Below, piece by piece: positions 1 through 64,000 of a stretch of DNA of 64,000 bases. The translations under genes and the position numbers were made by a program. The DNA is from Buxus sempervirens (lineage: Eukaryota > Streptophyta > Magnoliopsida > Buxales > Buxaceae), in the NCBI GenBank assembly GCA_947561395.2, contig OX387184.1:38244766-38308765 (forward strand), read 5' to 3'. Position 1 is the first letter of the stretch, and every line of letters starts with the position of its first letter. The notes under the pieces were generated by a model that saw only the letters and a program-made list of their open reading frames with translations, searched no databases and was not told the origin of the DNA.

Positions 1-65
1 ACCAACCTTTGGTCACAATATACCAACCTCTGGTAGCAAATAGACCAACCTCTGGTCGCAGATAT
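1..65. repeat. Short minisatellite, about three 21-22 bp units
   Basis: Units begin with accaacc at 1, 22 and 44 and contain a ggt(c/a)gca core. The array probably continues left of the window. It occupies the 3' half of the LTR fragment, where related LTRs in this window also carry arrays. Confidence 0.7.
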
Positions 66-880
66 ATCAAAAACAAATCATCTTTATCATGGGTCATTCA
101 GGACCAAAACAATACTCTATGGAACTCCACATGCATATTCAAACCAAAGAACAATATTCAAACCAATCGGTGTAAACAAACAACTCATGGAAACCACTTT
201 TATAAATTCAGCCCAGCATACTAAATTAGATAACAACTCAATTTATGTGGTATCACAAGCTGAAATTCAGTAGTAAGACATGTATTACAAAATATCTGAA
301 ATCAGAAAAAGTTCTACTCTAATAGTTTTAATAAAGCTTTCTAAATTCTTTTCCTAATATTCATTACTAAGGCTTTTTATTCAACTACTTGAAATTGTTG
401 TAAAAGTTCATTAGTTAACTTTGCAAATCCATAATCAACTCTAAGAAATTCTGAAATAATAATTAACATGTGAATGCCTAATTTGGAGTTGTTAAGAAGA
501 TCCTCAACAACTCCCTAATAAGTTCTAATATATATCTTATATTTAATCTCACTTTAAACCACCAGCTAATGCTCTCTCCAGCCACCTGGCCACATTTATT
601 TTGCTGTCCTACGGTAGAAATTTGGTTTAAGAACTAGAATTTATTAGATATGAAACTCAGATACACTAACTACCACTAGTCTTATTGGAAAAATACCTTA
701 ATTTCAACCATTTAATCACTTAATAGTCTCCAAATAATTATTGGTGTAAATTCCTTAAGTTTATAATCACTTCTAATCAATGCTAACCTCTTAATGAAGC
801 TTTTACATAGGTTTTTGAACAACTAAAAACCAAGAAAACCACCTCAGGATAACAATTCTCACTTTACGAAATTATTGGGA

Positions 881-990
881 GGGTGCGCTAACTTCGGGTC
901 AGTAGGCGGCACTGGGAGGCAATTGGCGCACCCAAGAAATGAACTACCGCTGAGTGCCGTCGAGTACTGTCAGTAAGCGGCACTCAGTGC
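881..990. repeat. GC-rich inverted repeats inside LTR
   Basis: GGGTGCGC (881-888) pairs with GCGCACCC (926-933). A second pair has perfect 10-bp arms: CTGAGTGCCG (950-959) and CGGCACTCAG (978-987). The block stands out in otherwise AT-rich DNA and lies about 700 bp downstream of the minus-strand TATA box at 1660. Confidence 0.75.
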
Positions 991-1659
991 ATACCCCCTG
1001 AATTTCTCGACAGTTGTTTCAAATCTCTGTTAGCTCGAGTTCAATATGATTGACTTAAATTTAAGCTTCTACGAAGACAAATCCAAACTCCTAACACCTC
1101 TAACAGTCATTTAAAATCAAATTGGATTTAATTCTATTGGGATCATGCTTCGAATCGAAAAACTAACTCGTAAAACCAATTTCAGTCGTTGATAACAAAT
1201 CACAGCATATAATCTCAATTTAACTCATGCATTCGGCTTCAAAACTCGGAGGAAATCTAGTGCTACTTACCTGATTAGATGAACAATTCTTCTATCTCCA
1301 ATTCTCTGATCCAAAACACCTCCGAAAGATCAAAACCCAGAGACTGGCTGTCTTCTGATTCAACACCAATACCCGAACTGATCAGATCTGAAGTAAAACC
1401 TTGCTTCACACTTAAATTGGCTCCCAATTGACGAATTTAACTAATCCTACCTGATCTCTTGAAGATCTGAGCCTGAGATGATCGCACCTTCTCAAATCCT
1501 CAATCGCTGAGATTCTCTGATCAGCAATTACTTCTCCTCCACTTAATTCCAACCTTCTCCAACTCAAGCAAACCCTCAAAACCCTTGCCTTTCTCCACTG
1601 CTTCACGAATCTCCCTTCATATTTGATCGACCAAACCCTAATTCAACCCAACAGGGACC

Positions 1660-1667
1660 TATTTATA
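1660..1667 (-). promoter_or_regulatory. TATA box of minus-orientation LTR
   Basis: Minus strand reads gcctataaataggt. Its position relative to the LTR end resembles the TATA boxes at 11748 (minus) and 49302 (plus) in related LTRs. Confidence 0.6.
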
Positions 1668-2132
1668 GGCCGATGGTTGATGCTCAAATCACTTAACCTC
1701 TTCATGATCCCCTGTATACTCACCTACACCATTTCTTTACATGGTCATCCTCTTAACCATTGGATTAAGGACTTGTAACTCCACCAATAGCCTACACTAG
1801 CACCATAATTTTAATTAAAGCACTTAAATTAAGATATATTATTATTAATTATCTTGCTGTAAAATATAACAACTACTTATCTTAAGTAACACCTCTTTTC
1901 AGTAAATCTCCAAAATTTCCATAATACCCTTGCTTGCTACACCACCGAACCACCAAACCCCAACCGAGGAACTTAATAACCGATTTATCATTTTTAATAA
2001 TTCCTTATGTCTAAGTTTTGAAATTTTCCTCTAAATAATTTCCTTTCTCCATTTTCTGAAATTTTCACTAATTAAATAAATTAACAAACATAAAATCCAA
2101 TATTTAATTTTATTAAAAATTCGGGATTTTAG

Positions 2133-3442
2133 AGCTGTAGATGGAATTGGTACACTCCAGAAATTTCTACCTCTGAGCAAGTTACTATCCACCCACCGAG
2201 CCCACATGTTATCGGCTTTGCTCCCCACGAGCCATGCTTGTCTCAACACAGCACATTCATTCCAAAGGTGAAGGTTCAGAACCCCTAGGCCACCTTGAGC
2301 TCTAGGAGAGCAAACATGATCCATTTAACTTTGCTTGCTTTAGCTTCTTGATTAGAAGCAGACCAAATAAAATGCCTACAGATTCTCTCCATCTTGTATA
2401 TTACTTCCTTAGGTAAAATATACACTGACATCCAATAGACTGCAATGGAGAATAGGATTGACTTAACCATCAACAACCGGCCTGCATAGGATGAGTGCCT
2501 ACCTTGCCAGGATGCCGTTCGTGCAATCAGCTTCTGTAGCAGTGGTTCACAGTCCAGGGTTGTCAAACGTGAAGAAATGAGGGGGAGCCCCAAGTACCTT
2601 ACGGGGGCTTGACCTTCCTTGAATCCCAACTCCTGAATAATTCCAGTTTTGGTCTGATCCGAAATGCCAGCAGTGAAGACGACACTCTTTTCCCTGTTAA
2701 TATATAGACCAGACATCCTACCAAAGAGAGAAAGGGCTGAAGTAATGCATTGGACTGACTTGAGATCTCCATGAGCAAACACAAAGAGGTCATCGGCGAA
2801 GCACAGTTGCTTGATAGGAGGCCGTGAGCACTTGGGATGATACTGGAAATTCACTGCTATCCTATCTTTCAATACCTTGTCAAACAACTCCATAACAAGA
2901 ACAAACAGGTATGGCGAAATAGGGTTGCCTTGCCTAAGCCCCTTGCGCCCCTTGAAGAATCCATCCATACTGCCGTTGATCATGACGGAATAAGTAGTGG
3001 TACTGACGCATTCCATGATCCAACTGATAAAACGTTGTGGGAACCTGAAGCCTTTCAAAACCTCCTCCACACATCTCCAATCAATAGAGTCAAATGCATT
3101 TTTGATATCGATCTTAAGGGCACACTGGGGGGTGCCCTTATTTAGATGATAATTCCTGAATATCTCATGAGTAATGAGGACATTATCAATCATCCTTCTC
3201 TCTGGGATAAAAGCCTATTGGTGTCACCCTACCAGAGAAGCCACCACTTCCTTGAATCTGTTGGCTAAGATCTTCAAAATACATTTGTAGATGATATTGA
3301 CGCATGAGATAGGCTGGAACTCATTGACTCGGGTAGGCTTACGTCCTTTAGGAACAAGTGTGATAATGGAGTGATTCACCTGCTTGAGAAGTTTCCCTGA
3401 AGAGAAGAAAGATTTGATGGCCAAGGTGATGTCTTTCCCGAC
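2133..3442 (-). pseudogene. LINE ORF2, reverse transcriptase part (3' portion)
   Basis: Encodes the fingers, palm and thumb of a LINE reverse transcriptase that would copy element RNA at a nicked target. Visible motifs are the LVPK and ISCVN region, AFDSIDW, the GLRQGNPISPYLF block, the catalytic FADD at 2789-2800, and the downstream GLYIN and YLGLPL blocks. The C-terminal part with the PRAQGGLGV and LHLWNECAV motifs is in another frame, so a frameshift lies near 2320. A stop interrupts the frame near 3224. The coding sequence is cut at about 2132 by an LTR. Its upstream continuation lies beyond the solo LTR, starting at 5866; the two copies of CCGAC (3438-3442, 5866-5870) mark the insertion. 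Confidence 0.9.
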
Positions 3443-4015
3443 TGTTAGCACCTGATTTTTGCACCCCAAAAAATGCAGAAAGTAAGAATTTTAATTAAAA
3501 AGTCAAACCCTGACGGGGCCAAAATTTAACTTTTTGGTCCAAGAATAATTGGCCATCAAACTTCATCTCATGGAAAAGAGCATTTCGACACGGTTCCAAT
3601 GCAATTAAGTTTGCTGGAATCGGAATCCAGATGAGGAAGTTATGAGTCGGTAAAATTTTTGGGAGAGCGAAAGTTGACTTTTTGCTCAACCCCAATTCAA
3701 CTGCCCATTTTGATCCCAGTAGATAGAGGGTTCCGAGCTAATTCCAACGACACTAAGTTTGCTAAAATCGGACGTCGGACAAAAAAGTTATGGGCAGTTG
3801 AAGTTTCAAGAAAACTGCCCATGTGGCAAAAGCAGCAACAAAAAGCAGAATAAATGAATAAAATAAATATTTAATAAAAATATCTTAATTTTTTAATAAT
3901 ATTTTAATAAAAATCTAAAGATTTTTTAATATTATAATCATTAAAATTGGAATAAAATCTGTTTAAAAATCAAATTTGATAAAAATTTCAAATCTAGCAT
4001 TTTTAAAACATGCGT

Positions 4016-4182
4016 GACCGCATTTTAAGTGCGGTCAAGGCACGACCGCACTTAAAATGCGGTCATGGCCTTCTAGAAGCGGAACACGCGTCCCGTACGG
4101 CGCCAACTAGCGGATTCGGCATGTGGGCGACTCGACCACATTTGAAATGCGGTCGAGGCACGACCGCACTTCAAATGCGGTC
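4016..4182 (+). promoter_or_regulatory. Phased palindrome array, two pairs, upstream of TATA
   Basis: Four 21-bp palindromes with arms GACCGCA and TGCGGTC start at 4016, 4044, 4134 and 4162 (the third has one mismatch, GACCACA). Spacing is 28, 90 and 28 bp. The last ends 14 bp before the TATA box at 4197. Each arm has a CG dinucleotide. Confidence 0.85.
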
Positions 4183-4196
4183 ACGAAAATTTTGCC

Positions 4197-4204
4197 TATA
4201 AATA
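4197..4204 (+). promoter_or_regulatory. TATA box of solo LTR
   Basis: TATAAATA preceded by a GCC, 754 bp into the LTR and 14 bp downstream of the palindrome array. A purine-rich GAGA tract follows at 4228-4270. Confidence 0.75.
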
Positions 4205-5024
4205 GGCCCCCTCACCCCCATTTGAAGGAGGAGGAAGAAAGGGAGAGAAAAGAGAGAGAGAAAGAGAGTTCTGCCCAGTCGACCCCCTGCCTCTATGCAA
4301 CTTCCATACCCAAACACTCTTTCTATACCCAAAATACCCCTAGACCCTTTTCTTTCTCTCTTTGTCGCTATTTTCAATATAAAGACCTTTGAAAACCCAA
4401 TTTCTAAAATTGGAAAGGCTGCCGAGGTGCTGTCCACGTTAACCGGAGAATCTTAACACTTCAGAACAAGGTAATAATAGCACGGTGAGCTTTTCATTAG
4501 CTTTGTATTTAACATACTTTGTTATCAAAGTTCTCCAAAAAAGTCATTTTCTGACTGTTAAAAAGGCTGTTCTTTATTGTGTTTTCTAACTGATCTGCTT
4601 ACTTGGTGCATACGAACGAGGCTCCTCGGGAGGGGAATTCCCCCATGAGAAACAACGGAAGAAGAGAGGATTCGTGTTAAGAAAAGTGTCTAATAAGACA
4701 TTTTCGAATTAACCCCCTTTCATGTTCATTTACTTTATTTTAAAAGAGGGATTTTTGTCCTCTTCTAAGTCTAATGTACCCCATAATCTTTCCTTCTTTC
4801 CTTTATTGGTAAGATTCCCACGCATGCATGGCTTAAGCAGACAAAAAGAAGAGTTGAGATCTTTTCTTTTGGTGGAACACCGAAAAAAGAGGATTTTTGG
4901 GCCAAGAGAAAGAGCTTTGAACCACTTGGAGGTGTCGAAATTCCCCAAGAGGAGCTAGCGGACGGCAAAAAGGAGCAGCCGAGCGCATTCCGGCAATTGT
5001 CATGGCGTTTTTGGGAAATCAAGC

Positions 5025-5076
5025 CGAAACCGCACTTTTTGTGCGGTTTAGCCCCGACCGCATGGTAAATGCGATC
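5025..5076 (+). repeat. Second palindrome pair, downstream of TATA
   Basis: Two imperfect palindromes of the same kind as those at 4016-4182: AACCGCAC with GTGCGGTT (about 5027-5047), and GACCGCAT with ATGCGATC (about 5056-5076). They are 29 bp apart. A similar downstream cluster is present in the solo LTR at 42235-45347. Confidence 0.7.
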
Positions 5077-5865
5077 AGATCTGTAAATAGCTTAAAAAAT
5101 TAATTTTTCAACCCGGTTGGACCCAATCCGACCCGATTGAACCTTGCCTGAACCCTTTTGGCTTTTTGTGTCTCCCCAAGCCAATTTTGAGACTGTGGGC
5201 CTAACTAGGCCCACCAAGGCTTCGTGAGCCCTCCAATGGGGCCCACATCCAATCCGGCCCATCCAAGGCCTGTTTTGACAAATGGGCTAAAGGCCACTTG
5301 GTTAATTGCTTTTGGGCCAAATCCGAGCCCATTGGGCCCTAAAAGTTTTAACCCAGTAACCTTATAAATATTCAATAAATCTTTAAACCAAATAGCCAAA
5401 ATCTAGTAAGGGTTACCCAATAACCCGAATTGGGCCTCGAGCTTGACTTAAGCCCAACCTGGATTCCAATGGGCCCTCCAACGGGGCCCATACCAGACCC
5501 ACTTCATCAATTGATAAAAAGATAAAATCAAATAAAAAAGGGAACCCACACCCTCAGCGGTCCCCACCAGACCGAATTAATGTGCATGCTGGTCTAGGAT
5601 TTGGGTGATAACTAAGTTGACTCAAACCAAGGAGACCCATGGGACCTGTCAGCCGACGGGGCAAGCTAGGGTGTCTTTGGACTTCCCTAGACGTAACCGA
5701 GAACTTGCTCATATCTCTAAAAAGCTGCAAACCAGAATAATTAGGCCCGGATAGGTGCCCCTTTTGTGTCTGCCTGCACTTCTCAGGCAGTGGCGACTCC
5801 AAATAGTCCTGAGGCATGCATCATTTTGCATGCACCTCGCGTGCGGCCGAAATCAGGTTCGCACA

Positions 5866-7286
5866 CCGACCACATCCCAAGATTTCTTGAAGAACCCCGC
5901 TATGAAGCCGTCAGGACCTGGCGCCTTCTCATCTTTAAGTGAGAACATAGTTGATTTAATTTCCTCATCAATGATCTCTGACTGTAGCTTTTGGATCTGA
6001 TCTTGGTCTAAGCTTCTATCGAACTCAGCCTCAAAAGGTTCCAGAGGACCATCACGCCCACCCAACAAGTTTTGATAATATTTGTCAATATGCTGCCTTA
6101 TGAGGTACTAGTTGGTGAGCTGCATGCCATTATCATCATGCAGTTTAAGAATAGAATTAGAGGAGCGCTTGATTTGCATAGAGTTAAAGAAGAATTTGGA
6201 GCTTTGATCACCTTCCTTCATCCACTGTATTCGTGACTTTTGCCGATATTGAGCTTCCTCATCCCTTAATAAGGCAACAAGATCCCTCCTGAGCATCCTC
6301 TCCAAGCTAGAAAAATGAAGATCAGTAGGCTTATTATGCAATTCCTTCTGACAATATCGAGCTTGTCTCTTATTTCTCCCACCTTGGCTGAAGTATGGGA
6401 GAATTTCTTCTTATTGCTCCACTCCTTTAATCTACTTTTCAATTTTTGAGCTTGGAGACAAGTCGAAACATAGGCGTACCAGTAACTAATTCCCTCCACA
6501 CATCAACAACGATGGGAAGAAAGTCATCCTTGGAAGTCCATAAGTTGAAGAATTTAAAAGGTCTATTATCTTTTACCATGTCTGAACAAACAGTAACAAT
6601 TACTGGGCTATGATATGAAATTCCTGGGGAAAGGAACTCAGTCTCTGATCATTTAAACTGGCTGATCCAAGGCAAGTTGACCAACACTCGATCCAATTTA
6701 CAGGATATTCGCCTTTGTCCATCACTCATATTACTCCACGTATGCACAAATCCTTTGTAACTCATTTCAATCAAGTAGCAATCTCCTATACAAGAGTTAA
6801 AGTCATGAACAACCGTGGTGTTAACTCTCTTCCCCCTACCTTTTCTGAAGCCTTTCGCACACAATTAAAATCTCCAATCAGCAACCATGGCCGATCCATT
6901 GAGCTTGACCTTAAACTTCTCCACAGTTCTCTTCTTTCCAAGCCATCATTGTCCCCATAGATGAAGGAAATAAAGCTTGATTTTCTAGAAGCCACAATCT
7001 CGATCAAGCAGTGGATTAACTGGTGTGACTCGAAAAGCTTGTAAACAGTGACTACAGTCGAATCAAAGCAAACCCAAATGCATCCCTTTAGCGCATGATC
7101 ATAATTTGCCACCCAGCCCCAATTCGGGGAAATAACATTTTTTATAAAATCTGCATTCACCTTCCTCAATTTCGTTTCGACCAAACACAACATGTTAAGC
7201 CTTTGGGAAGTGATTAAACCCTTCACTTCCCTTTGCTTAGAGGGGTCATTCAGACCCCTAATGTTCCAGGAAGCTATCTTAAACAT
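5866..7286 (-). pseudogene. LINE ORF2, endonuclease and start of reverse transcriptase
   Basis: Starts at a methionine followed by the SWNIRGLN motif typical of L1-type apurinic endonucleases, then CLVETK and, near residue 135, IGDFN. The second half of the endonuclease (HTWSN and the KLDRVLVN motif) is in another frame at 6649-6864, so there is a frameshift near 6800. Further down, the linker with EAQYRQKSRIQWMKEGD and the KAPGPDGF motif leads into reverse transcriptase. An in-frame stop sits near 6108. The frame runs up to the solo LTR boundary at 5866. Catalytic residues are partly visible, but the gene cannot give a full protein. Confidence 0.88.
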
Positions 7287-7453
7287 GGAGGGGCCACCAA
7301 ATCTGAACCCCCACAGATACCATCTGTTCCAGAAGAAGCCAACTTATTAGTCCTTCTCGCCTCCTTCATCGCAATTTCGTCGACCAAAAGTCTTTTTTTG
7401 TTTATCCTCCGTTGTTTCTTTGAAGAAGAAGATGAAGGTGATCCCTTAAGTGA

Positions 7454-8944
7454 TTATGGCTCCTCTCTCAGCAGGTCGAACTTGTTGAGACTTGGAGTAC
7501 CATTTGCATGAGCCTCCTCTAGAGACAAGGGCCCCGACCTAGATTGAACCTCGTTGATATCTCCTTTATCCCCATCAATCGGTTCATTTGAGCAAATAGA
7601 TAAGCTGCTATTAAGACTATTCTCTTCCACCACTACTTCCTTACCTTTAGAGATTCGCCTCCATGCAGGTTCGGATTCAAATAACCTGACGTCGTTCCCT
7701 GCAGAAGCACTGGGATGGCTCACATTCTGATCAACGCACACTTGGGGTTCCCCTTCTAGAATCTCAGAAACTTCAAGGATGGAATCATAAATTCTCCCGG
7801 TGGGTCTTCATTCTCTGGCTCTCACCCTATAACATCTGTTCTCTGAATGGCCAAAGACTTCACAAACTTTGCATCTAACAGGCTTCCACCCATACTTGAT
7901 ATTGATCTCTGATTCACACACATTATTAGTTCCATATTGCATGTAAACCTTATCAAGATAAGAACACTTGGTATCCACTTCAACGCAAACTCTAGCAAAG
8001 CTTAGCTTCGACCTTTTCTCAGTCATCTCATCTAAGAACAGTGGTTTGCCGACACCACTAGCTATGAAACTTAATCCACTTGGTGTCCAAAGCTCTAGTG
8101 GGATGTTGAACATTTTAATCCATGTAGGAATCTTAGTGAGCTGAGATTTCTCTAGAATTAGATTAGGCTCCCATTCCCGGATGACCAGCAACCATCCAGC
8201 CATGAACCAAGGTCCCTGGAACAGCATCTTATCCCTCAACGAGGAACAAACGAATCTTAATAGAAAGAAACCATTTTCGATATTCAGAACCTCTACTTGT
8301 CCCCACATCTTTGAAGCCAAGCTTTTTATGATGTTGAGAAGTAAGCTTCTGTCTAGAAAGTATCTGATGGGACAGCCCTTCCAAAGGTGAACACCTTCTT
8401 GAACCACCTCCGGCGGAGGTGATACAACAACTTTGCCGTCAACCATCTTTGGTTCGAAATACGAAAGCTTAGACTTCTCAGAGAACGCGTTCTGGAATAG
8501 GTCAAACCAAGGTTTTCCAATCCTGGAAGTTTTTGAATTCTCCACCTCTTCAGTCGCAGTAGTATGGTTGGGGCAAACGGCTTGAGACTAATGCAGATTC
8601 AACAGCTCATAAAAGGCATCTCGATTAGCCCTACTGGAGCTGCCCCGCTCAGTTACAAAGTCACTGGAACGCTGACCGAGGTCAGCAAGGTCAACAAGAC
8701 TAAGAGGCGGGAATTCAAATTCGAAATTTGAACACCGATCATTAGGCGACTGCCGATTAATCGGCTCACCTGCAACTGCCTCGGCTAGCTTTACCGCCAT
8801 TGATAACGTTCCATGTTCAGGAGGAATGGGAGGAGACAAGGGCATCGCAACCCACCAAGTTCCACCAGGATCTTGACTTCCTGGAAAAGGTAGCTCGCGA
8901 AGCAAACAAAGGCGAGGGTCAAACAAGCCAGACCTGATGACCAC
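7454..8944 (-). pseudogene. LINE ORF1, DUF4283-like and zinc-knuckle protein
   Basis: One frame runs from 8944 to 7454 (about 497 codons) with two in-frame stops (8588-8590 and 7808-7810). The middle third has the DUF4283-like pattern (LLRF, then MLFQGPWFMAGWLLVIREWEP, then IPTWIKMFNIPLELW). It is followed by a CX2CX4HX4C zinc knuckle (CKVCEVFGHSENRC), typical of plant LINE ORF1 proteins and thought to bind the element RNA. The tail is low in recognisable features. The ATG at 8944 is the first of the frame and may not be the original start. It ends 167 bp upstream of ORF2. Confidence 0.85.
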
Positions 8945-9238
8945 ACCAAATAATCCTGTGCTCGACTAAGCTGTAGAACTCTTCAGTAGAGAGGACCAAC
9001 AAGCATCGAAACCCTTGCAACGGACTCCTTCACAGACCACAAGACACAGCAAAGGAAGGAACCTTGCTGCAGGCACACGAACGTCCACAATCTCTTGCTG
9101 CTTAACCTTGCTCACGAACGCCAAGCTGCAATGCTTGCTGCTAATCCTTCATAGGGACTCCAAAGTGATCGCTCCCACACGACCCTAATGACAAAGGTGC
9201 AAGCCGGTGCGAGCCGGCGCAAGCCGATGAGCACAGCT
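8945..9238. other. Probable LINE 5' leader, no gene seen
   Basis: Unique-looking sequence between LINE ORF1 and the solo LTR at 9239. It continues at 12352 after the LTR and its CAGCT duplication. Read on the minus strand it would be the 5' leader of the LINE. No open frame of note. Confidence 0.45.
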
Positions 9239-12200
9239 TGTAACGCCCTGAACCCGGGTCAGTGCAAACAAGCACCCAACCCGAACCCGGATCGCTACTG
9301 TAACAACCCAAGTCCGATTCAACAACCAAACTCGAGATGTTACCACGAAGCTAGGGTCAAATACATGCTAAGATTCACAATAATTTTAAAACTTTAATGA
9401 ATTATATCAGAATTCTGGTGGCCAATAAAAACAATTCTTTAATCAACATGTTATCAATTAACATGTGAACATTTATATCGATTTCAATTCTACCCATCAG
9501 ATAAACCCCATCTTCGCGATCTCTCCAAGCAACCTGAAAGATAGGGGAAAACGGAGTGAGATTTACATCTCAGCAAGTAGTATGTGCATGCAATTAGAAA
9601 CGGTCATATATAAGCAAATAGTCATGAGGTATTCGATTAATCAACGATAAGACGAGAAATCCAAGTTATCCATGGCAATTACAAATAAAGCGATAAAACC
9701 GATGATCATGTATAAATACCAGTAATTTGATGTTAACGAGGTAAAACCAATAAAAGCAATAAAACACGTGCCATTGCAGGACTCACAAAGATGATAAGTA
9801 TTTGAGATGACACTCAACTAACTGCTATACCACTGTACGACTTAGGGGCAGTGCTACTAATGATACTCAAGCCCCATGCAGCGCAGCTTAGACAAGAGCC
9901 GTAGTCACCGACTTATTGCGCACGAACTCAACAGAGTTGGCATGTACCACCAGCATGCAGCACCAGAATCAACACATGGAGATGGTCGCTTATCCACATG
10001 TACAGGGAATCACCAGTGGCTCACCGGGGTGTCCCTCCAGACATAGGACCTTCCCAGAGCAAACTAACTTGCAAGGGAAGCGCGCTCGCATATAGGAGTA
10101 ACTCAACCCAAACTAAATACCACTTAGCTAACCAGCCAAACTATGGATCCATATACAACTAAGCTCACTGACACAAACCATGATAAAACCACATACGGGA
10201 GGACACGCTAATGTAGGAGGCATACACACTTTTACCCGTAAAGGATTACACATCTCTACACAGAGGATTACCCATCTCTGCCGTAAAAGTTAGTATCAAC
10301 TCAACCACAGAAGCCGTATCACCCAACCGTAAAAGAAAAGCAAATAATAACATACCACATACCAATCCATACCAAAATATTCAATTCCAAGAGAAAACCA
10401 CGATTCAATCCTTACAAATCCAATTAAAGCTTATTTCAGAATAACATATGCAATTTCTTAATTATATTCAAAATAAAACTCATGTATCATATGTTCGATA
10501 AAACTCAAAGTTTATGCAATTCTAGTAGCCCACATTCATATTGAAAGTTCAAATAAAGTAAATCAAATCTTACTTAGAGTTTTCCTTATTAATTCCTTTA
10601 TTAGAATCTAATTTCCTATCTTAACACCTAAGATAGTTTCTATTTAGATTTTCTATATTTTTATTCTCCAGTATGTCCTACAGACCTAAAATAAAGTTTA
10701 AGAGATGTTTTTACCTTAGGAATTCCAGTAGAATTGTTCCTATCAATATCCCATACCATTTAGCCCCTTTCATGTACACCCTTTCATTATAACCTTCAAT
10801 TTATTGATTAATCTTTCCAATTTAATTTTATAATTTTTATACCTTAATTAGGTCCTTATAAAGATGCTAACATGCTTAAATAATCAGAAAATTTATTAGA
10901 TAATTATTCCTATTACAAAACTTCCAAAAATTTGCAAATTTTACATAGAGCACCGACCTTTACAGGGCTAGGCGATCCTAGGCACTCGTGCAATTTTTAT
11001 GCTTTTGCTATATGTTTCTTTAGTCTAAATTAATCTACTAACATTCTAAAACATACTGAAAGCCCTCTAGATTAGTTTGCATCAATTAATTTCCAACCTA
11101 TTACAATCCACATGATCATACCTATGATTATTCAATACTTTTCATATTTCTTCAAGTTTTGATTTTTGTGCTTAGCCTTTGGGTTTAATTAGTCTAAAAT
11201 AATTCCCTAATATTCTAAATCATTCCTACAACACTCTAGATTAATTTGCATCAATTAAATACCATCCCATGCATATTTACATGATCAAACCAATATTTCT
11301 TCAACACTTTGTGTATTACTTCAAGAATACCAAAACTCTATAATATAAAGCATTTGATTCCATGTAAATCCAGTTCCGTCTAATCCATTCAAACCATATT
11401 AAATCATATAAAATGAAACCATGCAGTTCCTCCAGTTTTCAAGGGTTACTACTTGCCTTATACGCTAAAATCCTTCTTCCATTGAAGCTTCTAATTCTGG
11501 ACCTGACTTTTGCTCCCAAACGCACCAACCTAGAGTTCTCCAATTCAAATCTCCACCGTCCACATTGTAGATCCATCAGTTATGAACAAAACCGTCAAAT
11601 TTGAAGGTGATCCACCGTACGGATTTTTCCCGATCGCAATTTGATGGAGACTGGTCGGACAGCTCCAACAACCTTCTTCTCTTCTTCCTCCTCTTTTCTC
11701 TCATTATTTTACCCACGAAAATTCTTTCTTTTCTCCTCTTTCTTTTCTATTTATACCTGGCTTTAGAAATCCTAAACCAACCCTAATAGGCTCCTTTAAT
11801 TTGGGCTAACCCAACCAAGGTCTAGTTAAAGTCTAACACCTTCTAATTTAATTCCTACTTTTTCTCCACCTTATATTTTTCAATTTAAACATTACTAATC
11901 AAATCTCTTTTTATTTAAACTCCTCCTTACACCTATTTTCGTGCATAACATTCACTTAAATACTAAATATTACCAAAAACGCAAATTAAGTTACTTTTCT
12001 CCCAATTAAGACTTGAAATCTCCTAACTACCATTTTTCCTCATTTAGGCTTTTATTACTTTCTTTTAATTTCTAACTTGTCTAAATAAATTATTTTCTTC
12101 TATTTTCAAATTCTAGTTATTATTTAATGATCTATTTATTAATTACTCTTTTCTGAAAATTACCAAAATACCCTTTTTACTCTTTTAGGCTAATTTCATT

Positions 12201-12346
12201 AAAATTCTTTCTTTATTTTCAACTTACTACTTATTTAAATTACTTATCCTCTAAATCTTCACTTTTTATCTTAGCTAGGACTTAAACTCATATTTCCTTT
12301 TATTTATTATTTATTTATTTATTAGGTGAAAATTCGGGGTTTTACA
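9239..12346 (-). mobile_element. Solo LTR, 3.1 kb, minus orientation
   Basis: Begins TGTAACGCCCTGAACCCGGG and ends ATTCGGGGTTTTACA. Perfect TSD CAGCT at 9234-9238 and 12347-12351. Reverse-complement relative of the solo LTR at 48867-52064: their outer 100 bp match closely, including the GTAACA(C)CTCGAG segment. It has a minus-strand TATA box at 11748. It lacks the 80-bp tandem array that its relative carries. No internal coding region is present. A Tekay/Del-type gypsy origin is likely from LTR length and termini but not shown. Confidence 0.92.
11748..11755 (-). promoter_or_regulatory. TATA box of minus-orientation solo LTR
   Basis: Minus strand reads ccaggtataaatag. The equivalent box in the plus-oriented relative is at 49302-49309. 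Confidence 0.7.
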
Positions 12347-12351
12347 CAGCT

Positions 12352-14092
12352 CCCTCACGAACAACTTCCCCATGAATTCACGAACTCACGAACTCAAAAG
12401 GAAGGATGGACCAAATGATCTTGCAAAAAGATACAAACGGGTGTGACCTGAGCTCAAGGTATTGGGTGTTCTTATGTCTCAAACACTTGCTAGGTTTAGA
12501 ATTTTAAAGACTGATGGATTTGAAGGAAGTGGGTGGTCGAAATGATCGGAAGTTGCAATCATTGGGGTGAGGAGGTCTGTTGGAGATTGAATATTGATTG
12601 AGGATTAGAAAAGATTTCTACAATTTAGTTCATCATTTCAGATTATGTTCCTGTTCTGTCAAGTTAAGTTCAAAACACTTGATTGATCAAAAGAAGTTAT
12701 TGAGCGGTTAAAGAGAAATTCAGACTTAACTGAGCACCTGGGAACGCTCGAGCGCTGTAGCAAGCGCCCATGTTAGATTTTTGTATTTCAAGTTTTTGAC
12801 CTAGTTTTTGATCCTAAACCTATTTTTGAGTGATTCCAACTCTTGTACCAATTATAATAGGGTATTTTGAGAGTGTCTACAATAGCCAAAAAATTAATTG
12901 GATCTTTATAGTGATTTTGGGTACGTTCTACTAAATGACTCTTATTTAAGGTTTATCGTTCCAAACTCTTTTCTTTTTTATGAAACTTGATTTCTAAGGT
13001 TCCTACACTTGTATTTGGACTATTTAAATAAGTTTTGAGCATCGAATGTTTTAATTTACACTTGGATCATATTTGACTATTGAGACAATGATTTTGACAT
13101 GTACACGTCTTCTCGTATGGGGGTTTTGATTGACAAGTATTTGTTTCCACGTATGTGGGTTTATTATCACGTACGTGATTTGGCATATGCCTATATTATT
13201 GATTTCGCGTATGCGGATTGTTGTGAAGTATGTCTCCTACCTAGTTTTGGTTTACCACTGTCAAGTGGGCTTAGCTCTTACATGGATCCGTAGAGTAGCT
13301 AGTAAGTAAAATGGTTTTTAGATCTCGAATTCTGTGTCACAGGCACTCCATCATCTCAAGGACGGTACTGCTCCAGTATTAGTCAGTTGCTACGTTATCC
13401 ACTCCGGTATCGGTTAAGTACTTCCACTGGGTGTTGAATAGCCTAACCGGTATCAGCTGGCCTGCCTATAATTCGATTAGATAGCATATTGGCATAGTCT
13501 GTCCATTTCCCTTATTCACTATTTCATGAGTCCTACGAGACTTATCGTGAATGCTTGCTTTATGATTTAATTGCTGGATTAATCTGATTATTCGTTTGCA
13601 AATTTAGAACTGTATAAATATTTCTTTTCTGCATGGCTACTTGGTGAGATTTCATTATCTCACATTGTTTTATCGGATTTGTTTTCAGATTATCTTAGAG
13701 AGAACATTGCATAACTTGATTCGCAAAGGGACCAGTCTGATTACAAAGAGGAGGATTATTTTACTGTGTAGGACTAGGATTGATACTATTTGATGTTTTC
13801 ATTTGAGTAAATAGTCTATAGTTTTTTTATTATGGGTTGTTTCATGGAATTGTAGTTGAACCCGTACCAAACAGTGATATTATTTGATGGTTATTATTGA
13901 TTAGTGGTTATGATTGGATATTTTGATTGGTTTAATCCAAACTTTTATTGTGGTTTTATATTTTAAATCCGCACTCTGATTCTGAATAAAATGGAAATTT
14001 TGATTATTGTCTGGTTTAGTTACGCTTTTGGACCACTGTTATTTTTAAAACTTTGGGTTTGGATAAGAGATCCGGATTCTGAGCGTTATAAT
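12352..14092 (+). other. LINE leader remnant followed by LTR-like sequence
   Basis: The first 350-400 bp continue the sequence left of the solo LTR at 9239. From about 12770 the DNA is AT-rich. At 13645-13670 there is the gag(a)tttcattatctcac motif, which in the related LTR at 48867-52064 (about 51705-51725) lies near the 3' end. The stretch closes at about 14090 with ccggattctgagcgttata, resembling the terminal GGTTCGGGGCGTTACA of that LTR. It is probably a decayed plus-orientation LTR. No gene seen and no TSD found. Confidence 0.35.
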
Positions 14093-14179
14093 GCAATTCT
14101 TCATGCTTTCACCGAATAACGCACTAGGACATATCCTTAAAGGAGGCACCCACATGTGGCCTCCCAATCAGGTGTGACA

Positions 14180-14735
14180 ACGGATCGATGCACTTGCACC
14201 CCACTAGGATTCCTAATCTTACTTAGAAACTTTCTATTTTATGATAACTTCTCCTTATAATTATTTTCTATTAAATCCAATACATTAGAAACTCCTATTT
14301 CTTTAATTTTCATGCTAATTAATTCTCCTTTTTTTTTCTCAACTTAAGGCTTCTAATTAACTATAATTACCAATATGCCCTTTTATCACTTATTAGGCTA
14401 TTAATCTCACTATTAATGATCAATTTAAACCCAATTTTAGGTCTAACTTAATTTCTCAAGTCTATTAATTATTTAATTATTTAACTAATTAGAAATTGAC
14501 AAAATATCTTTCTCTTGATAATTTCATATCTAACCAATGGATCTCTTCCAAAATTTCTAGATTTATTCCTCATAATATTTTTAATTGAATTTTGGCTTTC
14601 CAAATTAGTGCACAAATCCCCAAATGTCTAGATGTTGATGTAGTCTCCCAATTTATTTTAAATAAATTCATTAACTCTCCAAATACTCATATTTAATTCT
14701 TTTTTATTTATTTACCGAAAATTCAGGGTTTCACA
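14180..14735 (-). mobile_element. LTR end fragment interrupting an integrase remnant
   Basis: AT-rich stretch that ends with accgaaaattcagggtttcaca, the terminal motif of the minus-orientation LTRs in this window. Immediately after it, integrase coding sequence starts in mid-gene. The left end is not clear and no TSD could be matched. Confidence 0.5.
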
Positions 14736-15045
14736 TGCAGTTCATCCTGGTAGTACAAAGATGTACCGAAACTTGAAAGCTGTTTTAATGGTGGTCAGGA
14801 ATGAAGAAGGAGATAGCTGAGTTTGTATCCAGATACCTTATTTGTCAGCAGGTCAAAGCAGAGCATCGTAGACCTCCAGGCTTATTGCAACCACTACCTA
14901 TTCATGAGTGGAAGTGGGAGTAGGTTACCATGGATTTTGTGTCTAGATTGCTGTCTACGACTAAGGATCAGGATGCTATTTGGGTGATTGTAGATCAGTT
15001 GACAAAATCAGCCCACTTCTTGCCTATTCAAACTAATCAGACATT
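14736..15045 (+). pseudogene. Ty3-gypsy integrase fragment, chromovirus-like
   Basis: Plus-strand remnant of about 100 codons covering the HPG motif, the WWSGMKKEIAEFV segment, the zinc-finger cysteines (LICQQVK) and the start of the catalytic core (TMDFVSRL, then DQLTKSAHFLPI). A frameshift near 14790 and a stop near 14922 break it. The wording of the motifs is that of Tekay/CRM-type chromoviruses and differs from the Tat-type integrase at 53.2-54.3 kb. It is cut on the left by an LTR end and on the right by the antisense-ORF-bearing element. Confidence 0.8.
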
Positions 15046-16407
15046 GGCTTCACTTGTAGGGGGAAGAACTGCAGGAGGATCCTCTGGTACTGGAGCATGA
15101 CTCTGCACCTGCTCTTTGATCCAGAAATGATAATCCTTCACATGGGACTCAGAAAAGACTGGACCCCGCAAAAAGCGAACATAGGACCACTCATTCATTA
15201 ATTGAGCATTTAGCCCCATGGTGGCTGATGTAAGTGGCCCTACAAGGCTCTCATAGCCAGTTGGGATCATAATTCCCTGGGTCGCTCCAAACTGTCGAAG
15301 AACCCTCAAAGGAAGATAGAGAACAGCAGATTTCCAACCTGCCAGGACCAGAAAGTTCCTATCTCTGAAGCTGATCACCGTTTCTGGATTAGGCTGATAA
15401 GTGCCAGGCCATCTCACTTGATCATCCTGGAGAGTACCCAAAAAAGTGAACCATCCCTGCTTGCCGCCTTGGATATTAGGACAACCCCTGTGGCTCATCA
15501 AAACAGGAACTTTCAATCTTGGAAAGAAGCGGCGAGTTATCTCTTCAACTTGACTCAGGTGGTCAAGCAACCAAAGCTGCAAAAAATGAGAGAACTTCAG
15601 AAAAAAAAAAAAGAAAGAAAAAAAGGAAAAAAAAAAGAAAAAAGAGAGAAAAGAAAAAAAAAGAAAGAAAAAAAAAGAAGAAAAAATTATTATTATTTCT
15701 TTTTTTACCTGTAGGATAGGGGCGCAAGCAAGGAATCGTTTCTTTTTTCTGAAATAGCAGTCAGTTAAAGCCTGGTATATCTCTGCCAAGATCATAGGAG
15801 CCAATCTCTCACGTTCCCTAACCTGGCAGATAACTGAGATGAGAGCCAAGTCAACCTGGTCATCACCCCGTGGAAAGAGCAGCTGGTTGACCACTATCAG
15901 AGTCAAAGCATTAAACCTGGCATTCTTGTCCCCACTCCTTAGAAGTTTTTCAGTCAAAAAGGTCTTGGACAAGGTCAATAGGGTATCAGAATTTCCTAAG
16001 TCTTTCTTCCCTATACCCAAGAATGTAGAGGCCTCCTTTTTGTAGCTAGGCTTTAGGGGAGGGTTCACAACTTTTTCAGAAAATCTTAGGCCAAGGATGG
16101 TTTCAATTTCTTCTATTGTAGGAGTCATCTCTTTGTAATCAAAATGGAAGAGATTCAGTTCAGGAACCCAGTGTCCAATCAAAGCTTCAATGATTTCCCA
16201 TTTAAAGGGAATTTTAGGGATGTGTAGGATATGCCATAAGTGGATAGAATCCCAGCGAATTTCTTCATCAAGGGTCATGGAGTTAACCCACCTATCATAG
16301 AAGGAATCCACAACATTGTACCTGGTGAGATTAGGAGGTTTTGATCTAACAAGTTGTCTTGCAGAAGAAGATCCATCGACAGAAGAGAAAGGGGCGAAGG
16401 AAGCCAT
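15037..16407 (-). CDS. Antisense plant-mobile-domain-like (DUF7745-type) ORF of a Tat element
   Basis: An open frame of 456 codons, or about 412 if the intron-like part (15577-15708) is spliced. The pattern W-x-I-x-ALIGHWVPELNLF followed by EMTPTIEEIETILGL matches the plant mobile domain / DUF7745 family. The same protein type is ORF1 of the giant element (30705-31756), and segments such as LTLIVVNQLLFPRGDDQVDLAL align with it. Tat-type elements are known to carry such extra genes, either before gag in sense or after pol in antisense. Here it is antisense, between an integrase remnant and the polypurine tract at 16939. A TATA box lies about 90 bp upstream of the ATG. The last codons run into the integrase remnant, so the original C-terminus may be lost. 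Function is unknown; DNA binding is inference. Confidence 0.8.
   Translation of the reverse strand: MASFAPFSSVDGSSSARQLVRSKPPNLTRYNVVDSFYDRWVNSMTLDEEIRWDSIHLWHILHIPKIPFKWEIIEALIGHWVPELNLFHFDYKEMTPTIEEIETILGLRFSEKVVNPPLKPSYKKEASTFLGIGKKDLGNSDTLLTLSKTFLTEKLLRSGDKNARFNALTLIVVNQLLFPRGDDQVDLALISVICQVRERERLAPMILAEIYQALTDCYFRKKKRFLACAPILQVKKEIIIIFSSFFFFLFFSFLSFFFFFSFFSFFFFFLKFSHFLQLWLLDHLSQVEEITRRFFPRLKVPVLMSHRGCPNIQGGKQGWFTFLGTLQDDQVRWPGTYQPNPETVISFRDRNFLVLAGWKSAVLYLPLRVLRQFGATQGIMIPTGYESLVGPLTSATMGLNAQLMNEWSYVRFLRGPVFSESHVKDYHFWIKEQVQSHAPVPEDPPAVLPPTSEANV
15577..15708 (-). other. Probable spliceosomal intron within antisense ORF
   Basis: On the minus strand the segment begins CAG|GTAAAAAAAG and ends in a pyrimidine-rich tract with CTCATTTTTTGCAG|CT, so it has GT-AG borders. 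It is 132 bp (a multiple of three) without stops and codes only for Phe/Ser/Leu runs. The homologous ORF at 30705-31756 has no counterpart: CAP-x-L-x joins W-L-x-DHL directly at that point. Splicing would restore the family alignment. Confidence 0.75.
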
Positions 16408-16498
16408 GAAAACACCAAAGAAGACAAGGAAAGCAGAAAACAGAAGGCTCAGGGAGTTTTCAAACTTTTAAAAGTGTCACAATGACGTCCCCCATGAG

Positions 16499-16506
16499 TT
16501 TATATA
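16499..16506 (-). promoter_or_regulatory. TATA box of antisense DUF7745-like gene
   Basis: Minus strand reads tttctatataaactc, about 92 bp upstream of the ATG at 16407. Four phased palindromes (16512-16614) lie directly upstream of it. Confidence 0.7.
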
Positions 16507-16511
16507 GAAAA

Positions 16512-16614
16512 TCCGTAAAAGCAGTACGGGCTACAGGCACCTGTAAAGGTAATACGGTCCACTTCGCCCGTGTTCAAATTACGGGCAGCATCTGTCCGTA
16601 ATGCAAATACGGGC
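16512..16614 (-). promoter_or_regulatory. Phased palindromes upstream of antisense gene
   Basis: Four 21-bp imperfect palindromes built on GCCCGTA and TACGGGC start at 16512, 16539, 16566 and 16594, so the period is 27, 27 and 28 bp. The nearest is 5 bp from the TATA box. The same motif with exact 28-bp period occurs in the LTR of the same element (17058-17162). Confidence 0.85.
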
Positions 16615-16938
16615 GAAGTAGAAAATTGCATATTTTATTATTTTCTCCACACTTTTCAGGAGATTAATGTTTATATTAGTTGTAAGTTGCAAGGATTGCC
16701 ATCTTACCCACTTTTGTTTAAAAATTTTGTGTCAAATCTCACTTCATAGCCACGAGTGCTCAGTGAGAGGAGAGAGGAGGATTTGGCCCTTAAGCTGAGG
16801 GACTTTTAGCAAATCTTCCACAATAAATCCTTTTTCATCCATTCAATCCTTACAAAATGCAATTAGTAAGACAAAGATCTCAAAAAGTGCAATTGGTGGG
16901 TCTTTTTTGCTCTCTGCTTGTAATTGGTTCCAATTACC

Positions 16939-16955
16939 AGCAAAGAGGGGGCACT
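16939..16955 (+). other. Polypurine tract before 3' LTR
   Basis: agcaaagagggggcact immediately before the LTR start TGTAGACACCCC. Compare ggcaaagaggggcagc before the 3' LTR at 56538. It shows that the LTR is a 3' LTR and that the element runs in plus orientation, opposite to its DUF7745-like gene. Confidence 0.85.
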
Positions 16956-17057
16956 TGTAGACACCCCAAATTGCACTACAAAATGAGAAAATAATGAAAA
17001 CATTAATTGAAAGTTAAAACAGGCCAAAAAGGCATGAAAATCAATAATTAGAGCCTG

Positions 17058-17162
17058 GACCGTATTATCACTACGGGCTGAGCATGCCCGAATTTTGAAT
17101 ACGGGCACGCAGCGCCCGTAATACATATACGGACACCTTTGGACCGTAAATCCTTTACGGGC
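17058..17162 (+). promoter_or_regulatory. Four palindromes at exact 28-bp period in LTR
   Basis: 21-bp imperfect palindromes start at 17058, 17086, 17114 and 17142. Arms are variants of GACCGTA/GCCCGTA and TACGGGC/TACGGAC. They lie 200 bp upstream of the LTR TATA box. Confidence 0.88.
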
Positions 17163-17362
17163 ACATTAGACTCGTGCGAGTTCTGTTCTTCTCTCGATTT
17201 CTGAGCCTTATCTTTAGTCCAATATCCCTTTAAATGAGCGAATTATATATTTTATTCGTGCGAAATATCTTTGTGGATAAAGGATGGGCATGATCTTGTG
17301 TTTAACTCAAACTGAAACTCTATCTTGCCAAACCTTGGACCAACCATACCCCTATGTTTGCC

Positions 17363-17370
17363 TATAAATA
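17363..17370 (+). promoter_or_regulatory. TATA box of LTR
   Basis: TATAAATA in the context gcctataaatagaggg, about 400 bp into the LTR. Confidence 0.75.
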
Positions 17371-17544
17371 GAGGGCCTTTCCTCAAGCAAAAGGCCACGA
17401 AAATTTGAAGTCCAAGAAGCTCCAAGAGAAGAGAGGAATCCCTGCTGCCCTGCTTGCTCAATCCAGGTAAGTCCCTTTTCCCTTTTATTTTCTGTCTTCA
17501 ATTCTAGAAGCAATAGGATTTTCTCCTTTTTTGTAGAATAAGGC

Positions 17545-17830
17545 CATCTTTTGTATCTAGTATTCCTAAACTTGTCTCTAAGTACCTCAAGAGTCTCTCT
17601 AGCCGTAAAACGTGAAGAGAGAGCTAGGGGAAAAGAGAACAGGTGGATCCCTAGAATAGAACCCCATATCTGTTTTTTCCTTTTTTCTAGAATAAGGCCT
17701 TTGATTGTGTTTGTATACCCAAACCTATCTCCAAGTACCTCAAGAATCCTCTCTAGCCGTAAAACGTGAAGAGAGAGCTAGGGGAAAAGAGAACAGATGG
17801 ATCCGTAGGGTAGACCCCCATGTGCTCAAA
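17545..17830 (+). repeat. Tandem duplication, about 155 bp, two copies
   Basis: The segment with ctctagccgtaaaacgtgaa and gagctaggggaaaagagaac occurs at about 17595-17650 and again at about 17752-17804. Both are followed by a ggatcc and a CCCC run. It lies in the transcribed part of the LTR, downstream of TATA. Confidence 0.8.
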
Positions 17831-18763
17831 ATTGTGAGATGTGGCTGCTTTGAATATCCTAATCGTGTTTTAATGCTTTTTATGATGAACCTGAATGAAT
17901 ACATGAATCCATGATGTTTATAGCATGAGATCCCCACTTTTTTATAAAATGTGGATTTTCCACATATTTGCACCTATAGCACTGTTTTCGTGATTTTTGT
18001 GATTTTAGGCTAAGATCTTGGATTTATCATGATCAATATGATAGATTTGAATCCAGAAGCCTAAAAATAAATTCTAGGGTTTCATAATATGATTTTTGAA
18101 TCGTTTTTCATTATTGAGAGAAGACCCTACGGTCTAAGTTCTCCCCTTTTGATGTTTTTCATCAATGTGGGCATTTTTGGTTTTGATTTTCAGATTTAAT
18201 GTGAAATTTGAGCTATATCTATGTCCTGGATTATTCAAGTTTAATTTTGAAATATTTCATAAAAATCATATTTTTCCAGATTTCTAGAATTTGACTTGAA
18301 GCCAGATTTTTGGATTTTTCACTTTAAATTGATTTTATTTGATTTTATCTCAATTTTATTTTGATCATGAAACCCTAGGAATGGTATGATCATATTTGAA
18401 AGTTCTGGATCAATCAGACTATTCATATGAAAAAACCATATATTTTTGTCTTTTTTGTGATTTTTCCTGATTTTATAGCAAGCCTTTTTTTCCTTTATTT
18501 TAACATGAACAATACCTCGCAACCACCTTGTGTGGATGAATAGGGGTGCCTAACACCTTCCCCTGTTCATAACCTAATCCCCTTACCCATCTCTGGTTGT
18601 TTTTTTTAGGAGGGTTATTTTTACCCTAGAATTGCCTTTTGTACTTATTTAATATTTTGGTGTCCATTCACACCTAAATTGAATGGTGGCGACTCTTTGT
18701 TTTATTTAATCCCGTGTGATGATTGAGGAAGTCATTGAATTTGATTTTTTCCCATGTCTCACA

Positions 18764-19820
18764 ATGGGTCAAGCACCCATGTAAAGGTCTTATTTAAAGG
18801 GGCACTCAACCCCTGTGCTCAAGCACAGGGTCTAGCACCCTTGCTAAAGCCACAATAGAAGGGGCGCTCAACCATTATGCTCAAGCATAGGGTCAAGCAC
18901 CCATTATGAGAAAAAAAGGGTTTTGGTTATTTTGAGTAGATTTTAATTCAAAATTTATTTTTAACAAAATCCAAATAATGTACAAATAAGATTGAGAAGT
19001 TTAAGAGGTGTTTCCACTGGAAATATTTTAAATTTTATTTTAATAAAGAATTTGTGCACATTCTACTAAAATGGGTTTATGAAAGACTTTTGGTTCCAAA
19101 TTATTATACAAAGATTTTATTTTGATTCTATCACTTGTAATACTTCACTGAGATCATGCTTAAGGTGTTTCTAAAGGCAAATTACATAAAAGGATCTTAT
19201 CCAAAAAAAATTACATAAAAGGATTTCTAATAAATACTTGGCCACTTATTTCCTCAATATAGTCTATTTTATGGTTTTAAAAAGGTGTTTTGAGGTTTAC
19301 CTTAGATCAGAAAAATTATAAATATTTTCTTATATGAAATCATTGTGTTTAAACAGGTTGTGGATAAATAATCTTCTGAAATTATATTCTGGTCGGATTT
19401 GGGAAAATTAGCATTTTGAACTCTGATTTGGATTGTTTTTGGAATAACTTGACTTTGTGGAAAGACCTGCATAGTTTTCTTTTATTATGAGATATTTCCA
19501 GAGTTTTGAGGTTTATATTAATCCTGAGATTGAGGTTTGATTTTTTATTTGGTTTTCCACTGTGTACTCAAGGATGCCCCATGTACTTTGGATGTTGATG
19601 CCTATGTGTACTCAGAGATGCCCTGTGTATTCGGGATGAGATAATTGAGACTGAGATGGGTTATGTTTGCCGGACATCGTACTTGGTTAAGTGTTTTTAG
19701 AGTCTAGTGAGCATAGCTTGATATGGATCCATTTAGAAGCTAGATAGTGAGAAGGATTGTTCTTTGCTAGTTGTAATTCTTTGTTCGTGCACGCATTCCA
19801 TCGTGTACTTGATGACGCCT
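18764..19820. other. AT-rich spacer, LTR-like remnants, no gene
   Basis: Starts with imperfect ~70-bp repeats containing gctcaagca(c/t)aggggt and gggtcaagcaccc (to about 18905). The rest is AT-rich; near 19560-19650 there are repeats of tgtgtactc(a)(a/g)gatgccc. This resembles decayed LTR sequence, and it is the insertion site of the solo LTR at 19821. No open frame of interest. Confidence 0.4.
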
Positions 19821-22443
19821 TGTAGCGCCCCAGATCCGGGTCTGCCCTATCACAGCACCAACCCGTACCCGAGACCTACCCATGGGCCCAAATAGAACCT
19901 GATAAACACAATTTCCTGGGCAATTGCAATGTAATTATCAGAGTGCATAACTAAAGAAGCATGGAATAAAAATTTTTCCATCCAACAAAAGATTTCCTGT
20001 ATTATAATCTCCAAAACATAATATCTGTGCATACAAAATACAACTAAGGCATCTAATTGCTCTCAAGCTCCTTCCCAATATACAGACATATACAAAAGAT
20101 ATCTCCCAAAAACATTATTTACATCCCATTTACAAATTTCCCAAACCAAAATACATCGTCATAAAGAGGATCCTACTGTGGGTAGTAATAGTAGTCCTCG
20201 GGTCTATAGTCTGGATCTCCCTCTATGCGTGGCTCACCAGGAGGATCTGAAAACAAATCCGGTAAAACAAAACACGCGTGAGACTTAAAGTCCCAGTAAG
20301 CAGCAAACATGCATGGATAGAAACAGTTTATGCAGTTTTAGAACATCATGATCACATTCACAAATATAAAATGTAAATCTCAAGTCAAAGCATCTCAATC
20401 AAATAATATATGAAATTAATTCAACAATTACAATCGAATACTGCAAGTATGTCTTATTAGGACTCGTGAGTTGGCGTGTCTCTAAATTAGGTTAATGTCC
20501 ACTGTCCATTTGCCACCTACACGACTTACAGAGAGAAGCCTAGCTAGGGACATCTCAGCATGCGGAGCACCCACGTATGGGTTGGCAAGTGACAACCAAA
20601 GAATAATCAAGGCTAGTGGAATGCCCCATCCACTGCCGAACCAAACCATATGAATCACAAGAACTCCCGCCGGTTCCCCGCGACGGGTGGTTGCCGCAGC
20701 ACCTCTGTTCCCCGAGAGGGCCTCACTGATTCCCCACAGTGGAAAGCTACATGGGCAAGGAAGATTAACGCTAACAAGCCAACACCAGCACACTACTCGA
20801 CTCACTGTGGATCCACACTAAGAACAATGTCCAATTAGATGACTCACAACTCAAAACAAACCAATCAAATCAAATCCAGAACCAGTGTTCAATCCAAGGC
20901 CAAGTGGAATACCCCATCCACCGCCAAATCACAACATAAGCCAAGTGGAATTCCCCATCCACTATCACATCAACCAAGGCCAAGTGGAATTCCCCATCCA
21001 CCGCCAACAAAACCATAAGTCAAAGCCTTGCCAAATCATATAAGAGTTTTTCAACATCATTTTCATAAATCCAAGCCAATCGAAACGAAGGTCATGAAAT
21101 CCTCAAAACACGTTTTCGATGAGTGGGATGATCATAGGAATCCCACATAAGTCACCATACCAAAATTCAATGGATTCCGAGACAAAAAGTTTTGGACCTA
21201 AAAAAGATTCTAAGTCTGGTTGAAAACGTTGACTTTTCGGTGTCGAATTTTTCTAAACAAATCTACAAGGAGTCTGGGGCTCAAATTCTGGTTGTAGTCT
21301 ATTGGAGGGTATACAAATCATCTAGAATTTTCTGGGCTTTGGAATCACTCATTTGGATATCAAACTCAAAAAGTGGCCCTTTTTGAAAATCGAGAAAATC
21401 GGAAATTTAGGCATGAACTGGAAAGTTGACTTTTTATTGGTTGGGAATTGGGCCTTGGGAGTATTTTTATTGGTTCCAAATGGGGGGTAAAACCTTATTT
21501 ACATGTAAAGACTTAAGTAAATGGAGCAATAAATACACAGGACATTTACTTAAATGTCTTTCATGTAATAAGGGTGCTATGCGAGAGGCTTAGGTTGTTT
21601 GGAAAAGGGTTGAGGAGAAAAAGGATGAACAACTCAAGAAACAGGGTCTACGATTAGCCCCTAGATTAATCGTCCATGGGCGATTAGCTTAAAGTTCGGG
21701 CGTTCAGGTTATAGGTTCGCGCGCCCAGGTTTAAAACAGGTTCAGCGCGCGCGCGGTAAGGTTTAACGTTCGCGCGCTAAGGTCGCGATTAGCCCTGGGC
21801 GATTAATCCTGTTTCGCGATTTATTTTAACAGAACCTGATTTTTGGGGGTCTTGGCTCAGGATTAATCGCCAATCTGCAGGATTAATCGTGGAGTCGGGA
21901 TTTTGAAGTATTTTGACTAATTTCAACATAAAACTCATGTAAATCCTTTACAACCTTTCCAACATCAAAGTAGGTGATTACAAAACATCCCAACACACTT
22001 AAAACATCTTCTGAAACAAAGATTCATCTCAAATCTACATGTACACAAATCAAACGCATGAAACCTCATTCAAGACACAAATCTCAAACCCTAATATAAA
22101 ATAGGATCAATAGAATTGTAAATCCATGGCAAATCATTAGGAAACTAAGCAAGAGCATTATACAATCAAAACCTACGAATTTTAGAAACAAATAGCAACA
22201 TGCAAGATCATTTCTTCAAATAACTCAAACCCTAGAGAGAGAATACGAATTTTGGTAATTCATTTTGTTTGGAAGGGTTTGCTACTTACTTGTTAATGGA
22301 GAAGCAACCTCCTCTCCTAGCTCTCCTCTTCTTCTCCTTCTTCTTGAAGCTTTGAAGCAAGCTCCCACAACTCTCTCTCTTGTTCTATACGATCAAGACA
22401 AGAGGAAGTATTTTCAAACACTTAATTAGAAATTAGGGCATCC

Positions 22444-22450
22444 TTTTATA
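22444..22450 (-). promoter_or_regulatory. Possible TATA box of minus-orientation solo LTR
   Basis: Minus strand reads gggcatataaaagga. Downstream of it (minus strand) lies a pyrimidine/purine stretch with GAGAGAG, as in other LTR leaders here. Confidence 0.55.
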
Positions 22451-22499
22451 TGCCCAAGCTTTTGGTCTTTCAAATCTGCCCCTAAACAAAGCTTTTATT

Positions 22500-23460
22500 C
22501 AACTAAACCCTAGGGTGTACCTAAGGCATACCAGGGGTACCTTAGTGTTATTCGAGTGGGGTACCTTGGTATTAAGTGGGGTACCTTAGTGTTGAATGGG
22601 GTGTTTGCCTTAGCCACTTCAAAAGGCATGCTTTAGGGATGCTTGGGAGGTGTACCTCAGTTACAAGAGGGGGTACCTTAGCTACATAAGGGGCTATACC
22701 TTAGGGAAAATAGTGGGGGTTACCTTACTTATATATGGGTTACTTTAGTGAGACAAAGGGGGTACTTTGGCTATATAGGGGGGTGTATCCTAGGTAAAAC
22801 AGTGGGGGTACCTTACTTATATGAGAGGAGTACTTCTAGGAAATACAAGGATATACCCCCGGTAATGTAAGGGATGTACCTTAGTAATATAAAGGGGTAC
22901 TCTAGCTATACAAAAGGGGTACCCTAGCTATATAAAGGAATGTACCTTAGGTAAACAAGGGGGTACTTTAAGTAAAATGGTAGGGTACTTTAGTTAAAAT
23001 AAAGGGATGCCTTAGGCAATACAAGTGAGGTACCTTAAGTATGATTAGGAGGTACTTTAGGTATTCGAATGGGATACCTTAGGCAAAACAGTGGGGTACC
23101 TTAGCCAATATGAGTGAGGTGCCTTAGGTAATATAAGGGGTTACTTTAGGTATACATGTGAGGTACCTTAGGCAATGCAAGGGGATACCTTAGGTAAACA
23201 TAGGGGTACCTATAGGCAAACACAAGGGGATACCTTAGATGAACACAGGGGTACCTTAGGTATACTTAAGAGGTTATTTGGGTACTCTTGAGAAACACTT
23301 AAGATACACTTGAGAGGTACCTTGGGCATTCTTAAGAGTTACTTTAGGTACTCTTAGGGGATAATTTGGGTACACTTAGGAAGTACCTTGTGTATATTCT
23401 GAAGGTACTTTAGGTACGTTTAGACTAATTGGAGGGTACCTTAGCCAATTGAAATTGAGA
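22500..23460. repeat. Minisatellite of ggtaccttag(g) units
   Basis: About 35 to 40 degenerate units of 22-35 bp sharing ggggtaccttag or close variants, spread over nearly 1 kb. It lies in the U3 side of the minus-oriented LTR, between its start and the TATA box at 22444. Confidence 0.85.
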
Positions 23461-24247
23461 AATAACATTATCTAAGCTTACCTTAATAACCTTCAATAGA
23501 GATCAATTTGATTTCCCCTAATTCCTTAAGTTTGATCCACATCCACCTCACCTTCATAACACAAGTACTTAATTAGCCTAATAATCACACTTTAAGTAAT
23601 TAAACTTAATAATTAAAGTAAAATCCGGGTCGGGGTTTTACAGGCCTTCTTTGTACTGGTGGGTTGTGTAAGCACCTCATTTTTGCGCTCCCAGAAGAGC
23701 CGAAAATGCAAACCCTAGCCGAAAAGTCAAACCCTGAAGGGGCAAAAGTTGACTTTTTGATCAAGTTATAATTGGCCACCTTGCTTTATCTCAATGGATA
23801 GAGAATCCCGACACGGTTCCAATGCAACTGAGTTTGCAGGAATCGAAGTCCGGATGAAGGTTCTGCAGGCTGGTCAAACTTAAGGGGAGCTGAAAGTTGA
23901 CTTCTTATTAAAATCCAAATCAGGTACTTAGCCCTATGTCAATGGATAGAGGGCTCCGATATGGTTTTAACGCAACTGAGTTTGCCCAAATCGGAGTCCG
24001 GATGAAGAAGATATGAGCTGTCGAAGTTTCCGAGCAGCAAAACCCAGAAAGCTGCACACGTGGCAAAAGGCTGCACACTTGGCGAGAAGTGCAAAAAAAT
24101 ATCTCGAGGGGCAATCCGTGAATATCCAAACATGTAAAATATCCCAGGGATTGAATTAAAAACTCGCAGGGACCAAATCTGTGAATATCCAAGTGTATCG
24201 GGTGAATCTGCGAATATCCAAGGACTAAATCTGTAAATATCCAATTT

Positions 24248-24492
24248 GTATCCGACATTTAATGTCAGATACACACTCTTCTCTTCATATCCGACATATA
24301 TTGCCGGATACAAAAGATTTGCTCGGCTGGATTCGCGCGGATTTGCCGACAGATACGCGACGGCATTAAATTTCGAAATTATTTCTTTTGTATCCGACAT
24401 TTCATGTCGGATACAAGTAAGCTTCAATGTATCCGACCATATATGTCGGATAATCTTAGGATATAGTGTATCCGACATATATGGTCGGATAC
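24248..24492 (+). promoter_or_regulatory. Five 25-bp palindromes phased at 39 bp upstream of TATA
   Basis: Palindromes with arms GTATCCGAC and GTCGGATAC (small variants) start at 24248, 24287, 24390, 24429 and 24468. Spacing is 39, 103, 39 and 39 bp. The last ends exactly 12 bp before the TATA box. Confidence 0.92.
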
Positions 24493-24504
24493 ATTAAAGT
24501 TTTC

Positions 24505-24512
24505 TATAAATA
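24505..24512 (+). promoter_or_regulatory. TATA box of older Tat LTR
   Basis: TATAAATA in tttctataaatacagc, 12 bp after the palindrome array. A run of C (24522-24531) and pyrimidine-rich leader follow. Confidence 0.8.
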
Positions 24513-25594
24513 CAGCAGCACCCCCCCCCCTTGCCGGGGGTTGGCTCCTTTTGTTGGTTGGAAGATTTCTTCCCCCACCCATTTTGGTGCAAACCTCCCT
24601 TTTCTCAGCTCCCTTAGCCCCCATTGCCTTCCCACTCTCTTCCAAGACCATCCCACCCTTGTTTCCTTCTTCTTCTTCACTTTCTTAATCAAACTAAAAG
24701 AGGTTTGTTGCTGTTGGAGTAAGGCATGTGCACCAAGGGACTTTCCGGTTGCTGTCCAGCTACAAGGAGGTGTTTCCATGTAAGCACCTCATTTTTGCGC
24801 TCCCAGGAAAAGCCGGAAAGTCAAACCCTAAGGGGTGAAAAGTTGACTTTTTGATCAAGTGATAATTGGCCACCTCACTTTATCTCAATGGATAGAGAAT
24901 CCTGACACGAGTCCAACGCAACTGAGTTTGCAGGAATCAGAGTCCGGATGAAGGTTCTGCAAGCTGGTCAAACTTGAGGGGGAGTCGAAAGTTGACTTTC
25001 TGCTGAACCAAGATCCAGATGCATACCCCTATGTCATTGGATAGAGGGCTCCGATGAGATTCTAACGCAACTGAGTTTGCAGGAATCAGAGTCCAGATGA
25101 AGGTTTTGCAGGCCGGTCAAACTTGAGGGGGAGCCAAAAGTTGACTCTCTGCTAAACCCCGATCCACATGCTTACCCCTATGTCATTGGATAGAGGACTC
25201 CGATATGATTCTAACGCAACTGAGTTTGCCCAGATCGGAGTCCGAGTGGAGAAGATATGAGCTGTCGAAGTTTCCGAACAGCAAAACCGGTAAACTGCGC
25301 ACGTGGCAAAAAGCTGCACACGTGGCAAGTTGCGCAAGAAAATATCTCGGGGATCAAATCTGTGAATATCCAAACGTACGAAATATCATAGGGACCAAAT
25401 CTGTAAATATCCCAGAGTATCGGATTAAATCAAAAATATACAGGGACTAAATCTGAAAAAACCGGATTTTCCGACCATTTAGCGGCCGCATTAATGGTTT
25501 TTCAATCATTTTGCTGCTCGCACAAGCAAGGCAAGCGCGAAATGCGCACAGCGCCAGCCAGGTGCCAACCTAGCGGATACCTGATCCCTCTTTC

Positions 25595-25601
25595 TATAAA
25601 A
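25595..25601 (+). promoter_or_regulatory. TATA box of 5' LTR
   Basis: TATAAAA in the context tttctataaaagccgc; the same context occurs in the 3' LTR at 57373-57379. A CCATT...GCGGCCGC...AATGG palindrome lies upstream at 25475-25497. Confidence 0.75.
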
Positions 25602-26226
25602 GCCGCACCATACTTCGTGCAAAGGGTTGGGAACTTTTTTAGTCGAGAGATTTTCTTTGGTTGGCTTTGCTTCTGTTTCCCTTCCCTCCCTCGTCCGAGC
25701 TCCATCTCTTCTCATCCCTCCTTGCCTCCAAAAACCCCAAGTACCTCACCCCGATCGTCAGACACTCCCTTCCCCTCCTTCGTTCTCCTCCATTTCCACT
25801 TAAGGGAGTGAAAGCTCGCTGCCGTCGGTGCAAAAGGAAGGGAGCTCCAGCGTTTGTGTCCTCTCAAGGAAGAACCTCCACCTTGCACAAAAGCTCAGGG
25901 AACCTTAGGTATTGTTCCTCGCCCATTCTTACTTGACATACATGAAAACGGGAGTCATATAAGCATGCTATCGAATCTGTTTTTCCTTACTTAATATGGC
26001 ATGCATGCTCTTCCATTTTGGGTAACAAGGAGGTCTCCAAGGGTAAGGGAGACCTCATGCACGAACCCTTTAAGAAGATGAGGGTTTTATTGCTCCATCC
26101 AGTGCTCATAATGTACCTGGGTTTCTTTCCAAGCACTTTTATGAGGAACCTATTCCTCACTTATCTCGTCCGATGTACCCCTGTAAACCCCCCTCTCTCT
26201 CCTTTCCCTGAAGGTTTATTGATGCG

Positions 26227-27413
26227 TGTAAGTGTGAAAACTCACACTCCTTTTATGGCAAATGTTTGACAAATTATGTCTTCTAATAAATCTTCAAGAT
26301 GTGCAGATTAAATAATGAAAATTCAGTGAATTTAGTAAAGAAGAAGAAGACGATACTGCCACACAGCTACCACGCCGCTGGTAGCTCAAGGAAATGAAAT
26401 ATTTTCTAAATAGAGCATTTCTTGTAAAGGCACTTGCGAAGATCAACGCCGCTGCCACTCCGTTGGCAGCACATAAGTGAATCAGTGCTTTGAAAGTAAG
26501 GCACGTGCACTAGCGTCGTAAGGTGACGCCGACACGCCGCTGGTAGCGCAGAGCGAGATTGAAGATTATATGATCAGCTGTGCATATGCCGCGTTCTCTC
26601 CCGCTAGCAGCTCGCTGGCAGCGCGCCCTTAACTGATTCAACCTGTTCTGAGCGGGACTTGAGTTCGCTTCCAGCCGTCTACCCCGATCGCACCACGACG
26701 CCACCAGCGCTCGACGCGATCTGAGTTTTCTCCTTTAAATAGACGTGCTGTAATTTTTAGAAATGACTTTTCTTCTTTGGATCAATTTGATTTTGGATCT
26801 TGAGGTGTTCGAGATTCGATCAAATCTTCTTTAGAGAGTCGGTGATCGAGTGATGGGGAGATCTGAGATAGATCGCCTAGAATTGAAGGTTGAGGATTCT
26901 TCTTCAATTCGGAACTTCACCTGATCGTGTGATCGCCTGGATTGGTGATCGACTTTGTTGGATGCGTAGGTGGATTCCTACTGCATTGGATCGTCTCAGT
27001 CGACTCTGAGGTGATTGTTGCGATCTGGACTGATCATGTTCTGCAGCTTGTGGATTCAAGCTGTGTTGCAGTTCGTGGATTCGAACTGTGGATCACTGTT
27101 GAGTGATTGTTTGCGATCTGGATTGATCGTGTTCTGCAGCTTGTTGATTCAAGCTGTGTTGGAGTTCGTGGATTCGAGCTGTGGATTGCTGTTGAGTGAG
27201 TTCAATTGTAAACGTTAAGTGTGTGCTCCTTTGTAATTGTCTTTCCATTCAATAGTGGAAATTCGAAGGATTAGTCGCCTCATATAGACTCGAGGTTTTT
27301 CCTGGATCTGGATTCAGGTTTCCTCGTATAATTCTCTGTGTGTATGTTTCCGCATTGTTAAATTCTTAATTGTTGTAGATCGTGGACCTATAGAGTAGTC
27401 CTCTACTCTTTCA
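26227..27413 (+). mobile_element. Solo LTR of SIRE/Maximus-type Copia element
   Basis: 1187 bp, begins TGTAAGTGTGAAAACTCACA and ends CTCTACTCTTTCA. Perfect TSD ATGCG at 26222-26226 and 27414-27418. The uninterrupted 3' LTR of the host element confirms that it is an insertion (57995-58010). It is related to the LTRs at 47130 and 61751 but more diverged. It has CG-rich inverted motifs such as GCTACCA...TGGTAGC (26366-26385) and GCTGCCA...TGGCAGC (26451-26470) upstream of a ttaaatag box near 26735. A ~95-bp direct duplication with ctgcagcttgtggattcaag lies at about 27010-27195. Confidence 0.93.
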
Positions 27414-29190
27414 ATGCGAATGCGGAGCTTAGGTTTAGTTCCGGTTAGGGGTGCCGTGGAGATACAAGCTTAGACATGTTGCCATGTTCTTTTTTCTTCT
27501 GGCATGACTGTATTTCTTTCTACTGGTGCATTTCTTTTTTTTTTCGTTTCTTCTCCCTTGTTTGCAAGTGTTATAAGGTAAGGTTAAATGCATGGTTAGA
27601 TTTAAGTCCGGTTCCCCTTCTTATGCATGTAACCTCTCTGTTTTGTCTCCCGTTTACTTGGTTACTGTCATAGGAGTCAAGTCAAGCATGCCCCCATCCC
27701 CCTTCTTCGTTTGCTGTTGGAAGTGTAAATCATGCTTCTGTAAAGTTAGATTAATTTTGAAGTAGGTTAGAATAATTTCAAAGTATGTTTAAAGGTCTCC
27801 TGGGAGTCTGGGGAGGTGTTACAGAGCTCAAAAACCCAACCAATCATGGAGTTTTCAGAAAAATAGAGAGTTGTCTTCGCAGAAGGGTGTCCGCCGAGCT
27901 GGCTCTGAGCTCGCGCTCAACGCTTTTTGCGCTGACCTCGCGCCTAGCGCCTGAGGTCAGCGCACCCTCTTAAAAATGCAGAATTGCTTGTATTTTTGAA
28001 AACCCAACAGTGCCCTTTACCGTACCGCAGGGGCTTTGCCCCCTGCACGGGACCTCGTCCCGTGGGCTCCGCTTCGCTCCGCCCACAGGTGCCCCAAGTC
28101 CCTCCCCTTGGACCCAGAATAGTGAGCCGATCTCCCCTAATAAGTGTCAATTTTGCATATTTTCTGTGATTATTGCTGGATGTGGATGGCATTTCCAAAC
28201 CGAACCAAATGAACCAATAGGGTTTCCGAGTCACCCGGAAACCCAACATGGGACTTGGACCCCCGGTCCAACTTGATTTCCCGTGGGCCTTCCAACGGGG
28301 CCCACCAAGCCCAATTAACACAATGGAATGCATGCATGTGACCTAATCAAGATAAATAAATTAACTAATCAATCGGGGCGGGCCAAACCCAATGCGGCCC
28401 ACCCGAACTTGTTTGTGAATTGATGTATGGAATGTGTGGTTTGGCCGAGACCAAGGGCAAGGGCCTATCGGGCCCGCCAAAGCCTACCAACCGAACCAAG
28501 GAAGGGTGAAAACCCTAATTTCATGTGACTTGGGCTTTCAAGCCCGAATTAGGACTACGGGCCCCAAGCCCAATGTCCAACCCATTTTTTTGGCAAACTT
28601 AACAAGATAAATCCAAAGCACCTTTGGCAACCATCATGGGGGCCCATCCAGGGGCCCACAAACCAATGCAGGCCCACCTTTTGCATGGAAATCACTTAAA
28701 CTTTAAATCTGAACCCTAATATAAAATCAATTTACTTAACCAAAAGCCCAAAGGGCCTCTTAGGCTAGACAGAGGCCCACAAGGGTACATGGGCTTGACT
28801 AAGCCCACCAAGGACACCGTGGGCCTTCCAACAGGGCCCACCCAACCAGACTTAGATTACCTAATTAAATCAAGATAAAAGAAATTAAAGGGACCCACAC
28901 CACTCAGGTGATCCCACCAGACTTAACCAGTTTGCATACCGACTTAGGAATCGGGTGAGAAAATAAGTGAGTTGACTCAAACCAGGATAAACCTAAGGGA
29001 CCGGTCACCCGACGTGGTGGGCCAGGGTGTTTACGGACTTCCCGAACCACAACCGAGACCCTACTTAGAATCTCAAGCCGTAGACCAAAGCCTTAATAGA
29101 CAAGATTAGGCACCCAGGTGTCCGCCTGCACCCCATCAGGCAGTGGCGACTCCGAATTTTCAATGCGGCATTTCCGACGCGCGCACAGCC

Positions 29191-29208
29191 TGGCGACTCC
29201 ACTGGGGA
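29191..29208 (+). promoter_or_regulatory. Primer binding site, complementary to tRNA-Arg 3' end
   Basis: TGGCGACTCCACTGGGGA, three bases after the LTR end. It is complementary to a tRNA ending CCCCAGTGGAGTCG-CCA, which is the 3' end I recall for a plant tRNA-Arg. tRNA-Arg priming is a feature of Ogre elements. Confidence 0.85.
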
Positions 29209-30704
29209 ACCCTCAGCCCAGTAGTTAGATTGAGTCAGCATAAGAGAGATTTAGTTGATATTTAGGATTCTTACTACCTCGTTTAGTAAGATACAGAATA
29301 CGCGTAATTACGCGTTCTAGGGAGTCCTGTCCAAGGGACGTGATAATTGCCTAAGGCAAGTGGGATTTAAGCGGTCCCCTATGACCCTCCACTTACCTGG
29401 GGACTCTCCTGGAACCTCGTTTTACGTGCCAATTCTGCACCTTACTATACAAGATGGTAAAAATCCCTTTATCAGCAAAATCCAGACAAAACTCACCCGT
29501 GTAGACACAATACGCAGCCTAACTGCACACACAAGCACACCACCACACCGTGGATGGATTTTTTATTTCCCACTTTTGTGTGATAAACTGCATGGGGTGA
29601 CACGCACGAGCGAGGCTGTGTGGATGATCCGACCTCGAATAAATGAGAGCGGATATTGCTTCTTCTTTACCAAAACTTAGACCTCTCTAGCAGCTACCCT
29701 TCTGATTCCTACAAACTGATCTTTGGGATGGTATTAGCACCTACGCTCCCGTGGCTTGCGGGGGAAACCAGGGTAAACCCATCCCCCCAGTTTTCTGGAG
29801 TCCATTAGCACCACTGGTTTCTTGCCGTGGCACGCGAGGATCCAATACTGGTCCAGACCCTTGTAGGCTTATGTCTCGGGCTGGGTATCCTTCCCCAGCT
29901 AACGTTTCTGTATAAACCACGCGTTGAGCATGCGAGGGTGAGTATGTTGTGAATGATGAATATAAGAAGAGTAAAATCGGAATAAAATCCAGAGTCCATT
30001 AGGGGCAGCAACCCCCGCTTTTTGCATCAAATTGAGTAAACCCTAGATCACGGGCGACCTCAGCCCTAATTTAGGAAGCTCACCTAATTTTGATCAGGGA
30101 AACCACCCCAGATCCATGCATCGAGTCTTGTAAGCTATGGGTCTTGACCCATTAGAGTCCGTTGAGAGCACTTTAAGTCCAAGTTGGTCTTTTAGAGCAG
30201 ACGAAAGCCGGCCAGATCAAATAAACAGATGAAAGCATGCCAGATCAAAATAAGGGCACCAAACCCTAGATCTAGGAATTTTTAGCCTCCCCGCTTTGGA
30301 AGCAATTTGTATCCTTCCTTTCGGCTCCCAACAGCCTTAAGGATGAATTCTTTGCAGTTTTTGTAAATATCTTGTAAAATTCTGCCCTCGATGGCAAGTT
30401 GTAGTTTTTGCCGTGGTTCAACACCGAAAGCAAATGAAAGACAGAAGACTGATTAGGACTTGAATGTGCTCCTCTACACAAGTATGTCTAGGAGTCATGC
30501 CTTCACTGGCGCCAACCCTTAGGACCACACACCATGTGTGCCTGAGTTAAATTCCGCACTGTTTAGTTTTTTGCTTTATTTGGTGAAGCATGTTAGAACT
30601 GCTAGTGGTTAGTCCTTTTGCTTTAGAGTATGCATATTTTAGAACTGATTGAGAGTTTGGTGTGGAACCTTGAATTGATTTGGAATTTCGGTCGGATAGT
30701 TGGC
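29209..30704 (+). other. Untranslated leader of the giant element, no gene seen
   Basis: 1.5 kb between the primer site and ORF1 without a convincing reading frame. Two segments share cattag(a/c)... with cgcgagg... words, but no clear repeat. A long leader before ORF1 is normal for Ogre-type elements. Confidence 0.6.
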
Positions 30705-31756
30705 ATGGCATCCTCGTCCTCATCTAAGAGAACCCGTTTTCCTAGGATAGAGAAGTGCGCCTGGGATACCCCATGGATCCGTTCTTGGACAAAGCAGCTC
30801 CAAGGGAGTGAGCAGATTGAATGGGAGCACAAATACCACATGGGACAGACTTTATCCCTGTTAAATGTGCCGATCAACTGGGATATGATCCAAGCAGCTT
30901 TGCTTTTCTGGGATCCCAGCTTTCAGTATTTCGATTCGGGATCATTGAGTTGACTCCTACAATTGAGGAACTTGACCTGTTTCTCCGATTTTGTGACTTA
31001 GGAGAACCTGCTAGGCCAAGCCTCAAAGAAAGCTATAAGAATGAAGCTTGCGCTTTCTTTGGCCTCTCAAGGGGAGAATTCCATACCTTAGGAGGTGACA
31101 AATCATTCACTAGGGTCTCCAAAACATTCCTTGCTGAAAAGATAAGAAACAAAAAGCAGGAAAGACCCCGTGCTTGGTTTGACACCTTAACCCTTGTGGT
31201 TCTGTCGCAAATCTTCTTTCCAATTGGGGGAGACACCATTAATTTGGCCCTCATGGAAATTGTGGATCAACTCAGGCTAGGATACCGAATCATGCCACTA
31301 ATCCTAGCTCAATTGTTCCATTCCCTGACTTTGTCCAAAAATGGAACCTGGAGGTTTCAAGGGTGCGCTCCCCTTCTCCACATTTGGCTGCAAGACCACC
31401 TGATGGTGTCATCACCTATCAGTGCACATTACGGATTAGCCCGTGACAACATCTATTGGTTGGCTCAAAGAGAGATCAAACCAGACCTACCCGCTCGTGA
31501 GGATTGGCTTAACCACTTTCTCCACCTGAAGGAAGAAACAGATATTCGATGGTGGGGCACATACAACATCCCCTACACCCCCATTATAGCTTTCAAGAAA
31601 AGAGAGGGCCTTTCCCTGATAGGACTCACCCATGCCATGTCATACTATCCGATTCGGGTTCTGAGACAGTTTGGGAAACCGCAGGGAATCCCGGTCAAGG
31701 ACGACATGAGCAGTTTGATTGGTCCACTCACTAAGGGACTAAGGACACAACTATAG
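30705..31756 (+). pseudogene. ORF1 of the giant element, DUF7745/plant-mobile-domain-like
   Basis: Starts at the ATG at 30705 (MASSSSSKR). The first 75 codons are in one frame and the rest in another, with a one-base frameshift near 30935, in the segment before ELTPTIEELDLFL. Family segments are NWDMIQAALLFWDPSFQYF, ELTPTIEELDLFL, LTLVVLSQIFFPIGGDTINL and YYPIRVLRQFG. A stop at 31754-31756 is followed by about 100 bp that still matches the family (FIESHFQDYEQW), so the original end was further on. The homologous ORF at 15037-16407 is antisense in its element and has an intron-like segment that is absent here. Extra ORF1 genes before gag are diagnostic of Ogre-type elements; their role is unknown. 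Confidence 0.85.
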
Positions 31757-32484
31757 ATAGAGTGGAAGATGATGTGCGTATATCGGGAAGATGTCTTCAT
31801 CGAATCACACTTTCAAGATTACGAGCAGTGGATAGTTCGGGAATTTGGCCACAACGGCCCCACCTCTTCAGCCTGTCGCTTCAAGCGACATTCCAGTTCC
31901 ACCCCCTAACACATATAGGGACAGGGTGGCCGAACTATAGGAGACCCACTCCCATATCCATTCAGCTTATATGGATTCGGAACGGGAGAGTAGGCAGGCC
32001 AATACGGCCTTGCAACATGAAATGGAATTAGTGCGCAAGCGCGCTAAGGAGGACCGACATCTGCGAAACAAGCTTCTGCGAGCCTTGAGGAGGCAAGACT
32101 TGTCCTCCCACTATGATGATGACCAACCTAGCTAGCTTTTGGTTTTGTTGTATTTTGATAAGCATGATGATGTACTATGCGCCGCGGTGGCCCTTTTTGA
32201 ATTAAGCATGAATTTCCCTTTCATTTGGTCATGTGTATTGAACTTAACAAAACAAGAATTTGAAATAAAAGAATTAATCCCCTCCAATAGGGCAACTCGG
32301 TTTCCGACAGACCACCTCTCTTCATTAATGGCAATATTTCTGGTCGCTGCGACCACCTAATTTCCTTTGATTGCATCTCTCTCATTGAGATCGCAAAACC
32401 CAGCAAATGTTAAAAAACACCCAAGACCTTGAGCTCAGATCACACCCGTCTATATCTTTCCAAGATCATTCGGTCAAACCTGTA
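31757..32484 (+). other. Decayed end of ORF1 and spacer
   Basis: The first ~150 bp continue ORF1-like coding sequence beyond the stop. At 32010-32130 a charged helical segment (VRKRAKEDRHLRNKLLRALRRQD) is readable in one frame, which may be the original C-terminus. The rest has no gene. Confidence 0.5.
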
Positions 32485-33410
32485 GGGCACTGAAGCCGCT
32501 AACGGATGAGTCGGAGATTGGTGGAGGAGCGTCCTGGCATAGCCTTCCCCTTGTGAGGCGCCAAAGTCAATGGTGATTAAACCAGCGACTAACTAAGGCA
32601 CGCCCAGGAACTACTAGCCGAAATCTTGGGGCACCGAAACCGCCGACGGATGAGTCGGAGATTGGTGGAGGAGCGTCCTGGCATAGCCTTCCCCTTGTGA
32701 GGCGCCGAAGTCAATGGTGATTAAACCAACGACTAGCCAAGGCACGCCTGGGAATTACTAGCCGAAGTTTTGGGGCACTGAAGCCACCGGTGATTAAACC
32801 GGAGATTGGTGAAGGAGCGTCCTGGCATAGCCTTCCCCTTTGTGAGGCACCGAAGTCAATGGTGATTAAACCAACGACTAGCTAAGGCAAGCCCGGGAAC
32901 TACTAGCCGAAATCTTGGGGCACCGAAACCGCCGACGGATGAGTCGGAGATTGGTGGAGGAGCGTCCTGGCATAGCCTTCCCCTTTGCGAGGCTCCGAAG
33001 TCAATGGTGATTAAACCAACGACTAGCTAAGGCACGCCCGGGAACTACTAGCTGAAATCTTGGGGCACCGAAACCGCCGACGGATGAGTCGGAGATTGGT
33101 GGAGGAGCGTCCTGGCATAGCCTTCCCCTTTGTGAGGCGCCGAAGTCAATGATGATTAAACCAACGACTAGCTAAGGCACACCCGGGAACTACTAGCCGA
33201 AGTTTTTGGGCACTGAAGCCGCCGGTGATTAAACCGGAGATTGGTGGAGGATCGTCCTGGCATAGCCTTCCCCTTTGTGAGGCGCCGAAGTCAATGGTGA
33301 TTAAACCAACGACTAGCTAAGGCACGCCCGAGAACTACTAGCCAAAATTAGGCGCCGACACCGCCAGTGAATAAACTGGAGATTGGCTGAGGTACGCCTG
33401 GGTGCTGCTT
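32485..33410 (+). repeat. Tandem array, ~144-bp unit, about 6.5 copies
   Basis: Units start with gggcac(t/c)gaa(g/a)cc(g/a)cc at about 32485, 32630, 32772, 32917, 33062, 33206 and 33350. Two unit types mix, one with gacggatgagtcggagattgg and the other with ggtgattaaaccggagattgg at the same place. It lies between ORF1 and gag of the giant element. Confidence 0.92.
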
Positions 33411-33479
33411 TTCAGCTCACCCCCTGTGGAGACCCTGATTGGTCCAACCTTGTGATACTGAGCTCAAACAAAACCCCTT

Positions 33480-34290
33480 AAATTGAAGGTTCTCTTTCCT
33501 TGCCTAAACGGCTAAAATAGATCAGCTTGACCCCAAGTTCTCTTCCCTTGCCAAGTGGCTAAAATAGATCAGTGATTTAGGGTTCTCTTCCCCAGTTGCT
33601 CAAGAGCGACTAAAATAGACCAGTTAAATCGGGTTCTCTTTCCCAGCCACTCCCAAATGGCTAAAATAGATCAGCTTCCAGTCAAACCGGGTTCTCTTTC
33701 CCAGCCACTCCTAAATGGCTAAAATAGATCAGCTTCTAGTCAAACCGAGTTCTTTTTCCTAGCCACTCCCAAATGGCTAAAATAGATCATCTTCCAATCA
33801 AACCGGGTTCTCTTTCCCAGTCGCTCCTAAGCAACTAAAATAGATCAGCTTTCAAAAATCAGTTTTTAAGAAAAAATAGGGTTCTCTCTCCCAGTTACCT
33901 GCGGGTAGCTAAAATAGATTCAGTCATTAGGGTTCTCTTCCCCGGTCATCTTAGGACAGCCAAAATAGATCAGTCTTCAAAATTCATTAGGGTTCTCTTC
34001 CCCAGTCGTCTTAGGATAGCCAAAATAGATCAGTCCTCAAAATTCATTCAGGTTCTCTTCCCCGGTCGTCTTAGGACAGCCAAAATAGATCAGTCTTCAA
34101 AATTCATTAGGGTTCTCTTCCCCGGTCGTCTTAGGACATCCAAAATAGATCAGTCTTCAAAATTCATTAGGGTTCTCTTCCCCAGTTACCTGCGGCTAGC
34201 CAAAATAGATCAGTTAATTCAAAATCAGATTGTCTTCCCTTGTTGCCTTAGGGTAGTTAAAATAGATCAGTTAGTCAAATCATATCAGAA
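33480..34290 (+). repeat. Tandem array, ~60-bp unit, about 13 copies
   Basis: Units contain ggttctctt(c/t)ccc(a/c/g)(g)tc and (g)gcta/gccaaaatagatcag. The last copies, from about 33920 on, are most alike (cttaggacagccaaaatag). The array ends about 150 bp before the gag start. Confidence 0.9.
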
Positions 34291-34444
34291 AACAAAAAAA
34301 AATAATAAAATGAATAAATTCAATCAGATAAAATTGTGTAATCAATCTATGTGAAATTGCACTAATGCCTGCTAATTGTTCCACCAGGTACCAAAAATTG
34401 CTTTTAGAAGTCCGTACCTGCTAAGATCGAGGAGAAGACTCGAT

Positions 34445-36002
34445 ATGGATCAGCAAGGAGAACAGACGCCGCCAGGGCAGCATCCTGCAGAGTCCAGTCA
34501 TGTGCAAGTAGTCAACGAGATGCAGCAAAAAATGGACAGCATGAGTTCCATCATCCAGGAACTGATGACAGAGCTAAGAGAATTGAGGCAGGCCCCACCA
34601 GTGGTACCGATCGCCCAGCAGCCACAGTTCCCACCACAAGCGGAAGGGGCGCCACCACCGCATCCGATAAACCCCCCTCCCCTGGCACCACCACCGATAG
34701 CACCATTTCATGTTGCACAACAAGATCAGTTTCTACCTATCCATCTGGGGCAAGGTGATGAGGACTGGTACAGAACCCAGGAGGTGCAATTTGAGGAGAA
34801 GCTGCCAGCAGTAAGGGAAGAGAATAGGGCAGAAATGGTCACCCTGAAGGAGTAACTCAAACAGCTCCAACCTAGTACAGTGCAGAGTGAGGCTACCCTA
34901 GAAAGCCTCTGTTTCTTTTCGGACATCCAACTCCCGGCTAAGTTCAAATGCCCTGAGTTGCACCAGTTTGACGGCACCGGGTGCCCACTGAACCATTTAA
35001 GGTCGTACTCAGGCGACATGTGCCAGTACGCCAAAGAAGAGTTGATCATGGTGCAGTTCTTCCAGAAGTCATTAACTGGGGCCGCTTACTCTTGGTTCTT
35101 GAGTCTGGACAAGGCTAAGATAAAGACATGGAATGACCTGGCAGCAGTCTTCATCCAGCAGTACCGCCTAAATAGTCAGATTGTACAGACTAAGGCAGAA
35201 CTACAAAGGTTGACTAAGAAGAGGCAAGAGTCGGTGAAAGAATATGCCAAACGCTAGAAGGAGTTGAAAACACTTGTACAGCCGCCACTACTAGAACAGG
35301 AGATGACATCTCTGTTTATCGCGTCATTGGGACAGTCGTTCTTCACTTTTCTGCTGGGGCAAAGTACATCGAACTTCAATGATCTAATTTTGACTGCGGA
35401 TCGGATTGAGGATGCAGTAAGAGCTGGGAAAATAGATGACAGTGGGCAGAGTGCCGCACCAAGGAGGCCAATGTCAGGGCAGCCTAGCAGAAACCAGGGG
35501 CAAGAGCAACAGGCCGTCAACTATGTGTACCCTGCACAACCCCACCACTTCTCCCAAGGACCAGAGGTAGTGGCACCTCAAGGGACTGGGCAGACAGCGT
35601 ACCAAGGGGTAAGAAGAACGAGAGAAGAAATAGAGGCTAGGATGAAGTGGGTTTTCACTCCACTACCATATGCGCCGGCAGAGTTGCTACCTACTTTGCT
35701 GAAGAAAGGGTACTTGCAAATCAAAGCCCCGAATCCCAGACTGGTCAACGCCAGAAGCTACAATGCGACAGAACGGTGCGAATACCACTCTGGTGCCCCC
35801 AGGGCATCACACCAATAGATGCTGGGATCTAAGGCACGACATCCAAGATCTAATTGATAGCAGACGCATCACGGTCGACCCCCAGGCAACACAGGCTCAG
35901 ACCCCAGCAGCTGGTGTCACCACGAACCCTCTTCCCGACCATTCTAAGGCCTCAACCAGCAAATCAGCAAATCAAGTAAGCAGTGATCAAGGCACCGGGT
36001 AG
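34445..36002 (+). pseudogene. gag: gag of the giant element
   Basis: Starts at the ATG at 34445 with a coiled-coil-like segment (VNEMQQKMDSMSSIIQEL) and a Pro-rich stretch. The retrotransposon gag domain follows at 34880-35450 (KFKCPELHQFDGTGCPLNHL, then FFQKSLTGAAYSWF, then VFIQQY and RLTKKRQESVKEYAKR). In-frame stops lie at 34853-34855 and 35255-35257. Near the end a Tat-type CX2HXGAPGHX4C knuckle can be read only across a frameshift near 35790, continuing as CWDLRHDIQDLID. The protein would form the particle and bind RNA; this copy cannot make it. Confidence 0.85.
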
Positions 36003-36047
36003 TTCGACCCTTCGATGCTAGTTGGATGACCAGGGCAGACAGTAAAG

Positions 36048-36755
36048 GTGCACCTTCGAACAAGAACCCAATCGACAGTGATTACAGTCATCGGAGAGAA
36101 TGAAGGGGACACTCTACTGGAAGAACTCGAGGTTAAGGAGGATACAGATGTCTACATCTGTGCGATTGAGGATGAACCTCATAGCAGTGAGGAAGTCACG
36201 GGGCCATGGAACCCCATGCAATGCGGATGGATCAGTGACTCCCCGTCCCCTCCACGCAGAGAAGGAGTGGGCAATTCCGAAGGACCCTGGTTCCGAGATG
36301 GGCCACAGGACACAGACGCATCAGTGGGCAGTTCAAGGGTACCCCTGCAGATGTCTACTGGATGGCCGCCTGAGTATATGTCTGCAACATCAAAGTCGGA
36401 TCTACAGTCCTTCACCGATCCCCTATTAGCTGAACCGAATTCAGAATCCCTCTCCCGCGGCACGTCTGAGTGGCTTGGCCTCCCCCATGTCACAGTAGAA
36501 GGGGAGCCACCATCCACTCCTGAACTTGCAAGCCCACCTGATCCTTATGAAAGTTCAGATGAATCCACCGGTGCAGACTCGGAAGACGAATCAGCAGTAA
36601 ACTCCGGAGAGGAAAGTGAGACAATAAACGTCATTGAAGAAGACGGTGACGACTTCACTACTGATCTCCCTCTGGTGCACTTCCACCCAACTGAAGACCA
36701 GGAATTCTTCTACCCCACTCCCATCTCCAACCCCAACCCTTCAACCCTCAACATC
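36048..36755 (+). pseudogene. gag-protease linker region, interrupted by solo LTR
   Basis: Acidic, Ser/Pro-rich frame (about 236 codons before the break) with no known domain. It ends at 36755 where a solo LTR begins; ACATC is duplicated at 36751-36755 and 40899-40903. Downstream coding resumes at 40904 with the protease region. Confidence 0.7.
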
Positions 36756-39700
36756 TGTGCGTGCGTCGGAAACGTTGCACGAGAAAATTCGGAGTCGCCA
36801 CTGCCTGATGGGGTGCAGGCGGACACCTAGGTGCCTAAGTTAGTCTATTGGGCTTTGGTCTGCGGCTTGAGATTCTAAGTAGGGTCTCGGTTGCGGTCTG
36901 GGGAAGTCAGTAGATACCCCAGACCACCCTATTGGATGACGGGTCCCGTGGGTTCCCTGGTTTGAGTCAACTTACTTTGGTCTCACCTGATTCCTAATCC
37001 TGCATGCCATTTGGTTAAGTCTAACGGGACCACCTGAGTGGTGTGGGTCCCTTTAATTGATTTTATCTTGTTTATTTTAAGTGATATGAGTTGGATTGGG
37101 TGGGCCCTGTTGGAAGGTCCACGATGTCCTTGGTTAAGCCCACGTGCCTCTGTTGGGCCTCCGTCTAAGCCTGGAAGGCCCTTTGGGCTTAGGTTAATGA
37201 ATCAATTTTACTTGGTTTCTTCAAGTTGGAGACTTATGTGATTTTCATGCAACAAGTGGGTCTGCATTGGTTTGCGGGCCCCTGGGTGGGCCCCCATGTT
37301 GGTTGCCAAAAAATGTTTTAATTTATCTTTGAAAAAATGCACTGGGTATTGGGCTTGGGGTCCGTGATCCAGTTTTGGGCTTGAAAGCCCAGTTCTTTGA
37401 AGTCTAGGGTTTGCACCCTAACTTGGTTGATTAGTGGGCTTTGGCGGGCCCGATAGGCCCTTGCCCTTGGTCTCGGCCAAACCATGCTATTTAAAACACA
37501 CCATTCAACGAAACCAGTTCAAGTGGGCTGCATTGGGTTTGGCCCGCCCGGCCCGATGAATTAATTTTGCCTTATTTTGCTTATTGGCATGCAAAGAAGT
37601 TTATTGGGCTTGGTGGGCCCCATTGGAAGGCTCACAAATGTTCCATGTTGGACCTGTGGCCCATGTCCCAAGTTGGATTTCCGGGTGACCCGGAAACCCT
37701 ATTGGTTCACTTGGTTTGGTTAAAATTATCACAAAAATTCGACAAGGATGAAAAAAAACATGAAAATGGCATTTTTGGCATGTAGCCGACCTCTATGGTC
37801 GGCTACAAACACATCTTAGTGTTCGGCAACAAACACACCCAGGGTGATCCGACCTGAGTTGTCGGATCACCCTAAAATGGCCCTTTTTTGGGGTTTTGGC
37901 CATTGGGGTTGTTTCCAGGGGTTCCTAGGGATCTTCTACAAGTCATGTGGGCCCTTGGGCAGGCCCACATTGGTTCTGGTATGGGGGAGGGGCCCCCACT
38001 TTGGTTTCCTTTGTGATCTCCAGCAAAGACACAAAGAAGAGGGAGCATGGGAGTTGCTGCCCCCATTACTTTTCTCAGCAATGCAACAGCAGCAAGGTAG
38101 GGGTCTTTGCACCCCTACCTGGGTGTTTCGCCTTCCTTCATCAGTGGCAAGCCAAAACCCAGCAACCAGGCACCCTTCTTCTATGCTACTCTAGCACAAA
38201 CACCGAGATATGAGAATGTGGGTCAGCAAACAAAAAAAGAAAAAAAACAGCAGCCAACGTGAACCGATTTAAACATGCTAAGCGAGTGAGGGATACATGG
38301 GGGTTAATAACACTTATGTGTGGCATTTCGGGGGCTGGTTTAAGAGTGCAGACACATGGGAATCTGCTGGGACAGCAACCATTTAGAGGAGATTAGAATG
38401 CTCTTGTGGGACTGGCAATAATGGACAGTGGGGTGGGGGAGCAGGTTCATCATTGTGGGAGGTAACATACCAAGGGATAGGGCTGCTGCTGCTGCACCCA
38501 ACAGCAGCTTGGGTTGGCCACAACAGTGGGTTAAAGATGGGGGGGAGCATGCTTACATACACATACGCAAAAAACAGCAAATACAAAGACGAGGTTGGTG
38601 CTTCTAGTCGGTAGCATGCTTGGTTTAATAAAAGAAAGCAGCAATTGTGCATGGGGTGGGGGAGTATGGTCATGGGGTTTGCACATGCACGTATGCAAAT
38701 TTAGGAAACAAGTAGGTAGGCCATGCATGCACCAAGTAAAAGAGAAAGGAAAATAGACAAAGGGGCTGCTGTAGCTTCCATCATCAGCCCATGAAGGCCA
38801 CCCTATGGATAACAGTAGGGGTAAGGGATCATGCTTGTGATGGGCTGAGGGACTGGGCTTAGTCTTAGACTTTTAATCCTGCTAGGACAGCAGAAACTAA
38901 TGAGAGTTTGCTGCTGTCCCCAGCAGCAACTCACCTAAGTCATAGCAAAGGGAGCATGACAATGGCTCCTCACATGATATCCAAGAAAAAAATCAGGCTT
39001 AGATATGTAAAACAGCAGGTAAAAAGGGGGGAGCAGGGACATGCATACATGCACATTGAACCAAGCAAACGGGAAAGGGGTTAGGGGAGCATGCATCAAC
39101 AAAAAACAAGTAGCAAGTTCATGGGGGAAGGAATCTTGCTTGGCATTTCACATGACAGCAAAGCAAAGGAGAAGGACACTAACGAACAGAGACTATAAGC
39201 ATGCTCTAACCACACCCAAAACAGTAAGCATCATAAAGGCACACCCAGCAGAAAAAACACAACAAAATAAACAACAAAACTATAAGAGAAAATGACAAAA
39301 GAGGAGAATTAGGAAGGGAAGTGGGGGGTAGTTATAAGGGTACATCAGAGGGGGACTTAGAAAGAACATACTCCCTCTTTAATGGATGAGGGTACTGCTG
39401 GAATCCCAAAAAAAAGAAAAAAGAACAGCCAGTTAAAACAAGCTATGCGATCTCCTCTCTCTTGCATAGAAACTCCGGGGACTTGCCCCTCTCACCATGG
39501 GAGAACCACATGACTCATGGAGAGCTCAAAGAGGCCATCATGATAAAGAAGAGAACCAATGCCTCAACCAAAGAACCCACCCCAACAGCATGAAGAGCTC
39601 ACATACTTCCAATCAACCAAAATGTATATATATTAAATAGAGCCTTACCAAGAAGTTTACCTTGTGTGTACAACTTGTTCCTGAGGTGTGCTTCAACCTC

Positions 39701-40898
39701 CTTTGGGTGTGGAGGGTGCTGGAACACTCCCTTGCAATCCCAACAGCAACTAACCCCCTTGGGCTTTGGTGAGAAAGTGGAGAAGAAGAAGAAACAAGAG
39801 GTGGAGTGGGGTTGGAAGGCTTCCTTGGGGGTTGTAGGCACCTCCTTGGAGCTTGGACAAGAGCTGGGGCCTCTTCTCCAGCAACCACAGCAGCAACTAA
39901 TCCCTTTTTGTGCTAGTAGAGAGGTGGGGAAGAAGAAGAATGCAATAGGTTTTGGGGTGTTGGAGTGGAGTGGGGTTGGTGGAGGCAAAAGGTGCTCCAA
40001 AGTGAGAGGTTCGGATGAGAAGAAAGAGGTAAAAGAGGTGCCCAAACCAAAGAAATGAGCCAACCATCATGAAGGGAGCTGCTGGTGGCATTTATAAGAA
40101 AACTTAATGTATCCGACCATATAGGTCGGATACACTAAGTCCCGTTTGTATCCGACATAAGATGTCGAATACAAAACATAATAATCTCGAAAATTAAATG
40201 CCGCCGCGAATTTGTCGGGGAATCGGCGCGAATCTCGCGGGGGGATCTCGTTGTATCCGATGAATAGTGTCGGTCATGCACAAAAATACATGTATCCGAC
40301 ATTTAAGATCGGATACAAATCCGATATTTACAGATTTAGCCCTTGGATATTCGCAGATTCATCCGATACTCTTAGATATTCACAGATTTGGTCCCTACGA
40401 AATTTTGCTTTAAACCTTGGGATATTTTGCATGTTTAGATATTTACAAATTGCCCCTCGAGATATTTTCTTGCACCACCCGCCACATGTGCGGCTTTTTG
40501 CCACGTGTGCAGCTTTCTAGGTTTTGCTGCTCGGAAACTTCGACAGCTCATATCTCCTTCATCCGGACTCCGATTTGAGCAAACTCAATTGCGTTGGACT
40601 CGTATTGGAGCCCTCTATCCAATGATATAGAGCTAAGCACCTGGCATAGGGTTCAGCAAAAAGTCAACTTTCGGCTCGCCCTTAAGTTTGACCGGCCTGC
40701 AGAACCTTCATCCGGACTCCGATTCCAGCAAACTCAGTTGCGTTGGACTCATGTCGGGATTCTCTATCCATTGAGATAAAGCAAGGTTACCAATTTTCAC
40801 TTGATCAAAAAGTCAATTTTCCACCCCTTAGGGTTTGACTTTCTGTTTAGGGTTTGCATTTCCGGGTCTTCCGGAAGGGCAAAAATGAGGTGCTTACA
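36756..40898 (-). mobile_element. Solo LTR, Tat-type, minus orientation
   Basis: 4143 bp, begins TGTGCGTGCGTCGGAAACG and ends AAAAATGAGGTGCTTACA (plus strand). Perfect TSD ACATC. On the minus strand it starts TGTAAGCACCTCATTTTTGC like its relatives. A TATA box (minus) is at 40091-40096, and palindromes with GTATCCGAC/GTCGGATAC arms start at 40109, 40148, 40253 and 40292. A further GTAGCCGAC...GTCGGCTAC palindrome is at 37782 and the 25-bp GG(A)TTTCC...GGAAACCC palindrome at 37675. Open frames inside it are chance frames. Confidence 0.95.
40109..40316 (-). promoter_or_regulatory. Phased palindromes and TATA of minus-orientation Tat LTR
   Basis: Four palindromes start (plus coordinates) at 40109, 40148, 40253 and 40292; spacing is 39, 105 and 39 bp. 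The nearest is exactly 12 bp from the minus-strand TATA (TTTATA at 40091-40096 on plus). Same layout as 24248-24512. Confidence 0.92.
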
Positions 40899-40903
40899 AC
40901 ATC

Positions 40904-42178
40904 CATGACATCATGGACTCGCCTCCACAAGACCCATTCGCCCTTTCATTTGAACCACCCACCCTCAACCTCTCACAACTAAACCTGGAACCACCTTCGT
41001 ATAATACAGTACCCCCACCTTACCCCACCCAATCTTTCTACCATCAAGCCACCACCACCACCACTGAAGCAGAAATCGATCGGATCACCCGATCCGGTCA
41101 ATACATAAACACCGACCCCCCACCCGCACCAGAGGAGGGAGCAGAAGCAGAAGCAAAAAGGAAAGAAAAAGGGAAGGACGTGGTCACAGAATTGCCACAG
41201 ACCCTCAAAAGAAATGGAAGGGCCACAGAAGAGGAAGTCACAGATCTGCATCACAGCATCTACACTCCCGAATACGACCTCCTACAGCACTTGAACAAAG
41301 TGCCCACCCAAATCTCCATAATGCGGCTTCTAATTGACTCAGAGAAGCACAGGGCAGTGCTAATGAAGGTTCTGGGTGACGCACACGTACCAGCAAGCAT
41401 TGATCCTAAGTAGCTAGGGGCAGTAGTGTTAGTCATCATGGCACCCCAGGCTATCTCCTTTTCAGCAACAGATCTGCCTCCTGAGGGTTGCGACCATACT
41501 GAGCCACTCTACATAACCGTTAAATGTACATATCTCATTGTAAAGCGGGGCATGATCGACAATGGATCGACACTGAATATATGTCCAATGAGGACGTTCC
41601 ATAGCCTGCAGCTGAATCCTTCGATGATCAAGTCAAACGCTCATAATGTCAGAGGCTTCGACAACGCCAGGAGAGACTCACTGGGAGAGGTTACTTTGGT
41701 GATCATAATTGCAGATAGGCCCTTTACCATGGAGTTTGAACTCATGTATATCAACGCCTCATTCAATCTGCTGATCGGGAGGCCTTGGCTGCATCAGGCA
41801 GGAGCAGTATCTTCCACCCTGCACAGGATGGTCCAATTCGTATCAGGTAATGAGTTGATCATGGTACATGCGGAGGATCACCGGGAATTTAAAAGGGTCG
41901 GAGTACCCTATGTGGACTATGAGTTGCCCACCACACTCAATTTCCAAGCTGTGGAGATGGTGCAGGTGAATCATATCCCTGAATCTGAAAGGGGGCAACG
42001 ACTCTCGAAGAGGAGAAGAAAGAACATGTTTAGCACTGCTGACTGCGCAGACTGGGACCTCAGAGCAGGCGAAGGACTGGGCAAGTACAAGCAAGGCATC
42101 AGGGTAGCCATCCAACCTCATGAGCAGACTACTGGGTTTGGACTGGGGTTCAAGCCGCAGCCAAAATACTACTCTTGA
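40904..42178 (+). pseudogene. Aspartic protease region of the giant element, with G-patch-like end
   Basis: A first frame (to 41413) has the TRSGQY segment and QISIMRLLIDSEKHRAVL, typical of the part before Tat protease. A stop at 41411-41413 separates it from the protease itself: IDNGSTLN (catalytic Asp near 41558), then LIGRPWLHQAGAVSSTLHRM. A glycine-rich GEGLGKYKQGI segment near 42070 resembles the G-patch end of Ogre proteases. It would cut the polyprotein. The frame stops at 42178, and 56 bp later a solo LTR interrupts (CCCCA at 42230-42234 and 45348-45352). Confidence 0.85.
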
Positions 42179-42234
42179 ATCCTTGGGAGCCATGCTAAAA
42201 GGAAAAGAGCCAGAATTGAAGGAAGAGACCCCCA

Positions 42235-45200
42235 TGTGCGCACTCGATTTCGGTCGCATGACGAGGCGCATGCAAAATGATGCGTGCCTCGGGATTTGTT
42301 TGGAGTCGCCACTGCCTGATGGGGTGCAGGCAGACACCTGGGTGCCTAAGTTTGTCTATTAGGGTTTGGTCTACGGCTTGAGATTCTAAGTAGGTTCTCG
42401 GTTGCGGTCTGGGAAAGTCCGTAGACACCCCAGTCCACCCCATCAAGTGACGGGTCTCATAGGTTTCCCTGGTTTGAGTCAACTTTTGGTCTCTTACTCA
42501 CCCGATTCCTATTCCAGCATTCAATTTGGTTAAGTCTGGCGGGACCGCCAAAGTGGTGTGGGTCCCTTTACTTGATTTTATCTTCTTATTATTGAATGAA
42601 GTGAGTCTGATTGGGTGGGCCCCTTTGGAAGGCCCATGGTATCCCTGGTGGGCTTGGTTAAGCCCACGTGTCCCCTGGTGAGCCTCAGTCTAGCCTAAGA
42701 GGCCCTTTGGGCTTTGGTTCAATGAATCGATTTTATTTGAATTTCAAGTTTGATTATTAAGTTGGTTTGAATGCCAAAGTGGGTCAGGATTGCTTTGTGG
42801 GCCCTTGAGTGGGCCACACAGTTGGTTGCCAAATGATTTAATTTATCTTTGATTTATCTTCACCAAAATGGGCCAGGCTTTGGGCTTGGGGCCCTTTACC
42901 TAGGCTTGGGCTTGAAAGCCCAAGGCTTCTTGAGTTAGGGTTGGGAAACCCTAAAATTTGTTCGATTTAATGGGCTTTAGCGGGCCCGATCGGCCCTACC
43001 CGCAGTATTGGCCAAACCAAACCTAGAGCTAAACAGCATGCTACTGAAACTAGGCTTGGGTGGGCCTCCAATGGTCTGGCCCACTCAATTGATTTGATTG
43101 TCTTCATTTAGCAAAAATGGGTTAGTCGGGCTTGGTGGGCCCCGTTGGAAGGCCCACTGTAAATCAATTTGGACCGGGTCGGTCCAAGGCCCATCTTGGG
43201 TTTCCGGGTGACCCGGAAACCCTACTGGTTCACCTGGATTGACCAAACAAACCAAAGAAATAGCACAAGATCAGAAAATGGTGCAAAATGGTATTCTGGC
43301 AGTGTAGCCGGCCTGAGATGCCGGTTACACACAGAGCTCAGTGTATCCGGCATCTTTTGTCGGCTACGAGTAGGGCTCTGTTGATCCGGCCTGAGTTGCC
43401 GGATCAACATACAGAAGCCTTTTTTCCGGATTTTTGCATTGGGGTTGGGTTCCTAAGCTTCCTATGATGTCCCAGGGATTGCGTGGGCTCCTGTGTGAGC
43501 CCACATTGGTACAGGGAGAGGGGGAATGTCCCAATTTTGCCTTCTTTTAGGACTTTGGTGGTTCAAGCAAAGGGGGAGGAGGCTTAAGGTGTTGCCTCCT
43601 CCCACTCTTGGGATACTTCCAGCAGATGAACAGGGACCTAGGTGTCCCTGTTTAGTTCTCCCCGGTCCGCGCAACAACAAGCAAATAAAGTGGTGAGAAA
43701 ACAACAATCAAACCTATCCTACATGCTTTGACTATAGTGAACATGCTTTAACATCCTCATATTGTGTGCATGAAAAGTGGAGGGTGTGTGAGTGTACCTA
43801 CAGCGTTGCAAATGGATATACATGCATGATCGAACTTGGACAAGCATGTCATACTACCGACTTTATGCTTAAAAGAAACACAAGGTCACCAAGGCACAAC
43901 TATTTTAGAGAAGGGAAAGAGAGGGAGATTAATAAGGGGTACAATGGATGGATCATGCTAAGGGGAACATGCTCCCCATCACCAAAAAAAATGGACTCAA
44001 AACAATAGTTAAAATGACTAGAAGGAAATGTGGAGGGTCACCTCTCATCCTCCCATGGAGCCAAACGTGATGCTCATCTTACCTAGGAGATCCTCATGTG
44101 GTGGCAATAAGAACATGATACATGCCATATATGCACTTGAACCGACTTACAGCAAGGAAGAAAACCATGCTCATTAATATGCTTAGAAAACCACCATTTT
44201 TACATATACGTAAGGAAACTTAACAAGAAGCCATACCTTGGGGTTTCAAACCCTTCTTGTGGTGTGCTTGGACTTCCTTTGAAGCTCAACAGTGGCTAGA
44301 ACATCTCCTTGTGCCACCAAGAACAGCAAGTCCTCCTTTGGGTTTGAGTGGAAATGAAGAGGAAGAAGTGAGGAGATAGTGGGAGAGTCTTAAGGTTGTG
44401 CTTGAGGGTTTAGGGAGCCAAAGGGGGGCAAGGTGAAGGATTTCCAGAGTGGGCACAGAGGGGGAAGAAAGGTGGAAACAGCAAAAGTGAAGCCAACCCC
44501 GGAACTGGGCTGCTGTTGGCCTTTTATAGGCCAACTTAATGTATCCGGCAACTCAGGCCGGATACACTAAACCTTGCTCATAGCTGGCCTCTATGGCCGG
44601 CTACACATTTGTTCCTTTGTATCCGGCATTCAATGTCGGATACAAAACACAATTATTCGAAAATTAAATGCTGCCACGAATTTGTCGGGCGTACGGCGCA
44701 AATCTCGCTGATTGATCTTCTTGTATCCGATGAATAGTGTCGGATATTCACAGGGGTATGTGTATCCGACATATTTGGTCGAATACAAGTCAAAAAATTA
44801 CAGATTTGCCCTTGGATATTCGCAGATTCATCCGATACTCTTAGATATTCACAGATATGGTCCCTGCGAAATTTTGCTTTAAACCCTGGGATATTTGATG
44901 ATTTTTGGATATTTGAGATTTAGTCCTTGAGATATTTTGCTGCATTGGCTGCCACGTGTGCAGTTTCCGGTTTTGCTACGCAGAAACTTCGACAGCTCAT
45001 ATCTCCTTCATCCGGACTCCGATTTGAGCAAACTCAGTTGCGTTGGACTCATATCGGAGCCCTATATCCAATGATACAGAGCTAAGCACCTGGCACGGGG
45101 TTCGAGAAAAAGTCAACTTTAGGCTCCCCTTTAAGTTTGACCTGCCTGCAGAACCTTCATCCGGACTCCGATTCTAGCAAACTCAGTTGCGTTGGACTCA

Positions 45201-45347
45201 TGTTGGTATTCTCTATCCAATGAGATAAAGCAAGGTGGCCAATTATCACTGGATCAAAAAGTCAATTTTTCACCCCTTAGGGTTTGACTTTTCTGCTAGG
45301 GTTTTCATTTTCAGCACTTCCAGGGGTGCAAAAATAAGGTGCTTACA
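42235..45347 (-). mobile_element. Solo LTR, Tat-type, minus orientation
   Basis: 3113 bp, begins TGTGCGCACTCGATTTCGG and ends AAAAATAAGGTGCTTACA (plus strand). Perfect TSD CCCCA. The minus-strand TATA box is at 44522-44528. Palindromes start at 44541, 44580, 44619, 44723 and 44762. A downstream cluster of three palindromes starts at 43304, 43343 and 43383, and a perfect-arm GGGTTTCCGGGT/ACCCGGAAACCC palindrome is at 43198-43222. GGGCCC-rich DNA lies at 42600-43150. No internal coding. Confidence 0.95.
44541..44786 (-). promoter_or_regulatory. Five phased palindromes upstream of minus-strand TATA
   Basis: Starts at 44541, 44580, 44619, 44723 and 44762, i.e. 39, 39, 104 and 39 bp. Read in transcription order this is the same pattern as at 24248-24492. 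The nearest is exactly 12 bp from the TATA box. Arms vary: GTATCCGGC, (A)TAGCTGGC, GTATCCGAC, with matching second arms. Confidence 0.92.
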
Positions 45348-47129
45348 CCCCACTGGCCCATATGCGTGCACGAGAACTTGTACCACCGCTTCACTAACAT
45401 GGAGCGTGAAGCGGCCCAAGCCATCGAAAACATAGTCCCCCAAGGGTGGGGAGATGAGTTTCTGGACACCCCTGCCAGGGAAGAAGACTACCTGCAAGGA
45501 CTGGCTCAGATGCTCTAGGAAGAACCACCATCTATGGAAATGATTGGAGATGCAGTAGAAGTAGACCCATTGGCTCCTGAGGGGTCGCCAGATGGCCTGC
45601 CAACACTGGTCGCCCTGGACTCGATTGACGAAGTCACCATCGCCTTCTCCCCACCAGATGAACAATTCATCCCTGATGGGATCCCGGTCAACTCTGCAAT
45701 TGTGATGAAAGTGCCACCACCTGCTCCCATTGAGGAATCCAAAGAAGAAGGTCCAATCATGTATGTCTGCATGATGGAAGGGCGAGACAGCTCAGGAGCG
45801 CCAACCCGCAAGCCAAGGTCGCCTCCTCCACCTCCCTATATCCCACACCCGGGGACTTGTGACGGTCTGAACCGGATGTTTCGTAGCATGCCTCAGGTGC
45901 TAGGGCCAATACCGGAAGAAGTGTATCATACAGCTTATGGCAAATGGGCACCACCAGCTTACTCTTCTACGGTGCCTAGGATACCGACTGGAATACCCAT
46001 AATATTGGCACCCCCCAGAGTTGACCCGGCCAACGGAGTCACCATCGCATACGCGCCACCCGAGGATGAGATACCGATAGCAATCCCCCTCAGTGGATCA
46101 TGGGTAAGGGTATCGTCAGAGTCTGGCCCCAGATCAGAGAGAAGCCAGAACAAGCCGGTAGGAGGTGCAGCACATGATCCTATCTACATCTCTTCTGACG
46201 AGAGCACTAACATGGCGCTAGCTGGAGAACGGGAGGCGGCCGTCATCATCAACAAGGAAGACGAGGCACCACTGAAGAACTGGAGCGCCACGCCTTTTGC
46301 TATCAACAAAGCTACTATCCCAAAGGGGGTTTCTGTCACCTCTGAAATTTCTGTTGTAGCTACTGCTGAAATTTTTAATGAATATCTGAATGCTTCCTAC
46401 TACTTGCATCTGTTTGAAAATGAAAATAACAAAAATAAGCAACTTGAGCATCGCGATCTTAGTGTCAATCCCGACGCACACCTGGAAGATCCGAGGCACG
46501 GGATAAGTAATAAGATTGCCATAATTGAACAAAAAGAACAAAAAGAAATTGAAAAGCCAGTGCAGATGGCAATAATAAATGAGATGCATGAGCCAGTGTC
46601 CAATCCTGAAAACGAGCAAGAACTCGACAAGTCAGATTGGGGCACTTGCCCATCGCAGCAAGAAGATTCAGACATCGTCCCCTGTGAGCCTTCCGAGCAG
46701 GAGGGCGACGATGAATCATGGGAGACCCCGCTTGAAATCCAACTTGCATTGGAAAGGCATGAAAAGGGTCTTCAGGCTAACATTGAGGAAACAGAGCCAA
46801 TTAACATAGGCGAAATAGCACAACCAAGGATCCTCCAAATTGGTAAAAAGCTGTCACCATTATTGAGAAAACAGATGTTTGATTTTCTTAAATCTTATTC
46901 TGACGTGTTTGCATGGTCATACGAGGATATGCCCGGGCTAGACACGGACTTGGTTGTGCATCGGTTACCAACAAAGTCTGAGGCCGTACCTGTGAAACAA
47001 AAGCTCGGGCGCACAAAGCCGGAATGGGCCCTGAAGATCAAAGAAGAGGTCACCAAGCAGTTGGATGCCGGATTCTTGCAAGTAACTCATTACCCAGAAT
47101 GGTTGGCCAACATCGTGCCAGTTCCCAAG
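45348..47129 (+). pseudogene. Protease-RT linker and N-terminal reverse transcriptase
   Basis: A frame with a stop near 45518 is followed by an open frame from 45534 of about 530 codons. The first ~420 codons are an acidic, Pro-rich linker without known domain, the place where Ogre elements have their intron. From about 46800 the reverse transcriptase starts: FLKSYSDVFAWSYEDMPGLD, then EVTKQLDAGFLQV and WLANIVPVPK. It is interrupted at 47130 by a Copia solo LTR (CCAAG at 47125-47129 and 48164-48168). Confidence 0.85.
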
Positions 47130-48163
47130 TGAAAGAGTAGAGGACTACTCTTAAGGTCCACGATCTATAACGATTCAGAATTTAACAATTGCGGAAACAG
47201 TACACAAAGAATTATACGAGGAAACCTGGATCCAGATCCAGGAAAAACCTCGAGTCTATATGAGGCGACTAACCCTTCAAAATCCACTATTGAATGAGAA
47301 GACAATTACAAAGGAGAACATACTTAACATTTACAATTTGACTCACTCAACAGCAATCCACAGTTCGAATCCACGAACTGCTACACAGCTTGAATCCACA
47401 AGCTGCAGAACACGATCAGTCCAGATCGCAAACAATCACTCTCCAGTGATCCACAGTTCGAATCCACGAACTGCAACACAGCTTGAATCCACAAGCTGCA
47501 GGACACGATCAATCCAGATCGCAGCAATCCTCTCAAAATCCACTGAGACGATCCAATGCAGTAGGAATCCACCTACGCATCAATCAAGGTCGATCACCAG
47601 TCCAGGCGATCACACGATCAGATGAAGTTCTGAATTGAAGAAGAATCCACTGTCTTCAATTCCAGGCGATCTATCTCAGATCTCCCCCTCACTCAATCGT
47701 CGACTCTCTAAAGAAGATTTGATCGAATCTCAAAAACCTCAAGATTCGAAAAGCAAATGATCCAAAGAAAAAAGTCGTCTTAAAAATTACAACTCGTCTA
47801 TTTAAAGAATAAAACACAGATCGCGTCGAGCGCTGGTAGCGTCGTGAAGCGATCGAAGAAGACGGCTGGTAGCGAACTCATGTCCCGCTCAGAGTGAGTT
47901 GAATCTGTTAAACGCGCGCTGCTAGCGAGCTGCTAGCGGGAGAGTACGCGGCAGGTGCACGATCCTTGCTTTTGACACACGAATTTCCTTATGTGCTGCC
48001 AGCGGGGTGGCAGCGGCGTGGTAGCAGTGTGGTGGCACCAACTTCTTCTTCTTTACTGAATTTACTGAATTTTCATTGTTTAATCTGCACATCTTGAAGC
48101 TTCATTAGAAACCTAATTTGTCAATCATTTGCCATAACAGGAGTGTGAGTTTTCACACTTACA
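47130..48163 (-). mobile_element. Solo LTR of SIRE-type Copia element, minus orientation
   Basis: 1034 bp, plus strand begins TGAAAGAGTAGAGGACTACT and ends GTTTTCACACTTACA. Perfect TSD CCAAG. It is almost identical to the LTR at 61751-62794: by eye a handful of substitutions and one ~10-bp indel near 47285. It was inserted within the reverse transcriptase gene of the giant element, so it is younger than that element. Confidence 0.95.
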
Positions 48164-48866
48164 CCAAGAAAGACGGGAAAGTCAGGATGTGCGTCGATTA
48201 CAGAGATCTGAATAAAGCAAATCTGAAGGACGACTTCCCACTATCGCACATTGATGTACTCATTGACAATACAGCAACGCATTCGATGTTCTCTTTCATG
48301 GACGGCTTCTTTGGTTACAACCAGATAAGGATGGCACCGGAGGATATGGAGAAGATATCCTTTATCACGCACTGGGGCACTTACTGCTATCGCGTGATGC
48401 CGTTCGGACTGAAAAATGCGGGTGCTACGTATCAGCGTGCAATGACATCAATATTCCACGACATGATGCACAAAGAGATGGAAGTGTATGTGGATGACAT
48501 GACAGCAAAGTCCAAGGAAGAAGAAGACCACCTGGTGAACCTTGGGAAGATGTTTGACAGGCTCAGAGAGCACAAGCTTCGGCTCAACCCAAACAAATGT
48601 GTATTTGGAGTTACTTCAGGAAAGCTGCTCAGCTTCATAGTGGGCAAGCGGGGCATTGAGGTTGACCCCGCCAAAACAAAGGCAATTTTGAAGATGCCTC
48701 CTCCATCGACTGAAAAGAAAGTAAGAGGGTTCTTGGGCAGGCTGCAATACATTAGCCGATTTATCGCGCAAATGACTCCTGTCTGTGAGCCTATATTCAA
48801 GCTGCTAAAGAAGGATATTCCTGTTGTCTGGAATGAAGATTGCATAGTAGCATTTGATAAGATCAA
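48164..48866 (+). pseudogene. Reverse transcriptase core of the giant element
   Basis: Ty3-gypsy reverse transcriptase with VRMCVDYRDLN, FGYNQIRMAPEDMEK, YRVMPFGLKNAGATYQRAM, the catalytic YVDD (48487-48498), LRLNPNKCVFG and RGIEVDP. It is open throughout. The frame continues into RNase H beyond the next solo LTR, which split it at the duplicated ATCAA (48862-48866 and 52065-52069). The apparent start near 48118 lies inside the Copia LTR and is not real. Confidence 0.92.
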
Positions 48867-49301
48867 TGTAAAACCCTGAATTTTCACCTAATAAATAAAA
48901 GAAAATATGAGTTAAGTCCTAGTTAAAAATAAAAAGTGAAGATTTAGAGGATAATTAATTCGAATAAGTCATAAGTTGTAAATAAAGAAAGAATTTTAAT
49001 GAAATTAGCCTAAATGAGGAAAAAGGGTAATTATGAGATTTCAAGTCTTAATTGGGAGAAAAGTAACTTAATTTTGGTTTTTGGTAATATTTAGTATTTA
49101 AGTGAATGTTATGCACGAAAATAGGTGTAAGGAGGAGTTTAAATAAAAAGAGATTTGATTAGTAATGTTTAAATTGAAAAATAGAAGGTGGAGAAAAAGT
49201 AGGAATTAAATTAGAAGGTGTTAGACTTTAACTAGACCTTGGTTAGGTTAGCCCAAATTAAAGGAGCCTATTAGGGTTGGTTTAGGACTTCTAAAGCCTA
49301 G

Positions 49302-49309
49302 TATAAATA
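49302..49309 (+). promoter_or_regulatory. TATA box of plus-orientation solo LTR
   Basis: TATAAATA in gcctagtataaataggag, 435 bp into the LTR. The equivalent of the minus-strand box at 11748. Confidence 0.75.
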
Positions 49310-50509
49310 GGAGATTAAGGTTAGAGAAGAGAGAATTTTCGTGGGTTTCATATTGAGAGAAAAGAGGGAGAGAAAGGAAGAAGGCTGCTCATGAACATGT
49401 CTGACCAGCCATCATCAAATCGCGATCGGGGAACATCCGTACGGTGGCTTGCCTTCAAATTTGGAGGTTTTGTTCATGACTGATGGAACTACAATGTGAA
49501 CGGTGGAGATTTGAATTGGAGAACTCTAGCTTTGTGCGTTTGGAAGCAAAAGTCAGGTCCAGAATTAGAAGCTTCAATGGAAGAAGGATTTTAGCGTATA
49601 AGGCAAGTAGTAACCCTTGAAAACTGTAGGAATTGCATGGTTTCGTTTTCTGTGATTTGTTATGGTTTAGTTTGATTAGCCGGAAAGGATTTTACATGGA
49701 ATCGAATGGTTTATATTTTAGAGTTTTGTGGTCTTGAAGGATTTGCTAAAGTAATGAAGAAATCTTGGTTTGATAATGTAAATATTTATGGGATGGTATT
49801 TAATGGACCCAAATTAATCTAGAGTGTTGTAGGTATGATTTAGAATGTGAGGGAATTATTTTAGACTAACTAAACCCAAAGGCTAAGCACAAAAATCAAA
49901 ACTTGAAGAAATATGAAAAGTATTGAATAATCATAGGTATGATCATGTGGATAGTAATAGGTTATAATTTAATTGAAACAAATTAATTTAAAGGGCTTTA
50001 GGTATGATTTAGAATGTTAGTAGACTAATTTAGACCAATGAAACACAAAGCAAGAATATAAAAATCTGAACTTAGTAAATCTGGAAATTTTAACTGAAAA
50101 TTTCTACGAGCGCCTAGGACCGCCGAGGATCGCCTAGACAGCAGAGGTAGGCGCTCTAGTAATTATGAATTAAAATCATCTTCTAAACTATATTTTAGGG
50201 CAAATACTAACTAGTAATTATGAATTAAAATCATCTTCTAAACTATATTTTAGGTCTGTAGAAAATGCTGGAAATTATAAATAAAAAAATTGAAATAGAT
50301 ACTATCTTAGATATTAATATGGGAACTTGGATTATATAATAAGGGGATTTATAAGGAAAACTTTAAGCAAGACTTGAAATACTTTGGTTGGTGCTTTAAA
50401 TATGAATATTGATTTTCTGGAAATTACATTAATTCTGATTTCAATGGAACTTATGTTCAGGAGTTTTATTTTGGACTGTGGATTAAATGCCATGATGGCA
50501 ATAAGAGAT

Positions 50510-51470
50510 TTGTACCATCTGCGGATGAGATATGAGACCACCTGCGGGTGAGATGTGTAACTCCTGCGGGAGAGACCTCTTGTGGGGGAGATGTAGTCAC
50601 GATGTGATTGCATCCCACAAGGGAGATGTGTATATGACCACCTGCGGGTGAGATGAGACCTCCTGTTGGGGGAGATGTAATCCTGATTGGATTGCATCCC
50701 ACATGGGAGATATGTGACCACCTGCGGGTGAGATGAGACCTCCTGTTGAGGGAGATGTAATCCTGATTGGATTGCATCCCACAGGGGAGATATGTGACCA
50801 CCTGCGGGTAAGATGAGACCTCCTGTTGGGGGAGATGTAATCCTGATTGGATTGCATCCCACAAGGGAGATATGTGACCACCTGCGGGTGAGATGAGACC
50901 TCCTGTTGGGGGAGATGTAATCCTGATTGGATTGCATCCCACATGGGAGATATGTGACCACCTGCGGGTGAGATGAGACCTCCTGTTGAGGGAGATGTAA
51001 TCCTGATTGGATTGCATCCCACAGGGGAGATATGTGACCACCTGCGGGTAAGATGAGACCTCCTGTTGGGGGAGATGTAATCCTGATTGGATTGCATCCC
51101 ACAAGGGAGATATGTGACCACCTGCGGGTGAGATGAGACCTCCTGTTGGGGGAGATGTGATCCTTATTGAATTGCATCCCACAGGGGAGATATGTGACCT
51201 CCTGCGGGAGATATGTGACCTCTTGTGGGGGAGATGTAATCACGATGTGATTGCATCCTACAAGGGAGATATGAGACCACCTGCGGGTGAGATGTGTAAC
51301 TCCTGCGGAAGAGACCTCTTGTAGGGGAGATGTAATCACGATGTGATTGCATCCCACAAGGGAGATGTGTGTGTTACCACCTGTGGGTGAGATGTGTTAG
51401 CTCCTGCGGGAGGAACCTCATGTAGGGGAGATGTGAATACTACGTGTTTGCATCCTACATGGGAGAATGT
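50510..51470 (+). repeat. Tandem array, 80-bp unit with 240-bp higher-order repeat
   Basis: Units share cacctgcgggtgagatgaga, ggggagatgtaatc and attgcatcccaca(t/g/a)ggga. 50641-50880 and 50881-51120 appear identical, each made of three different 80-bp variants. Flanking units are more degenerate and partly half-length. The array is absent from the related solo LTR at 9239-12346. The long minus-strand open frames here are a by-product of the repeat (240 is a multiple of three). Confidence 0.93.
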
Positions 51471-52064
51471 TACTATCGGATTTGTGAGATGGACCATTAA
51501 TTATGAATACATGTTTTATCGCTAATCTTCGGTTTTATCTATCGATAACATCTTTTTACTGGTATTTACGTATGATTGCATATCCTATTGCTTTATTTGG
51601 AATTGGCCATGTTGATTTGAATTCATCGCCTTATCGTTGATTAATCGTATACCTCATGAATATTTGCCTAAATGAGACTGTTTACTTGCATGCACCTACT
51701 ACTTGCTGAGATGTAAATCTCACTCCGTTTTCCCCTACTTTTTAGGTTGCTTGGAGAGATCGCGACGATGGGGTTTTGATTTGATGGGTAGAATTATAAT
51801 TGGTATTAATGACACATGTTGATTAGATAAACTTTATTGTAAACAGAATTAAATATATTGATTAAAGAATTGTTTTTATTGGCCACCAGAACTCTGATAT
51901 AATTCATTAAAGTTTTAAAATTATTGTGAATCTTAGTTGGTATCTGACCCAGCTTCATGGTAACACCTCGAGTTATGTTGTTGAACCGGACTTGGGTTGT
52001 TACAGTAGCAAACTGGGTTCCGGTTGGTTGCCATTTTGCACTGACCCAGGTTCGGGGCGTTACA

Positions 52065-54311
52065 ATCAAGGCCTATCTGATGAGTCCGCCGACGTTGGTC
52101 CCGCCAGTCCCAGGACAACCCTTGATTATGTATCTGACAGTCTCAAAGACGGCTGTAAGATGTGTGTTAGGGTACCACGATGAGAAAGAAAGGAAAGAAC
52201 AAGCAATCTACTACTTGAGCAAGAAATTTACCAACTTTGAAGTCAGATACACCGTGCTTGAAAAGACGTGTTGTGCATTAGTCTGGGCAGCTCAGAAGCT
52301 TCGGCATTATCTGCTCAGTCACACAATCTTGCTGATCTCCAATCTAGATCCTTTGAAATACATCTTCGAGAAACCGATCTCCACTGGCAGGGTCGCCAGA
52401 TGGCAAGTCCTTTTGTCCGAGTACGACATTGTCTACACGACTAGAAAGGCGATAAAAGGGCATGCTGTGGCGGATCACTTGGCAGAGCATCCTCTGCCAG
52501 ACTATCAACCGCTCCTGACTCACTTCCCGGATGAAGATGTGATGTGTACCGAGTCCACAGAAGAGGTAGAAGAAACCAAGTGGCAGATGTTCTTTGACAG
52601 GGCAGTCAATGTAAATGGAAAAGGAATCGGAGTAGTGTTAATCTCCCCAGATGGTGTCCATCACCCGATAGCGGCAAAACTCCTGTTTGATTGCACTAGC
52701 AACATGGCCGAGTATGAAGCATGTGTGTTAGGCTTGCGAGTGACAATCGAGATGCGTATACAAAAGCTAAAAGTGTTCGGTGATTCAAGTCTTATCATCT
52801 ACCAAGTGATGGGAGACTGGAAGACCAAAGACGTGAAGTTGGTGCCATACCAAGAACTGGTCAAGGAATTAGAAGAGGAATTCGAGAAGGTGACGTTTGA
52901 TTACATGCCACGAGACGGGAACAGGTTTGCGGATGCACTAGCTACACTGGCATCGATGGCCACCATCACGGATGATACTTGGGCACAACCATTGGAGATA
53001 GAAATTCGGCGTTACCCTGTTTACTGCTTCAGTATCGAGAAAAGCACACCCGAAGAAGAACCTTGGTACGCAGACATTGAGAGATACATAAGGAACAGAA
53101 TCCTGCCAGAAAGTGCCTCGGCTGCAGAGAAGCAAACTATACAGAGGTTGGCGGGGCAATACTTCTACAGTGGGGGAAGACTGTACAAGAAGTCATACAA
53201 TGACTCTCTACTGCTATGTGTCAAGGAAAGCGAAGCGCAGAAGTTAATCAAAGAAATCCATGGAGGGTTGTGCAGCGCACACATGAATGGACATATGCTA
53301 GCAAGGAAGATTGTAAGAATGGGCTATTACTGGATGACCATGGAAGCAGACTACTATGCTCATGTCAGAAAATGTCAGTTGTGCCAGATTTATGCCGACA
53401 ACATCCATGCACCACCAAACGCGCTGTACTCCATGACATCACCTTGGCCGTTTGCCATCTGGGGAATCGACATGATAAGCCAGGTTCATCCAAAGGCTTC
53501 GAACAGGCATCGGTTCATCTCAGTGGCAATTGACTATTTTACCAAGTGGGTAGAGGCCATGTCCTTCGTGGATGTGAAGAAATCTCATGTGCTCAAGTTT
53601 ATCAGAAACAATATAGTCTGTCGCTACGGAGTTCCAGAAGCGATCATCACTGATAATGTAAAGAATCTGAATAATAAGGACATGGAAAAGATGTGTGAAG
53701 ATCTGAAGATCAGACATCTAAACTCCACGGCATACCGACCCAAGATGAATGGGGCAGTAAAGGCCGCCAACAAGAATCTAAAGAAGATACTCAAGAAAAT
53801 GGTAGTTACCTACAGAGACTGGCACGAGAAGCTGCCATATGCACTGCACGCCTACCGGACGTCGATTAGAACATCGACCGGGGCAACCCCTTTCTCCTTG
53901 GTATACGGAATGGAAGCAGTCCTCCCCGTGGAAGCACAGATTCCGTCACTCAGGATTCTGAAGGAAGCTGAGATCAGTGACGTCGAATGGGAGGAGTCCA
54001 GATTTGACCAGTTGCAATTGTTGGATGAAAAGAGGATCAAGGCTTTGTGTCATGGCCAACTCTATCAACAGAGAGTGGCGCGAGCCTACAACAAGAAAGT
54101 GAAGCCACGGCACTTCAAAGTGGGAGACCTAGTGTTGAAGAGAATCTTTCCTCATCAAGAGGACAACAGAGGGAAATTCAAGCCAAACTACGAAGGGCCG
54201 TTCGTAGTCCACAAGGTTCTGTCCCGAGGAGCACTTATCCTGCAAGAAATGGACGAGGAAATTTTTCCTGAGCCGATAAATGCAGACGCAGTCAAACTGT
54301 ACTACGCCTAA
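52065..54311 (+). pseudogene. RNase H and integrase of the giant element
   Basis: Open frame of about 748 codons. RT connection and RNase H: AIYYLSKKFTNFEVRYT, then a second RNase H-like part with FFDRAVNVNGKGIGVVLISPDG, NMAEYEACVLGL, VFGDSSLI and ADALATLAS. Integrase: H-H-C-C zinc finger (EIHGGLCSAHMNGH, then CQLCQIYAD), catalytic Asp at 53469-53471 and Asp at 53652-53654 (TDN). The third catalytic residue, expected Glu in NGAVEAAN, is Lys (AAG at 53760-53762), which should abolish integration. TDN is followed by Val where Gly is usual. A C-terminal SH3-like part ends KLYYA then stop. The start at 51957 lies in the LTR and is not real. Confidence 0.93.
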
Positions 54312-56521
54312 GATCATTCTGATTGGGAAATGAAGAGAGGCCATCCTTGACTCTCCTTTAGACTGTAAATCCTTCCAAATACCTTAAATTCTCCCCTATT
54401 TAAACAATTTTGAGCCTTAAAATTCTTTCAACCCATTGCAAGTGTTCTACACACCAAATAGGGCATTCCTAGGAAAGCAAAAAGAAACAGGGCATCCTTG
54501 CCCAGAAAAACCTCAAAAAGACTAAAATGCAATAGAAAAAGAAAGAAAAAAAAGAAGAAACAAAGAAAATGGGGAAATGTTTACCCAACAAAAATAGAGA
54601 TGCAAATAAGCCAGGATGTAAGTCCCACCAGCAATAAAAATAGCACACTTGCAAACCCAGATAACTAAGCCTTTTTGAGCCATTTATCCTTTCTTTTATA
54701 ACCAAGACCTAGCCGACATTTCGTCCTATCTCTAAGACCTCTCAGATCCCAAAAGGAATGATCAGGGCAAATAGTTAGGTCTGCGTTCATCAGCAATGAC
54801 GGAATTCAAAGTTTCCCAGAAAGGCTAGACATAGTGAAAACCCAAAAAAAGGGCGTTGTGTGGTTAGTCCCAAAAAAAAACAAAAAAACAAAAAAAAAAA
54901 GAGAGAACCGAGCACATCTGGATAGAGCATAGCAAGGTACAGAAAAGGCAGTGACAGTGGCAGATAGTAAAATGAGAAAGATACGCAGATCTGAGGGGTC
55001 CAGACCGGCAGGTTGCGCCTGGGTCAAAGACTCCACAGTGGCCAGTGATGACAATGCTACTGAAAATACCAAGCACTCCAAGTCTTGTCTGACCTTGGAA
55101 AATTTCTTTGATATTGCAAACACAGGCACACACTGACACACTTGTCTTCTCTATAATTGTTCTGCTTAACTGTTTTGAGCTCCGCATTGGGCTACTAACC
55201 TGAGTTGATAATCTTTTAACCTTGGCAGAGGCCGCTTCTAGCTGCAATGGGCAAAAGGCTCAGAGCAAAAAGAGAATAAGAGAAATGTTTTGCATTCCCC
55301 AGCTATTCCACGGCTAACATGTTGTCTTTTCCCGCCTTCACAGGTACAGCGAAAATGGGATAACGAACGTCTTCTCCAAAATCCCCAGTGGAGTTCCTTC
55401 AGTAAACGGAGAATAATACCCTCCAAAATCCCCAGTGGAAGGCCTTCAACAAACAAAGGACGACGCCCTTACATCCCCAGTAGAGTTCTCTCAAGCAATA
55501 AGAGAGTGATACCTGATGATGTAGACTTCTCAAGCCTCGCCCAGTCTGAAGAGGCCGGCTTTGCGAAGAAGAGCGGAAAGAAGACAAAACAAGCTCGCAT
55601 CAATCCCTGGTGGAGTCTCTTGCGCTCAACAAGAGCGCAGACGAGCATGAAGAACTCGCACCCAAGCGGAAGGAAAAGGCTTTACAAAGAAATAATGACA
55701 GCGTGAGGAATCCCCACTTATCCCCAGCAGAGCACCCTTCACAAGGGAACCAGCACGCGTGTCGAAAAACAAGGCCCGACCCAAGAAAGAGGGCAATGAG
55801 GAAAAGATCCCGCATAATCCCCAGCAATATTCACTCCAAGCTAGGAAGCCTCTACAAAAGGGAAAGCCGACCAGAAAGCGCTGCAGAAGAAGGAACGACA
55901 AGACATGAAGAAGAATGACCATAAATGAAAATATCATCGTGCGAGATGGCTCCTTTTGTAATTTTTGATTTCACACTTTTGTAAATAGAGTAGAGCAGGT
56001 GTGTGAGCTCCTTGAGGCACTGGACAGCACCGGAAGAACCTCCTCGCCAATAGCAGCTCCTCCTCCGCTCTTCCCTCCTCCTTTCTCCATTCGGCCCGCA
56101 TCCATCAAATCCTTGGCCATCAAATCCTTAAAAAAAATGAAAGCAAAAATGCAAGCAAGCCTCAAGTAAAAAACACAAAATGGATCAGAAGTCTGAAGCC
56201 ACCTAAAAGCTTTAATGGAACAAACAAGAAGAAAAGAATATTGTCAAGTGTCTGGAATCAACGCCGAAACAGGTTGGCGAGCTCAAGTCCAATCTATTCT
56301 CTTTCAAACTTAAATTAAACGCTGAAGAGTTGCCCTGCAAAAAACTCTAGAAGCAAAGGGTAAGGAAACTCCTAAGCCAGGAAGTGACGTCACATCATTT
56401 GGCCGCTTCCCTCTCAAAGTGAAAACTTCAAAGGACTGAGCTCGTCGACCATGTCGACAGAAATGCCAGGCGCAAAAACAAGATTCTTTTTCTCTTTGCC
56501 GTTCATCCTCAAGGTGCCTCC
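54312..56521 (+). other. 3' untranslated region of the giant element
   Basis: No convincing gene. It contains an A-rich stretch (54838-54903), a pyrimidine-tract-plus-acceptor-like segment at 55310-55345 (cttttcccgccttcacag), and a repetitive segment with atccccag(t/c) motifs (55383-55826). Short frames at 55290-55918 are charged and repetitive. Tat elements often have a long region between integrase and the 3' LTR, where some carry an antisense gene; none is seen here. Confidence 0.7.
55383..55826 (+). repeat. Repeated CCCCAGTGGAG-like motif, similar to tRNA-Arg 3' end
   Basis: Copies at 55383 (CCCCAGTGGAGT), 55430 (CCCCAGTGGA), 55475 (CCCCAGTAGAGT), 55605 (CCCTGGTGGAGTC), 55722 (CCCCAGCAGAG) and 55819 (CCCCAGCA). 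The first is complementary over 12 bases to the primer site at 29191. Confidence 0.7.
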
Positions 56522-56537
56522 GGCAAAGAGGGGCAGC
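56522..56537 (+). other. Polypurine tract of the giant element
   Basis: ggcaaagaggggcagc directly before the 3' LTR start TGTAAGCAGCTC. It is the plus-strand DNA primer site of Tat-type elements. Confidence 0.88.
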
Positions 56538-59500
56538 TGTAAGCAGCTCATTTTTGTGCTCCCAGGAAAAGCCGGAAATGCAAACCCTCGACGGAAAGTC
56601 AAACCCTAAGGGGTGAAAAGTTGACTTTTTGATCAAGTGATAATTGGCCACCTCATTTTATCTCAATGGATAGAGAATCCCGACATGAGTCCAACGCAAC
56701 TGAGTCTGCAGGAATCAGAGTCCGGATGAAGGTTCTGCGAGCTGGTCAAACTTAAGGGGGAGCCGAAAGTTGACTTTCTGCTAAACCCCGATCCAGATGC
56801 TTACCCCTATGTCATAGGATAGAGGGCTCCGATGCGATTCTAACGCAACTGAGTTTGCAGGAATCAGAGTCCGGATGAAGGTTCTGCAGGCTAGTCAAAC
56901 TTGAGGGGGAGCCGAAAGTTGACTTTCTGCTAAACCCCGATCCAGATGCTTACCCCTATGTCATTGGATAAAGGGCTCTGATACTATTCTAACGCAACTG
57001 AGTTTGCCCAGATCGGAGTCCGGGTGGAGAAAATATGAGCTATCGAAGATTCCGAATAGCAAAACCGACAAACTGCGCACGTGGCAAAAAGCTACACACG
57101 TGGCAAGTTGCGCAAGAAAATATCTCGGGGATCAAATCCGTGAATATCCAAACGTACAAAATATCTCAGGGACCAAATCTGTAAATATCCCAGAATATCG
57201 GATTAAATAAAAAATATACAGGGACTAAATCTGAAAAAATCGGATTTTCCGACCATTTAGCGGCCACATTAATGGTTTTTCAATCATTTTGCCTCTCGCA
57301 CAAGCAAGGCGAGCGCGAAATGCGCTCGGCGCCAACCAGGAGCCAACCCAGCGGATACCCGATCCCTCTTTCTATAAAAGCCGCACCATACTTCGTGCAA
57401 AGGGTTGGGAATTTTTTTAGTCGAGAGATTTTCTTTGGTTGGCTTTGCTTCTGTTTCCCTTCCCTCCCTCGTCCGAGCTCCCTCTCTTCTCATCCCTCCT
57501 TGCCTCCGAAAACCCCAAGTACCTCACCCTGATCGTCAGACACTCCCTTCCCCTCCTTCGTTCTCCTCCATTTCCACTTAAGGGAGTGAAAGCTCACTGC
57601 CGTCAGTGCAAAAGGAAGGGAGCTCCAGCATTTGTGTCCTCTCAAGGAAGAACCTCCACCTTGCACAAAAGCTCAGGGAACCTCAGGTATTGTTCCTCGC
57701 CCATTCTTACTTGACATACATGAAAACGGGAGTCATATAAGCATGCTATCGAATCTGTTTTTCCTTACTTAATATGGCATGCATGCTCTTCCATTTTGGG
57801 TAACAAGGAGGTCTCCAAGGGTAAGGGAGACCCCATGCGCGACCCCTTTAAGAAGATGAGGGTTTTATTGCTCCATCCAGTGCTCATAAGGTACCTGGGT
57901 TTCTTTCCAAGCACTTTAATGAGGAACCTGTTCCTCACTTATCTCGTCCGATGTACCCCTATAAACCCCCCTCTCTCTCCTTTCCCTGAAGGTTTATTGA
58001 TGCGAATGCGGAGGTTAGGTTTAGTTCCGGTTAGGGGTGCCTTGGAGATGCAAGCTTAGACATGTTGCCGTGTTCTTGTTTCTTCTGGCATGACTGTATT
58101 TCTTTCTACTGGTGCTTTTCTTTTTTTTCGTTTCTTCTCCCTTGTTTGCAAGTGTTATAAGGTAAGGTTAAATGCATGTTTAGATTTAAGTCCAGTTCCC
58201 CTTCTTATGCATGTAACCTCTCTGTTTTGTCTCCCGTTTATTTGGTTACTGTCGTAGGAGTCAAGTCAAGCATGCCCCCCATCCCCCTTCTTCGTTTGCT
58301 GTTGGAAGTGTAAATCATGCTTCTGTAAAGTTAGATTAATTTTGAAGTAGGTTAGAATAATTTCAAAGTATGTTTAAAGGTCTCCTGAGAGTCCAGGGAG
58401 GTGTTACAGAGCTCAAAAACCCAGCCAGTCATGGAGTTTTCAAAAAAACAGAGAGTTGTCTTCGCAGAAGGGTGTCCGCCGAGCTGGCGCTGAGCTCGCG
58501 CTCGCCGAGCTCTCGCCTAGCCCGTGCGAGGCTCGCGCTTAGCTTTTTTCTCTCTCGCCGAGAGTGCACCTCGCTCACGCCGGGCGCTTTTTTGCGCCCG
58601 CCTTGCTCGCGCCTATCTTCCGCCCAGCTCATGCCTTGCTCGCGCCTTGCGCGCGCACGCGAGGGCCTTTTTTGTTGATTTTAGGTTCCACCTGGCTCGG
58701 GCTGACCTCACGCCTAGCGCCTGAGGTCAGCGCACCCTCTTAAAAATGCCGAATTGCTTGTATTTTTGAAAACCCAACAGTGCCCTTTACCGTACCGCGA
58801 GGGCTTCGCCCCCTGCACCCCCCAACCCCTTTGTTCACCGCGTGTCCAACTCAGTCCTTGGCGCGGGGAGGGACCTTGCCCCATGGGCTCTACTTCGCTC
58901 CTTCCACAGGGGCCCCAGGTCCCTCCCCTTGGACCCAAAATAGTGAGCCGATCTCCCCTAATAAGTGTCAGTTTTGCATATTTTCTGTGATTATTGTTGG
59001 ATGTGGATGGCATTTCCAAACCGAACCAAATGAACCAATAGGGTTTCCGGGTCACCCAGAAACCCAACATGGGACTTGGACCCCCGGTCCAATTTGATTT
59101 CCCGTGGGCCTTCTAACGAGGCCCCCAAGCCCAATGAACACAATGGAATGCATGCATGTGACCTAATCAAGATAAATAAATTAACTAATCAATCGGGGCG
59201 GGCCAAACCCAATGCGGCCCACCCGAACTTGTTTGTGAATTGATGTATGGAATGTGTGGTTTGGCCGAGACCAAGGGCAAGGGCCTATCGGGCCCGCCAA
59301 AGCCTACCAACCGAACCAAGGAAGGGTGCAAACCCTAACTTCACGTGACTTGGGCTTTCAAGCCCAAATCAGGACTACGAGCCCCAAGCCCAATGTCCAA
59401 CCCATTTTTTTGGCAAACTTAACAAGATAAATCCAAAGCACCTTTGGAAACCATCATGGGGGCCCCCAAACCAATGCAGGCCCACTTTTTGCATGAAAAT

Positions 59501-59998
59501 CACTTAAGCTTCAAATCTGAACCCTAATATAAAATCAATTTACTTAACCAAAAGCCCAAAGGGCCTCTTAGGCTAGACAGAGAGGCCCACAAGGGTACAT
59601 GGGCTTGACTAAGCCCACCAAGGACACCGTGGGCCTTCCAACGGGGCCCACCCAACCAGACTCAGATTACCTAATTAAATCAAGATAAAAGAAATTAAAG
59701 GGACCCACACCACTCAGGTGGTCCCACCAGACTTAACCAGTTTGCATACCGACTTAGGAATCGGGTGAGAAAATAAGTGAGCTGACTCAAACCAGGATAA
59801 ACCTAAGGAACCCGTCACCCGACGGGGTAGGCCAGGGTGTCTACGGACTTCCCCGAACCACAACCAAGACCCTACTTAGAATCTCAAGCTATAGACCAAA
59901 GCCTTAATAGACAAGATTAGGCACCCAGGTGTCTGTCTGCACCCCATCAGGCGATGGCGACTCCGAATTCTCCGTGCGGCGTTTCCGACGCGAACACA
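56538..59998 (+). mobile_element. 3' LTR of the giant element
   Basis: 3461 bp, TGTAAGCAGCTCATTTTTGTG to GACGCGAACACA. It matches the 5' LTR along its length apart from the Copia solo LTR in the 5' copy and a CG-rich block (58497-58700) that is longer here by about 160 bp. TATA box at 57373-57379. It has the palindrome GGGTTTCC...GAAACCC at 59041-59065 and TGGCGACTCC at 59955-59964. Right flank TTCCA is the TSD. Confidence 0.94.
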
Positions 59999-61750
59999 TT
60001 CCACGCTGCTCCAGAGCTCAAAAACCACCAGGTGAGGTTCCTCGCCACTTTGTATTACACATATATTAAAATGAGAATTTTCTAAAGTGTTTTTTAGTTG
60101 GTCTTCTCCCCTAGCATGAATCTGTTTTAGGATCTGTATTGCATGAGTATTCTTTCATTTTATTTTTTTTTTGGTAACATGGAGGTCTCCAAAGGTGAGG
60201 GAGACCCCATGCACGACCCCATGAGAAGATGGGAAGCTTGGTCATTCCATGTTAGGCCACCAAGGTTGCTGTTGGGAGATCCTTGGTGATTCAGTAAAGG
60301 GGAGCCTGTTCCTCTATCACTTCATCCAATGTACCCCTATAATAAACCCCCACTTCCCTTCTTGATTTCTTCTTTTTTTTCTTCTCTCTAAATTTTTCTC
60401 ACAATTTTTCTGGGAATGTTCTCTGCTGGCCGTACCTCTCTTTGTTTGCTGTTCTTGATGGTAGTTATGGTATGCATGTAATCTCTGCTTGTTAGTGTCT
60501 TTCCCCCTTTATTTTTCTGCTGCTGGAAATGCCAAGCAGGGTCCCTCCTTCCCTTAACTTGCTGTTTTGCTGTGTCTAACATGATTCCCTTACCCTTTTA
60601 ATCTACTGTTTTTACAAATGAATGCATGCTCCCATCCCCCTGTAACTTGCTGTATTTTTTTTTTGGTATGGACGCATGTTCCCCCTCCCAACTTGCTGTT
60701 TTTTTATATATGTATAACGTGTGGTGAGCCATCGTCATGCTCCCCTTACTGTGATCCAGGTGAGTTGCTACTGGAGACAGCAACAAACCTTCACCGTTTG
60801 CTGCTGTCCCAGCAGGCCTGAAGCCTAAGACCAAGCCCAGCCCATCAGCCCATTACATGCATGCTCCCCTCCCCCTAACATCCATGTATTTCCAGCCCCT
60901 ATTACATGTTAAACCCCCATTTAGTCGATGTTGTGCCTTTACCTACAGCAGGTTTTTTTTTAGTATTATCTCTTGATAGTGCATGCATGAGGTGCCTTTA
61001 TTTTATTGGATCATGGTGAATATGTGCCCCCCCCCCCCCCACCATTTGCTGTTTTGATCCTTAACCATGTCCCCACACCCGCAGCCCCCCTATTGTGGCC
61101 CATGTGAGCTGCTGCTGGAGGCAGCAGCAGTACCCTTATCCCTTTGCATGCTATCTCCAAGCACCATGAGCATGAACCCCTTTACCCCCCTTTATTTTTG
61201 CTGTTTGAGCCTTCCCAAAACCCTTGTTGCTGGCTGCTGTCCCAAGATCCCCAGCAGGCCAACCCAAGTGCCTAGGTTTTCCCCAAGTTTAGTCCTTTAA
61301 CCCAGGAAAGCATGCTCCCCTCCCCCTCTGTCTTTGCTGATTTCTAGCATGCTTGAAACCACCTGGGGTAGCAGCTGTCTTACCAAGATTGGCTATCAAC
61401 TTGCCTCCCTAGGATGACCCCCAAGGCCTATGTGTGAAGGTAACCCCTCCCCCACCTACCCTATGCAACCCTCACTCACTTGGCAATGTCTGATCCTTTC
61501 ATATTAACTGCTTTTTTTATTATTGCTGTTGTTCCACGCTTTACAGCATGCTGATTTTGTGATTAATCTACATGGCATGGAGACCTAGCCGATTGACTTT
61601 GATTGCTTGTTGGTTAGTAGCCCGGAAGTGCCCAAGTAGGGGTGCCAAGGCCCCTACCTTATTGCTGTATGGTGTTGAGAAGAAGTGAGGAGGCAACAGC
61701 TATATGCCCTCCTTCCCACTTGCCGTAGTTAAGAGACCCAAAAGGAAACC
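59999..61750 (+). mobile_element. Older Tat-type LTR, right part
   Basis: Continuation of the LTR at 23667-24778 after the TTCCA duplication. It shares ggtaaca(t/a)ggaggtctccaa and gggagaccccatg with the LTRs of the giant element (60172-60210; compare 57802-57835), so the family assignment is firm. It then becomes rich in catgctcccc and ttgctgtt words and has a C run at 61027-61040. It is cut at 61751 by a Copia LTR. No gene seen. Confidence 0.85.
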
Positions 61751-62794
61751 TGAAAGAGTAGAGGACTACTCTTAAGGTCCACGATCTATAACGATTCAGA
61801 ATTTAACAATTGCGGAAACAGTACACAAAGAATTATATGAGGAAACCTGGATCCAGATCCAGGAAAAACCTCGAGTCTATATGAGGCGACTAACCCTTCA
61901 AAATCCACAGTTCAAAACTACTGAATGAGAAGACAATTACAAAGGAGAACATACTTAACCTTTACAATTTGACTCACTCAACAGCAATCCACAGTTCGAA
62001 TCCACGAACTGCTACACAGCTTGAATCCACAAGCTGCAGAACACGATCAGTCCAGATCGCAAACAATCACTCTCCAGTGATCCACAGTTCGAATCCACGA
62101 ACTGCAACACAGCTTGAATCCACAAGCTGCAGGACACGATCAATCCAGATCGCAGCAATCCTCTCAGAATCCACTGAGACGATCCAATGCAGTAGGAATC
62201 CACCTACGCATCAATCAAGGTCGATCACCAGTCCAGGCGATCACACGATCAGATGAAGTTCTGAATTGAAGAAGAATCCACTGTCTTCAATTCCAGGCGA
62301 TCTATCTCAGATCTCCCCCTCACTCAATCGTCGACTCTCTAAAGAAGATTTGATCGAATCTCAAAAACCTCAAGATTCGAAAAGCAAATGATCCAAAGAA
62401 AAAAGTCGTCTTAAAAATTACAACTCGTCTATTTAAAGAATAAAACACAGATCGCGTCGAGCGCTGGTAGCGTCGTGAAGCGATCGAAGAAGACGGCTGG
62501 TAGCGAACTCATGTCCCGCTCAGAGTGAGTTGAATCTGTTAAACGCGCGCTGCTAGCGAGCTGCTAGCGGGAGAGTACGCGGCAGGTGCACGATCCTTGC
62601 TTTTGACACACGAATTTCCTTATGTGCTGCCAGCGGGGTGGCAGCGGCGTGGTAGCAGTGTGGTGGCACCAACTTCTTCTTCTTTACTGAATTTACTGAA
62701 TTTTCATTGTTTAATCTGCACATCTTGAAGCTTCATTAGAAACCTAATTTGTCAATCATTTGCCATAACAGGAGTGTGAGTTTTCACACTTACA
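61751..62794 (-). mobile_element. 3' LTR of SIRE/Maximus-type Copia element, minus orientation
   Basis: 1044 bp, plus strand TGAAAGAGTAGAGGACTACT to TTTTCACACTTACA, followed by internal sequence starting with a polypurine tract on the minus strand. So this is a 3' LTR, with the element extending right beyond the window. Almost identical to the solo LTR at 47130-48163, so both are young. The CG-rich inverted block with gctggtagc and gctgctagc words lies at about 62455-62665, and an atttaaag box near 62430-62440. Confidence 0.93.
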
Positions 62795-62815
62795 ATCTCC
62801 CCCTTGGCAAATGCC
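62795..62815 (-). other. Polypurine tract of the Copia element
   Basis: Minus strand reads ggcatttgccaagggggagat directly before TGTAAGTGTGAAAAC. This is the form seen in SIRE-type Copia elements. Confidence 0.85.
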
Positions 62816-63274
62816 TGACAACAACCTTACATCAGATTTTAATATCAACCTTAGTTAATGATGATTTCCATTCAAGAAATTTAAAACTACACTGTTAACC
62901 AGAGACATAATGATTTGGACTAATCCAGAATTTCATTCATTTACAAACAGATATACAGATACCAAAATCATTTACACTGTTCAAGAAAGACAGACAGCAA
63001 GAAAGAAGGACAGACAGACATTAAGAAAGAAAGACAGACATTATCTCCCCCTTACTTAATACTCCCCCTTATAAAAAAATATATTCAGGAGACAACACCA
63101 GAACAGACCATAACAAAAAAAACAACCATCATATCCACAGCAAGAATAACAGCACCAAACAGCAATCAAACAACAAGATTCGAAACATCAGCAGCAGCAA
63201 GCAGCAGACAGCAAACAGCAAGCATCAGCACCAACCCAGCCAAACCATCAACAGAACCAGAGACTCCAGTAGCA
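62816..63274 (-). other. 3' untranslated region of the Copia element
   Basis: No gene. On the plus strand there are repeats of gaaagacagaca at 62985-63040, two more atctccccctta-like tracts (63043-63070, 63285-63297), and cagcagcaa repeats at 63185-63230. Confidence 0.6.
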
Positions 63275-64000
63275 TCATCCAAATTTCTCCCCCTTTCTGG
63301 ATGGTGGTTTGGGTTCCCAAGACCTTGAGTAGTGCTTGTAGGCATCTTGAGATCTGGAGTGCAGCCAACAGAGCTTGTGATCCATCTCCAGCTGAGTCTT
63401 CCGAATGCATTCCAGAAAATGACCCGCTTCATTTTGCATACGTTGCTGAGCAGCAACGTCCCTTTGTACTTCTCCACAAGTGAAATCAACATCCTTTATC
63501 AATTGCCCCAGCTTCTCTTGGGTTTCGGATTTGAACATGCTCATCATGAGCATGTGAGACCTAACCTCTGAAAAGAAAGCCTCCTGAGAAGCTTGCATTG
63601 AATTCAGTTTCTCTATGATGGCCACAGCATCAGGGCTGGACAGAGAGGACTGAGAAGAGGAGGGATCAGAGGACATTACCCGAAATGGACTTGCTCGTTT
63701 ACTGCGGGTCAGAGTGGATGAAGCAATGGGAGGACGGGGATGCATAATCAATTCAGTAGGATCAGGGAGTACCCCCTGATGAACACACATGTACGAGATG
63801 AAAATTCCGAAAGGAAGAGCTGCAGTCTTGGATTTTAAATTCCTAGACTGAATAATCTGATGGAAGATAATGGAAGGAATACAGATACTTTCTCTGTTCC
63901 AGATGGCATGAAGAAGTCTTGCCCGATGGTGAGAGATCTCTGAGTGATGATCAGAAGGAACAAGAGAAGCACAGACAAACAAGTTCAAGATCCGGAGAAG
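63275..64000 (-). CDS. Envelope-like / plant transposon protein ORF of SIRE-type element, partial
   Basis: The frame is open from the window edge to a stop at 63273-63275, at least 240 codons; the start lies outside. It sits between pol (not in the window) and the 3' LTR, the place where SIRE/Maximus elements carry an envelope-like gene. The N-terminal visible part has the pattern ARLLHAIWNRESICIPSIIF, then ALPFGIFISYMCVHQGV, typical of the putative plant transposon protein domain often found there. A Ser-rich linker and a helical, coiled-coil-prone segment with ADxx(S/T)-type spacing (about 63400-63620) follow. No clear membrane segment is visible. The function is unknown in any SIRE element; a viral-type entry role has never been shown to my knowledge. 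Confidence 0.7.
   Translation of the reverse strand, partial: LLRILNLFVCASLVPSDHHSEISHHRARLLHAIWNRESICIPSIIFHQIIQSRNLKSKTAALPFGIFISYMCVHQGVLPDPTELIMHPRPPIASSTLTRSKRASPFRVMSSDPSSSQSSLSSPDAVAIIEKLNSMQASQEAFFSEVRSHMLMMSMFKSETQEKLGQLIKDVDFTCGEVQRDVAAQQRMQNEAGHFLECIRKTQLEMDHKLCWLHSRSQDAYKHYSRSWEPKPPSRKGEKFG

Follow-up and report, generated by a model that had tools for sequence, protein, structure and literature searches.

Matched palindrome arrays at two opposite promoters of a plant LTR retrotransposon: candidate operators, perhaps for the antisense PMD protein of the element

Two oppositely directed promoters of one LTR retrotransposon, that of the LTR and that of an antisense PMD gene, carry the same array of palindromes. 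In a sample of related elements, the two arrays of one element were always found to be of the same class, across three classes. The arrays may be operators for a dimeric, class-specific factor acting on both promoters, and the element's own PMD protein would be the most likely such factor. On the present sequence evidence, we give this reading about even chances.

Results

Two palindrome arrays in one element

The window (the whole stretch of DNA that was analysed, 64 kb) contains the 3' end of a retrotransposon at 15037-18763, in which an antisense gene is followed by a polypurine tract and an LTR of 1,808 bp (Table 1). Since the purine tract AAAGAGGGGG stands before the LTR, the antisense gene is upstream of a 3' LTR. 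The antisense frame (15040-16419) matched the Pfam profiles PF24924 (DUF7745, 6.8e-24) and PF10536 (PMD, 1.7e-19), which supports the DUF7745-like nature assigned to the gene in a preliminary description of this DNA and adds PMD to it. Two features are absent from that description: a GT-AG intron of 132 nt at 15577-15708, and an apparent truncation of the gene near 15050, where an unrelated integrase-like stretch adjoins (read by eye).

Array A, upstream of the antisense TATA box, consists of four palindromes of the type GCCCGTA-N7-TACGGGC, starting at 16511, 16539, 16566 and 16594 (2, 3, 1 and 1 mismatches, respectively) in steps of 28, 27 and 28 bp; the nearest is 4 bp from the TATA box. Array B, inside the LTR, has four more, starting at 17058, 17086, 17114 and 17142 (1 mismatch each) in steps of 28, 28 and 28 bp, and it ends 201 bp before the LTR TATA box. 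The eight palindromes in two arrays, as well as the exact 28-bp period of the LTR array upstream of its TATA box, had been described before and were recovered here. For array A, the four sites, the 27-28 bp steps and the adjacency to the TATA box hold, with two corrections: the first site starts at 16511 instead of 16512, and the gap is 4 bp instead of 5 bp. With up to three mismatches allowed, the palindrome was found ten times in the window, as compared with a mean of 0.75 and a maximum of 3 in dinucleotide shuffles (n=100). Arrays A and B account for eight of these ten matches; the other two are at 28542 and 59362. A chance origin of the arrays is ruled out by the shuffles, together with the single spacing peak and the near-absence of an 8-base spacer described below.

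Table 1. Positions of the features of the window discussed in the text
Feature	Position	Strand	Basis
Antisense PMD/DUF7745 gene, alpha type	15037..16407	-	Pfam matches, splice signals, frame
Exons of the antisense gene	15709-16407, and second exon to ~15050	-	frame and splice signals
Antisense TATA box, read as TATATAAA on the minus strand	16499..16506 (plus-strand coordinates)	-	sequence
Array A, four M1 palindromes upstream of the antisense TATA box	16511..16614	.	motif search and class comparison
Polypurine tract AAAGAGGGGG	16942..16951	+	sequence; junction pattern with 1,418 genome places
3' LTR (Type I), TGTAGACACC...TCTCACA	16956..18763	+	alignment with seven other LTRs; end from sequence
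Array B, four M1 palindromes inside the LTR	17058..17162	.	motif search and class comparison
LTR TATA box CTATAAATA	17362..17370	+	sequence
M4 array, Type II LTR (~3443-5790)	4016..4182	.	last CGG 15 bp before CTATAAATA
M2 array, U3 of the Type II LTR starting at 23667	24247..24493	.	last CGG 15 bp before CTATAAATA
Type II LTR with M2 sites at both places (40108-40317, 37781-37870)	37781..40317	-	site comparison
Type II LTR with M2-type (CCGAC/CCGGC) sites at both places	43303..44787	-	site comparison
Sense PMD/DUF7745 gene of a second element (LTRs ~24779-29187 and ~56538-59998)	30821..31756	+	Pfam

Four classes of palindrome in the genome

Motifs were counted in the genome to which the window belongs (676.5 Mb), and reversed motifs were used as controls. 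The class of the window arrays, M1, is GNCCGTA-N7-TACGGNC. Its perfect form GCCCGTA-N7-TACGGGC was found at 11,266 places (the same on both strands), and at only 4 places when the spacer was 8 in place of 7; both reversed controls gave 0. Class M2, TGTATCCGAC-N7-GTCGGATACA, with a period of 39 bp, is present in the window, and its perfect form was found at 3,954 genome places (control 0). Class M3, AACCGYA..CGGTT, was searched as AACCGNNCTGTNTNNNCGGTT and found 2,697 times forward and 2,697 times reverse (controls 0), and class M4, GWCCGCA-N7-TGCGGWC, at 1,733 places (control 0). It can be seen that CCG-N11-CGG is common to all four classes.

Some sites on contig C1 were noted in passing. At 10824428-10824448, GTCCGCA-CTGTATG-TGCGGAC combines M4 half-sites with the M3 centre, perhaps as a further class or an intermediate. 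Near 7812011-7833528 and 9454283-9475625, M3 groups stand ~21 kb apart and resemble, by position, the two LTRs of one element; further M3 groups in these regions stand where the antisense promoter would be, and others ~5 kb ahead of the 3' LTR.

Upstream and LTR arrays are of the same class

Elements were sampled by the junction between purine tract and LTR start, to avoid a choice based on the motifs. The junction pattern was found at 1,418 places in the genome (718 forward, 700 reverse; controls 0). The first 41 of these in listing order, all on contig C1, were taken together with the window element (n=42), and each was examined over the 1,200 bp upstream and the first ~330 bp of the LTR. 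An array was assigned the commonest named half-site class among its CCG-N11-CGG sites. The half-site rule names AACCGTA as M3, both here and in the comparison with 5' and downstream arrays; the Type II analysis used core letters only.

Both arrays were present in 25 of the 42 elements, with the combinations M1/M1 in 14, M3/M3 in 10 and M4/M4 in 1; the upstream class is based on one exact site each in L018 and L055. In a further 16 elements, the only classed array was that of the LTR (14 of M1, an M1-M4 tie in L044, and M4 in L052), and one (L029) had the upstream array only. Stray half-sites of other or no class occur inside arrays, for example upstream in L061 (three M4 and one AACCGCA). Co-variation of the two arrays, which the preliminary description had proposed as a check, was observed in all 25 elements with both arrays. 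Related elements with unlike motifs at their two promoters would have been contrary evidence, and none was found among the 25. Its view of one element with two opposite promoters under the same array, for which a single factor is the simple reading, is therefore upheld.

The matched arrays rest on few independent switches. In a tree of the non-array DNA, all ten M3 elements form one clade (100/100), and the distribution of M1, M3 and M4 needs 3 changes. Because M3 is one clade, its ten elements represent one switch and L061 another, that is, two joint switches and not eleven. For M2 elements with an antisense gene, one junction pattern was tried and gave 0 matches, so that M2 was compared only between the LTR and 5' internal or downstream arrays.

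Spacing, half-sites and polarity

Over the 42 elements, pairs of the form CCG-Nk-CGG peak at k=11 alone, with 71 pairs upstream and 130 in the LTR. Other spacings gave at most 6 and 8, respectively, and shuffles gave ~1 on average, with a maximum of 6 upstream and 5 in the LTR. Between the two arrays of one element, half-sites agree at 0.79 (M1) and 0.85 (M3), a comparison in which the half-site-matched choice of sites favours half-sites; the spacers agree at 0.31 and 0.32.

These values bear on whether the match reflects inheritance or copying alone, one array having been copied to the other place without any function. The single M3 clade is in keeping with such an origin, and VANDAL motifs are described as spreading through tandem repeat formation (PMC5735166). 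However, the spacers of the two arrays are unrelated while spacing and half-sites persist, and the 8-base spacer is nearly absent. A recent transfer of one array to the position of the other is unlikely, and we consider copying without function as the whole explanation very improbable.

The M3 centre, CTGTATG, is non-palindromic and is oriented with transcription at both promoters (0.61 versus 0.33), while sites of M1 (0.34 versus 0.31) and of M4 (0.43 versus 0.46, four pairs only) have no polarity. At positions 2/20 of M1, pairing covariation was looked for and not found, the two being complementary in 0.41 of cases and in 0.43 after shuffling. Taken together, the results on spacing, half-sites, polarity and pairing suggest a protein that reads two half-sites and hence is probably a dimer; in M3 they point to a reading of the centre as well. 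Half-sites that are able to pair around a 7-base loop might also form RNA hairpins or DNA cruciforms and not be protein sites at all. This seems hardly tenable and was rejected: the M1 positions show no pairing covariation, the CCG and CGG letters are fixed and not compensating, and the M3 centre is non-palindromic.

A TATA word comes right after the antisense array in the window element, in L032 and in the three M3 elements examined; near the array of 5 of the 10 elements examined (L030, L035, L038, L061 and L062) none was found.

Arrays of Type II LTRs and of 5' internal regions

In Type II LTRs, one array immediately precedes the TATA box and a second lies further downstream. Perfect M1 palindromes were the criterion by which Type II loci outside the window were chosen, and their M1 class is thus no finding. 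In 14 M1 LTRs of this type, the U3 array ends 15-16 bp before CTATAAATA in 10 and 43-47 bp before it in 4, as if one unit were missing from the latter. Their downstream arrays are degenerate. Among named cores, TA leads in 13 of the 14 and is tied in the other (L023), but it makes up more than half of the downstream half-sites in 7 of them only, and AC, GC or CA cores, single or paired, occur in 10. In the window, the M4 LTR (~3443-5790) has an exact M4-core site downstream at ~5028, and the M2 LTR starting at 23667 has only one unclassed CCG-N11-CGG site downstream of its U3 array. The same 15-bp distance between U3 array and TATA box recurs with the M1, M4 and M2 types, which argues for a role of the arrays as operators.

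The distance to the TATA box also bears on the sign of the effect. The same factor, PMD or host protein, might repress both promoters, as copy-number control or as an anchor for silencing. With arrays as close to the TATA box as here (4 bp in the window element, 15 bp in Type II LTRs), initiation could be blocked. Retrotransposon antisense transcripts may contribute to silencing (PMC7264820), and transposons are silenced in the host by the PMD proteins MAIN and MAIL1 (PMC7156037, PMC5418596). On the other hand, the M1 arrays of Type I LTRs lie 201-211 bp from the TATA box, and the LTR array is kept without an antisense array in 16 of the 42 elements, which is easier to explain if the array is helpful. 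Repression therefore seems unlikely to us.

In the Type I LTR of L024, start and TATA context are like those of the window LTR, but four M2-type sites replace M1, and M2-type sites are found in its 5' internal region as well. In L013, L017 and L022 the LTR array is M1, and their 5' internal regions contain M1 half-sites among others that are AACCGTA or belong to no class. Some Type I elements thus have a third array between the 5' LTR and gag.

The LTRs of the second element of the window each have a single M1-like palindrome (28542-28562 and 59362-59382) at like places and without an array, perhaps the remnant of a lost one. A second, archaeal-type RNase H in pol is a hallmark of Tat/Ogre-type Ty3/gypsy elements. 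RT_RNaseH and RVT_3 were both found in the pol of the second element, and the pol of L018 is 62% identical to it over 692 aa. L017 and L018 (99.7% identical over 2,324 bp) were considered as the two LTRs of one intact element; this was dropped, as a primer-binding site lies behind the L018 LTR. With LTRs ~13.9 kb apart (L017 5171, L018 4579), and the same internal sequence and a primer-binding site behind both, they are tandem elements.

Other repeats were noted as well. By eye, L017 has ~20 imperfect GGGCCTCTGAAAGCCTTTGAATTTCAGA-type units at 8500-9160, after the third palindrome array and before gag. The window has a degenerate array of ~22-bp GGGGTACCTTAGGTA-like units at 22510-23400, with at most 13 copies in one family, and long tandem repeats at 32485-33401 and 50332-51396, the latter in ~80-bp steps with three frames open on the minus strand.

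The antisense PMD gene

The antisense gene of the window element is of a type, alpha, that is shared with L018 (first exon missing) and L032; when its exon 1 was searched within 1,200 bp in the 42 elements, only these three matched. Longer upstream pieces were read for four further elements, L035 (piece L067), L038 (L068), L027 (L065) and L049 (L066), and all four match PMD. The M1 elements L035 and L038 have a beta type of the gene, and the M3 elements L027 and L049 a gamma type. In Pfam, the window gene is above the cut-off for both PMD and DUF7745, and L065, L066 and L068 for PMD only; the PMD score of L067 is 30.2 bits, below the cut-off of 34.9. Read by eye, the genes of beta and gamma type appear spliced and continue with heptad-like and acidic stretches and a basic tail. 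In all the elements read, a PMD gene lies downstream of the array. Values of dN/dS were 0.12 for the gamma pair, 0.15 for the beta pair, 0.11 for alpha (exon 2) and 0.16 for gamma against beta, the last at a dS of 1.72, near saturation. With 0.11-0.16 in four pairs, the antisense PMD protein is under purifying selection.

Alpha is ~25% identical to beta and gamma in tblastn, where the match to L066 is not significant (E 0.059), and 21% identical to gamma in a multiple alignment; gamma and beta are 65-69% identical. No simple tracking of PMD phylogeny by motif class was found: the distant alpha and beta types share M1, while the gamma type of M3 is close to beta. Within the M1 part of the tree, alpha elements fall into two separate positions, which hints, on three elements, that the PMD gene may have been exchanged within a motif class.

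Fourteen database homologues were found for the window protein (12 from Solanum, 1 from Punica and 1 without named species), one (Solanum) for the sense PMD protein and none for the L066 piece. The matches of the window protein to Solanum and Punica mark the genome as that of a plant. A search among solved structures gave no relative (best E 0.75), and Pfam scans covering part of each antisense gene gave no match to PF04195 (Transposase_28). The family linked with proteins of the VANC type is DUF1985. No DUF1985 match was found in the window exon or in L068, and the score of L066, 12.9 bits (E 0.11), is below the cut-off of 35.1.

Discussion

We propose that a dimeric protein reads CCG-N11-CGG, the flanking bases setting the class M1, M2, M3 or M4, and that several palindromes in phase near a promoter control its transcription. 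One factor would then act on two promoters, that of the LTR, which gives the genomic RNA, and the internal one of the antisense PMD gene. This gene would be autoregulated, with feedback in cis and in trans, and its product would also serve LTRs of its class in trans, including copies without the antisense gene. The net effect, we infer, would be activation or anti-silencing. If the specificity changed, the sites at both promoters would have to follow, and separate classes might arise in this way. Not all observations favour this scheme: M1 sites lack polarity, a TATA word was not found near the antisense array in half of the elements examined, and M3 is a single clade in a tree with only 3 changes.

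The leading, unproven candidate for the factor is the PMD protein, as the preliminary description had supposed of the DUF7745-like protein. The finding of antisense PMD in the window element, L018, L032 and four further elements, with purifying selection on it, speaks for this candidate. Against it, motif class does not simply follow PMD phylogeny, alpha and beta both occurring with M1, and M1 is also present in Type II elements, of which L005 has a different, sense type of PMD gene.

The same facts may be read in favour of a family of host transcription factors, for which the arrays would be operators, the elements borrowing its paralogues and the two promoters being matched so as to fire in the same cell. 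This chief rival draws its strongest support from the occurrence of M1 with highly divergent PMD types and in two LTR lineages, and 16 of the 42 elements have an LTR array without one at the antisense place. However, four classes that share one geometry, with a single class throughout the arrays of each element, exceed what co-expression would require, and we know of no plant transcription factor with a CCG-N11-CGG site. This explanation seems to us possible but rather doubtful.

If it is the PMD protein that reads the arrays, PMD might more generally be a domain of DNA-binding regulators. The PMDs of Gypsy elements would read an operator code of their own, class switches would yield separately controlled groups with thousands of sites, and MAIN and MAIL1 would be host members of the family. 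To our knowledge PMD has no known DNA-binding function, and we hold this wider view only tentatively, at less than even chances. An antisense gene together with class-specific sites offers a direct test of DNA binding with M1, M3 and M4 as built-in controls. The function of PMD is given as unknown (PMC8616336, PMC5418596), and Gypsy elements carry the domain in many flowering plants; with the part of the host members MAIN and MAIL1 in transposon silencing, this makes the function of the domain matter. That captured PMDs serve anti-silencing has been put forward as speculation (PMC5418596), and a similar idea exists for TE-encoded PMDs (PMC8616336).

In searches of open-licence literature, no listed title was recognised as dealing with matched operator arrays, and the known systems each share a part of the present one. 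MAIN and MAIL1 belong to the same domain family as the antisense PMD (PMC7156037, PMC5418596). They differ in being host genes that silence transposons, of clade PMD-C, whereas the Gypsy-encoded clades are PMD-A1/A2 (PMC5418596). In their mutants, genes with the 'DOWN' promoter motif go down, the reader of the motif being not known (PMC7156037). Retand elements likewise have an antisense gene between pol and the 3' LTR, which the author suggests to be DNA-binding and regulatory, but with a Transposase_28 (TRP28) domain instead of PMD; tandem arrays were counted there, and the accessible text describes no operator common to both promoters (PMC11963269). Gene23 of maize Grande is also an antisense gene between pol and the 3' LTR, with its own promoter and a nuclear protein, again with no operator common to promoters in the accessible text (PMC7264820). 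In Ogre, PMD occurs as an extra ORF in 57% of elements, but promoter arrays are not described in the portion available (PMC6317226).

The closest parallel is VANC, the anti-silencing proteins of the VANDAL (MULE) DNA transposons of Arabidopsis (PMC5735166). In both systems, short element-specific motifs are dense in noncoding regions and differ between related families, and the gene of the reader, a candidate here and proven for VANC, is in the same element (PMC5735166). The placement is also similar, since arrays stand at the LTR and antisense promoters and more of them in 5' internal and downstream LTR regions. In contrast, VANC sites are motifs of 8-9 bases in one orientation (YAGTATTAY; AGTTGTCC/AGTTGTAC) (PMC5735166), and ours are inverted repeats of 21-27 bp with a fixed spacer. 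The carrier here is an LTR retrotransposon, with LTR, purine tract, gag and pol, and not a MULE DNA transposon, and the protein is PMD, without a DUF1985 match above cut-off, and not of the VANC type. The comparison with VANC made in the preliminary description thus fits as a parallel in presumed function. If our reading is true, the antisense genes of plant retrotransposons would gain an explanation, and LTR retrotransposons would own an evolving, class-specific control system comparable to that of VANC in DNA transposons.
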